DNA from: Pomacea canaliculata
Taxonomy: Eukaryota; Mollusca; Gastropoda; Architaenioglossa; Ampullariidae
Length of the DNA stretch: 64,000 nt
Reading direction: 5' to 3'
NCBI RefSeq assembly: GCF_003073045.1
Contig: NC_037590.1
Span: 33,922,327-33,986,326 of the forward strand
In this document: positions 1-64,000 of the stretch, piece after piece
How the letters are laid out: each line of letters starts with the position of its first letter
Position numbering within the stretch: the first letter of the stretch is position 1
Position numbers and translations under genes: made by a program
Notes under the pieces: generated by a model
What the model saw: only the letters and a program-made list of their open reading frames with translations
Databases searched by the model: none
What the model was told of the DNA's origin: nothing

Positions 1-65
1 CACCAGTTTATATGCATTTCATAGTGTACATATAGCAGAGCACGATGATTATAAAAGAGCAGTGT

Positions 66-2241
66 TTATTTCCGTTTTTTCCTTGAAGGTGGAGACTCTT
101 CATCAGTGTCAGAGTCAAATATAACACCTCTTTTTGATGTATTACTGCTAGAATTAGCTGCAGTGGGCTTTATTTTGTCGCACAGGTTGGATCTTGCTGA
201 ATAAATCTTCTCCATCAGAAGTATCTTCATTGTCAACATTGCAATCTCTTTTTGGACTGAAACATAAAAAAGCAGACAGCAACTACTGTAAAATGATGAA
301 TAAAAGTTGTGACCTTAAAATGGACAATATTTCAGTGACAAAAAAACCCTATGAAAGTACCGAAATTACTGCTGGTGGGCCCAAGACACTTTGCTTCAAA
401 ATTCATGATCAGAGTTAAAACTTGCTTTAGGGAAATAGAAATCAATTTTGGTTCCAAGGATACTTTGATAAAAACCACATTTCTGGCTTCAGTACTCAGA
501 AGACATCCTGCAAACATGGGGCCTTCATGCACCTGAAAGATTTGCTATACAGTCTAATGCAACAGACCATAGGGACAAACTGTAAGCAAAAAAGATCTAG
601 AAAGTAAACCCAGTTCATCAAAAACATAAAAATTCCACTGTGATACCTAAGACCACATGAACATTTAAATATATGAGAAGAAAATGGGGTCCCTGTACAT
701 GGAAGTTTTATAGTACATGTATCTTGAAAAATACTCAGACTGGTTCAAGTCTTTAACATCTGAAGGTTCTGATATGTTTTATAGAAGAGCAAAATTCTGT
801 GGAATGATCTAGGACTACAATGTCAGATAAAACACTTATGTTTTGCTATTTTCAAGTCTAAACGTTCTACAACACATTATATCAACTTCTCCTGGTCTTA
901 CCCTCGAGATTGCGATTCACGAGAAGATGCAGAAAACATTTCCTTGATTGAGCGTGATGGCGGTTCTACCACAGCCAAAGATTTACCTCTTCCTCTTCTG
1001 CCACCACGTGCGCCTCTTCCAGAAGCTGATTGATCATTAGTTTCATCTGACTTTGATTTTGACCTGCTACCTCTTCCACGACCTCTTCCCTGCCCTCGCC
1101 CTCGAGAAGTGCGAGAAGTGTTAGATACTTCGTCATCAAAACCTAAATCCATGCTATCATCCTCATCACTAAAAGCATTGTCTCCTTTTTTAGTCTGCAT
1201 GTCTTGAGCTCTTTTGATTGCTTCATGCACTTCTTCATCCTCTACTGTTTTCTCTTTCCGTTTTTGCTTGAAAAGGTGGATTTCTGCATCAATGTCATCT
1301 TGGTTTATGTTTCGGAGTTTTAAGTGTTTCTGAAAAAAAGGTAAATATTTTAATGGTCTTATGCAGGCAGGGAAGTTTAGCAGTTGCTGACCTTAGCAGG
1401 CCTCTAACTGGCAATCCCTTGCTCCAAAGCCCAATAACTTCAAGCCATCTTTTTCTTTTATTTCCAAAAAAACAACACTTAAGTCCAATAATAAAATAAG
1501 TAATATTACTACTGTTGCTTCTTTTTATAAGGTGATTTATGAACATCATGCAGCCAGTTTTATTGCTGCTAACATACTACCTACTGCACAACTCATTAAT
1601 ATGCATGTGAAAGTTCTGATCCTTGTTATTTGAAGATGATTGTCACTTAAGCAGAATGCATATCCACAAATTCCTTAATTTTTTGAAGCTCCTAAAATTT
1701 GGTTCTAAGCTAATACAAACCTGGGTCTTTTCAAGCTGATATCTGACAAGTTCTGAAATTGCTGCTTTCTCTTCTTTGTCAACAAATTCTTTAACAGCTT
1801 CCCCTAGTCCTCTTTCAGTAAGAACCTGCAGCTGACTTGACTGCAACAGTTTTCAGCCAGTCTTTGTGTGTTTTTTAAAGCATTGATCACAAGAAATTTT
1901 TTGTATAACTGTGGTATTTCAGAAATGTTTAAGATTAATAAACAGGAATTATCACTTACAATATTAAAAAAAATTATAGGTTAAAAAAAGATACACTAAA
2001 AGGAAAATGAGATGAATGCAGGCAAAACATATCAAAAATTCAAAATGTTGCAAACCAAGAATAAGAAAGGAAATAAAGTTAGTTTATACATACAGCTTCT
2101 GTTTTGCTAAAGTAGTCTCGCACCATATCCTCAACACGTGCTGCATCCAAGGACTGGGGTTTTAAGTTCAACAAGAGATTGCCATCTGTTGCATAAATAT
2201 TAAGAAAAATCTTCACTCTAAAAAATGTGTAATTTAGAAAC

Positions 2242-2272
<31 letters not shown>

Positions 2273-5200
2273 AAAATTTCAAAGTGAAATATATGTTAAA
2301 GTATGTGAAATAAATGGCAAATTTATAGTAGCCAATTTTCTAAAACTCAATCTCGAAACCCTCCACCGGGGAACCTGCCGGTTCCAAGCCTTCAATTTTC
2401 GTCAATGGGGTCCCATTCAAATTTGGGCGAAGAACAGGGACCCCTTAAAAATCTGAAGAAGGGGTCCCTGGAACCCCAAAGAATTTAGCCTTAGCAGAAG
2501 CCCTGAAGGTGGAATGGCAACGGTCAGACCAGACTTTCATCAGGGGAGACTACCATCTACTCTGGACAAGATCCTGACCATGACCACACACAAGGAGTAG
2601 CAGTACTGACGACATAGGAGGCTGCAAGAGCACTAATAGCATGGGAACATGTTTCCCCATGACTCATGTCAGCTTGATTCAACTTCAAAGGAAGAAAGAT
2701 CACCATTATCTAGTGCTATGCACCTACCAACGCAAAAGAGGAAAAGGAAGACTTTTACAACTCCCTTTAAGTGCTGGTTGATAGTACTCCAAAACGAGTC
2801 CTGAAGATCATAATGGGCAACATGAATGCCAAAGTTAGAAATGACAACACAGACAAAGGACACATAATGGGAAAGCACAGTGTGGGCAATTGCAATGAGA
2901 ACAGTGAGCTGTTCACAACTTCTACTTGTTCAATGACCTTGTAGTCAGAGGTACAGTCTTTCCACACAAAACCATTCACAAGACCACCTGGACTTCACCA
3001 GATGGACATACAGAAAACAGACCGACCACGTCACCATTAATTGCCAGTTTAGAAGAAGCTTTTTGGATGTCAGGGTAAGGCATGGCGCAGATGCAGCCAC
3101 AGACCATCACCTGCTTGTGGCAACCATGAAGATAAAGTTGAGGTCCTTCCATGACTTATTAGACAGACTGCACCACAAATTCAACATGCAGTTTCTTAGA
3201 GACCAAAGAAAACAAGAAGAGTTCAACTGAGAAGTTAAAAACAGTTAGCAGGGCTGGAGGGACTCCTGGAAAAAACAGATGCAAACCACTGGACAGGATT
3301 ACAGGAGACGTGGAAGACTCCCTTTACATGCATTCTGAGAAAGAAAGAGAAACAGCACAAGGAATGGCTGACTTTAGGGACCTGGGAAAAGATACAGGCA
3401 AGGAAAGATCTGAAGCAGAAGATCAACCGGCGTCAGGACTAGCAGGAGAAAGAAGAGTGCAAGAGGCGATAAGAGGCAGTTTGCACACTGGATGGCAGAA
3501 GAGGTGGAACAAGCAGCTGGGCAAAATAATACAAAGAGACTATGCAAAATTACAAGAATTCTGTCAGGAAAGAAAAACGCCAATGCAAGTAGACCACTAA
3601 ACAATAAGAATGGCAGCGTAATTACCGGGGATGCAGAACAAAGATCTTGCTGGGCAGAACATTCTGAATACTGAAATGGCCACTATCAACAACCATTTTG
3701 GATATTGCTCCAGCTGCCGAACAGCTCCAAGTGAACATCAACCCACCAACCAAGGCAGAAATCATCAAAGCCATGAAGTCCTTGAATACTGGCAAGGCGG
3801 CAGACCCAGATGGCATTCCTGCAGAGGCACTCAAGGCAGAAACAACAGCCGCATGGAAATGCTATACCCCCTGCTGTAGAAAATTTGAAGCAAGTTCCAG
3901 CAGACTGGTAGCTTGGCTATCTAGCTACCCAAGAAAAGTGACCTGACCCAGTGCAGCAACTGGCTTGAGATTATGCTAGTGTCCATTCCCAGCAAGGTGC
4001 TGACCAGAATCATCCTGGAGAGACTGAAGAATACCCTTGACAAGAGACTGAGGAAATAACAGGCAGGCTTTCAGCAGAGTAAATCATGCACAGACCATAT
4101 CACTACACTACGAATCATTACTGAACAGTCCATCGAATGGCAGTCACCACTCTACAAGACAATTGTGGATTTTGAGAAGGCTTTAGACTCCGTAGACAGG
4201 GAAATCATCTGGAAGCTGATGCAACACTAAGGATCACTTGGCATGTCGAATCCTCATACAGCTGCTGGCAATCGTCTTTGGTGGAAATCCTTAGTATTGC
4301 ATCAGCTTCCAGATGATTTCCACCAAAGACGGTTGCCATATGAGGATTCGACATGCCAAGCGATCCACAACGGGAAGCTGACCCCTTTGAAGTGAGGACT
4401 GGAGTGAGGCATGGTTTATGCTCTCGCCAACAATCTTCCTGATCTTCATAATTGGATCATGAGAAGAACCCCTAACAGTAACATGGGTATTCAGTGGACC
4501 TTCGCCAGGCAACTTGAGGATCTCGACTTTGCAGATGACATCAGCTTGTTGTCCCACAAGCAGCTACATACACAGACAAAGATCACTCAGCTCTCAGGAG
4601 AAGCAGCAATGACGGGCCTGACAATCAACATCAAGAAGATGGAGGCAATAGGGGTTGGCAAGAAGCAAAAAACCCCCACTCCAACTACATGGGGAATGTA
4701 TTACTGAGACTGACCACCTCATCTACCTTGGCAGCATAGCCAGCAAAGATGGAGTTGCTGATAAAGATGTAAGAAGTTGAATAAATGAAGTCAGGTTTGC
4801 ATTCCACATCCTGCAACCTATCTGGAACTCCAAGGCTTTATCTCTACACACCAAGATTCACATCTTCAATGCAAACGTAAAGTCAGTCCTTCTATATGGA
4901 TCTGAGACATGGCATGTGACAAACACCATCACCAACAAGATTCAGATATTCGTCAACAAATGTATGCACCACATCCTCAACATCAGATGTCCTGAGATCT
5001 CCAATAGAGACCAGTGGGAGAGAACCAACTAAAAACCTTCCAGCCAAGACAACAAGAAGTGGAAGTGGGGCTGGATTGGTCACACCTTGCGAAAGCTGGC
5101 TGACAATTTAATGAGATAAGCTCTGTGCTGGAACCCACAGGGGCAGCGCAGGGTTGGGAGACCCAGCCAGACATGGAGGAGATCAGTCCACTGCAAGGCA

Positions 5201-7539
5201 GAGGCAGCTGGCATGACCCAACTGGGAAGGGACGCCTAAAACCGGATCTGATGATGTGGTGTAGATGCGGCCCTATGCTCCCCTGGGAAATAAAGGAATC
5301 AGAAGAAGAATGATTTTCTAAAACATGACCTTTACATTTATATTACAACACAAGAGACACAAATCCAGTCAACGGGAAACAGATACATTTCTGATCTTAC
5401 CTATGTTTGCTTTGTTTAAATTCCCACTAGTCTTCTTTCGAGTAAAGTGTATTATCTGGTCTGGATTGGCAACTCTGTTCATGAAGTTCCTACCAAATCT
5501 GTCATACACATACAAATTCACAATGACACATTACAAAATCATGATCAACAGCATAGTTTCTGAAAATGAAATCTACAACTGCCTAGACATCCTCATTCTT
5601 TTACAGTTTTAAGAAAAGTCTTATGTTTGTGTTTCATCCACAAATGACTTTATCTATGCATGTGATTACTTGAGGTTAATTTTTTAAAATAAAAATCCTG
5701 AAAGACATCTTCGACACCACCAATTCTCTAAGACCAAACAGAGGTTTTGAATATAGGGTGCTATTCTGACTCCAGCTATGCTGTAAATGGCAGCATGAGG
5801 CAAGAGATGGCATTTGTATTTTGGTATAGACAATTCTCCCATCAGATTGTGCAATGTTGCAAAAAGATAAGTAACAGGTGGGACAAGATATGCATAGTCA
5901 CTTTAAACAATAATCTTTTATTTCTTAACATGCGTGTAGTGTTATAAATACACCTGTAAATGCTGAAAGTTTCAAATCCTGTGTAGTCAATCCTCAGCCT
6001 AATTAGTGGTTCTTTGGGCTGCTTTTTGTTGCCAGTGTGTTCCATAGCTGGCCAGAAAGTAAAATAAGCCTTCAGCAGAATGCTTAATACTAATTTACAA
6101 ATATAATAGGAACAATCTTTCAGTGATAACTGTGAGTGTGAAATTAGCCCGTATTTTACTGTGCACTTTTCTGAAATGTCTTGAAATCATCTGATAAACT
6201 GAAGTAATTAAGCGAAAGTGATACATTAGAAACAAATTTTGACTTGTTCTACCTGAGAATTGGCAAGAAAAAAAAATGGAAAAAAGGAATACTTGAAGGC
6301 ATAAGCATTACTTATCTGCCTAGAAACAAGGCAAAGCTTAATATTATCTCTTGTACTAACTGGACAAGAAGCACAGAACTGTATGCAATTTCTTTTTAAT
6401 TTGTTGGTTCAATATAACAAGAACATATTATAAAAATGATACCATTGTTTAATAGTAATGTGCTTATCTAACAAGGTGTCAGGGAACACGTGTTATTCCT
6501 TACCTGCTTTTTCAATGAGTTGTTCAACTTTCTCACTACAGAAGATTTCTACTTTTCTAACAGCATTCTGGTCTTCTGGATCAAGACTAGTCTCACTCAA
6601 CACAATGTTTTCCATGTAGAACTGTCGTACTGTCTCCAGTCTGATAGGAGTGATTTTGAAATCTTTACCACGTACTTGAAGTAGCCCAACATGTTTAGTT
6701 TTTGTCTCTCCCTCACTCAGTGAAGTTGCAATGGAGCTGCCAGGCTGTGTGATATAGAAACTTTGTTGATCATTCCACTCTGGTGTTAACCTGCATTCAT
6801 GCTCATGTCCCCAAAATACCAAGTCAAGGAATTCAGCCAGAAAATGTTCAGGAATGTAGTTTGTTTCACTGTGCTTTGCTCTGTTTTGATGCAACACCAT
6901 CAAGTTGAACCAGTCATCTTTGTTTTCACGAGGACGCAGCATTGTCACATTTTTATTTAAGAACAAGCGATGAAGTCTCTCATCACGGGCAGATCCAAGC
7001 CCATATAAAGCAAGCTTGGTGGTCCCCTTCTGCAGAAGAATTGGTGATAATTGGATTCGTTCCAGAGATGTAGTTTTCCCAAAGTAATTAAGAAGGCCTG
7101 CAGAATGGAGGAGATCCAGTGAACAAAGATTGCCTGCTCCAGTTGGATCATCATGGTTACCATGAATGGAGAAAACTGGGATCGAAATGTTTAGATTTAG
7201 ATCCTCATAATTCAGCATAGGAAATTTGCAGTGCTCAAAGTTGATAGACTGGTCACTGAGAAATTCAAACTGAATGGGCCTGTCTCCCATGCAGTACTTG
7301 CGCAACAGTGTTAAACATCCATGCATGATTTGACGAGAAGGTTTATTCTCATGGAATAGGTCTCCCCCCATTAGAATGAGGTCCACATTATGCTCTTGTG
7401 ATTTTTCTAGAATCTCTTCAAATGTCACAAGAGAGTCATTGCCTCTGACTGGATCACGCTCTGCAAACCCAAGATGGATATCAGTGACAAGCAGAATCTT
7501 GAATGTGTTGGAACTATCTTCATCCTTGTTGGCTGCCAT
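66..7539 (-). CDS. MRE11: MRE11 double-strand break repair nuclease (7 coding exons)
   Basis: Nuclease subunit of the nuclear MRE11-RAD50-NBS1 complex, which resects and signals DNA double-strand breaks. Exons read on the minus strand: 6504-7539, 5954-6047, 5401-5498, 2094-2185, 1721-1840, 902-1329 and a last exon starting at 256 or 147. All junctions have GT/AG signals and matching phase. Exon 1 carries the whole phosphoesterase core: TDIHLG (D20, H22), [17 protein letters not shown] and WGHEHE. Exons 2-5 match the capping and RAD50-binding region ([25 protein letters not shown]). Exon 6 has an acidic stretch and a Gly/Arg-rich segment ([12 protein letters not shown]), as in animal MRE11. 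Predicted length is about 650 residues against about 708 in human. The start at 7539 aligns with the human start; an upstream in-frame ATG lies in what looks like a 5' intron. An acceptor at 256 leads to a stop at 154, whereas one at 147 gives the conserved basic tail ending at 66. The identification is firm. Confidence 0.95.
2242..2270 (+). repeat. poly-A tract (29 A)
   Basis: An uninterrupted run of about 29 A lies in the MRE11 intron just before exon 4 as read on the minus strand. There it is a poly-T run upstream of the acceptor at 2186-2187. It lies outside the LINE target-site duplication, so it is not that element's tail. It may serve as, or have expanded from, a polypyrimidine tract. 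Confidence 0.8.
2347..5312 (+). mobile_element. RTE-like non-LTR retrotransposon (LINE), decayed, inside MRE11 intron 3
   Basis: The insertion is bounded by perfect 12-bp direct repeats ATTTTCTAAAAC at 2335-2346 and 5313-5324, read as a target-site duplication. It lies antisense to MRE11. Parts in order: an endonuclease-like stretch (about 2800-3230, with GNMNAKV and ATDHHLLVA-type motifs in different frames), a reverse-transcriptase region (about 3700-4700, with [27 protein letters not shown] and the catalytic-box FADDISLLS), and a C-terminal zone (about 4790-5280, with [20 protein letters not shown] and [18 protein letters not shown]). The 3' end is GAAGAAGAATG with no long poly-A. A length near 3 kb, one endonuclease plus RT unit and a simple-repeat tail fit RTE-type LINEs; the exact clade is not settled. 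The frame is broken by several stops and shifts, so the copy is dead. It contains an internal inverted rearrangement at 4201-4361. Confidence 0.85.
4201..4361. repeat. Rearranged inverted repeat inside the LINE
   Basis: Positions 4201-4234 recur as a reverse complement at 4287-4320 with one mismatch. Positions 4267-4284 recur inverted at 4320-4337, and about 4236-4258 recur inverted at about 4339-4361. The block order is A-B-C followed by A'-C'-B', so it is not a simple palindrome. It interrupts the RT region between the SVDRE motif and the [13 protein letters not shown] motif. Confidence 0.8.
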
Positions 7540-7592
7540 CTTATGGGTAACAATTTTCCAGTACACTTTTTTTAAGATGACTTGATTACCTG

Positions 7593-8600
7593 TTAAAAAA
7601 AAAAAAGCAGTTGCATGCATGGCAACTTCTACTTTGTAATGGCTTTATTTATATTTATTTTTCATAAAGCCATCTTTCACAAACATCTGCTGACTTTTTT
7701 TTTCTTAGTTTAGATTAACCCTTTGAATTTATAGACTAAAATAAAAGATCCATGGTTCTTTTCTTAAAGAACACACGTACACTACGCTATAAAACTATTT
7801 ACAAGAACGGATTAAAATAAGATGCCTGGGGAAGAAAAGTCTCAGGTTCAAATCTCCTTGTTACTCAGAAAGCAAAAGTTAACGAGAAATGTAGGTAATT
7901 AACGGCACCGACGTAGTTACCCGTAGATTTTAACCCCTACCATAGGGCGGGAAAAAATGGTTACAGCAGGGGAGGAAAGTCAGGGGCACAGGCGGTGCTG
8001 GCTGCTATAGTAATCATGCTCTCGCCTGAAACGTACCTTCACCTTATTCCCCCTAGTCCAAACATTCTTCTCTTCGCTTTCCTTCCACGTGGAAGCTTGG
8101 CCATATTTTAATGTCAGAGATTTATCTATTTTGTATTGATGGTACTCATAGTGAAACAGAAAGTAGTCAGAGCTTAGAACTTTAATCAAGTCGTATCTAA
8201 AAAAGTAACATTGATAAAATGCAAAGAAAAATGTTCCATTCTTTGTTACATACATATCACGATCCATAACCCTAAATGATAGACAAGTAGTCAAAGTTTG
8301 AAATCACGTTCCTTCGTGGAGGAAACTTGAATGTGGCTATCGGCTAGCCATGATACGAGGCCTACTTCCGATCATGCGCAATGACATGTTTCCATAGCAA
8401 TGTCTTAGGCGTCTGTCTGCTCATGGTTTAGTTACCATCATGTGAAAAAGTTGTTTAAAATGTCATTGTAAATTGACAGCTTTAAAAAAAAAAACGTGCA
8501 GCATCTAAATGCACATAGTTGATCAATGGTCTTGAACTGAAATAGGACAAATCGTTCCTCATTGCGTATCTGATTCACTAGGGGATTCAAAGAAGACAGG
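7593..8600. promoter_or_regulatory. Shared divergent upstream region of MRE11 and CFAP96
   Basis: MRE11 (minus) and CFAP96 (plus) start codons are 1.06 kb apart and point away from each other. A minus-strand acceptor (poly-T then AACAG, about 7584-7600) lies just upstream of the MRE11 start, so MRE11 probably has a 5' untranslated exon further out. A good minus-strand donor (AAG then GTACGT, about 8030-8037) is a candidate end for that exon. No TATA box is evident. A bidirectional promoter around 8.0-8.6 kb is inference from layout. Confidence 0.4.
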
Positions 8601-11600
8601 ATGGCGCAAGGGAAAAATGATATGGAACGTATTGGTCTCTTCCAAGAGATGACTTATATTACCATCGGAGACCGATACAGAAGCCTTGGTGCAGGTAATT
8701 TATAAATACTATTAAAAAGTGTAAAAATAACATTATATATAGTCTCTCTCTCTATATGTGGTTATTAGAAAAATGTGTCTTTTTATATCATTTTATAGCT
8801 ATATAATTATTTTGACGTCTTCTATATAGTTGTTTTGACATCTTCTGTATAGTTGTTTTCATCCTCCTCCTCCTCCACCACCACCTCATCATCATCATCG
8901 TTATCATCATCATCAGAATTACTTGATAGATATGGCAGATCTCTCCTATATAAGAGCACAACTTGTCTGCATGCAGTCTTCTCAGTACCACATAAATCAC
9001 ACATATGACTGTTCTTAATGAGCAGTCACGAAGGAACTTTTAAAAAAAATACCCAGATTGAGGGAACTATTGAGAACCGTTGAGGGTACCCAGAGAAAAC
9101 CATGCAGTGACACTATAGTCAGCCCTACAAACAGGTCGCCACCAGAGAGATTTTCAAACCCAAAACATGTATTGTTGTGGTGACAGGCTCTTTAGCCATT
9201 GTACCACCAGCAGCCCTTTAAAATACTGTTCTAGAATCCATTTTAAAGCATTGTTATAAGCATGCATCTGAAATGAGCATAGATTCTACAGCACAATATG
9301 TTGGATGGTTATAGCGACTGAGTGAATTGCCAAAATAACACCTTCAGCTATCCCCATTTACTAGGAACTTACTGCTCAAATTTCCACCAGTAAGTAGGTG
9401 GGGATATGTGTATCAGTATTATACAATACATCTTTATTGTCTATGTCTGGTTGCAACAGAGATAGAAATTTCCTTTGTTGCTGGGAGTTTCCACAGTCAA
9501 CCCAGAAAAAAATACATAAGAAACTGAAGAGATTATTCAGGCAGTTATACTCATGCTTAACCCCCTCATATGACACAATTGTCAGATACACTTCCTCTTA
9601 CTCTCTTACACACACTCACACACATTCAGACTAGGTACATTTGGGAGATCTGTTTAAGAGTGCTATATTGTGGTTGGTAAAAATGACATTATCGTTATTG
9701 AAACAACTATACATAATTATAGCTTATAATGCATTATTTATATGCCTGTAGGTTTTTAGTTTTAGCATATAGATACACACCTAACTGGCTCTTGTCAATA
9801 TATCAGTTAAAATTACATTTAATTAATATGAATGAAATACCCAACAGTACACTACAAGCATGTTTTGTTTCAGTGACGTTTAATGATAGTGCTGGGAAAG
9901 GCAAACAGATGTTGCCAGGTGGAAGCAAAGAACGATCAACAGGATTACAGGCAGGCTATTTCAATGAAAAGTTTAACAGAGTGTTTGAAGGAGAAAGCTA
10001 TTCAGATCCAATCAGACTTAAACGCATCTTTCGAATGAAAGAGTCAAAGAAGAACCTTGGCAAACCTTTTATGCCTACCAATGCAGAAAAGACAATGTAA
10101 GGATCATAAACTTTATAGTGACATTAAATCCTAGCATTTGTGTTTGTTTGTAAATTAACAGTGGTATCACTGATCAAGTTGTTAAAGGTCAATAAAAAAT
10201 AGAACAAAAACTGCATAGGAATGCACAAAAGAAAAAAACAAGTGAAAAATCCAGAATGTAAAAATAGCAAAAAAAATCACCATGTCTTGACAGAGATAGT
10301 TGTCATTTAGAGGTGACAAATTTTTTTGGAAGGTCTCTGTTTTAACATGGTTTTTAGTGTTTATACTTTTTTACCTGCAGACCTATACATTAATTCAATT
10401 CCACGCCATGCTGATGTTTACTTACATTGTCTTGACAACATTTTTATACAGGAATGGGCTAGGTACATTTTATGGGACAATAGGTGGAGGAGTGACAGCA
10501 TTTAGTCCTCTCTCAACAAGATCAAAACAAGCTACAATACCAGGCAAAAATATGTATACAAACCCAGGCAAGAAAGGAACTGGATATGGGTAAGAAAGCT
10601 ACTTTTTTCTCCTACCTATCATTAGTTTTAGGTCAGATGATGCAATCAGAAAACTCTGAATACTGTCCACTTATTCAGAATATTGCAGACTTGCAGGTTT
10701 TAAAGGAATATACTTAAAGGAATTTAATTCTATGGATGTTGCTTTTGCATGGGTCTTTTGTGCATTATAAATTTATGACATAAATCCAAATTAGAAACAC
10801 ATTCATATCAACCTCTCTGTTTCACATTCTTATCTAGGCCTCTCACTTACACTCACGCACACATAAATGTGCACACACTTCAATAACAAAATTAAGTTTG
10901 AGTTCTCCACTGCACTGACTGCTGGTTGTTTTTCTCCATCAGACAAGAAATAGAACATCACTGATCAGCTGCTGGTAATAAGTCATAATAGAATTTCATA
11001 ATAACAACTGGCAGCACTAAAATTGTCTTAATATGTGCCTTACATTTTTTGTCTGGCAAACGTCTTTAATCAATGTTAGGAAATAACACAACCAAATGCC
11101 ACATCATATGACCATGAAAGTCTAATGTTAGATTTGATGAACACTGAAAGTGAATAAGGACAAACAACTACTCCATTAAAATCTTAGATAGTTAATGCCT
11201 ATTCTGGTTAATGGTTTTGTTTACATTCAGTGAGTAGTTGTCATATTTCAGGTATATTGGTGTCACACTTGGAAAGTATCCCAACAATTTGTCAGACCCA
11301 TTTGACACTGACAAAGAACGGGCAAGGGTGGGTCATTTAGCATATCTGACCTTGCATACAGGTGTGCTAGTGACTAAATGCTTGTCAGAACTTAATTGTG
11401 TGCTTTGCTGTATAATAACATTTCTCTACTTCCCTTCAAAGATACAAACTACTTGTTACAAACTTCTACAGTATACATATATATATATATCTTTGATTAC
11501 TTAAACCTCTACTTTATCTAAGCACAGTGCATAAAGTATCTGAATATATTTCAACAGATTTAAAAAAAATTATTTTGGTACGCAGTTTTCTATTTATTAA

Positions 11601-14600
11601 CTTATAAGAGTTTTCTCCCTTAACTTTTTTTTAAAGAAAAATGCAGTCAAATGAAAAAAGCATAAGTGTAGACAAAAGTTTACAAAAATCTCCATACATA
11701 GAGGTAACTAAATATACTTCAGCTATCTATAGTTAGAGTTGCCATCAAAGCCTCAATCTAAATTGTTATTAGTTATACTTATATAGATATATTTATTGAA
11801 AGAATAACTGATTAAGCAATAGTCCAGAGCTGTTCTTAATATAAAAAATGCTTTAAACTAATGAAATTAGCTGCTAGTTTTTTTAGTCACCTGTTTGGAA
11901 GAAAGATTACAAAAATATTATTGCACCATCTGAAGGAACAAAACTTACAGGGGTACAAGTAACACAAGACATAAAATAACTGCTGTCTTATATGAAAAAA
12001 ATAAACATAAGCTTAAAAACATATTTTGCATACCTTTCTGTACATTTGTGCCTTTCTGTTTCACGCAAAATGTAGAGCTGTTCATGTGCACATATGTATA
12101 TATACACATGCAAGTAGACAGATAAATTCTTAATTTTGTTTATATGCATACGCTATATATACATACTATTAATATATAGTTTTCACAAAATTAAACAGTT
12201 TGAAGTACATATTTTCATCTGCAATTATCTCTAAAGAATCTAAAAGCTGTGCATTTACATTAAGCATAACCTTTGAGTGCTTATAATGATAGTTATATAT
12301 GCTTTAATAAACTGTAACACTTTATTATTCCTCTGAGTGCGTGAATGCTGCAGCTTCTCTTGAAATAGTTGTTCTTCATGCTGTTCTTATTTTATGACAT
12401 ATACTATTGCACATCTTACTGTTGCCTAACTAAACTTTCTTCTTTTTTTTTTATTTACTGCTGTGAAGCTATATCAATGTCACAATTGGTCCTTACCCAC
12501 CAAATGTGACTGATCCTTATGACCGCTCTCGGATGATGGCTCAGGTTTGGCAGCAACTTCTTAATGCTTCTTAAAGCTTGTAGCAAGAGCTTTTGCAGTA
12601 AAGTCAGTTAAACTAAGATTTTACAAAATGAGCCTAGCACAGCTGTCTTTGTTTTAAAGTTCATACATATTAATATTGTACCTGTTGTGAAAGTGAGAAA
12701 CATTATTAGTGTATAGGTCAGTGTGTCATTGTGTCTGTCCATCTGACGTGTGTATAAATGTATATGAGATTGTGAATATGAATATGAATGAAAGACAGAT
12801 ATAGGACAAGGATGCATTGGTGAGAAAGAAGTAAGCTTTTGACCTTTTAAAAGAGTATTTTGTGTCGGGTTTTTTTGTGGTGGGATGGGGAATGAGAGGT
12901 GAGTATATGAAAGAGTTACTGTTAAAAGCTTGTCAAAAACTGGGTCAGTAAGGTATCAGTTTATAAACTTGAGTTTACACAATTACTCTGTGAATGTTTT
13001 TTATAAGCCTATACATCATTAATAATGGAAACCCATACCACCACAATAAAAAAAAAACCTTCTGCACCGAGGGGTTCAAACTGACCTAAATTCTTCTTGA
13101 TATTTTATGTGACATACAGAAGGAAAACCAAGGCCATAAAAAATTACTGAAAGGTGGACCATTTCAACTGAATATGCATCCACAAGACTACTTTAATGGA
13201 AATCCTTACATTCTCACCAAGCCTTTGCCACCAATGAGGAAGACTGGTACTTCATCAGGTCCTAAAAATGTAACTCCATTTAAACCCAGCTCTCCTGGCA
13301 AAAAGGTATTAGTAAATAATGTAAAAAAATATGATGACATGCAAGAATTATAAATTTATAGATTGACAGGTGAGAAAGGGTGGCATAAGATATGATAAAT
13401 TGTTTTATGAAGATTCCAGGGATGTGGATAATTCTAATCATTTTCTGATAATTTAAGGCAAAAAATGTTGAAAACTTGTTATATCTTTCACTAACAGATT
13501 TGTGTTGAAGCACAAACATGCAAAGCACATACAGCAGAATACCATTAACAAATTGTGTTCTACACATCTGAACCTGTATTCTAGCTGTTACAGTAAACCT
13601 ATTCTTGTTTGTACTTTTATGAGCACAGAGAGGAAAAAAATAATCTCAGATTCATTTATCGTAACTCTCATCCTGTTAATTAGTTGCTGAAGGCTTCTTG
13701 AAATATTGTCAGATTTGTAAAAATCTCATAGATGTGGTGCATGTTTAACTGCGGCTAGTATATTAGTGCCCTTTAAACCAAATTTTTTAACCAAAAATTG
13801 TATCCTCAGTTAGTGCAACCGATATTTATGATGACTTTTTAAAGATACAGCGCAGTCATTAGAACACCTTCATTAAGAGATCTTAGCATATTCTAAAATG
13901 ATCATTTGATAATTCGAATTAGTGAATTACAGATTTACAGATAGGTATTCAATGGGCAAATCTTTTGTCTACTAAAACCAGCTACAATTAACTGCATATT
14001 GTTGGAGTGTTGTGTCCTTTTAACATCTTATCAATAGCAGCATTCTTGTTTTTTCAACTTTAAATGTCATACATATACACAATTTCAGCTTGGAGGTGGA
14101 AAACACGGTTCTTTTGACCCATATCCCTCACATTCAGTTGACCCATTTGGAGTGAAAATAAAACGACCCGTCAATGTGGTTAACAATACTGGCAAGATCT
14201 ATGTGCCACCAACAGGACCCAAGTCTAGACCAGTCAACTCTATTGTGGATCAGAATATCACAAGGTGGGTGATAAATCTCTATGCTTTTGTTAATTTTAA
14301 AGTTTGTTTAGGTGTTCAAATGATTTATAAGGGATTACAAACATTATCTTCTTATGTAACATTTTAATTTAGTTCTGCATTATAAATCAATATAAATTGT
14401 TTATACTCACTGTGTTTGGCCTATTTGCAGCTAAAAAAGAAAAGAAATTTTTAAAATGCATTTACTGAAGGCACAATAAAACATGCCTATACTTCTGAGA
14501 ATGTTTAAATCATTTGCTCATATCCCTTTAAAAGTCAAGGTTTGCTGCATAAAGTTCTTGTTCTTATTATCTTCTTGTTTTGTAGAAAGTTACAGCAGTG

Positions 14601-15263
14601 TGTTTTCTAACTGTGGGTTTGTACTTGTACTCAAGTGAAAGATTTAAAATATGTTATTTTACATCCCCATGGAAGACTTACACAATTTTTAAAGAGTTTA
14701 AAATTTTAGAGAATCTTTGACTGCATGTGTTCATGCACATGTGTGTGTTAGTCAGGGTCACCTCTCATTATAGGACCATCACATTTTCCTTCAGCTTGTG
14801 CAGCATGTTTCCTAAGTATAAAGGTTACTCCCACCATGACAGTTGGAATGATGATTCTACCCATATTACTTTCGTGTCTTATCCTTAACTTTATACAGGT
14901 ATTCCACATTGTGGATAAGTTAGAGTTTTGGTTTGTAAAGTATGCATAGAAGTCCAACTTTCTTGATGCAGAGTAGTGTTTGCAGCCAGGCACAGATGGT
15001 CAACTATATAACTGGCCAGGTGTATGCTAAGTGTTTTGTAACATTCAGTGAAGGACATTCTCATATTTTGCATATTTTACTCTGTATTATTCAATAGATC
15101 TAGTCATATGCAAAGTCATAATTTCTTCTTCTTTCAAAAATTAAATATGAGAAGTGGGTAACAAGGAAACAAAATTTTTATTTACATTTGTTGTAATGAC
15201 ATTTTTCTTTGTACTTGCAGGTCAATCAACATCCAGAATTATCGTGCCATGACAGTTATGTGA
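8601..15263 (+). CDS. CFAP96: Cilia- and flagella-associated protein 96 (C4orf47/UPF0602 family), 7 coding exons plus one alternative exon
   Basis: Small protein of cilia/flagella and the centrosome region; its biochemical role is poorly known. Exons: 8601-8694, 9874-10096, 10452-10589, then 11252-11327 or 12469-12544, then 13120-13305, 14089-14264 and 15221-15263. With one version of exon 4 the sum is 936 nt, or 311 residues, close to the human protein (about 309). Motifs shared with the vertebrate family, in order: DMERIGLFQEM near the N-terminus, KQMLPGGSKE, LQAGYF, NLGKPFMP, YGTIGGG, NPGKKGTGYG, LLKGGPFQLNMHP, FKPSSPGKK, GSFDPYPSHSVDP and PPTGPKSRPVNSI. Splice signals and phase agree at every junction. 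The gene faces USO1 tail to tail. AATAAA signals near 15965 and 16128 are candidate mRNA ends. Identification is firm. Confidence 0.95.
8862..8931 (+). repeat. Compound TCC/CAT trinucleotide microsatellite in CFAP96 intron 1
   Basis: Runs of TCC, CAC and CAT/TCA triplets with small interruptions. The apparent acidic and methionine-rich reading frames over it are products of the repeat. Confidence 0.75.
9040..9218 (-). mobile_element. tRNA-derived SINE-like sequence in CFAP96 intron 1
   Basis: On the minus strand an A-box-like motif (complement of 9179-9198, TGGCTAAAGAGCCTGTCACC) is followed by a degenerate B box (complement of 9147-9161, GGGTTTGAAAATCTC). The spacing fits a tRNA head, and a non-tRNA body follows down to about 9040. 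Boundaries are not defined by direct repeats. Confidence 0.5.
11252..11327 (+). other. CFAP96: CFAP96 exon 4a (alternative, mutually exclusive with 4b)
   Basis: A 76-nt exon preceded by TTTCAG and followed by GTGGGT. It completes the split glycine codon from exon 3 and encodes a 25-residue segment beginning YIGVTLGKYP after it. It ends in phase 0, ready for exon 5 at 13120. It is homologous to 12469-12544 and to the YANITIG segment of the vertebrate protein. Confidence 0.85.
12469..12544 (+). other. CFAP96: CFAP96 exon 4b (alternative, mutually exclusive with 4a)
   Basis: A second 76-nt exon with a long pyrimidine tract, acceptor GTGAAG and donor GTTTGG. It has the same entry and exit phases as 4a. 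It encodes a 25-residue segment beginning YINVTIGPYP, with about 11 of 25 residues identical to 4a (Y-I-x-V-T-x-G-x-Y-P pattern, then D-P-x-D). Using both exons, or neither, breaks the frame, because 76 is not a multiple of three. Confidence 0.85.
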
Positions 15264-18200
15264 CAATGCTGCTGTATCTTAAGACAACAATAACATCTTA
15301 ACCAAAATGAACATATATTTTTGGTTATGTGCTAACAGAATTGTGCACACACACTGTTTTTAACATCAGTGCATGTATCATCAAAGATACTAATCTTGCG
15401 GATTTGTATACTTAGGATAAATGATGATCAAATACAGGCAGGTAGCTTTCATGGATGCTTTTCACAGAATTGTTCTGTGTGCATCAAACTTGAAACTTCT
15501 GCCAAACTTTCGTCTGCAATGATCATACTGATAAAAATACTATTTATTTACTTACATTTAAAGTTGTTGACTTATTTTATATATGCTATAAAAAGTATAA
15601 AACCTTTGTCTACAATGATCATACTGATAAAAATATTATTTATATGTACTTACATTTAAAGTTGTTGACATCTTACATATACTATAAAAAGTAAAGAAAA
15701 TATGTACATTTATTTACATAATTAAAAACAAAAGCATTTTAAAATATCAACAAATGAAACCAGCATTCGAGAATATCTTCCCTGAATCTATTCACCCCAG
15801 GAAAAACATTATTTATTCAAACTTTCTCAGCACAAAATTAGATTTACAATCTACTATAAGATTCATTCTACTTTTTCATATTGAAACAGATGTGATGATA
15901 TAGTGTTTATTATAGGTGAGTTTTTTAAATATTTTTGTATATCTTTTGTCATAAATTAGACTAATAAAACCCTACATGAACTGCTGTTTCAAAATGTATA
16001 TTATATTTAGCTCTAATCATTGAGAGCTGTCTGCTTGCGAGGCAAACCCGATGTGTAATTGTGGAAGTTTTGTAAAATCTGTCAGAAGCATATTATACTG
16101 CTTTCTCTATGTTCTCATATTTGAAGCAATAAAATACTTAATATTCCTTGTAAAGAGCAAAATACGTAAAAGTTAAACTCTTAATGCATATGTGAATGCT
16201 AAAAGTATATAGTTTATTACCTTACGTGTACTGCTTTCTATCAGATCATTCTGTGGTGTTTTAGCTCTACATGTGGTTTCTACTTAGGAAAAAGAGCCAT
16301 CATTTTCTAGCGAAGTAAAAAATGTATTTGTGTGCACACAAGTGGAATATGAATACTGCAGATTTAGTTTATGAAAGGACTCCATATTGTCCATAAAAAT
16401 TTCCCTATTTCTACCTAGACTATTGTAACATATGTTCAATATTGAATAATTTTCAACAACAATATCAAAAACACAGACACTGTCAAGGCTTCTGCCAATT
16501 AGAGGAATGAGATGTTAACTAGACCCACCATGGATAACAGTAATATCACAAATTTGACTTCTTTCTGTGCATTGCAATATTTTTAATTAAATATCTTAAG
16601 GACATTGCTCAAAACTGTGGATAGGATACTGATATGCGGTAGCCTCATGTGGAACATAAGTAAGGTCTAGCCAGAGACCACTTTTTTGTCCACCCCATCT
16701 TCTGTAAGTGAAGGGGGACTAGGGGTCGTGGGTGGGTGGGGGTCTTCCTCTTGGTCATGCTGGCTAGCTGTAGATTAGGTGAACGATGCTGGGTGTATGT
16801 GTTCGTTCAATGGTACGCATCTCTTGTTTGTGTGTGTGTTTTAAATGTACAAAGTTAAGTAATAGAATGAGAACATTTCAGGACACTTCTCCGCACGATA
16901 TGTCAGTGTGAACAAAGCATTAAAATTTGATTAACTGTCAATACGTCTTCAGATTTTTTTCAACACCGAGGGACAAGCCAAGAGGGGAGAAAGTCGTAAT
17001 GGCTTGGGTTAGAGAAACTTGACGGAAAGGGCATGGATGTCTATTACATGGCTATATTACTTGTAATACATGGATATTAGTTCGGCAAGACGATCGATCA
17101 GTGAAAAGGGACCACCAGGACTGCCAGCTGTCGTCGTGAAATTCGAAAGACTGTATGCGATGTTAGATGCTGAGTTGCCTAGCTGTGAGGTAGAAGTTCG
17201 AGGCCAAGGCCGGCAGAAGGAATTGTCGTTCTCAATGGGATAAGGTCTTCTGCCCGCACTCCAAAGCTATAGGGAGTCGGGAGAGTTACGTCACATCATA
17301 GACGTTGGTCACATCGAGGTGGTGTTCGTTTGGCCGTTGAGCATCACGGGCACCTCCACAGAAGTGTCATCTGGCTGCCGCAACTGTCGGCTGGAGACCT
17401 GCTCATCACAAACATGGACCCACAACCTGCAAAGACTGAGACACAAGCTTGAACTGCAGTAACAATTGTGAGAGTGGATAGTGGTTCTAACGGGGAATTA
17501 ACACCACTGTAATATTAGAAGTACTGGGACCCTTTTAAATGAGCTAATTTGTTGTATGTTTCTGCCTGATTTGTATGTTTCATAAATAGTTATTGTCACA
17601 CCAGTGTCGTAGGAAGATGTTCGGCTTTACGGGTGCTGGGGTGGGAGGTGGAGCAAAGTACGATGACAGTAAACGACGTTCGCACTATGCACATTACGAA
17701 ACAAAGAGTGAATCCTGCCATGCACACACGCACATACACGTTGGTAGCATCACGACACATATATACTGCTTTCGGTGTTAAAAGACCAAGCAACACTAAA
17801 CAAGAAATAAAACTCGTAGAAAATGACTCGTTCGACTATCACAATCACAAAAAATATGCAATATTTAAAATAAGCTTTATAATCATATTACATTAAAGCT
17901 TTGCAAGTCAGTATGACAGAAGAACTGTCTGTATTCAATTCTATTCATGAACTTCACTGCCATTTCATCCGAATTTATCAGATCAACCCACTAACGTGCA
18001 CCATGAGGCATTTATTCAAAGGAGTCTGTGTCATGGAACTTCTCATATGTTTTTATTCATTTTAAAGCAGAAAACCAGAGTAATTGTGATAGTAAGATAG
18101 TTTCAAAAGCTTGTCGATCTCACTTGCATTTTCTCAGTCTTTGACTTATCTAACCCCCCCCTCCCATCACGTTGGTCTAGTTCCAAGACATGCATCGGAA

Positions 18201-19429
18201 GGGAAATAAGGTCGACACTAAGGTTGACGGAGGAAAAATTAGCTTGCAAATTGGAAGGGGTGGAATGATCGTTCTTTACAGGATCTGCTCGTGACTGCTA
18301 AAAACAGGTCCAGGTTGCGAGCCATATCAGCAGCCGCTGCGTCTATCCAGCCGTCCGTCTCCCTCTCCTCCAACTCTACCGCCAACCGGTACCAACGGAC
18401 CATTTATCTACTTTAACGAATGGAAGCTTTGCAACTACTTCCTCTTCAATCATGTCATTTCTTCTGCTAACAGGTGCAAAAAAATTACCTCCATAAAAGG
18501 GGGCAAAAGGCAAAACAAAAAACGATGACTCATTAATACTAGAAAATATGCTGTATTCAACAACTGAAACAGTAACGCTGTCATAACAATGTCATCTGCA
18601 AGTTTACAATGAATATACAAAGTTTCCACATAATACAATTCATGTACAACTTCAACTTATTCTCACTGCTGCTAGTCACAAGTCAGAGATCAGTGTCTGA
18701 ACTCAGATTTCTTGATCATCACAACACTGAAATGATATAATTTAACCTGGAAATAGCAACCTAACTCTTGTATACCAGCTCACTGCATATCCAAAATACA
18801 TTGCATTTGTACATTGCAACTGTACAGAAATACACAAGTAATGAAAGAATAAGAATCTTTGTGAAGAAACAGTGAAGTCTGCAAAGAGTAAAGTTCTAGA
18901 AATCACAGAACACTCTTTTCTGCAAGCAAGTTCAGAAATCTGGGTGCCAGAGATCCATGATGCATACAAAAAAACAATATAAAGAACATGAATTTATATC
19001 ATTATTCACAGAGTTCCTTTCTAGGAAAGTTGTTTTAATAAGCACATTTGCCATCACCCATAACACAATTCCTTGTCCCGTTTAGCTATGCGGAGCTGCA
19101 CTAATGTCTCTGTAGAAATAGGCTTCAAGCCATAAAAAAAAAAAAAAAAAAAAAATAGCTGTTCAAGATATTCAGGATCTTAAACAGAAGTGTAATGGTG
19201 AAAGGGTATTTCCTGACAACTCAGGTAATAGGACCATTTTCATGTGCAGGGTTGTCTCATGATATCAGAAGGTACCCAGAAGTCCCTGTTAATATCAACC
19301 AACTGTTATTTTGCATGGAAATATCTCATTTTGCATAAGGCAATCTACACTCTTGTCACGCAAGACCTTTGTGGGGAGTGCTAAAGAAATGACACAAGTT
19401 AAAGCCAACATTAAACCCTACACCATCTA
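15264..19429. other. Convergent intergenic region between CFAP96 and USO1
   Basis: It holds the 3' untranslated regions of both genes. Candidate poly-A signals are AATAAA at about 15965 and 16128 (plus) and its complement at about 18010 and 18053 (minus). A poly-A run lies at about 19135-19155. Short open frames at 17593-17896 and 18742-18969 have no family resemblance and no splice partners. I see no gene here. Confidence 0.6.
15504..15700 (+). repeat. Tandem duplication, period about 96 bp, in the CFAP96 3' region
   Basis: The unit starting near 15513 (TCTGCAATGATCATACTGAT) recurs from 15609 with a few substitutions and small indels, through the shared end CTATAAAAAGTA. It lies in the presumed CFAP96 3' untranslated region. 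Confidence 0.75.
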
Positions 19430-22400
19430 TCAGGCCTCTTCTCCCATCTCTTCCTCCTCATCATCAAATTCCTCTTCGTCTTCTTCCACCTGTAATGATA
19501 ATACAAAAGTTATCCCACCTGAGGTTCAGGCACAACCAAACGTTTTACGAAAAGACGGTGCACAGTTTCAAAAAAAAAAAAAAAGCCAGGATTTCTGAAT
19601 TGGATAAACACAATCCTGGAAGCAGTTTTATCTATCATCACTGCCTCTGGCTAAATTTACAGTTTCTGTCAGATAAACTAATCACAGTTGGCTTCCAAAC
19701 AACCCACTGTAACCAAAAACAGGACTTACAACTTGGCCGAGGTCTTTAAGACGTTGTTTGAATTTGTTGATTTTGCCATCCTGGTCAGCCAGCAGTACCA
19801 AAAGGTCATCTTGCTCCTTCTTTAATGTCTCCAGCTCTTCATTTAAAGACCGCTTATCTTCTGCTTCTGCTTCTCGTTCCTCTTCAAGGACCTTAAAACA
19901 GATAACAAAAAGAAAAAAATAATTAAGAAATAAAATAATCCATCTCTGGAGATATTAAAACCAGCTGTACCACCGACTTTTGAGGATTCTTACAAACAGA
20001 CTTATTTGAAAAAATTAAAATCTTTCAAGTTAAGCTCTTTATTGCAGCCATGGGAGATGTATCTTTTCTTCTTTTTTGGTCTGATCCCAGTTCCCCTAAG
20101 AACTGCATTATTATGTAATGGGAAAGAATGAATCGGGGAGGAAAAACTTGTTCCCACATCTCCAATATCTCTAGAGTTTTGCTAATACACTTTGATGACC
20201 AGAAACTGCACTATGCGCTACTAGAAGATAAGCCAAGTGAATGGATTCCATACCCTGATTTTGTTTGCTAGCTTTAGATTTTCTTCATTTGATTTCTTTA
20301 AGCGTTCCTGTAAGGATGTCTTCTCCTCGCTCAGTCGCCTGATCTCTTCAGTCATTTCCGTGACTCTTGAGTCCAGAAAACCCTGACTATTTGAAGAGTT
20401 GTTTTGCTGCAAAAAATTATAAAAAAGGAAAATACCTATGAATAGAAGTAAAATGCAACAATAGTTATTGTTGTTTTAATACCTTTTAATTTAACAAAAT
20501 TAGCCTACATGCTAAAGAGGTAATGGAGCAGCACAAAAACAAGAAAGTAAAAATCTTAATAAAGGGAAACTGTGCATGTATGTCATGATAGGAAATGAAG
20601 AACATGAAACCGAGTTAAACTGACAAAAGCTAGTCTCTAGTCTTGACATTTCCTTGAATGAACGTCACACTTTCACTAAACATCAGTAGTAACACTTACT
20701 AGCTGTAGCAAATCCTGCTGAGAGCCCTCGAGCTGAGACCTGAGGGTAGATATTTCGGTGTCTTTCTGATCACAGTTCACCCTCAGATCTTTCAGTTCCA
20801 TGTTTAATCTATTGATTGAGATCTGAAGTACTGCTGCTTCACTGGGGCTGTTCTCCTTGTTCTCATCACCAATCTGAGAAGCTAGGCTGGCTTCTAAAGT
20901 GGTGAGACTGGTGGTCTATCAACATAAACAGATACTGAGAAATGTTTTTTGTTTTTTTAATCCAATCTTTTATTTCCATGAGATCTTGCACCACAGCTAT
21001 TAAAGTGAAAGGAAAAAGAGTGACTATTAAAATTGTTTCCATGTTACAGGCTTTATTGTACATGCTGACATCAGGCAGACCTGATGGAATGAGTGATATA
21101 TAAAATGTCTTAAATGAGTAAGGAAGACTATTTATTGCTGCTTGCAGCAGGCCATGGGAGAAGAAACATCTTCTCACCAGTTGTTCTATCTGTAAATCTT
21201 TCTCTGCCACTTGAAACCTGAGCATCTGTATCTCTTTCTGAAACTTCTCTACATTATCACCACCAGGAGGTGTTCCTTGCAAATGGTTACTAGACTGGCT
21301 TCCTGAAACACATCAACAATACAGTCACTATCCCCCACAGTTCACTTGTCAGCATGGAAAGTTCCCTTATTAAAAACATATATATATATTTAAAAAAACA
21401 ACTAAACAATACCCACTTCTCTCTCTCTCTTACCAAAGCATCTGCAGGTACCAGGTGGATGCTAAAGCACTAGCTGGATGCTAACCCAAGTTGTCAGCTA
21501 AAATCCTTAAAAGATATTAGGTCCTAGCAGCCAGCTAACATGACCCTGGTCTACTAATAAGATCTAAACCTTCATTGTTGAGAACAAACCATGGTCTTCT
21601 ACCAGAAGAAATGCAGTACCAGTAAAATTATCTAAATGATCCCGGAGTGCTCAAACTTCTCAAAAACCTAACCTTTCTGGGCCTTTAGAAGGGCATTCTG
21701 GTCCTTTAGCTGTTGAACCTGTGATCTCAACTCATCAATAGTTGCTGTAGCAGCGGAGTGTTTTGACTGAAGCTCTAGGACACGTTGGGACATATCATTC
21801 AGCTTTTGGTCCTGTTATAACAGATTACATTTATTTTTACTTATAGCAACAGATACATTGTCCACTTAAAAAAATCAAAGATGGCCTAAATAACAGATTC
21901 AGAGGACACAGAAGTATTTTATTTTCTGCCACCTACAGGCCAAAGTAAAAATAAAAGATCCATGTTTGTTCTCAGTGAGAAAGAGACAGAAAGGGTTGGT
22001 AGATGTATTCTGATACTACTTTATTTCAAGAAGCTGATGAATGCGAAAACAGTAAAAGCCATTCTCACTTGTTCTTTAATGACTTCCTTATAGTTTTCCA
22101 CAAGGTTTTCATGTTCTCTGCGACTAGTTGCTTTTAATCCAGAGTTCTCCTCACCAGACACAGCAACTAATACGTCATCTATTAAAAGAGAGTAACATAT
22201 TTTAGCACCAGGACCATCTTGCTTTGGGAAAATTACACAATTTAAACAAGGAATTGTTATTGTCTCATATAAAATATATATGCAACATACCTGGAGTTTA
22301 ATTATTTAATAGTAATGATTAATGTATTTATAAAGCACCCACTCTTGCTACAGCAATCCATGGTGCTCACATGGACACACACTATGGCAGAATTGGAAAA

Positions 22401-25400
22401 AAAAAAATTTTGAAAAAAAAGAGAGCAGTAAATAAGGAGTGGCAGTTCAATCTTGGTGAGTGGACCAGAGACAGAAAAGGAATGTGGACCAAATGTATAA
22501 AGTCAAGTCCAATGAATGCAAAGCCTGAGGGGATCATAGAAGAGTGGAGAGGATGAGGAGATAAGTAAATATCAAGTTGGATATGTTGGTGGCAGGCAAA
22601 GTTATTAAGAGACCTCTAATGGAGGACGTTGACTTGATATTGAATGTCTTCAGAAAGTGGAAGTCAGAAGAGTACAGTAAGGTATGACTGGTTTTCTTCT
22701 TATAACAAATGAGATAAACAGTTGTGGACACATATAAAAATATGGATGGTAGAATCAAGAAGGGCAGAAAAAGAAAAGTTACTGTAATAGAGTTCCCAAA
22801 GTATTTAAAAAAGAAGACATCTTGACAAAAAATTTATGCAAATCTTCTGATTAATGTACTTTATATAACCCTTTGTAAATAACGATTTCACACTACATGT
22901 ATATGTTTCAGGCTTTGAAAGAAAAACAGGTCTCCACTAGTCATTTTAAGTAGCTTAGAACACTCACTTTCCAGATTCTTGAACAGTTTGGTAAACTCAT
23001 GATCGAAGACTATTTCACTAGGATGCTTGTAGTTAAGATGAGGTTTCTTGGCTGCCCGAGTATAGTTTTCGTTTTTTGCAACCTGAGTTAATTTGTCTGC
23101 AAAAACCTCTTCACCAATTCTGTTCTGTATTACTTCTTTTAATGATGCTCTGAAATCATCAATCAATCAATCAACCAACCTGTTTTTTTATAATTTGTGT
23201 CACTTAAAATTTGTTCTTGGGGGAGAGTGGCAAGGCAAAAGAGTAACATTATTTTCTCTAACAGTTTTATGACTTGGTCTAAAAGGTTTCTTAAGTAAGG
23301 AGTTCTAACTGGCAAAATTCGCAGTGATAGAATAATTAAATATTGATTTGTTCTTTTTTATTTTGTACTTCATCCTTATGTACATTAATCACTTTAATAA
23401 GCTTTCCAACTATAGTCAGCTTTTTTTAAAATCCTGTGACATACATTTTTAAAAGAATTATACAACAACACTTGTTCCCTTAAAGAACACATAAAAGAAG
23501 GGAATGATAATTTGTAAATAAAAGCAATAAATCAACATACTTTGTGAATGATGAATTTTGATTATCATTGAAGACCATACAAAGTCCTAGCAGGAAGGCA
23601 CACAGTCCTTGCACTATCAGTTCCAGCTCATCTCCCTCTGATGATGATACTTGGGAAATCAGCTATTGGGTGTTAAGGGGTACAGAGATATTTTACAGTT
23701 TTCTGACATGCACATGAATATATTTTTATGTTTCAATTTTACACCGCCGCTTCATTCACATTGACAATTACTTCAACCCCTCCCTCTCTTTATAAAATAA
23801 TTTTGTTTTGATAAAGTTCTGAACTGAATGTGCTACATATTAACATTTATGCAAACTAAAGAACTGTGCACAGACATGTTTGCTTCGCCTTTTCTAAGAC
23901 TTGTTTCAGCTTCTGTACATGCATGCCTGAATGTTCCCATACTCATATCTCCATGGGTTTACATTTCTTATATTCCCACAAACAACTATGCATCTTTAGA
24001 AGCAGGTACATCTATCCCTCTTCAAAGAAAATGGATACATAAGACACGTTGGCTGAATTTGTAAGGAAATGGTTGACTGCAATTGGACAATCTGCCATCC
24101 AGGTACACAAAAGCATCAAAAGACCTATGCGGGTCTGAAGTTTGGCGCCCTGTTTTTCAATACAAATAAAATTTTCAATGTAAATTGTCTTTCTGCGATA
24201 CTTACCAGACAACCCGACCAAAGGAGTTATTTAAATACAAACAAATAAATGAATTTATATGAAAAAACAATAGCACAAACTTTCAGCAGGCATCGATTTT
24301 CAAAGTCTGTCAATGTCACTTCTCTGTCCCTCCCAGACAGTTTTAAATGCCCTCAAAAATTCATACAATAATTATCACTACTTTTTTTATGTGCATGAGA
24401 CAGCACCTGATCTATGTATATCACCACTTTAAAGATCTAGCCAACTCCATAAAAAATTCTGTTTCTCCAAGAAAGAGTGCCAAAATCCATAACATGATTC
24501 TTAATATCTTGGTGACAGGTGAATTAGCTACTGAACCACCAAGTGCCTCTTTCCATTTTTGTTTTTATGTCTACCAGAGCTTCTGGCAATAAGGCCAGTT
24601 TTATCAACAGACCTGGGCCAGAATGTTGCAGCATTGTTGCAGGAGTGAAACAGGTGGGTTACCCAGACTTGTGGCCAGCTGTACCCTTAACAGTTGTCCC
24701 CTATTGTTGGTATTTCTACCAATCACTGCATGTAACAGGGCCACAGCTGCAAACCAGTTGGACAGTGAGTCTGTACTAAACAGACCCCCACAGAGCAGCT
24801 GGCCAGCTGTGATAGTGTTGACTGCAAGACAACCTCAATCTTTTAACAGCAGGACATGTCTAAAAGCACATTTATGAAAGGAAAAGAAAACATAAATGCT
24901 AATAGAAGTTATCAGAGCAAGCATGTTGTATAACCACATTATTAAATACTATTACCTTAAAAAGCAGTCTAAATCATCTGAAATGGCATTTTCACCAGAA
25001 ATGTAAACAAATTAGCTGCATGGAGTTTTAAGAAATATGCTTTACCATCAGCAGTTGTAGGCAAAAGTGTCTGGATGATCTGTGACTGACCAACTTCATT
25101 CTTGTACAAGAAAGACTGGAAGCAATACAACACAGCACACCGAAGTACAAATGGCTGTTTCTCGTTCACCATGGACATCAGTAGCACCACAATGGCAGGT
25201 CTGCACAAAGAGATACTCACTCTCAACCAAGAGCTTGTAATTTGAAATCTTTTCCATAGGCAATGCTCCCATGTCTGCTTAAGTTAAAATAGTAAGAGAG
25301 TAAATACAGAGTTAAAAAAATATGACTACAGAATATTTCTTTATACCCCAAAGAAAGGTCTTGTAGAAAAGTAAAAGTGATAGAGTAATAAAGATAAAAT

Positions 25401-28400
25401 CATCTATCTCTATATTACTCATGTCTCTGTGGTGATTATGATGTAAACAAACCTACAGATGTGTATAAAAATTAATGATTATGGTCTAAACAAACCAACT
25501 GCCAGTTATAAAACACTATGATGTTGACACAGAAATGATATTGCCTACTGGTATATTTCTCGTGTCTTTTCTCCATTGTTAAGTGACACAGAACTGTGTT
25601 AATGTTCAACAACCATTTTCTGTCACTGTACTTTTTTAGTCAGGAATTAAGGGGGCACTTTTTCGGCAAAAACCTGGAGAAGACGGACCAAAACTAAAAA
25701 AATCCTTTTTACCAGTATGGTGAACACCATTCATTTAATGCTTCTTTTACAGTTTACACCAGTGAATGCAAATGTCTTGATAGCTCTATAGATCAATTCC
25801 ATCAAAACACCCATATTGAACGAGATATTCTAAAGCTTAATTGCATCATACACCTGTATTAAATGCGTTAAAGCACTCACAGACCTTGGAGGATTGGAAG
25901 GTGCCAAGACTGAAGCAAAGTACTCCTGATTAGCCTGGTTCCCACGAATGACCTCAGAAACAGTGTTGATTGTCTGTCAGAGATAACCAGTCTTGATTTT
26001 CTAAACATAATGCATTTCATGAGTTTTGAGACAGATCTATCAAAGATAATTTATTCCTCCGATCTTGGTAATCTATACAATAAGATGATATATCCTAAGG
26101 CAGAGATGCTGTTGAAAGCATACCATGGTAATGATACCAAAACACAATGATATTTTCTGTTAAACAAAATTTAAGCTGCTTTATTCCAAAAGCAGTATAC
26201 TTTCACTTTTGAAAGACATGTGTTGGCATAAAAACAATAGTCCAAAAGCCTCATGAAGAGTGAAAATATGAGCCATATTGCTGATAAGAGAGAAAAGAGA
26301 TAAGACAATTTCAGCTCAACACAGTCACTACATAACTAGAGGCAGGAAGCACAGATATCCTGACAATTTAGGATACAATGCTTTAAAAAAAATATATTTT
26401 CATATGAGATTTTGAAATACTCTTAGGGTATCCACTTTCATTTTAGCAATTTACGGCTTGGAAATACGTTCTTATTCATGGAGTAAATGTAATTTTTTTG
26501 ACTTTCCATATCTGGCAGAAAGAAAAGAGTTCCTCAAATAGCTTAAACCGGTATTAAAGGTAGTAATAGTATTAAAACATTTACTGTGTAAAATTTTGAG
26601 ACTTTCTGAGACTACCCATTTCCATTAGCCATTGAGACAGATGAAGCAATATTTCACATCACATATAACATTTAGAGCTTATTTATTATTTTTCTGCATG
26701 GTTTTATTTACTGAGGACAAACCAAAACTGTGCTTCTGGACACCTAAACCAGACTTGGATGCAAGTATGAAGATGAAAGAACCAGTTGTTGCATGCAACT
26801 TTGTGAGGAGAGCAATCCCTTTCTCTCTTCCATTTACCTTCTTGCTCAAGAAACTGCATAAAAAGGCATCCTAGAATTTTACAGGGGTCCAAAATAAATT
26901 ATTACAATGAAGGTAATTAAGTGGCAGTCACAGCCACTGTAGTCATTGTTTTATTATTATTACTTTGCCTATAAAACTGACAAAAATTTGCACATGCGCT
27001 AAGTTGGCTTCAGGGGCAGCAACTCAGGCCATTTATAGAAAAAAAATGTGATGAGAGAAAAAGAAACAATACTTAGTCTCTAAGATAACTTATAGGGTAC
27101 TTGACAAACACATATTCATTTTCCACATTATAAAAGTTACTTTCTATTGATGATACACAGAAAGAGTTAAGCTCACCTCTGTCAGGACATCAGCTGGCAC
27201 ACCACTAGCCATAAGTATAGAACACAACTGTTGCAACAATCCTGTGAAAAGGAAATGAAATACAACAATTAGCAGGAACCTCATAAGACTGATATTCCTG
27301 TGAAGATTCATAACATCTTTGTAACTAAAAACAGTTTACTTAATAATAAATGATATGAAACTTTACCTGGATTAAAATTTGTACGTAAGATTAACTCCTG
27401 GTTTATTGGTGTAAACTCTTAAGAACATTCTAGTAAATATTTTAATGTTTATACCCATGTGAACACTACTACATACGCAATCCAAAAACAAACAAAAAAA
27501 AAAAAAGAAAGGAAGAAAGAAAAATGTCTTACCACACTGGTTCATTACTTTCTGGCAAGCCACAGTCTGATTCTGGGGGTTGCTAGGGGAGACCAGAGTG
27601 CGCACCAGCTGCAGGATGAGGTGTATATTGGTGACTTTCTGTGCTGACCAACCAGATTGCTTGCTTGGTGCTGATGCTGAGCCCAGCTCCAGAAATGGTG
27701 AAATGCGTTGAATGTAGCTGCCCTCTTTGAAAAAGTTTTGGTTGGATGCATTGTTCTTCAAGAGGTTGAGAAGAAGTAAAAGGCAGTCCTCCACTACTAT
27801 GCCTAAAAAATGAAATCAAAGGGAAATTAGCAGTGACTCTTTGTAAAATGTTCTGAACAAAAACATTCTGATCTAAAAACAAAACCAACACTACTTCATT
27901 TTTATTTAACAATTTATGGCAAATAAAACATTTTTAATTCAAAGGTTTATGAATACTATTTAAGTTAATTCAGAAAATTTTATTTTTTTCATTCTGCCAT
28001 AACTTCTGTGAAGGAGATGAAAGACAAAAATCAATAATACTCATACCTATCATGTCATTTTATAACTCTAACCTACCTCCATCACTGGCCCCTTCCTCCA
28101 CAATAATATCTAGAATTCTCTCAAAGGCATTTTCAAAAGCCACAATCTTTTGAATGTTTGCATGTCCCTTTGTCAGCTGATTTAAAAGCAGCAAAGCCTA
28201 GTAACGAAAAGAAATGTTACTGAATGATTTCTTTACAGTAAACTCAGATAACAGATTATTAAGTCATTCACGATACTTGAACCTTTTTCATCCAGCTTTA
28301 ACATTTTCGTAATGTAAGCTGACAGGTTAGGGGAAAAAAGCTACATATGCATGGAGTTTACTACTCTTCCTGCTTTATAATAATGGAACATGAATAAGAT

Positions 28401-30842
28401 TGACTAGGTCATTAAAGACATGTATATGAGGTATACGTAAAATTACATGTAATAAAATTTTTTCTTTGTAACCTTACCAATGCAAAGACTTGAGAAAAAT
28501 AAATAAGAAATAAATTTTACAAAAGAAAGATAAACAAGTGATGGCAGGCATTCAAAGAATGGTGATTTATTTACATCATTGCGGATGATCTCGCGACTGT
28601 CAACCAACAGGTCCATGAGTTTGGATACTGCCATTGGAATTACAAGAATGCATTCTTGAAGATCTTTAAGCCTGTTGGTCAGCAGCACAGTCAAGAGCCT
28701 CACAGTTGGCCATCGGATATGAAAATCATACTCCTGAACACATCACATGCACATAAATATGCGAACATGTTTATTCATACATCTCAGCCTTGCCATAACT
28801 GCCTTTAACCACTAACAGTGAATAGGAACATGCCATAATATGCTTGACAGATAAATGAAACAAATTAAATGAATAAGTTTAAGAAATTATTAAAATATTT
28901 TTGAAGTATTAGTCAAAGGGTCATAACAAAGAAATACCTCTAATAAAGAAATAAGCATGGTAACATTCTCTTGCTTCTTGATAAAGATTTCAGTGAACTG
29001 CTCTCCCAGATCAACAGAAGATTTTGAGGTCATTTCATCTGGACAAAACAGACATTATACTATAGCCACATGTAGATTACTCTACAGATCTAATAGATGT
29101 TATATAGATTCAAATTCTGGAATTATTGAATAACGTCAGGGAAACAGACATTTATATTTTATTTGGATACCCATATTTTTGTAATGAGACACCATAAAAA
29201 AAGTTCACACTAAAAAGTTTAAAATACTATGCAGATCAATAACAGCAGTTACATGTAACTATGAAACAAGCAGTTATACATAAGCATATCTTACCCTCTT
29301 CTGAAGGCTCATTTGACATCACGTTAAAAAGTGTGTCCAAAGCATAACCTGTGATTTCCACATCACTCCTATGGGGGAAAAAAAATCATAACCTTTTCTT
29401 ATAAACAGCTGAAACCCAATTTGTACAAATGTGATTTTGAATGCATTATCTGAGCATATCATCTATAAATTAATAGCTACTGTCAATTTGAACTTAGTGG
29501 TAGTGACAACTTTACTGCACACTATAAAGAATTATTAATGTCCATAATGATTTAAACAATTGACAAAAGTTACGAACCTCTTTATCATAAAATAACCTAA
29601 TACAAATAATCAGATAATTTGCAAACTTAAAGTGTTTAAACTTTTTTAAATATGAAGATTTTACAGCATATATCAATATCATGAATGAGAACTGTTTTAG
29701 AAAAACTGCATACATTTTACCACAACATGCACATATGTTATGATATTAATACCTATCAGTCTCCAGTACTTTGGTAAGAACATCCATTGCTTGGGTTCCA
29801 ACTTCAAGCCGGAACTTCTGAAAGAGATGTTATTTCTTTTATTCCCCATGTAAGCACATGTGTTGGGTGCTACACCTAAATAAACTGTTAGGAATAAAAG
29901 GTTGGCAGTGGTCAAGAAAATAATATTTTTGCTTCTGAGTTTCATGAGTTCCATGATTAATTATCTAGTCTGATGTCCAGTGTGAATATATTCAGTAAAC
30001 AGAATGCATTTATTAATGCAACATGTCAATAAGACATTCATATATCCTAGCAACAACCATTGTTTAAAATGGCAAATGGTTTTCTTCATGTTGTATAAAA
30101 TTATTACTGTTCTGAATTGAAGCTTTGCAATTTCAAACATTGTCTCACCCCATACACCAATTACCCCATCCCCACATATACATACACAGAGGGTGAAAGA
30201 GAGAGCACAACAGAGTATTCAACAACGCGGTTCTGCACCTTTGACAACGCCTTGAGAGCTCTAACAGCATCTCGTCTGTCTTCAAGTAAAGATGAGGTTT
30301 GCACCCGATGGCACAATCTTTCAATCTAAAAAGCACGAAAAAGAAAATATATGAGTAAAGCCCTCACAAATACACATGAAATAAAGCTGTTTTCTTTTGA
30401 AAATCTGTTAATAAAACATTGTCATTGCTCTACTGCGAAGTGAAAAGATGTTGCAGTGCTACACGCCTGTCGCTCGGTAAAAACAAAGAACAGGGGTGTA
30501 GAAAATATCCGACAGCCGTCAAAAGTGATCTAGCCGAAAAGTCATGTACTATGTCTTGATATATGCCCCAAACAGAATTTTAAAAAAAAATCTGTTCATG
30601 CGTCTACAATAATAAGGAATACTTATAACTCGCCAAACACTAGTTTGGCGTCTGCTGTCGTGGTCACACTGACGTGTGCAAGCGGTTACAGATCAACATT
30701 AACTCATAACAGTCTTCTTTATAAATATTCTATTCATTAGCACTTCTCATCGAAAAGATTGTCTTTCACCACTTACCGTCTCAGCACTAGACGGTTGTTC
30801 ACCGCCTTGCTGAGTTCCAAGAAAATTTCGGAAGTAGTCCAT
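19430..30842 (-). CDS. USO1: General vesicular transport factor p115 (USO1), 22 coding exons
   Basis: Peripheral Golgi tether that links COPII/COPI vesicles to cis-Golgi membranes with GM130/giantin, Rab1 and SNAREs. Minus-strand exons, 5' to 3': 30777-30842, 30239-30325, 29753-29817, 29295-29368, 28938-29038, 28575-28733, 28077-28197, 27533-27802, 27177-27241, 25885-25973, 25046-25200, 24613-24821, 24039-24149, 23541-23662, 22968-23149, 22069-22178, 21673-21811, 21178-21302, 20700-20915, 20254-20406, 19730-19891, 19430-19489. Every junction has GT/AG signals and matching phase. The sum is about 946 residues (human about 962). The N-terminal two thirds is the armadillo-type globular head (VRALKALSK, GYALDTLFNV, VAFENAFERI, GSYIQRISPF, QPFVLRCAVLYCFQSFLY, TRIGLLMLLCTWMADCPIAV). 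Heptad-rich coiled coil follows from about residue 660. The C-terminus has QDDLLVLLADQDGKI, then an acidic tail ending MGEEA. The gene is complete and intact. Confidence 0.97.
22320..22790. repeat. Possible dispersed repeat in a USO1 intron
   Basis: The segment opens with TTTATAAAGCACCCACTC and TCCATGGTGCTCAC, a layout I associate with short non-autonomous repeats common in mollusc genomes. A comparable end (GATGTGCTTTACAAGC) lies near 42009 in the MRE11 paralogue. No terminal repeats were found, so the boundaries are a guess. Confidence 0.25.
24480..24565 (-). mobile_element. Weak tRNA-SINE-like fragment in a USO1 intron
   Basis: On the minus strand, GGTGGTTCAGTAGCTAATTC resembles an A box, with a poor B box (ATGGATTTTGGCAC) downstream. 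It abuts the donor side of USO1 exon 12. This is degenerate and could be chance. Confidence 0.25.
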
Positions 30843-32758
30843 CTTGTGGTCGTGTCTTCCGGAAGACGCATGCGCCGACGTGGCATATCCCACAATGCTG
30901 TGGGAAAGGAACTAGCTGTCTGCTTCCGATTAAGTATTTCACTTCTGCTACAGCGTCTTTCCTGGGTGAAACAAAAAAGAAGAAAAAAAGGCATTTTTCA
31001 AAGCAGACATAGGGTCTGAATCCCTGTGCTCGATTCTGGTAATTTTTTTTCAGGCGTTTTTATATCGTCAGGACATCACGGTTTGCTGTCATGTGTTTCA
31101 TTCTTTATAACGCTAGTCGCTAGAGGAAAGTATACGGGCTGAAAGAATTCTCTTCATAAACTACTTGTATTCATTAGAGACAAGCATAATAATAAATAAT
31201 GTGAAAAATGTGAACTTATAACGCGCAGCATCACACAAAGATAGATTGCACTCTCTGCGCAGACCAGTAATGATAATTGACAGTGGACAGCTAGGTACTA
31301 TAAGGACACGGAACAACATCCAAGATATGATCAGGTACAAGAGTAAAAAAAGCAATGGGTTATAAGTTATTAAGGGATATAAACAGTGTAAGATAGAGTC
31401 GTTATATTATATGATGGTTAGCACAACAGGCAGTGTTACAAAGGAGTTAAGAATAGTAATTCAGGGACAGTACTTAGTGAACAGCGTATATCATCCCCGG
31501 CCACATATATATATATAGTGGTCGATTCCATATGCTGCTACATTATTATTATTTAGCGTCGTAGAGACAGACACACGCGCACACATGCAGAAAATGACAA
31601 TAACACTGGCAATGACAAGGGACATTTCTTTATTCCCGAGTGTGGTAGGATAAACAGAACTCAATTATTTTCTACATCTAACCCTCGTCTTAAGAAAAGT
31701 ACTAAACTGCTATATAGACAGCTACAAAAACAGACATGACAGAGAGGTGAAGAAAGACGTAGTTACATAATATTTGTAGAACTTTCGTGTAGTTATGAAT
31801 ACCTGTTAACATTCATTCGATCTTATCCATGTCAGATGCGGGTGCTGCTACTATATAGGTTTGTCAATGGTGCATGTCGAGCGGGTATACAGAGAAAAGT
31901 TTTATGTGTAAAGAGAGAAACAAATTAATCAGGTACGCTTGCGAGTAAACACACGCTTGAATGACTGCATAAAATAAGCAGGTTGTCCACAAGGAGACAT
32001 AATTGTGTGTGGGTAAACGCGGAAGGAACAATTGTGAAGCATAACCAAAAGGCAGCATTTTGACCTTATTTTAATGCCATTACAAGATTTCTTTACTTTT
32101 ACTTTTGACAGAATGCTGTATGTTTTTTTTTTTTCTCTTTTCGTTCTTTCAGATGCTGATGTTGACAGTTGCTTTAGTGGATGGCATACAGTTAAGAAAT
32201 CTACAGACAAAATCGGCGGTTCTAGATCCTTTTCATCACGGCAAGATATACAATATTTTGGGATGTATACGGTCGTGTTGATGTTAGACTAAGAACAAAT
32301 CTGAGATAAAGATCAAAGGGCTCTTGATGAAAGAAACATCCACGAGAAAATGGTCACATTTGTTTTTTGTTTTTTTTAAACTGGAAAATTTAAAATATAC
32401 ATACAATCATCTACCTCTGTTAAATAATAGTTGCTGGGGTAAGAGAATAGCCAAACAGGTTAGAAAAAAACCCGATAAGAAAGCAGGAGGGGTGATTAGA
32501 AGGAGGCAGAATGACTTAGAGACACTATATATCACAAGCTTCCGTTTAACAAACTGACTAAAATTTTAATTAGCTGATAACTCCCATCCACTTCGATAGG
32601 AATTGGACAACAGACACATCGAAGTCGTAGTTTAACAGTTCCCCGATATCTGCACTCTTTTATTCCGTCAGCAATCCGCATATACAACCAAATCATGAGT
32701 AGGACATGTCTTTGAGTGAAGGTTCCCATGCAACTGACACCCGTTGTATTTTATCTTT
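30843..32758. other. USO1 upstream region and intergenic space
   Basis: The USO1 5' untranslated region and promoter must lie here, with a GC-richer stretch at about 30840-30920. No TATA box is obvious. The rest holds only short unsupported frames and a CA-rich stretch near 31570-31590. The C1q-domain gene's poly-A signal at 32658-32663 is at its right end. Confidence 0.5.
32658..32663 (-). terminator. Candidate poly-A signal of the C1q-domain gene
   Basis: AATAAA on the minus strand, about 95 nt past the C1q gene stop codon. Confidence 0.5.
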
Positions 32759-34284
32759 TTAGGTAGAAGATATTCGAAACCCCGCAAACGTTGTGTAAAA
32801 TTCTCCCCAGAACTGACTCCCCAGCGTTATCCTGACCATGATTCTCTCCCCTTGAACGAGGTGTGTAGTCACCATGGTGCTGCCGTTTTCAAAATTTGAG
32901 TAACCTACGTGCGCACGTGCCAGAGTCGACCCGTTTTTTGTGATGTCGAGAAACAAGCGTTCCTCGTCTAGGTTGTGAAGCATCGTCTGCAAAATAATAA
33001 TAAAAAAACCACTCTTCATTCCTGTGCTGTACAAAATACCTGCTTAAAGGTCTACAAGAGTGCAATGATTTGTTTTCAAACAACTAGGTTGAGCTCAGAA
33101 GAGAGCACTTTTAGCAAAATCAGTGTAAAACTGTTTCGTTCTCAAGGTACAAGCCCACAAACATAATAAGCACATAACAAACCTAATATCAGGAATGTAC
33201 ATAGTGTACGTAGATGCACTTACGTCCTCAACGCTACAGTAGAGGATCTGCAATGATAGGTGAATGTGGCGTTTCCATTGACATTCATGACATTTTATGG
33301 CAGAGTGTGTGTGTGTGTGGAGTAAATGTTCACTCATATTTTTTTTTTTTTTTTTTTGACTGGGGAGGTACCTTATAATGAGCGTAAACCATAACCAGAT
33401 AACTATAGTAACTTGAAAAAAATCGTATTAACTCTTGTCGACTATGATAGCAATAGAATGGAATGGCATTGTAAGAATATATTTGAGAAACAACTACAGC
33501 GACTGTTACAATCTTATATTGTCTCGTTTTTCTAAACACTGGAAATAGATTATTCAGCAGATTTACCTGAAGGAAAAAGACATAGGATCCTGCCACTGGG
33601 GCCGTGAAGAAGCCTGTCTCAGGATCGTAGCCATCGCCGGCGTTGTACACGACGTCGTCAAAAACGATCGTTTCGTACAGCCGCAGTCCATGGACATCGG
33701 CCAGCTTCTTCCTCGCTGTGAAGCCCACCGCACGCTGGGTGTCATCTTGTTTAAAGCAGATTATGTTTGAGAATAGAGGTTAAAAAAAAAAAAAAAATCA
33801 CTAAGAAAAAGGATCACTAAAAAAGCGATTTTTGATTTCTTTCTTTTGGAAAAAAAGCCACCTTGACTGTATTTCATGACATTCATTTACAAAAAGTATT
33901 TATAAATTAGGTATGTATATGTACGTATAGCGTTGAATGGACGTGTTATTGGCTAAAATAAGATCAGAAGGAGGCTAGATAGGCTAACAAAATAAATGTA
34001 AAAAGTACACATGAAGAAGGTTTAGAAACTTGGCCTGTATAGTTTCTTCTTGTGTGTTTGTAGACAGGTGTGTAGCGTTTACCGATTCTGTTTTTGTTGG
34101 CTTCGACTTGCGCCGTCAGGTGAACCAGTTGTTGACTTAGCTGCTCCACAACAGCCTGCAACGGTGAGACGTCATCAGATCGTTTGCTGATACAGTTGAT
34201 AACACAAGAGGATCCTGGCGACAGTACAGCCGAAGCCAGCACCAAAATCATGCTTATTGTGTTAGCTGCAACGAATGAACCCAT
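32759..34284 (-). CDS. Secreted C1q-domain-containing protein (4 exons)
   Basis: Exons on the minus strand: 34083-34284, 33567-33745, 33224-33247 and 32759-32986. The total is 633 nt, or 210 residues, with all phases matching. Exon 1 encodes a signal peptide (hydrophobic SMILVLASAVLSPGSSC) and a short coiled-coil stretch (LQAVVEQLSQQLVHLTAQVE). Exons 2-4 encode a globular C1q domain: AVGFTARKK start, YDPETGFFTAPVAGSYVFFL core, and a C-terminal end GEFYTTFAGFRIS. There is no collagen repeat, as in many mollusc C1q proteins, which often act as soluble lectin-like recognition proteins in haemolymph; that role is inferred from the family. Exon 3 is only 24 nt. The upstream flank is part of a tandem duplication starting at 34296. 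Confidence 0.9.
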
Positions 34285-34295
34285 TCTGGGAGCAC

Positions 34296-35015
34296 CTGTT
34301 CGGGGTACTCAAGATGCAAAGTACAGGTAAACTTTGGGTTAAGCAGGATAGGAAATATTTTGGTGTCAGTGAGAACGTCAAACGTTTCGAACGCTATATA
34401 TACATATCTAAATCAACCGGTGCTACAGAACTCAGGGTCGTCAATAACTTTACACCCACGTACGTTCTGTCCTGTTTTTATTCAAATGTATTAAAATTGA
34501 AGAGGATTTTCCACGTCTCGGAAAGCAAGCTGCAAGAGAGATATATACGACAATAAAATCAGATTTACTACTGTTGATCAGGTGACTGTTCAGGGGAAAA
34601 TTCTATCCTGATTTACAAAGTCAGCTGCCTAAAGTTTATTGAAAATGCGTCTGTTTGGGGTACTCAAGATGCAAAGCGCAGGTAAACTTTGGGTGGGGCT
34701 GAAGAGGAAATATTCAGGTGTCATTGAGAACGTCAAATGTTTTGAGCACTATATTATATATCCAGATCCACTGGCGCCAGGATATGCATAAAGAAATTCA
34801 AGATTTTCCAGTGACCTGACACCCAATCCCCACTTACGTTCTGTCCTATTTTAATTCCAAATGTATTAAAATTGAAGAGACTTCCCAGCTCTCGAGAACA
34901 AGCTGCAAAAGAGATATACGGCAAATAAAATTGGAATTACTCCTGTTGATCAGGTGACTGTTCAGGGGAAATTCTATCCTGATTTATAAAGTCAGCTGCC
35001 TACAGCTTATTGAAA
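34296..35015. repeat. Tandem duplication, about 355-bp unit, upstream of the C1q gene
   Basis: A unit starting CTGTTCGGGGTACTCAAGAT at 34296 recurs as CTGTTTGGGGTACTCAAGAT at 34651. Both copies carry the GTGAGAACGTCAAA/TTGAGAACGTCAAA block and end near GTTGATCAGGTGACTGTTCA and GTCAGCTGCCTA. Substitutions and small indels separate them. The left copy begins 12 bp from the C1q start codon, so the promoter or 5' leader is probably within it. Confidence 0.85.
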
Positions 35016-35589
35016 AAGTCTCTAGTGACATTAGTTTAGAGAGCTCTTCAGTCAGTTCTAACCTGCCATTGCGCTTCAAGAGTAAACTGATTCTAAGTAA
35101 TTTCCCTCACTTCCGATGTCGTTCAGCTTTCCATTATTCAGACTCTCAGATGAAAGCCCAACAAACACCCCTTCAATCTTTGTATTTAATTCTCTCTTTT
35201 TTTCTCTTTCTATCTCGATTCCTGTGTGCTTTTTTTGCTGGCGTCTTTGAACTAGCGAGAAAGTTATATGAGTGTGTAAAAATCTGTCGTGCAGGCAAAA
35301 CCATTTCGAGTATTTACAGATAATTAAAGAATATTTTTAATCCTAAGAAAGTAACATAGCACAGCCCCCCCCCCCCCCACTTCACCCTGCCCCACAACCC
35401 GCTCTACGACTTGGCATAGACTTTTAACCAATATAGAACCCTTTATTATCCACCTTCATTACTCTTAAAGGTCAACACGAGTGCAAGATTTTTTTTTTTT
35501 CTGTGATCGAGTTTATTTTAAAACAACAATTACCCAAATATGAGTATATAATTATATAATTTTTGGTGTTGACAGCTGGCAACCTTGTG

Positions 35590-35780
35590 AATAGTGCACT
35601 AACATGACGTAGTGCACTGTTACGGCGCTCGTTGATCGCAGGTGTGAATCTTAGTAGATAATTAATTATCGGATGGATTTTGGAGGCTGAAATTAATTTT
35701 ACAGGTTAGTTTTATACCGCCTATACCTACTTATATCTGGAAAAAAAACCCAACCGTTCAGCTTGGTCTTTAAAATGTCG
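35590..35780 (+). repeat. Dispersed repeat, copy A
   Basis: Shares ACGTAGTGCACTGTTACGGCGC-like sequence, AGATAATTAATTA, GGCTGAAATT and the GCTTGGTCTTTAA end with copy B at 36775-36940, in the same order and orientation. Confidence 0.7.
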
Positions 35781-36774
35781 CCTTCCTCCATATACTCCTC
35801 CTCAACACCCCTAGACGTCCAAAGCCATTTGATCTATTTCTCAAGCAGGGAACGGGTCGTCACCCAGACACATCACCGAAATGGCTTCTCTGCCCTTGAT
35901 TAGTTGGGCCCCCGTTTCCCTCCCTTGCCCAAACTGAGGTGTCGAGCTCAATAATTTAGAGAAGGGCCATCAAGCAGGCTGCAAGTGCACTGGTATAAGT
36001 GTTGTTCGCTATACAGAGATTACCATGTCAACTACTCATAAACTTGACTCAGATGAAGTGACAGATCGAAAGCTTACAAAAGATCACAGCTGCTAGAGCT
36101 TACTGGACAAATTACGCGGGTAATATGGCCAGTGGGTGAGAGTGTGTGTGGGTTTACAGAACAAAGCTGGTTATGACAGTGCACCATTTCCTCGTGTTCT
36201 GACAAACTTACCAACGAATACCAAAGGACGGGGCTTTGTGTGAACAGCTTAAAAAAAAATTGAATGTGACAAACGTATGAGAGCTTACTGTCCTACTTTA
36301 TTTTTTCTTGGGAAACTTAAAGTACTGAAAAAATAATAATCTGTAAAATTGAACTATCCATTATTAGGATCTTAAAGCTGTGAGAGTTATGATAATGGTC
36401 AAAAGGATAAACTACATTGCATACTCCTGAGTCACGCACACACACCTCAGGCTTCTTCATCCCCTCAACCATGAAAGGCATATCAGCAGTGAAAAAAGTG
36501 CACTGATAATACAGTATATTAAACTAACCAACATGGTAATTCAGTTTAGAAGTATAGCTGCAGATACAGTGTACATACATAAATCGAATGGCAGATCTAG
36601 TTTCATGTACACGTATTTCAGTTTATCATGTACTTTTACAATATCCTGTTGAAGGTATTTGACCCTTTGGTGGTCTAGACGCCAGTGAGTGATCATGGTG
36701 GTCTAGGAGTGGATAAAAGGGTGAGAGCAGAGAGGTTTGTGAGTTGGTGACTTTGACCTGCTAGAACAAGAGAA

Positions 36775-36940
36775 CGGTGTACCAACGTGACGTAGTACAC
36801 TGTTAACGGCGCGTACTTTGCTAGCAGATAATTAATTAACGGGTTTTGTTTTGTAGGCTGAAATTTACAGGTTTCTATCGCCTTATCTACTGATATCTGC
36901 AAAAAATGCAAAACCATTTAGGCTGATCTTTAAGTCGGGA
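36775..36940 (+). repeat. Dispersed repeat, copy B
   Basis: Direct copy of 35590-35780, offset about 1.18 kb, diverged by substitutions and small indels. It contains GACGTAGTACACTGTTAACG, CAGATAATTAATTAACG and GGCTGAAATTTACAGG. No coding potential; family unknown. Confidence 0.7.
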
Positions 36941-39858
36941 ATTAGAGTTGCTTCTACGAGACTTACCCCATCCCGCCATTTCTCTCTCTCTCTCTCTCTC
37001 TGTGGTCAGCACAGTGTCACTTTCAATTTAACCAGAAGAAAAATGTAATTTATAAACTACCTGAATCAGTCGTCTTTATCGGTCTCCGGTGGTAATAAAG
37101 CCATCTTTTTGGAATAGGATGACATCTTTGACGAGTTTTCGATCTTGCTGCAGTCACATGTATGGAGACAAAGATTTCCATGGGGTCATCTTCATTCTTA
37201 ATTGTAAGCCCGCCAACGAATCAGATTATACAATCAAAAGCTATCGACATCCATTTAGCTTAAGACTTTTGTCTGTCCACGAAAAAATATGCGTTTGACT
37301 GTCAGTATCAAAAGGTCAGGAAACAAATAATTTTTGACAGTTCTCCTTTTTGGACAGCTTTTATAATTTAATTTTTCAGGAATGTCAAGAATTATATGTT
37401 CTTCTCCTGTCACCGTGCGATATTTTAGTGGACGAGAATGCTGTAACATCCTTCCTCACCAGGATTAATTCCCCCAAAGCCTGGGAACAGAATGGTGTTT
37501 AATGGTCGTATTCTTGCTTCATCTGTTCCTGAACTGTCAGTTATTTCCGAAGTTTAGGAAGACCCCAATTATTATTCCAGTACAAAAAAAAGTCGCATGC
37601 AAAAGAATGAAGTTCAGGCTAACTGCTTCGAATCCTATTTTTTCCAAGTGATTGGAAAGGGTTGTGTGCAATCAGTCAATGCACCATTGGTGGATGCCGC
37701 CTGCTTGACAATCCATGGTAGCAAGTTGATTTTACAATTGGACAGAAGAGTAAATACGTTTGTATTCTGTTCATGTGCTTCTCGTTTAATACTACACTTA
37801 CTTTTACGACTTCTAGCAAAAGGTTAACATAACCCTAATACTTTCGATGAAGGAGTTTCTGCGGAACCGGCCACAAAGGGTAAGAATGGAGGTACAGTCT
37901 TAAACTGTCTATACAGGGACCCCAGGGGTGTATTTTACGTCAATGTTGTTTTCCATATATACCAATAAAGCCTTGACAGACGTTTCCAACCGTTCCTTAT
38001 CGTTGATTAAGTTTGCATGTGATATATGATGCTGGTTGGTCGACAAGGACGAGGACTCACTGGCGAGCTATTTCCTTCTGGTTAATTTGAAAATTCGTGG
38101 TTTAAAGAAAGTATTTTGGTGCTTAATATTTTAAAACTAGAGAACTGGTCCTGGTAGAAGGAAACACCAATTAACATGCTTCATTAGTGATCATTGGCAG
38201 TGAGAATATGTCGAACAGGTGCAAAATAGTAAACCTTGCCAAAGTGAGCCAATTACTGCGTTGTGTAAACACTGATATCATTTTGGGAAAATACATCGAC
38301 ATCTATTACTGCTAAGTTACATAAATTTTTGGGTCAGCTGCCCTGTCTTTAAGCTGGTATATCGAAGCCTGATCGAGAGCATTTTAGCATTCAGTCTCTG
38401 TGGTTCAGCGTTCTCTCTCTCTCTCTGTCAAGCTTGATCTTATCATGTGTGCTAGCATTTTTTAAAAACAGATTAGCAAGTGTGGCCTGACTAATCAGTT
38501 TTTTCTTCCTAACCACAAGCACATTGGCGCCATAAATTTCTGTAGCCAGACTGATCTGTTTTTCACTACATGGCTAAACTATACACCTCTGTCGCACCAG
38601 CTGTTATTTCTTTCTTACGACGATGACAAGGTATAAGTGCTGACACACACATAAGTAAATTTAAAATGAATTTATTTATATTATCTACACATGCAAACCA
38701 ATTCCATCCTACTCGACACATACCTAGCTCATACACCGCTAGAACCTGTCGCCTACCTAGTTTGAGGTACATGAGCAACTTGAATGTGGACCAGAGCACC
38801 TACACGGTGCACAGGTATTTCGATATCTCGTACTCGAAATAATCCTAATGGGAAGGAATGACCCCCTCCCGCTGCGGCAAACAGGGTGCAGGCGTGAAGG
38901 TGTAATCATGCCCTGGTGTCTCGATTTGTATTTTTGTTGTAGTTTATTGCTTGTGGGAGCTCCCAACAAGAGAAAATCTTTCTCTATGATGCATTGATTC
39001 TCCATATATGGCTTTGAGATTTAGGATAAAGATGTGTGTGTGGGGTCTATGTGTGAGAAGGTATATTCACAAATGCTATGTTTTAAAGTGTATATATTAT
39101 GTATCAGTATAGGAAGATGCTCGATCGGCTTTTGGGGGGTTGCAAACTCCATGCTGACAGTTAACGAATCAACCTCTCTGTTCTGGACAGAAGAGGACAA
39201 TTAAGACCTATTTTCATGAAAACAACCTTACTATGCAGCTGTATATGCAATTGCCATGAAAATGCATCATTGCGCTTACTCGGAATTATAGTCCACCCAT
39301 CAGCCCGCGAAATAAGGAAGTCTACTTTCGATTTCGTTGAACCGCCATTTGTGCGCCAACATCCTCATCTAGACGTTAAGCTCGGGGGATCCGCCGCCGA
39401 CAGACACCAGACAGTGGAATTTGCAGTGTTCACGGTACTGAGTATTTAAAATCCAACTTCGCCCCCTTCCCCCGATCCCCCACCGGCCGCCACTTCCATC
39501 TTGTCGAACGCAGAAGATGAAATGTGCGCGACAGTCATAATTTAAGATGTGGTGATCTCAATGCAACCAGAGCTGGGATTAAGTTGATGCTGGTATTTAT
39601 ATGTTATTAAATGTTTTATAAGTTTCCAGCCTTGCATTGCTTCTTTATCAACCATTATGATTTTGTTATTAACGTTTCAGCATATTTGCACATAAAAGGT
39701 CACTTTTTTTTAACCAGGAAGTAGAAAGTTTTCTCTTGAAAGCAATTTTTAAAAAGCATTGAAAAAAGTATAATCAAGTCGTTAAGAATCTAGTTTCTTA
39801 ACTGTCTTTTACAGGTAACTGGATGATCTAAAAGTGGGAGGCAGCTGTGACCCATAAG

Positions 39859-42800
39859 ATGGCAGCCACCAAAGATGAAGCTAACACATTCAGGATTTTA
39901 CTTGTCACTGATGTCCATCTTGGATTTGCAGAGCGTGATCCAATCAGAAACCACGACTCCCTTGTCACATTTGAAGAGATTCTGGAAAAAGCCCAAGAAC
40001 ATAATGTAGACTTTGTCCTGATGGGGGAGACCTATTCCATGAAAACAAACCTTCATGTCATATCATCCATCAATGTTTAACGCTGTTACGCAAGTACTGC
40101 ATGGGGAAGAGGCCCATTCAGTTTAAATTTCTCAGCGACCAATCTGTTAACTTTAAGCATTGCGAATTTCCTGTGGTAAATTATAATGATCTAAATCTGC
40201 ATATTTCAATCCCAGTTTTTTCTATTCATGGTAACCATGATGAGCCAACTGGACCGCACAGTGTGGGATCACTAGATATCCTCCATTCTTCAGGTCTTCT
40301 GAACTACTTTGGGAAAACTACATCTCTGGAAGAAATCCAGATACCACCACTTCTTCTGCAGAAGGGTAGCACCAAACTTGCATTGTATGGACTTGGATCT
40401 CTCCATGATGAGAGCCTTCGACAAATGTTCTTGAAAGGAAATGTGACGTTGACTAAACCTAGTGAAAACAAAGATGACTGGTTCAACTTGTTTGTGCTGC
40501 ATCAAAACAGAGCCAAGCACAGGGAAACTAATTACATTCCTGAGATTGTTTTGCCTGAGTTTCTTAACTTGGTATTTTGGGGCCATGAACATGAGTGCAG
40601 GTTAGACCAGAAAGGAATCCTAGAGGTTTCTGTGTCACACAGCCTGGCAGCTCCATTACTACTGCACTGAAGAAAGGAGAGGCAAAAGCTAAATGTATTG
40701 GGCTTCTTGAAGTAGAAGGTAGAGCTTTTGAAATAAAACCAGTCAAACTGGAGACAGTACGACAGTTCTATATGGAAGACATTGTGCTGAGTAAGACCAG
40801 TCTTGACCCAAACGACATAAATGCTGTTGAAAATGTAGAGGAATTCTGCCGTAAGAAAGTTGAACAACTGATAGCAAAAGCAGGTGGGAATGAAAAGACT
40901 ACAGATCGATTAACATGTTGACATTCAAGCACATGTGTGTATGATTCCGAGAGAGTTTTTGTGATTTTATTTACCTCAATTGAAGCTTCACCTAATTAAA
41001 TTGGGATATGAATCATTAAGCAACAAACTGCTGACAATGAATGAATGTATACTTCCAACACATACCCTTGAACTAGAGATTAAACTTATTTATATTTTAT
41101 ACAGCCATCTGCTAGTGCAACGGTTAGCACCAATCCAGTGAGGACTGGCTGTCTTGGGTTCATATTTTTTCTTGGCCACACTTTCTTTCTTAGCATATCC
41201 ACCTGCTTAGCTGGCTGCTTAACCCTAACCCTGATATAGCCTTAGTTGCTGGCTCGGCATAAAACACCAATTGCCCTTTCGTCTTGTATGCAGCCATCTT
41301 GTTAACTCTCTTGGTGCTAACATTCACTTTGTGTACCCTACCTTATTTTTCATTGTTACAGGTCATAGTTACTGTTTATTATTGCTTGAGGTAATATGGA
41401 ACAGAGAAGTACACAAAGATACAACTCATTTGAACTCACAGACATCAATAAAAAATAGTATATTGTAAAATAGTATTGTTCACCTTGTTTTCCCTTTCTT
41501 ACTAGACAAGGAACACACTGGAAACAAAAAGCAGCCGAAAGAACCACTCATAAGGCTGAGGATTGACTACACAGGATTTAAAACTTTCAACATTTACAGT
41601 GAGTTTAGAATATTACATGCATGTTAACATAGAAAAGTTATTGTTAGTCATGATGTGGAATCTGATCTATGACCTGTTTTCCTAATTTTGTGCAGCAAGA
41701 GAGGAAAATTGTTCACATCAATATCATGACCTCACAAATTGCCATCAAAGATTATAGTCTGAGGTCAGGCTAACTAACATCCATTTCTCTTTTACCATGA
41801 ATATTCATCATTGCACTGGAATGGCTCAGTATTGTCATTTAGGATTTTGAAAACAAAATCATTTCACTAAGTCTTAGTAATAAGGTCATTTGCATAGTAT
41901 TACCTTGTCATTTGTGTTCTGATGCCTATTTTTCTTGTATGGTTGACTGTCTGTTCATTTTAATTTTTTTGGTGGAGTGCATTGAGCTTGCATCTACAAA
42001 TGGAGATGTGCTTTACAAGCATTTTAATTTATGTAAATTATAATTTATTATTGTTATTCATATAGACTTTTTTAAATACTATAAAATAACAACAGTGGCC
42101 AAGCTGTTGCTGATGTGATTTTCAAAAATTATGCCGTTGATGCTAATATTGACATATCAAACTGGCTGCATAAATGTGTATGACAAAACAGATTTGGTCG
42201 GAACTTCATGAAAAAAGTTGCCAATCCAGACCGGATAATACATTTTACTCAAGAGAAAACTGGTGGATGTTCCAAAAAAGATGCTGGTAAAGTTTAAAAG
42301 GCATCCATTATTCACTTGGATTAAATTTGCTTCTTAAGTGGTCTGATATATAGTAAAAGTATATATTATAAAAGAGATCACATAAATTTTTCATTTAACA
42401 CCTAAATCACTGATTTAAGTCATCAGTCCTCGCAAGTATTTTTTTCAGGTTTTGAAACTTAATTTTTTTTAACATATTTCTTTTTATCAAAAAAAAATTA
42501 AATGCTATAAATAATATTTATGATATTCATACACCAGAAGGAGATTCCCTGGATACAGCACGTGTTGAAGACATGGTGCGGGCCTATTTCAGCAGAGCAG
42601 ACCTGTAAGCACCCATAATTAAGTCAGTAGTTAGTTGTTAATTTCTCTGTCTTTCTACTCTTGATGTTACAAAATTATAACTTAAATTTTTACTTTGTAT
42701 GTGTACATTCATTTTATTATATTAGTTTTGGATACTTAGACATTGTTAATCATACATTTTCTATTTCATGTAGTAATTACTATGCTTTAAGTTTTTTAAA

Positions 42801-44585
42801 GTTTTAATTGATACCTGTTCTGAAATCTCTGGCATACAACAATTTTACCAGATCATTAAGATTCCTTATACTATTAAAATTATATGAACCACAATTAAAC
42901 TGGTTGAAAAAGTTAATTGATGTGTTGTAGGCAAACCAGCTGCAGGTTCTTACTGAAGATGGACTAGGAGAAGCTGTTAAGGACTTTGTTGACAAAGAAG
43001 ACAAGACAGCAATTTCAAAGCTTGTCAAAAATCAGCTCAAGGAAAGCCAGGTTTGTGTTTAGTTCAAGATTACATGCAGAGGGTAATTAACTGGGACCTT
43101 ACAAAGGTTTCTCAATTTGTTGTTTCTGTTAGATAATGTACTTGTTGCTGAAATGTGAAGAAGATATTTACAAATAACAAGAATAAGAAATCATTCACAG
43201 ATGATCCTTTCCGTCACACACATTTACATAGATGAGCTGTTCAGATGATAATTTTCAGACTTTCACAGTCTGAACTCACAATTAACCTCAACAAATAAAG
43301 CTGCATGTATGAGATTGAAAAATCACATTAGGAGTAGGTAGTCATGTTATTAACATTTAAAGAGTTGAGGTCAAGAAGGAAAAAAAATATTTATACAAAT
43401 GACACCAGATATAAGCTCATAAGTAATCACTGCCTTTTTCCAGAGCTATGTAGAGGAGCAGAGACAGTGTCAGTTATCTCGGCAGTATAACATTTAAATC
43501 ACTTTCCAAATCAAAGCACTGAAACTGGCTGCATAAGAATAAAAATCATCTTACCAGAAAGAATAAACAAAGTAATATTACTTTGAAGAATTGTAAAGAG
43601 ATTTATGGAAGCTAAATGATAGTGGAAAGACAGGACTAAGCTCCAGATAACGTGCTATACTTAAGACATGGTGAGCCCACTGCATTTCATAGGGTATAGT
43701 GGGTAATTTATAGTGTATAGGGTATCCACCTATGGCCACTAGGATATAAGACATTGAGCTTTTAAGAAGCCCAAAACTGTCCCACATACAAAAATCTGTT
43801 TTCTGGAAATGATTTTTTTCAGGATCATTTAAAAAACCAAGATCAGAACAAGAATAAACTGGAGGATAAAGAAATGCAGTCTCAGCAAGGAGAGAATACG
43901 TTTAGTGATGATGCTAGCTTGGATTTGATGATGAAGAGTTTCATGTTCCTTGCACACAAGGGCAAGGGTCTCCCTCAATTCAGGAAACGTTTTCTGCATC
44001 TTCTCTTGAACTGCAATCTGGGAGAGACAATTCTCAAGGGTAAAACTAAGAAAGTTTCACTTTATTTTAAAAATAGCAATACACTAAAAGCAACGTTTTA
44101 TCTGATTTTGTATTCCTAGCTCATATTAAGAGAACAGAGCAGAACTTTCTGCTTTTATGATGCACCAATTTTACTGTTTAACTGAATATTATAGTATGCA
44201 TTATGCACACTGATAACAGTACTCCTTTTTAATTGAAGCATCCATATAATCTAACAAAACCCATTGAAATTTCCCAAAGGAAAGTTTAGGAGTTGAACAT
44301 TAGGTGGACCAGTATTTTGGTGCTTTCATAGATGGCACTGAAACATCATTTTAATTCACTATTTATTTTTTGTGTTTTTTGTATTTCAGCCCAGAACAAG
44401 ATTACATTACAATTTCTGAAGACAGCTTTGATGGAGAAGATTTATGCGACAACATCCAGCTTGTGGAACAAAATATATCTACAACAGCTAGTACCTGCAG
44501 TAGTAACAGCTCGTCAAAAAGAGGTGGCATATTCGACTGTAACGTTGATGAAGAGTTTCCACCATCACAGAAGAAATGGAAATGA
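39859..44585 (+). pseudogene. Inverted MRE11 paralogue with introns retained and frame broken
   Basis: A second MRE11-like gene, opposite in strand to the first and about 32 kb away. Exon-like blocks: 39859-40883, 41506-41598, 42192-42286, 42538-42604, 42931-43050, 43823 to about 44040, and 44390-44585. Splice signals sit at the same coding positions as in MRE11, so this is a DNA-level duplicate and not a processed retrocopy. Catalytic motifs are readable ([28 protein letters not shown]). Protein identity to the first copy is roughly 75-80 percent in exon 1 by eye. Breaks: one G lost in a G run near 40023-40027; one base lost near 40602; one base missing at the exon 2 donor (41599); one base missing near the end of exon 4 (about 42602). 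Exon 4 is also shorter at its start, and the Gly/Arg-rich part of exon 6 is absent. It is either a fairly old pseudogene or, less likely, a working paralogue with sequence errors. Confidence 0.88.
41103..41290 (+). mobile_element. tRNA-derived SINE in intron 1 of the MRE11 paralogue
   Basis: An A-box-like TAGTGCAACGGTTAGCACC (41113-41131) and B-box-like GGGTTCATATT (41157-41167) are spaced as in a tRNA. An unrelated body follows, ending near GCATAAAACACCAATTGCCC. Direct repeats are not identified. The first MRE11 gene lacks it at the same intron, so the insertion came after the duplication. Confidence 0.6.
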
Positions 44586-44714
44586 GTGCAGGCTTTAAGA
44601 AACCTAGACCTGTGTACATTCATACATTTTATGAAATAAGTGACATAAACTGCAAATGTGACCATATTTTATCCAAAATTTTATCAGTTTTTATTCCAGT
44701 TTTAAGAATCTTGG

Positions 44715-44800
44715 TAATTGTATATATATCAATAATTATATATTGAAACTCTTAGAAGTATATATATCAATAACCATATATATTGAAACTCTTACAAATG
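44715..44800 (+). repeat. AT-rich tandem duplication, about 45-bp unit
   Basis: TATATATCAATAATTATATA followed by TTGAAACTCTTAGAAG is repeated as TATATATCAATAACCATATA followed by TTGAAACTCTTACAAA, just past the MRE11 paralogue stop. Confidence 0.7.
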
Positions 44801-44833
44801 TGACACATATGTCCTGTGACATATACTTTAGTA

Positions 44834-44905
44834 CAGTGGTGCCCAACCTTTTCTCGCCCGAGAACCACACTGGACATGATATAAAAGCACGCGGGCCAAA
44901 CTTTG
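44834..44905 (+). mobile_element. Possible hAT-type DNA transposon end
   Basis: CAGTGGTGCCCAACCTTTTC resembles the terminal inverted repeat of many hAT-superfamily elements (CAGxGGTxCCCAACC). It is followed by a CGCGGGCC-rich stretch. No inverted partner was found downstream, so this may be a lone end or a fragment. Confidence 0.35.
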
Positions 44906-45536
44906 GCTTGGTGGTGATGAGAGAAAAAAACACACATAAGCGCAAATCCAAGTAAAAAGTAATGCCACCCATATTTTTTTCGGGGGGTAATATAGTCACC
45001 GTCCCCCCATTTGATAAAAATGAGTGGAAATTTGTTTCTTTCATTTTCTCAAAGCAGCCATTTTTGAAAAACGTAAATGTACAAAACCAAATTCCCACAA
45101 CTCAGGGCAACACATTGGGGCATAAACAACTGTAAACTGTATATTTAGTTTGTAATTTTGATATCTTGGTGGAAGTCGTCTTGCTCATATACTTCCATAT
45201 ACGACGTTGTTGGATGCTGGAGAGATAGGTAAGTCCCATGCAAATACAATATATTTTTTACTTTCTTTTTATCAGGCTTTGGATCATCTAAAGCAATTTT
45301 CTTCAAAAATATGATAATTGCTTCATGTTCATAAATTATGTCTGTAAAGGTCAGGACGTAGAGGTGGGGGTGATGGGAGTAGAGCTTCCCCTTTGTTCTT
45401 ACCCCTCTGCCGCATGAAAAGTGTGGAAATCGCGAGTTTCGGATTTTTCGTGCCTCGCGTGCTGCTCGAGCTGTGCTCACCCTTTGTCTAGGTGGACAGG
45501 GGTGGGTATTAAAGCCCGACCGTAAACAGCCAGAGT

Positions 45537-45605
45537 GTTGTTGTTGCTGCTGCTGTTGCTGTGGGAGCTGTAGCTGCTGTGGGAGCTGCTGCTGTTGCTG
45601 CTTTA
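45537..45605 (+). repeat. CTG/GTTGCTG-rich imperfect repeat
   Basis: Imperfect runs of TTG and CTG interrupted by two copies of GGGAGCTG. The Ala/Thr-rich minus-strand frame at 45509-45787 is a product of this repeat. Confidence 0.65.
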
Positions 45606-48104
45606 TGGATGGAAGCTGTTAAAACAGACCCATCGGGAAATCGCTTGCTGCTTGTGTGCTGAAACGTAGCATGTGTTCGAAGCTGAGGACTTGTGCAAGG
45701 CACAGGACCATCGGACAGAAGCCGAGCGAGGCGCCGGACTAAATGGAGCTGAGACTGATGCGAGGTACAAGACTGCAAGGCAGGCAACAGGTGACCAACA
45801 ACCGATGCACGTCAGCCCCAGAGACACACCATGGAACGGCCACCCACCTACAAACTGAGGAGAGGGACCGTAGCAGTTCGGACGAGTGAGTGTCGGTGTC
45901 GTCTACCCATTCGAAGCCAGGCGCGGACACATACTAAGAACAGCGTAACTATCGTGATGTAAACACAGTAAGACTTTTTATCTTTTTAGTGAGGTAGAAG
46001 CGGAGGGGACGGTCTGGTCCCTATTCACCTTTTGAACATTTTAAAGTTAGGTGAACGTTTTCGTTTCTTTAGTCCTGGAGCTAATTAGTGAACTTATGGT
46101 TTCCGCCTCGTGGATTGTATGTGGTGTGGTAACGGTTACTTTGGATAACCCGTGCTGTACTAACCTATGACCAAGTCATTTTGTCACGGACTGTGGTTCA
46201 TTTATTTCAGTTTTACGGAACTTTAGTACTTCGCAAGCTTGCTTATGTAAATGGTGGGTATGCCTGCTATTGTGCACCAGGTTCTTGTTTTAAGTGATTC
46301 ATTTAACTAGCAGGTTCAGCCACAGCTGCCCAAAGACTGGCAAGTGTAGGTCCAGCAACAGCCGCAGCAAGACGACTTGTTCAAACTTTTGAGCCTGGCC
46401 GCGGATGTGACCACCATGGGCAGGAACGCCGGTAGGGTCAGTCACCGCTGCTGTCACATGACCTCGAGCTGCCACAAGCGAACAATGCCTCGCACGACAT
46501 GTTGCAGGCAAACAAGGTGACCCAACTCCTTCCATTGGTGCTAAAGGTGACGGTGGTTTTGCCTCTGAGACAGAGGAACACTTAGTTTTTTGCGTTCGAT
46601 GAGAAAGTAAACAGTTCCCCAACATCACACTAGAGCTGCAGCAGTTAAAACCCAGGGTCACGAGGTCAAAGTGGAGCAGAGCAAGCTCGGCAGAAAGTGA
46701 AGCTGACATCCAATCATAAAGATGAACCGATGGATATGACAACCTGTCATTTGCTATTTGTGCCTTCATCAGTGTCAGAGAGGGTCGCCTACATTGATGA
46801 CCTGTTCTTGAGCCCAGAGTACGTACAGGACATAGACTACACGAAGGATCACAATCCTGTGGTGACGTCGATTGGTTGATCCAGGTTCAAATTCATGAAC
46901 ATCTTGAACACGAGACGGCGCAGCTGATGTTGCACACTACGATGCCTTTACACCGCCTGCAACCCTCGGGCATCACGTGCACTTTCATCGCTGCCAAATA
47001 CATCGAGCGATTTCCACCTCGGGTGGGGAACTTGTGTGCACTGGCACCAGGTACCTAATGCGGTTGAAGTACTGGCCACGGAGCGCGAAATACTGATGAA
47101 ATCTCATGTTTCCTCCCACTTCAACCTTATTCATGGCTACTCTCCTAATGGAGTTAACTGTCTTTTTAGCCAAATCTTGTACAGTGTTCTAATTTCGGCT
47201 AAATTGCTATCATAATTTAATTTTATACATGCTTTTTAAAATTATTAGTAAAGCAAATATCAAGAATTTTGAATTTTTCTGGGTTCTATTGCAAATGTAA
47301 GTGGGGTAAGTAATTAGTTGATGAATTTGCTTTGCTTTCCCAGCCATATTGCACTTGATTTTTCAGTGTTCAGAACTAAATCGGAATTTTTTTCAAACAA
47401 TTTTAATGTATTCATTGATTCTTCAAAAGACTGCCTTTTGTAAAGTTTTATTGATGGCGCCACCTGTTTCTTGCTAAATCTTTTTTATTCATAAAATTTC
47501 TTGATTGTTAGTGTGTGTTTGTGTGATTGTGTGCTTGAGGACGTGTCAGGATTTGTCGGTACACATGTACACCTAAAATGAATGTAACATACCTACATAG
47601 ATAAAAATTGCAACAAACAAAATGCACATGACGCTACACCACAACATCAAGGATCAGCAGTCGAGGTTGGAGAAAGGCTGTAGTCACGTGGTATGATGAA
47701 CCTAGTGGTGACACGGTTGACAGCAGACCATGTAGTCGTCATTTCCTGGCACAGAGGAAACATTGACGAGAGCACTACAATGCCTGCAATTGTAGTCTAG
47801 AAAATTCATGGAGCAAGAAGCACAAAAAGATGCCTATCAGTGGAATAACCTTCATTAACACACAAACAAAGATCCAAAATTTTGTTATAATCAACAGAAA
47901 ATGTAGCAGATTATGTGAAGAAACCATTCAACACCAGTAGCAGTGAGGTGTTCGTACTAAATAATGACTGAACGTTAGCAACGTCCCTATTATCTCAGCA
48001 ATGTATCCGGTTAATAACATGATTTTTTTTTTAACCGAACAAAATGAGAAGACTGTTATATAAAGTTCAAAACAGCGAACATGTTAAAAAAAAAACAACA
48101 ACCA

Positions 48105-48225
48105 ACACCACGCCCTGCGCACATGTGGTCACATACAGAGTGTCCCGAGACGAGATCTGAACCGCGAGCCTCTGACTGCAGTGGTGACAAGTTTTAACCA
48201 CCGCACTGCCGGGCGCCCCACAGCC
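48105..48225 (-). mobile_element. tRNA-derived SINE-like element
   Basis: On the minus strand, GTGGTTAAAACTTGTCACC (complement of 48183-48201) stands as an A box and GCGGTTCAGATCTCG (complement of 48151-48165) as a B box. A GC-rich GGGCGCCCGGCAGTG start precedes them. Confidence 0.6.
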
Positions 48226-50610
48226 GGCGACACGCGCGCTCACCTACGATCGACAACTCTGTTTCTTACACTTGGTGAGCTTAGTTGACACTACCTCCCT
48301 GAGGATAAAGACCGAGGACAGTTGAGGAGCTCAGGTAAAGTTCTGACTAGTTTCTTTTTAATTCCGACTGACACACTCTCGCACTCGGTAAACTCACCGC
48401 GATCATCTGTTCATGCCTATCACGAAAAGTTCAAAAAGAATCAACTTGTATAAATACATATCAGTACAATCCACCATAAGTGTGTCAGCACCGACATTGT
48501 TAAAGCACTATCATATGTTACCTAGCCTTATCTATACTAGCTTTACAAGCACGATACTTGAGTTTCATTAGCGTCTACGGGTTGATTCCGGGTTGAGTAA
48601 GAGACTTTGTGAGCGTTCACTAACCCTGGTATAAACTTTATATTCGAGGTTTCTGGGTGGGGATGGGTTAATAAATGCATTATTTGCTAGCTGAAAAATA
48701 TAGGTGCATGGGGTAGTTCAAGAATTCACACAAACTTGAGGCGCAGAACAGGCAAGGTGATATCTGTGTCACTGTAGTCGGCCTGTGGTGTGGTGCGACG
48801 GTCCTAAGTCCTGATACAGGGCTGCCAAGCTCGACTGGGTACACAAAAGGAAGTGTGTTAACTTTGCGTTGCTAGGATGTCGATCGTGCTTCGGTTGTTG
48901 GGTGAGTGTAAAGAATGATCATCCCGCTGGCTATACGCACACTAAGGTAATCATTCTGTTAAACGGTTTGACACTTGGCTTTATTATGTTCTTGTCGGTG
49001 GGACTCGGAGTGTTCTCCCAGCGAGGTATGTATGTGGCAAAGCTTTGCATTTTATTTGCTGACCCCGAGTAAGAAAATTATGCAGGGCACGATGAAAATA
49101 GACTGGGATGAGTCGTTTGTCACGCTTGCTGCGTCTTGGAGGTTTGGTTTATGGAGTAGTGAACCTTGCACGCAGGTCCTCTCCACGTCGTTGTCCCTTT
49201 CTCACTCTTCTCATATACATAATTATATATAATATACTATAGTGTGTGATTGAACAGCGCGATGTAAGTCTGTGTATATGTATGGAGCAACCGTTTTTAG
49301 TTTAGTATTTTAGGTATAAGTTTACCGTACAAATATGCTCAAGTGCATCTTCCATTTAAAGCTCAGTATGCTCAGGAATTTGTTAAATGCTTGCACAGCA
49401 CACCATGTGTGTGCACAGGTAAACAGGTGAAGTCAAATGACATTTTCCCCTCCCCAGCCTCAAACGTAGCAAGTTTTTTTTCTTTGTGTGTGTGTGCGTG
49501 GTGGTGTTGGGTAGGTATGGGTGGGTCCAGTCACATTTCTGTGCAGTTCATATTTCACTTTTTAATGGCGTTAGAAGTGAATTTATTTACTTTTTATGTG
49601 AATAGCTGAAGACAGTTCCGTGTTTACTTTTGAATGTGCGCCCTTCATAGATTAAATGGTAGCGTGAAGATCAACGTCACACCAGTATCACAGGGTAGGG
49701 GTTCTAACCATTTCAGGGTGGACCAATGGACACTCATCGATGGGTTCGTTAGCACATATCCCAACCGCCAATGCACGGTAGATACAAGCGGATGATACAC
49801 GTGTCTTGCTTTGAGAAATCACCTCGAGGTGGAAGCACTTTCCTTCCAAAATCAACAGTAGCTCGCTCTCTTTTGACTTAAACATTTCACTGAGACAAAA
49901 ATGTCAACGAGGACAGTCACGTGCGTTGAGATCGAGTGAGCACGAGGGAGGACTTCAGCATCTTAAAGTAAAGTGTTAGATTGTAGATGTAGGATTTTAG
50001 GTTCAGGTTAGGGAGTGAATGCTGTGTTTTATTGTTGTAATATTAATAGTGTTGTAAACTATGAATTATGCTCTTGTGTTATTTATTCACTGCTATTTAT
50101 TCATTTATTCACCTGTTTTCGCTGCACAATTTCAGATGATTTTGTAATGTGGGTATTAGCACAAGTAATAAGCAAGTGACCTGTTTATAGGATGATTTAA
50201 AAAGGGCGTTTGAGTAAAAGATAAAAGGGGAGAAAAAATATCCACGCCAAACTCACAAATTCACACCCTCCACACACGAACGCATACACGTGCGCTCACA
50301 GCAGATGGAATTTTAATACTACGGTCAGGGGTGAGAACCACGTTTAGTCAAATGTGTACACCAAGTCAAGATGATGTAGTCGGGGTGATTTTATTTTTAA
50401 GCAGAAAGTCTCAAAATAGGTTTGTCTGTTTTACAGGTTCTGAAAAAATACGCTCAGTGTAGGAACAGTAGAATAGAGGAAAACCCGAGAGGTATAGCTG
50501 CCTGTTCATGACTACTCATCTGGATCTTTAAGTTTCGGAATAGTGCAACCAGACGCAAAGAAAAGCAACTCTGACACCGGCTCTACGTCACATCGTACAA
50601 CTCTGACGTC

Positions 50611-52568
50611 ATGCCCACCCCTAGTGACGAGGCGAGCACATGGAGGAGCCGGAGTTTCCTTTACCGCGCCTCGCTGGTGGCGCTGATGGCTGGAATTCCA
50701 GTCCACCTGGTGGCCATCCTGCTGCCCTTCTGGCTAGAGTTCCAGCACAAGCAGCAACAAGAGGAGAGAGTCGTCTCCGCCAGTTTCGGCTTATGGCAGG
50801 TGTGTCTGCTGTCTCAGTGCTACAGCGTGAACAGCATTGAAACGAGACCAGTTGGGGGTAAGAATTCCACTTCTTCATCAATAGTTTTCAGTCCTCCTCA
50901 GTGGAGAAATTAAGCAAGAAAAAAGAAAACAAAACAATTCTTTAAAAGTTTCACTGTGTATCTCCCTTTGACACCGATCATTTTGCAGCCTGGCTGGTCA
51001 GCGTGAAGATTCTGATGCTGGGCGCCTTCCTGCTGCACTCGATGGCCGTGGTGGCGGGGACACTGCAGAACTTCATGTCCCGCAGGCGCATCAGACAGTG
51101 GTCCTCCGTCTTGTGTCAGCGCCTGGTCCACAGAGACAGCGAGGTCACCGAGGACGTGGGTTTCCTCGCAGGTAACGATGGAATCTCGTGTGCACCTTAA
51201 TTGTTCGTCTCAGTCGGGGTGGCCCACTGGGTACTTTAGCAACAGCAACTTATAGATCCCAAGTACAAACTTGTAATCTACCCTAACTGCCTCACGATCA
51301 GGTGCGTCCTCTGGGTACGTACTCTGATGTCCAGACTGATATCAGGTGGGGATACATCGAGATAGAGTGAAACAAAAGAAAGAGAAAAATAAATAGACTA
51401 AAAATTGGAACAATTTCGAAATTGTTAGCAACACATGAAATCAAAGGTGGACAGGGAAGTATGGTGCTAGGACTCAGACAGACATCTTAAGGACACTGCT
51501 TGAAAGAAGGAGCTTATCTCTCTTCACAGCAAAGCTTGTTTTCCGCTTTTAGTCTTGGGCTTCAAGAACTGTTTGGAGAGTTCTACCATAGTTTTTTTTT
51601 CCCCATGCGACAGCGATCACAGATATTTATCAGCATCCAAGGCCCAAGTGCAGCTAGGGCACGCAACTGTACTCAAACGTGTACATGTGTGTGAGAGAGA
51701 GAGAGAGTGAGTGAGAGTGTGAGAGAGTGTGAGAGAGTGAGAGAGTGAGAGAGTGAGAGAGAGAGAGATTTGATTGATGTTGAATAAATTTGTAAATCAC
51801 ATTTGATGTCTGCTGATAAGTGTGTGCCTTCATGCATGCAAGGGCCTTGAGCCTTTCATCTGTAACACCAAGCGGTTAGTTGCTCACTCACTAGCGACTA
51901 GCCGATAATCAAATGCAAGATGACGAATTTGATATTCCCAATGGACTGCTGACTCATAATACACGAACCATGAAGTTTCTTCCTGACAAGAGAGACTGCC
52001 CACATCCATATTTATCTTCTTGTGTGTTGTCTGATTTGCCCATCGTTTAGTTAAAATTTAGCGACACAAACACAGCCACATACATTAACTGTTCTTAATA
52101 ATATTCTGTTGAAAAAAAAAAAAGTTGTTGTCACTCCTCAGATTTGTTGTTGTATATTCGCACACCATACTTGTGACATGGCGGCAAGCACTTAACCTAC
52201 TTGAGACTTCTGACGAGGCCAATGTCTCATTGCTTTCAGGTTTCTTTGGCCAGGCAGCACACATCGTCTTCATTTTGTGCGTTAAAGAGGAGCTGTCAGA
52301 CAGCGCCAAGCTCTCCTGGGGATTCGGCTTCGGTTTCCTCGCCACCGGCACGGCCGCCGTGTCCTCCCTGGCGATGACCAAGGCCCACTCGCGTCCCCTG
52401 CCCCGGCTGCAGCCGCCGTCAGCGTCAGAGGAACGTCAGACAGCGGACGTGCCGCTCTCCAACGTCGACACCGCGAGGGGCGCCGCCAGTTCGCCGCGCG
52501 CGTCAGGACAACCTCAACCTCGCGCACCCCGCGACCGCAGGTCCCGAGAAGCAGTCGGGTACTTGTGA
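50611..52568 (+). CDS. Claudin/PMP22-family four-span membrane protein (3 exons)
   Basis: Exons 50611-50857, 50989-51171 and 52240-52568 total 759 nt, or 252 residues, with matching phases and GT/AG signals. Span 1 (about residues 20-42, VALMAGIPVHLVAILLPFWL) leads into an extracellular loop with the family signature SFGLWQVC then C five residues later, where the two cysteines usually pair. Span 2 is KILMLGAFLLHSMAVVAG, span 3 is AAHIVFILCV, and span 4 is FGFGFLATGTAAVSSLAM. A Pro/Arg/Ser-rich cytoplasmic tail follows. The family forms or regulates cell junctions or acts as membrane-protein partners; which branch this belongs to cannot be told from sequence alone. Exon 3 is GC-rich (over 60 percent in its second half), unlike neighbouring DNA. 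A second related first exon lies at 62916 on the same strand. Confidence 0.85.
51690..51768 (+). repeat. (GA)n microsatellite with GT interruptions in intron 2 of the claudin-like gene
   Basis: Runs of GAGAGA with spaced GT units over about 80 bp. Confidence 0.85.
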
Positions 52569-54767
52569 ACAAGAGGGTGTGGCGTGTCGTCACACTCCAC
52601 AGCATTGACGTGTGAAAAATAGTGGTGGAGTGGTTGGGGGTAGGGGTACGAACACGACAACGAACGCGTCATTCGCGTTCCAAGACTTTGGTGATTTTCA
52701 CTGGGCTTGTCCCATTTCTGGATCACAGATCTGAAAGTATTGTTTGACTCGGCGATCGCCTCATTTTTAACCTGCACACTTTTGAGGTCACGCATGCGTG
52801 ATAGCAGTGTATACAGATATTGAGGTTATGTCGACGGGGTTGGGTGGGGACAAATAGAAACAAGACAGCAGCGGAACTTTATTTCAGTTTTTTAATTTAT
52901 TATTTTATTTTACTTTTTTTGGCCTTCCTAGAAATCTTCATGAAAGAGATTTCCAAATTTTATAGACTCTTGCTGTGAACAATTCTTCGTATCACAAGAG
53001 AGGTTGCAGTGTATGAGATTCTTCAGGAATTGATGAAAACCACAACCAAACGTTAGATGTATATCAGTACTGTATTACACGTTTGCCATGTACGTGTACC
53101 TAGCACTTAAAATTATTTTATTTCCTAAAGCGATAACAAGCAAAGGGCATAACTATGCAAAATTTACATATCTATGCATTGCATATGCAATTAAAAAATG
53201 TCATTCCCTAACCTTTTTGGTCTTAGGGGGAGTGAAGAGGCCAGCGGTGCCCTTTTCCTTCCCTCCTATACATTCCCTACATTCCCTGATCCTCTTTGAA
53301 TGAGTATTAATTCCCAAAAGCTGGGTCGGCTTGGAAAAGTTCGTTGCGTTAGACGAGAATCGAACCGGAGCTCCGCTGGGTTCGGATGCAAGTGCTGTAA
53401 CCACTCGGTTATTTTCTTCCTCGTAGACATGTCGGCGACGTGACGTGGAATTACCGACATGCACCGCGCTCTCCACACATCTTGTATCCGGGATTTTATT
53501 GTGTGACGATGGGCTGATGAACAAACAGGCAAATGTTTACTATGCAATGTAAATACGGATTCTTTTCTTGACACGCACAGCTTAGACTCGGAGCAGATGT
53601 ACATCATGACTATGCACGCACGCACACACGCACAAACAGTAAGCGTACAAACCCACGTTTTCATATAGTTATTAGTGATTGTAACTATTCAAGCCATATG
53701 CACGACTAAAATGTGCAACTGCTTGATAGTGAGTGATACGTATCATCGTTGAATCAGATGAACATTTTAAAGGTGGGAATCTCTCGTTTTTGTAAGCTTT
53801 ATATATATATAACTACATGAAAGCAATACAAATATATAAAAGCAATATTTTACTCGTATTAAGAAAATATAATTATGGAATCAGAATTAAATGGTCGTAA
53901 TTCACTCTGATCCCTATAAAGCATTTATAGAACATGTTATTCGTCATAAAATAGTATTTAAAGCACAAGAATCAAATATTTCTCACATAGGAGGTTCGTT
54001 CACAACTTATTTAATAAGAGGAATCTGCTGTAGCTATTGTGTCACTAAAAATAGAACTTGTACATTGTTCTCATCACCGTATTGTGATTTTCAATGTACT
54101 TTTCTCACATTTAATCTATACATTTACCCATGTCTTTCCATATCTCCTTTTGAGATCATTTACAAGAACTTTCAAAACTTCGAGTTGATCTGCTACTTGG
54201 GTGTGTTTTCTTGTGTCTGGTGGTTAAAGTTAGGCATGAATGAGTCGAAATAGAAATTTTATTACTAATTTTTTCATAATTATCAAGGTTGGAGGTTTGT
54301 CATGATTGTTTGATATTTGTGCTTTAGATTAACTGGATGTGAAACAAAATTTGTCTTCCATGAAACATTGTTGGTTGGGTGTGTTGGGTGCAGAGTTGAA
54401 ATAGAACTATAAGTGTTTCGACCGCTCAAGGCATGATACAAGTGGTTGACTTCATCAACAAACTTAAGCCATTTTTATTCATCTGTGTGTGATTGAAAAT
54501 TCAGCTTTCATGGTTTTCTTTCATACAAATAATGTGCATATTTTATCACCTTAGTCTTTTCTTAACCATTTTCTTGTATTTGATCTGACTCGCATAAGTA
54601 TCATTGCCCAGATGTGTGTGTGTGTGTGCTTTATTTTTCTTTACATTTTTTTCACATTTTTTTATTAGGCAAGCAAACCTCTGGCGCTCACTTAAACACA
54701 TTCAAACACAAAAATACATACCCTCTTCACCCTACCCCATAAAACAAAAACACAAGCATGACGCCCA
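52569..54767. other. Intergenic region between the claudin-like gene and the GPCR
   Basis: Convergent ends of two genes. A SINE-like tRNA head lies at 53330-53440. CA tracts lie near 53620 and a TG tract near 54614-54628. Other open frames (53891-54253 plus, 53266-53664 minus) show no family features. I see no gene. Confidence 0.5.
53330..53440 (-). mobile_element. tRNA-derived SINE head
   Basis: On the minus strand, CCGAGTGGTTACAGCAC (complement of 53392-53408) is a good A box and GGTTCGATTCTCG (complement of 53354-53366) is a near-consensus B box, with tRNA-like spacing. It is the clearest tRNA-like head in the window. The flanks do not fold as a full tRNA by eye, so a SINE is preferred over a tRNA gene. 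Confidence 0.65.
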
Positions 54768-56460
54768 TCAGATGTCGGATTCAAGTTTGGTACTTGTAGT
54801 CACTACCAAGCTGCCACTCTTGTTGGCCACTGTGCCCATCTCTGCATCCCGGCTGGCTGGCACGCGAAAACCAGAATCAGAACCAGATCCATCACCAGCA
54901 CCAAAAACTCTCCGGCACCTGATCTTAGGGCAGCCCGAAACTCTTTGCCAAAACAGGAGTATAGGAAAAAGTTGATGGAGCCGTTGAGACGTACACCCAA
55001 TGCTGCACAACGTCCAGGTCGTACAGTTGCTCCATATCCAGCCCCAGATCAACGTAGCCAGAAGCCTGCAGATTGCGGATGAACAGAAGGAGAAGGTCAA
55101 GGAGGGTAAAGGTCGACACACAGGCGACTATCAAGGTCATACTGCCGCTGGAGCTGGCTGGGCCATGTCCTCGTCAAGGATCCTCCAATGTTACCTGTCT
55201 GTACCTGTGTGAAGACATTTTATTTGAATGATTTTGTTTTTGACAATAGAAAATCCACACAGTATAACAATTTACATTGACAGCAAAGTATTTGGTCAGA
55301 AAGGTTCCCCGGCACAACACATTAACACATTCACCTGCATCCTCTAAAACCCACTGCATCCTCTAAAACTGACCCACATATTGAGAGAAAGAGGAAAATC
55401 TATAGAGAGAAAAAATTATGGGCTTTGCGGCCCAAAAACTAATATGAGTTTTTAAGCAATTTTCAGGGGTATAGGAAAGTAACAAATACAGTAAAGGTCA
55501 CTGCACAAATCCTTACATTCCAACTGCAAACTTCACACAAAGAATGTGAAACGCCAACTAAACAATTTATTGTGGACCCTTTCATACAACACTTACTTGG
55601 AAAGGCAGTTTTTCTTTGTCCTATTTGGTCATAGTAGCCAAATAGTAAATATCCAGACATACTGAGCGTTGTATGTTTATTCACTGTCAGTAATAAATGG
55701 CCTAAGTCAAGTTAACTCACTGATGGTTCAGTTTACTTAATATCCTACTCGTACTGGCTGATTTGCAAAAAATCTTGTTTTCTTTCAACATGGGGTGAAG
55801 CTAAATTATGTTCTTTTCGGTTACCTACCTTTCTGATAGTGCAGACGCTGTAAAGCAGCATGGCATTCAGAAACAAGATGGCAGCGATTAGCGGCGCATG
55901 GAAGATGAGATACGACAACATGGCCGACTTCCACATTCTGACATACTGGCCGTACTCGGGGAGGCTGGTGTTGAAACGTTGCTGGCAGAGCGTGCGATAC
56001 AGCCAGTGCCCGTAGGACTCAAACCCCGCGTAGCCAAGCGGCAGGGGCGCCAATCCCGCCAGGACAACGAGCCGGCGACGAGGCGAGCACCACCTGGAGA
56101 CGGACAACGGCCTGGCCACGGCAACCCATCGTTGAGCCACCACGGCCACCGTCAGCAGCCGGGATGTGTTGGCGAAGAAGGTGGCCAACACTTCCACAAC
56201 ACCGTGACTGCAGCTGCTGCGCAGGACATCCGTCAGCGTCATTCCTTTCATAACGGCCTCCATCAGACAGAAGAGGCAGTCGGAGATGCTCAGGCAGGAC
56301 AAGAAGAAGGCGCCCTGCCCGGTTCCCCAGCTGCTGTGTCCAGACGACAGCGGACACCGTGTTGGTCGCGAAGCCTAGGCACAGGACCACCAGCAAGCTG
56401 GCCTGGTTACCAGGGTGAACAAGGACTCCATAACCCCATCTTCTTCAGAGCTTAGATGTT
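54768..56460 (-). pseudogene. Rhodopsin-like G-protein-coupled receptor, frame disrupted
   Basis: The seven-span receptor layout is readable across frames on the minus strand. TM1: LLVVLCLGFATNTVSAVVW (about 56400-56340). TM2: FFLSCLSISDCLFCLMEAV. TM3: a cysteine at its start, then RLLTVAVVAQRWVAVARPL. TM4-TM5: within 55830-56100, ending at a donor AAG then GTAGGT at 55829. TM6: MTLIVACVSTFTLLDLLLLF (about 55140-55080). TM7: SINFFLYSCFGKEFR (about 54980-54935). A hydrophilic tail ends STKLESDI at 54768. Reaching all parts needs about four single-base frame changes: before TM1, between TM1 and TM2, before TM7 and after TM7. The usual E/DRY motif reads QRW. The overall look is peptide-receptor-like (FMRFamide-receptor type is a guess). 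Decay is preferred because neighbouring genes are frame-clean. Confidence 0.75.
55335..55375 (+). repeat. Short tandem duplication CTGCATCCTCTAAAAC
   Basis: Two adjacent copies of a 16-bp sequence, separated by CCA, inside the GPCR intron. Confidence 0.7.
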
Positions 56461-57444
56461 GAAGCTTCCAATGATTGAAAATCAAGATCAGCGTTATATT
56501 TTCAATGGCTTCCGTGTCCGTTTTTCCAGCGTCACACGTATCATATATTTTTAAGCTCCACAAAAATGATGTATGTCGAAATTCTTTGAGTCACAGCACC
56601 AGCTATTCTTCAATGCTTTTAAAATGCCAAGTCTAACAGTTCGAAAATATTTTATGTGCTGGCGATTAAAAACAGCTGGCTGTGTCTTTTATCGTCTTCT
56701 ATGGTGATGGCGTTTGAGACAGAATATGACCTGAATCGAATGCTTACCATCCTCCGTGGCACAATCCTGTGTTTGGGATTTGTGCTTAGAAACCCAGATT
56801 TCATCCAACAGTAAATATATGAAGTTGTTGCCAGCAGTAGTTGCAGGATGTCAAGATAACTAGCACAAAAATGCCATCAAGGAAGTGTGACTCAACTTCA
56901 TTCAAACACGACCTTGTCTGGGCGTGGAACTGTTAAGTGCCTCTGTCGCAGTCTGAGTGCACATGAATGTGTTAAACATGTGTTCCATTTGACATTCTTC
57001 TTGCAGGAGAGTAAATTGTCAGCGGGGATGGCATTTGTAGCTAGAATATATCTGCACTCGGCATCGCACTTGGCATCTTGGGCCCCCAATTAAAAAAACT
57101 AACAATTGGATGTCATGCCAAGTGTTTGTGTGACCGTTCTACTAGTTTTCTGCTAGATGGCCTTTCTGTGAAAGTGTTACCTAATCACTGATGGCTCACA
57201 TTCCGTTTTAGACATTTGCTGCGATAGAACCTGAATCGCTGGGTTTTGCTAGCTGCTGCCGAAGCTTGAGGATGCTTGCATCTCTATTTTCGTCGGCAAA
57301 TGAATAGCGAGACAGCACAGTATAAAACACTTCTTTCCTAGTGGAATTGTGAAATGGGGCTCTACCTTTAAAACAATACCCTGAAAACTTGTATTTAACA
57401 AATGCTCCACAAGACAACAACAGACAATTAAAATAGTTTCAGTT

Positions 57445-57660
57445 AGAGAGAGTGATGGAAGGATAGAAGAAGTGAAGATATTCCACAATCTGAGGATTAT
57501 GAAATATAAATATACCATTAGAAAGATATCATCGTATATTGAGTAATGTTAGACTTGCGTGAATTGCACTGTGGAAACCATACATCGACTATTATTATAA
57601 AAAAATAACTAGTGTAAGCTGAAATGTCTTCATTACTTCTATCCTTCCATCACTCTCTCT
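57445..57660. repeat. Inverted repeat with 34-bp arms, MITE-like
   Basis: The arm at 57445-57479, beginning AGAGAGAGTGATGGAAGGAT, is matched by its reverse complement at 57627-57660 with about two mismatches. The AT-rich loop is about 147 bp and has no coding potential. It fits a small non-autonomous DNA transposon, but no clear target-site duplication was seen. Confidence 0.65.
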
Positions 57661-60600
57661 TTCTCCAGGTATTTTCTTCCTACTCCACGTCTACCTCTGC
57701 TTCTCCTTCTTTACTGAATAAATGCGTTTTTAAGAATGAAAAGTGTCTTTGAATGAGAAGTAAAATAGTAAATGTAATGTTGAATATTGTGCTTATTGAA
57801 TAAAAAAAATAAACGTTGATCTAAAAAAAAAAAAAGAATAACCAAACAAAAAGGATCAGATAAATAATTGCCTGTAAATATTTGCTTATCTTCATCTTTG
57901 ACCCCTACGTGCAGGTGTGTGTGTGTGCGCGCGCTCACACTTGCACTCAGTCGTGCCCTAAACGAACACGGCCTCACTCAGTTTATTTAATAAAGTCAAG
58001 CTAATTTTCCAGGATCTGTCAAGTCGACTCGGGGCACAATGATTCTTCTTCCATCAGTTCGTCACCACCGAGCCTCCTGAGATCCCAGATTCCCAGTCCT
58101 GACTGGTGAGTCGGTAGGAAGGGTTCGCTACTGCTGCCATACTTCAGTCTACTTTCAGTAAATCATCAGTCGCACCTCATCTTCTGCAACCAGTTCTCAG
58201 CCTGTGGTGCCCAGGCTGACTGTTGGCAAGGATAGTCTGTTGGCATCACACCGTTCTTTCATCATGTGTATTCGCCCTAATTCCTCTGTCATTAGGACTA
58301 GGGAGGAGAGAGGGGGCGGTATTTGTAGAATGCATTAACGCAAAGCAACCCCGCCCTATCAGTTTTACTCGTTGTGAGTGCTAATATCGTTTATGTGGGT
58401 AAATATTTGTTTAAGAAGCTTTTGAAGTTTTAGGCTACAAGAGTGGTTATTGTTCCATATCAGTTGTAGCTTTTGAATGTGGTCATCTGTTAACATACTT
58501 CGGAACTGATAAGCGCTCAGAACATAATCCTAATGTTGTGTTAGAACGCTATAACCTCCAACTGTTCTTCTTGTTTGTTTGGTTTTTTTTTTTTTGTTTG
58601 TTTTGTTTTTGTTTTTGTTTTGTTTCCCCCTCCCCCCTTAGTCTGTTATACAGCGATGATTCTAGCAAAGGCTGTGCAAACCAACTGCGGACTGAATGAG
58701 GGTCTACTAGCTTCTACCCGTATCTCAGTCGCCGGAGCATCGTCTTCACATCCTTCCTTCTCCAATCGCTTTATTATCATCACTGTCACCGTCGACAAGT
58801 GTCATGATCATCATAGTTTTCATTATCGCAACTATTGTCGTCGTCGTCGTCGTCGTCGTTATCATCATCCAATCCTATATGAAGTTGTCACCAAGACAGT
58901 GAGAATAGGAAGATTGTGGGTTGGGATTTTCCTTCCCGCACACGTACCTAATCTCTGTATGTGTCACCAGGGTTCAGCTAGCTCGCCTTCATATAGTTCA
59001 ATGAGCTGACGACGCTAGACACCAACAATCAGCCATTCCTAGCATCTCTCTCCTCCCCACCAACTACTCCCAATCCCATAATATTCTCATCTGACTTTAT
59101 ACATTAATGTTTGCAATTTTACATCTTGCTCAAGAAGGGATACATTTACCAGGGGTAGCTTCAGACTGTGCACTCTCTTCAAGTTTTGTGCTTTGGGATT
59201 TAAAAAAAAAAGACCAGAATGAAGGGAAGTGGTTAGTCGGGGCGTGTCCGATGTTCTCGACACAGTGTTCACTGCCTTCAATGTCAGATGCTATGAAGCT
59301 TATCAAGGTTGATCGAGAGCAGTCCAGATAATGACACAGAGAATAAAACCCTTTTGACCATTTGATGAGCAAGGGGATCAGCTCGCGCTCTTGTTCTCTG
59401 GCAGAAATTACGGAATCCGAGGAATTCCCTTGATGGGTTAGTGCGTGCCAAGGGAAGTTATCGGCTGTCTCGCCGTTTGATTAATGAAATGGGCTAGCGG
59501 GCGTTACTGCTTATCTCCCTTGATTTTTTTTTTTTTCTTCTCTCTTCCTGTATTTCTTCACTTTACATTTTATTCCCACAAAGTTGAAGACGTAATTCTA
59601 CAATAAGAGGAATTGTAGCAAAGTTAAGAAATCAACCATAGTGAGATGTGAGATACAAATGAAGTTTAAATTTGTGAGCAATTAAAATTTCATTTGACAT
59701 GCACTCTAGAACATAGCGCGCACACACACTGGTAAACACAAAATGTGTCATTGGCAAAGCACACTGAAATTCGACCTGCCTGCACATGAGAACAACCCCA
59801 ATCTCCCATCTACAGCTGTGGCATGCATCAACAGACATCAAAGTGATATGCTATTTGCAAATTTTGAGGCAAAAGTTGAGCTGATATTGTTCTTTATGAA
59901 TCAGAAAAAATGGAGCGCATAGAGATATCAAGAAATTAAAAAATGAACATACCAATTTATACAAGTTAATACTGGGTGTAGAGAACGATCTGGAAAATAA
60001 TGTAGCTCTTAAACTGTTACAGAAGCTGTAGTTTTTGTGAGGGATTCTTAGAGTGCATGTGCGGACATTTGAATTTCACAGATGGTGGACACTAACAGCA
60101 ATGATACGCAATAATGTATATGTTTTAATAAATCTAATCGATGTTTAACTGGGTGTCCCATATCAGCAAAGCCATCAAACACAGTTTTTGTCCATATCAT
60201 AGACTTATTTCCATGACATATGACTGTTTTACTCAAGAATGGCATGATATCCTGCCATTACTACTGTATATACCACCCGGGTATTATAACGGCAGGCTAC
60301 ATCAATCAGTTAAGCTGCCTTGCTCACTATGCTTGATGAGATGGCCGAAGGAGTAGATTGAGCTTCTACAATTACAGTGCGCTTGACACACTTACCAACT
60401 TACAATCATGATATCTATGACCAATAGACCATTGAACTTTTCTTCATCATTTAATTTTATTTATAATCCATTGTATTCTGTTGTTACATTGATAGTTTCT
60501 TTTTTTTTTTTTTGCAGGGACCTTTCGTAATTTTCTAAGATCCTTTAGCGATTAGCATCCTTTCCATTATAAAATTATTCAGCTCATTCTTTTAACTAAA

Positions 60601-61499
60601 TTTCCTTTTCATTATTTTCAGTTCCATTTTTCTACCTTTATCATGTCATTTGCTATCAAAATACATTCCAAGAGAGCACATTTCTGTAACCATAGCCCCC
60701 ATTCGACAAATATAACTTCAAACACACCAAATCTAGTCTAGTACACCATCCTTCAATTATGCCAGAAAGGGTAGTCAAAGGGTAAGAGGGTTGCAGGAGA
60801 ACGGTTGTCTCTGGAGGTGGTCTCTAGAGGCCTGGAACAAGAACAGGAACAGAGTTGACACATCAGTGGAACGAGATCCGCACAATGGCTGTCGGTTCCA
60901 GAAGTGGCAGACCCATTTCCTGGACGTCGATGCTGGTACCAGTGGGCAAATGCTGGTGCTTTGCTTGTGCGGCTATCGACACGTGAAAGCCTTCACCTGT
61001 CCTGTCTTTCCGCCATTGATGCTACATTCTGTGTTCATGTTACACACGCTTAGTGTAGCTACCTGGCTTGTTCCTCTTTGATCGAGCCTTTAGCTATCCT
61101 GCGTACCCCGCTGTCACATACATTATGTGTCATGTTACAATTAAAAGCTTAACTCTGGGCTTTTATTCAAATCTATTGACCCTCTGTGTTGTATCTGGCT
61201 TCATTGGTTTTCTTCCACTTCTCGTGTCAACAGAGTGTGTATACGTAACACTTACTGGTCTGTTTGTTTGATTTTGTGTTTCCAGGAAGGATTATTTTTA
61301 GCGGTTGGAAAAAGGTATCGGGGTTTTTAGGTTTAATATCGAGCCTTCCTTTGTATCGATCTTGTATATGGAATCTACCATCTAATGGGTGATCATAAGA
61401 ACTCCTATAAGACAAGTTAAAAGAAAAGATGAGGACAGAAAATAATTAAGCCACCGATGGACAAAGGAGCAGAAAAAAACTCAAAAAAAATTTCCTAAA

Positions 61500-61590
61500 C
61501 TCTATAAAGCACAACTTGTGATTTAGGGTTTTGAACCCTGGTCACATTATTCCTATAGCCGTTTGACTACCCTGGTCTTAGCGACAGTAG
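61500..61590 (-). mobile_element. tRNA-derived SINE-like fragment
   Basis: On the minus strand, GGTAGTCAAACGGCTATAGGA (complement of 61551-61571, an A-box-like stretch) is followed by AGGGTTCAAAACCCT (complement of 61525-61539), a palindromic B-box arm like a tRNA T-stem and loop. Confidence 0.5.
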
Positions 61591-62915
61591 ACAAGAGTGA
61601 AGGTCCTATTGTCTCACTGAATATGTACAGGGCCCCAGAAGTCGAAGGGAGAGTTCACCCTTCTTCCGCCGCCATCTATCTGATATACTGGGACGATCGG
61701 GTTTCCACTAACGTTGAATGAACAGACAGGATTGGATGAGCAGCGCTTATCCATTCACTGACCGGAGCGAACCTCCGACCAGTACTGCAGTGGTAGCTGT
61801 CGTAAGCTGTTACATACTCGGAGAGAGCTTCCAGAAGCAGTCTTTGTGAGACCATTTTTGATGTCCTCAGCGCTGAAATGTTGACACTGGCTTTCTCTGT
61901 CTCTCCTCCCTGTCTCTGTCTCTCTGTGAGCTGGTGTCGCAGACGACACCGTCTGTGAAGGCAGCAGGTGTTTCGCGTGCTGGTTGGTAGCCGCAGTGTG
62001 GCGGCCGATCTCTTTGATTAGCTGTTGACGTCGAACGACCGCTGGCCGCGTGATGGTGAGGGAAGCTGCCTCGGCCAACTGCAAACGCCAGCAGCGTTCC
62101 CTTCAGAAAAAAATATTTTTGAAAAGGTGGAAAACGCTTGCCGTTCGTTGCCTTCCGCCAACGCTGGCCACACGCGCGACTACAGGCAGGCGAGCGAGCG
62201 CACGCGCGTGCGTGCGGCCACAGAAAACGCTTTCCGTGAGTGAGGAACTCAGTGCAAGCGTGTTGAAGACTGTTAGTACCTACCTACACATTCCGCTAAA
62301 GAGTCGCTAGGCGACGAGAGTAAGACTAACGCGGAGGGTGAAACTCCGGGTGTTTCACCAATGGTCGCTGGCAGAAACTACTTTCTTTTGATGAACTAAC
62401 CCCCTTTCTTCCCTTTACCTCCACCTGTCCCCTCCCTCCTTCCCTCCTTCCCTCCCTCCCGCTCACTTCACCTTTGTTCCTCATCCACCACCTCCTCGTG
62501 CAACGCAAGTTGAGGTAGAACACATCGCCACAGCACGTGTGAACCGGTAAGGCGAGGACAAGAGTTTCGCGTCTGGAACAATTCTGCGAGTTCCTGTGAG
62601 TGTACCCTCCCTCGCGCCTCTTTCAAGTGGCCGCGGTTGCATCGCAGGAGCCGCATCTCAAGCACCGGAGATTGAGAGAGAGGCTGTCTGTGAATGACCC
62701 ACACCATTCGTAAGTCCGCGAGAGAACTGCTTTCAGTTTCCGTGCTCTCTTTGCTCCCACACCTACCTTTACTCCGAGTTGAAATTCGGGGGAAAAGAAT
62801 GCGGCATCTTGTGACGAGCGCCATCATCGTACTGTTGTGTCCGTCTCACTGAGTGACAGTCGCCGGCGACAGTGTTAGTGTTAGTGTTAGTGGCTGACCC
62901 CTTGGTTTGTCTGCA

Positions 62916-63095
62916 ATGGCTCTGTGGTCAGCTCGACCAGCGCTGTACAAGCTGAGCTGCGGAGGTTTGCTCTTGGGGTTTGTGATATTCCTGGTGGGCT
63001 TTTCCACGCCTTACTGGCTGCTGCATACAGACTTTGCCCTGGGGGCGCACCTGGGGCTCTGGGAGTACTGCAGCGACAGGTGTCTCAGTCTTGAG
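62916..63095 (+). CDS. Claudin-like membrane protein, first coding exon (partial gene)
   Basis: The start ATG is at 62916. Residues 15-36 form a hydrophobic first span (LSCGGLLLGFVIFLVGFSTPYW). The extracellular loop then has the claudin/PMP22 signature: W after the span, then GAHLGLWEYC and a second C four residues later. The exon can end at 63095 (GAG then GTAAGA) or at 63107 (GAAG then GTGAGT); both are good donors and the downstream exons are not in the window. The layout of span 1 and the GLW-C-C loop matches the gene at 50611-52568 on the same strand, but the sequences differ, so any duplication is old. No second exon is recognisable by 64000. Confidence 0.75.
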
Positions 63096-63777
63096 GTAAG
63101 AGAAGGTGAGTGTAGCTTTGCTTCACAAACGTCTCATAATATATGTGTTTGTGTGTACGCGCGTGCGTGCATGTGAGACTGAGAGAGAGAGACAGACATT
63201 TCTTTGTTTGCTTGTTTGTATTTATTATCTTAACGTATCACCCAGCCTGTAAACATACACTCTGCAAACATTCCTGATAGCATTGGAACAGCGCTGTAGC
63301 TACCCGCCCATCCGCTGGGCATGGCTCCAGAGTGAGATATGCTGCCTGAGGCACAAGAAGTTTTTATCGTTTTCATGAGTGTCCGTCAACAGCCCTCGGG
63401 GTTAGTGACTCGAATGGGTGCATTGGGCTTCTCGCTTCTTTTATTCAAGGGAGCGAGGAGCTGATGAACCTTTTAGTGATGACGTTAACATAAATGGAAG
63501 ACGCCTCGGCACAGTTCACTTCCTCGTTGTCAGAGCATCGTGGCCGACCTGCAGATGCGGCCATTTTATCGATGGCAATAGGTAAAATGCTCATGCACAA
63601 CACCTGGTAATAATTTCTGTATTTACCTTTTTCTAGTACAGGTAGAGGCTGGCACAAGACAGGATGTCTGTCTCCTCCTAGCGAGGTTACATCGAGTCTA
63701 GTATTTCGTGTCAGTTTTAGAGCGGTTTGGTAGAATTTGCCGAATATAATATCCTCCTCCTCCTCCTCCTCCTCCTC

Positions 63778-63829
<52 letters not shown>

Positions 63830-64000
63830 GCAGCATCTTCATCTTGTTCTTCATCTTCATCTTCTTGAAATATTCGGTGAATTTGAACATTTTGTTGGCA
63901 GGATATATGTATGCTTGTCACTGTGTGTTAATAAGAGTTTTTAATGACTAATTAGCGTATCTGTGTCTGCAAGTGTGTGTGTGGTTTGCTTTGCTTGTGG
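63096..64000 (+). other. Start of the first intron of the second claudin-like gene
   Basis: No further exon is visible. It holds GT tracts (63140-63170), a GA run, and a compound microsatellite at 63751-63868. Confidence 0.5.
63751..63868 (+). repeat. Compound trinucleotide microsatellite (TCC)n(TCA)n(GCA)n plus TCATCT runs
   Basis: About nine TCC, nine TCA/CAT and nine GCA units in series, then ATCTTC-type repeats. The acidic and alanine-rich frame read from the minus strand is a product of the repeat. Confidence 0.9.

Follow-up and report, generated by a model that had tools for sequence, protein, structure and literature searches.

The Pomacea canaliculata locus examined here lies within a window of 64,000 nucleotides and raises the question of whether two similar, neighbouring exons of one gene are alternatives to each other, such that one ciliary protein would be made in two versions. 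The reading that best accounts for the sequence, and one that is quite probable, is that exons 4a and 4b of CFAP96 represent a tandem duplication of exon 4 and are used as mutually exclusive exons, yielding two isoforms. Each predicted isoform has 311 residues, and the two are unlike only in residues 153-177, at 13 of these 25 positions.

A CFAP96 gene with two forms of exon 4

Family homology identifies the gene as CFAP96, predicted to encode a ciliary protein. Both isoforms cover positions 1-295 of the 296 in profile PF15239 (344.4 and 346.4 bits against a cutoff of 27), and PDB chains named CFAP96/C4orf47 match the two about equally (347.0 and 348.1 bits for 8otz). The segment encoded by 4a and 4b is recognisable in homologues from trypanosomatids to mammals. 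No description of the position of CFAP96 was found in the passages of PMC10973386 or in the searches for structural papers.

The coding exons span 8601 to 15263, with 4a and 4b between exons 3 and 5 (Table 1). A sequence-only reading of the locus had proposed this pair of 76-nt exons, sharing phase and bearing splice signals; its coordinates and sites were confirmed, and its junction positions (10589, 11327, 12544 and 13120) match the gene model. More specifically, the GT-AG sites are intact around both 4a (ttcag/G...AGG/gtgggt) and 4b (gaag/C...CAG/gtttgg), the split codon GG/N becomes glycine with either exon, and both exit in phase 0. The properties looked for in a mutually exclusive pair, namely equal length, phase, open frame and splice dinucleotides, are thus all found in 4a and 4b. 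The same reading held that vertebrates have a single copy of the segment (the YANITIG region), in agreement with the one copy present in each of the bovine and porcine PDB sequences.

Table 1. Features of the CFAP96 gene, positions being those of the window
Feature	Position	Strand	Description
Coding exon 1	8601..8694	+	94 nt, starts at ATG; gene model, Pfam match from residue 6
Exon 2	9874..10096	+	223 nt; gene model and homologue matches
Exon 3	10452..10589	+	138 nt; last two bases open the split codon (..TAT GG/)
Alternative exon 4a	11252..11327	+	76 nt, YIGVTLGKYPNNLSDPFDTDKERAR
Alternative exon 4b	12469..12544	+	76 nt, YINVTIGPYPPNVTDPYDRSRMMAQ
Exon 5	13120..13305	+	186 nt; starts on a codon boundary
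Exon 6	14089..14264	+	176 nt; gene model and homologue matches
Last coding exon	15221..15263	+	runs to the stop codon, TGA 15261-15263
AGs upstream of the 4a acceptor	11229..11237	+	11229-11230, 11233-11234 and 11236-11237; read from sequence
Candidate branch point and long pyrimidine tract before 4b	12426..12468	+	CTAAC at 12426-12430; sequence match
Tryptic peptide diagnostic of the 4a isoform			YPNNLSDPFDTDK
Tryptic peptide diagnostic of the 4b isoform			GTGYGYINVTIGPYPPNVTDPYDR

Homology and divergence of the two exons

Exons 4a and 4b are identical at 12 of 25 residues and 39 of 76 bases, with a BLOSUM62 score of 72; the homology proposed earlier was therefore borne out, while its identity of about 11 of 25 was not. 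On both strands of the window there are 438 segments of 76 nt between AG and GT, and the 104 that are open in the required phase were all scored. Against each of the CFAP96 segments of 8otz, 9cpc and 8snb, 4a and 4b are the top two (scores of 22 to 42, versus 7, 5 and 1 for the third-ranked segments). Exon 4a is closer to 8snb (9 versus 5 of 25 residues) and 4b to 9cpc (9 versus 6), with a tie at 8 of 25 for 8otz. A 67-residue piece with the real 4a or 4b segment scored 86.4 and 89.1 bits, falling to 42.4-58.8 bits, with the flanks alone retained, when the segment was shuffled. Because this loss was seen in all eight shuffles, both exons carry family information.

The divergence of the pair was compared with neutral simulations run to 39 of 76 identical bases, 100,000 from each starting exon. 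On average 5.6 residues remained identical, and the frame stayed open in 24-32% of the simulations; 12 identities were reached in 10 of the 100,000 runs from each start, and the observed BLOSUM score in none of the 200,000. The two exons thus diverged under protein constraint. Mismatches by codon position (12, 10 and 14) show only a mild third-position bias, so the case for constraint rests on residue conservation and not on a codon-position signal. Since both exons keep family-specific residues and bear the marks of such constraint, neither looks like a dead copy.

Exons 4a and 4b resemble each other (12 of 25 residues) more than either resembles the three deuterostome chains (5-9 of 25). The simplest reading is an exon duplication after the split from deuterostomes, 25 residues being too few for a tree.

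All six matches (E<=1) to the 4b isoform in the genome and all four (E<=10) to the 4a piece fall in the CFAP96 gene itself, and no retrocopy of spliced CFAP96 was seen among the best candidates scored. Nothing was found to favour an assembly artefact or an allelic copy placed in tandem. The direct repeats in the stretch from exon 3 to exon 5 form eight families of only 14-24 nt, and their arrangement around 4a is unlike that around 4b; the 1.4-kb region matches one place in the genome, and 37 of the 76 bases are different in the two copies, all of which make an artefact extremely improbable. A scan of bacterial and archaeal contigs for a relative gave 33 pattern matches, none of them confirmed.

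Reading frame, splice sites and the choice of exon

The argument that inclusion of both exons or of neither would break the frame held up. A transcript with 4a and 4b reaches a stop at codon 192, 393 nt before the last junction, and one that skips both stops at codon 162, 331 nt before it; one-exon transcripts keep the frame. "Exactly one" is accordingly a rule for productive mRNA, and the spliceosome may still join both. Double-inclusion and double-skip RNAs would be cleared by nonsense-mediated decay, and one-exon transcripts with 4a and with 4b would both be made. Mutual exclusivity is read as being enforced at least by frame and, as predicted from these stops, by nonsense-mediated decay.

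The same stops, each over 300 nt upstream of the last junction, could instead serve an unproductive-splicing switch, in which the second exon mainly lowers the level of CFAP96 through RNAs with both exons or neither. The sequence from the upstream AG at 11230 to the acceptor of 4a contains an in-frame TAG, which would lie ahead of 4a if splicing used that AG, and this also fits such a switch. However, conserved CFAP96 residues are present in both exons and would be superfluous in a pure poison exon, which leaves the switch a very doubtful alternative to a pair of coding exons.

Predicted pairing with U1 is -9.0 kcal/mol for the 4a donor and -6.9 kcal/mol for the 4b donor, and both values fall among those of the five constitutive donors, which run from -4.8 to -9.6 kcal/mol. 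The sites of 4b are not ideal, with a GTTTGG donor and the only non-CAG acceptor in the gene (AAG); the nearest AG upstream of its acceptor AG is 100 nt away. The acceptor of 4a has the fewest pyrimidines among the seven and has AGs close upstream. A trans-acting factor working at these unlike 3' splice sites probably decides which exon is used. Motif strings for RBFOX, STAR/QKI, PTB, NOVA, MBNL, CELF and ESRP were listed, uncontrolled for chance matches, and the interpretation draws on nothing from them beyond the CTAAC and the pyrimidine tract in front of 4b.

These site differences also bear on whether only one copy is spliced, the other being a duplicate of recent origin, or one in decay, that has kept an intact appearance. 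The weaker donor and AAG acceptor of 4b and the upstream AGs competing with the 4a acceptor would be compatible with such single use. Yet, with 37 of 76 bases changed between them, both copies keep an open frame, splice dinucleotides, length and phase, and they retain many more family residues than neutral runs allow (0 of 200,000); a copy that had been dead for much of this time would presumably have lost such features. Use of a single copy is thus unlikely, and alternative use of 4a and 4b is preferred.

Steric exclusion calls for a branch point no more than about 50 nt from the upstream donor. The intron between 4a and 4b is 1141 nt long and a stretch of 100 nt before 4b is free of AG, so a steric block is not expected, a judgement from distance only. 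U2/U12 incompatibility is not indicated either, no donor of the gene model resembling the U12 consensus when compared by eye.

Docking/selector pairing between introns was examined by an ungapped-helix test (200 shuffles) and a whole-intron duplex test (60 shuffles), the latter near-global and hence hard to interpret. In the first, helices as good as the real one arose in 133 of 200 shuffles for intron 3 with the middle intron, in 51 for intron 3 with intron 4, and in 5 for the middle intron with intron 4, values uncorrected for the six comparisons made; within intron 3, the middle intron and intron 4 the counts were 65, 10 and 41. In the second, duplexes as low were found in 25, 14 and 1 of 60 shuffles for the same three pairs of introns. 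The pairing of the middle intron with intron 4 stands out in either test, and its helix (12079-12110 with 12747-12778) would enclose 4b; being AT-rich and one of six comparisons, it is given no weight here. The helix within intron 4 (41 of 200) is a 20-nt inverted repeat at 12870-12889/13032-13051, and the fold of that intron has z = -1.67, with 6 of 100 shuffles as stable.

Comparison with known systems and possible meaning

As in human mutually exclusive exons and tandem duplicated exon substitutions (PMC5740500, PMC9741552), 4a and 4b are homologous internal exons that lie side by side and match in length and phase, and they share with them a length that is not a multiple of three and the keeping of a family-typical core. 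In the human survey 377 clusters (60%) contain exons with a length not divisible by three (PMC5740500). Unlike the exons of those surveys, 4a and 4b are known from the sequence of one genome alone. The human survey also gives a cautionary base rate: with one junction read as the threshold, 1,399 of its 6,541 candidates were verified and a further 1,741 were partly supported, from a list that admitted much weaker similarity (PMC5740500). CFAP and C4orf47 do not occur in the main text of PMC9741552. No description of 4a and 4b was found among the matches listed for C4orf47/CFAP96, or for mutually exclusive exons with mollusc/Pomacea or with cilia/axonemal, and among those for C4orf47/CFAP96 no title mentions splicing. 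PMC9013439 offered no useful passage on frame or nonsense. The kind of splicing event is ordinary and well described, and the CFAP96 pair itself is absent from the papers listed.

Two further systems are close in design. In U2AF1, transcripts with both or neither of the duplicated exons Ab and 3 acquire stop codons and undergo nonsense-mediated decay, as would be the case for 4a and 4b, and exon choice is tied to unlike arrangements of pyrimidine tract and branch point (PMC5224494); the U2AF1 exons differ by seven residues, those of CFAP96 by 13 of 25. Exons 4a and 4b of OGDH likewise arose by exon duplication, an ancient one, and encode alternative forms of a single protein segment, but exclusivity there depends on branch points that lie only 25-41 nt from the upstream donor (PMC7969005), in contrast to the 1141-nt intron of CFAP96.

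Versions of one axonemal part that differ by cell type are known from mammals, where CIMIP2A/B and RSPH6A/RSPH4A are paralogues in sperm and epithelial axonemes (PMC11779644), and from Ciona, where cilia and sperm isoforms carry separate gene IDs (PMC4427456); the snail CFAP96 would reach the same end by splicing within one gene. The few axoneme parts listed as replaced in mammalian sperm are replaced by paralogues; why epithelial and sperm doublets use different ones is, according to the authors of that mammalian work, still unclear (PMC11779644). The bovine CFAP96 sequence is identical in the sperm (8otz, 9fqr) and oviduct (9cpb) entries, but model sequences there were taken from UniProt or NCBI (PMC11779644), so a bovine variant may still exist.

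The two isoforms would most likely fine-tune a single axonemal or centriolar component to different ciliated cell types, for example those with epithelial cilia and those with sperm flagella. A bolder and less likely proposal is that each exon marks a different ciliary machine of the same animal, axoneme-type identity (epithelial cilia versus sperm flagella) being set by splicing. If both forms are made, the gene would offer a compact natural test of the role of one short CFAP96 segment, since a single animal would have two equally long versions of it in an otherwise unchanged protein, and a case of axoneme diversification by alternative splicing as opposed to paralogues or separate gene IDs. 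Caenogastropod snails show sperm dimorphism, and under the axoneme-identity proposal the partition might alternatively fall between their two sperm types.

The CFAP96 gene and its two fourth exons

The CFAP96 model is a single plus-strand gene with seven coding positions, the fourth having two alternative exons (4a and 4b), and every intron is GT-AG. The predicted protein has 311 residues with either exon and covers positions 1-295 of 296 in the Pfam CFAP96-like profile (PF15239), with bit scores of 344.4 (4a) and 346.4 (4b). Against CFAP96 chains in the PDB, the 4a and 4b isoforms score 342.8 and 337.1 bits respectively for 8snb (sea urchin sperm), 347.0 and 348.1 for 8otz, and 338.0 and 344.3 for 9cpc; both also match more distant chains, including 9y6s. 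According to the structural reports, 8otz and 9fqr come from bovine sperm, 9cpb from bovine oviduct and 9cpc from porcine brain ventricle (PMC11779644), and 9y6s from Leishmania tarentolae (PMC12637542).

Features of the window, with strand and basis of assignment
Feature	Position	Strand	Basis
Possible C-terminal piece of MRE11-like gene	898-1230	-	GR-rich look alone
MRE11-like nuclease gene	6493-7620	-	Metallophos + Mre11_DNA_bind
CFAP96 coding exon 1	8601-8694	+	gene model
CFAP96 exon 2	9874-10096	+	gene model
CFAP96 exon 3	10452-10589	+	gene model
CFAP96 alternative exon 4a	11252-11327	+	gene model
CFAP96 alternative exon 4b	12469-12544	+	gene model
CFAP96 exon 5	13120-13305	+	gene model
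CFAP96 exon 6	14089-14264	+	gene model
CFAP96 last coding exon	15221-15263	+	gene model
Arm_vescicular (vesicular transport factor) piece	27375-27794	-	Pfam
C1q domain piece	33333-33728	-	Pfam
Second MRE11-like stretch	39808-40885	+	63-71% identical to first
Weak 7tm_1 receptor piece	55748-56302	-	below Pfam cutoff

Exon 4a encodes YIGVTLGKYPNNLSDPFDTDKERAR and 4b encodes YINVTIGPYPPNVTDPYDRSRMMAQ, with 12 of 25 residues the same; at the DNA level, 39 of 76 bases agree. The split codon begun by exon 3 (GG, then N) is glycine with either exon, and both exons end at a codon boundary. The sequence-only reading had described two 76-nt exons of shared phase with intact splice signals, rightly so. 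Common to both are Y-I-x-V-T-x-G, YP-N--DP-D and one near-end alanine, while six of the seven final residues are unlike. In the alignments 4a shares G3, L6 and K8 with 8snb, 4b shares N3 and I6 with the mammalian chains, and K8 is also common to 4a and the bovine chain. Because the closer copy varies by relative (identities of 4a vs 4b, of 25, are 9 vs 5 to 8snb, 6 vs 9 to 9cpc and 8 vs 8 to 8otz), neither is plainly the original.

All genome matches fall within the CFAP96 gene (6/6 for the 4b isoform, 4/4 for the 4a piece), and thus no paralogue or retrocopy was seen among the best candidates scored. The two exons resemble each other more than either resembles the three deuterostome chains; the duplication therefore probably followed the protostome-deuterostome split, yet is old, a weak dating from 25 residues.

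Constraint and reading frame

Both strands of the window hold 438 AG-76-GT segments, of which 104 are open in the 4a/4b phase. When all 104 were scored, 4a and 4b were the top two against each of 8otz, 9cpc and 8snb (scores 22-42), the third-ranked segments scoring 7, 5 and 1. The two again rank first and second among all 35,396 open 25-mers of the six frames (74 and 62, 8otz and 8snb summed; next 36). Within a 67-residue piece, the unshuffled segments reach 86.4 and 89.1 bits against PF15239, and eight shuffled-segment versions 42.4-58.8. Neutral divergence was simulated by placing 37 random differences on 4a or 4b (100,000 runs per start): identity averaged 5.6 residues, the frame stayed open in 32% (from 4b) and 24% (from 4a), 12 identities were reached in 10 of 100,000 from each start, and the observed BLOSUM62 score of 72 in 0 of 200,000. 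Given this shortfall, the divergence probably accrued mostly under protein constraint; mismatches at codon positions 1, 2 and 3 (12, 10 and 14) are weak as a sign of it.

Since 76 is 1 mod 3, using or skipping both exons was said to shift the frame, and this is borne out. With both, a stop falls at codon 192, within 4b, 393 nt upstream of the last junction; with neither, exon 5 supplies the stop, at codon 162 and 331 nt upstream. The usual rule for nonsense-mediated decay is 50-55 nt. Both transcripts are expected to be its targets, and CFAP96 would therefore be made by one-exon mRNAs only. Frame logic, family scores and probably constrained divergence support well the proposal of a mutually exclusive pair, which would be a further example of an already known kind.

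The human base rate nevertheless counsels care. In the survey of PMC5740500, 1,399 of 6,541 candidates were verified at one read and a further 1,741 partly supported; 377 MXE clusters (60%) had exons whose length is no multiple of three, and 83 of the 377 showed joining reads. Those candidates include weak similarities, whereas 4a and 4b stand far above the rest of the window.

Splice choice and possible roles

Reading frame alone leaves the mechanism of choice unexplained. In OGDH, exclusion is steric, with 25-41 nt between the upstream donor and the branch points (PMC7969005); in CFAP96, 4a and 4b are separated by an intron of 1141 nt and 4b is preceded by an AG-free stretch of 100 nt, so such exclusion is not expected. 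By eye, the splice sites look major-type. U1 pairing energies are -9.0 for the 4a donor and -6.9 for 4b (five constitutive donors, -4.8 to -9.6), and 4a shares the donor hexamer GTGGGT with constitutive exon 6. The largest contrast lies in the 3' splice sites: among seven acceptors, 4b has the most pyrimidines (15/20) and 4a the fewest (10/20), and the 4b acceptor is AAG, against CAG in the other six. CTAAC lies upstream of 4b at 12426-12430. The balance is probably set by a factor that acts at the 4b pyrimidine tract or influences branch point use at 4a. The 4a acceptor is preceded by three AGs at distances of 14 to 21 nt (within 11229-11251); splicing at the outermost would add Gly-Glu-stop (an in-frame TAG) ahead of 4a, a possible extra unproductive route.

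Five of six helix and two of three duplex comparisons were unremarkable or mild against shuffles. Pairing between the middle intron (4a to 4b) and intron 4 (4b to exon 5) was matched by 5/200 (helix) and 1/60 (duplex) shuffles, uncorrected for multiple comparisons and without covariation. The AT-rich stretches of that helix, 12079-12110 and 12747-12778, flank 4b and may form a putative looping element enclosing it. Intron 4 also holds a 20-nt inverted repeat (12870-12889/13032-13051, 90% complementary), ordinary against shuffles (41/200). From exon 3 to exon 5 repeats are short, and 4a and 4b are not flanked alike.

C4orf47 (CFAP96) is reported as a centrosome-associated protein (PMC9891878), and a study that mapped proteins in motile ciliated cells names it as one of them (PMC12772120). 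The bovine sperm and oviduct entries carry identical CFAP96 sequence, which suggests a single form in cattle but is not proof, because the model sequences came from UniProt or NCBI (PMC11779644). The same report describes a few sperm paralogues taking the place of epithelial ones. In Ciona, gill cilia and sperm flagella differ in their isoforms of tubulins, actin and one further protein, which have separate gene IDs (PMC4427456), whereas the CFAP96 forms would come from one gene by splicing. Tissue specificity is given for three quarters of tandem-exon isoforms in humans (PMC9741552). By analogy, a natural hypothesis is that 4a and 4b are a splice-coded version of the split between cilia and sperm.

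Neighbouring MRE11-like sequences

The MRE11-like gene lies head to head with CFAP96, their ORF starts (7620 and 8601) about 980 bases apart, and the two may share a promoter. The second MRE11-like stretch, on the opposite strand to the first, is in three pieces and three frames and looks like a broken partial copy.
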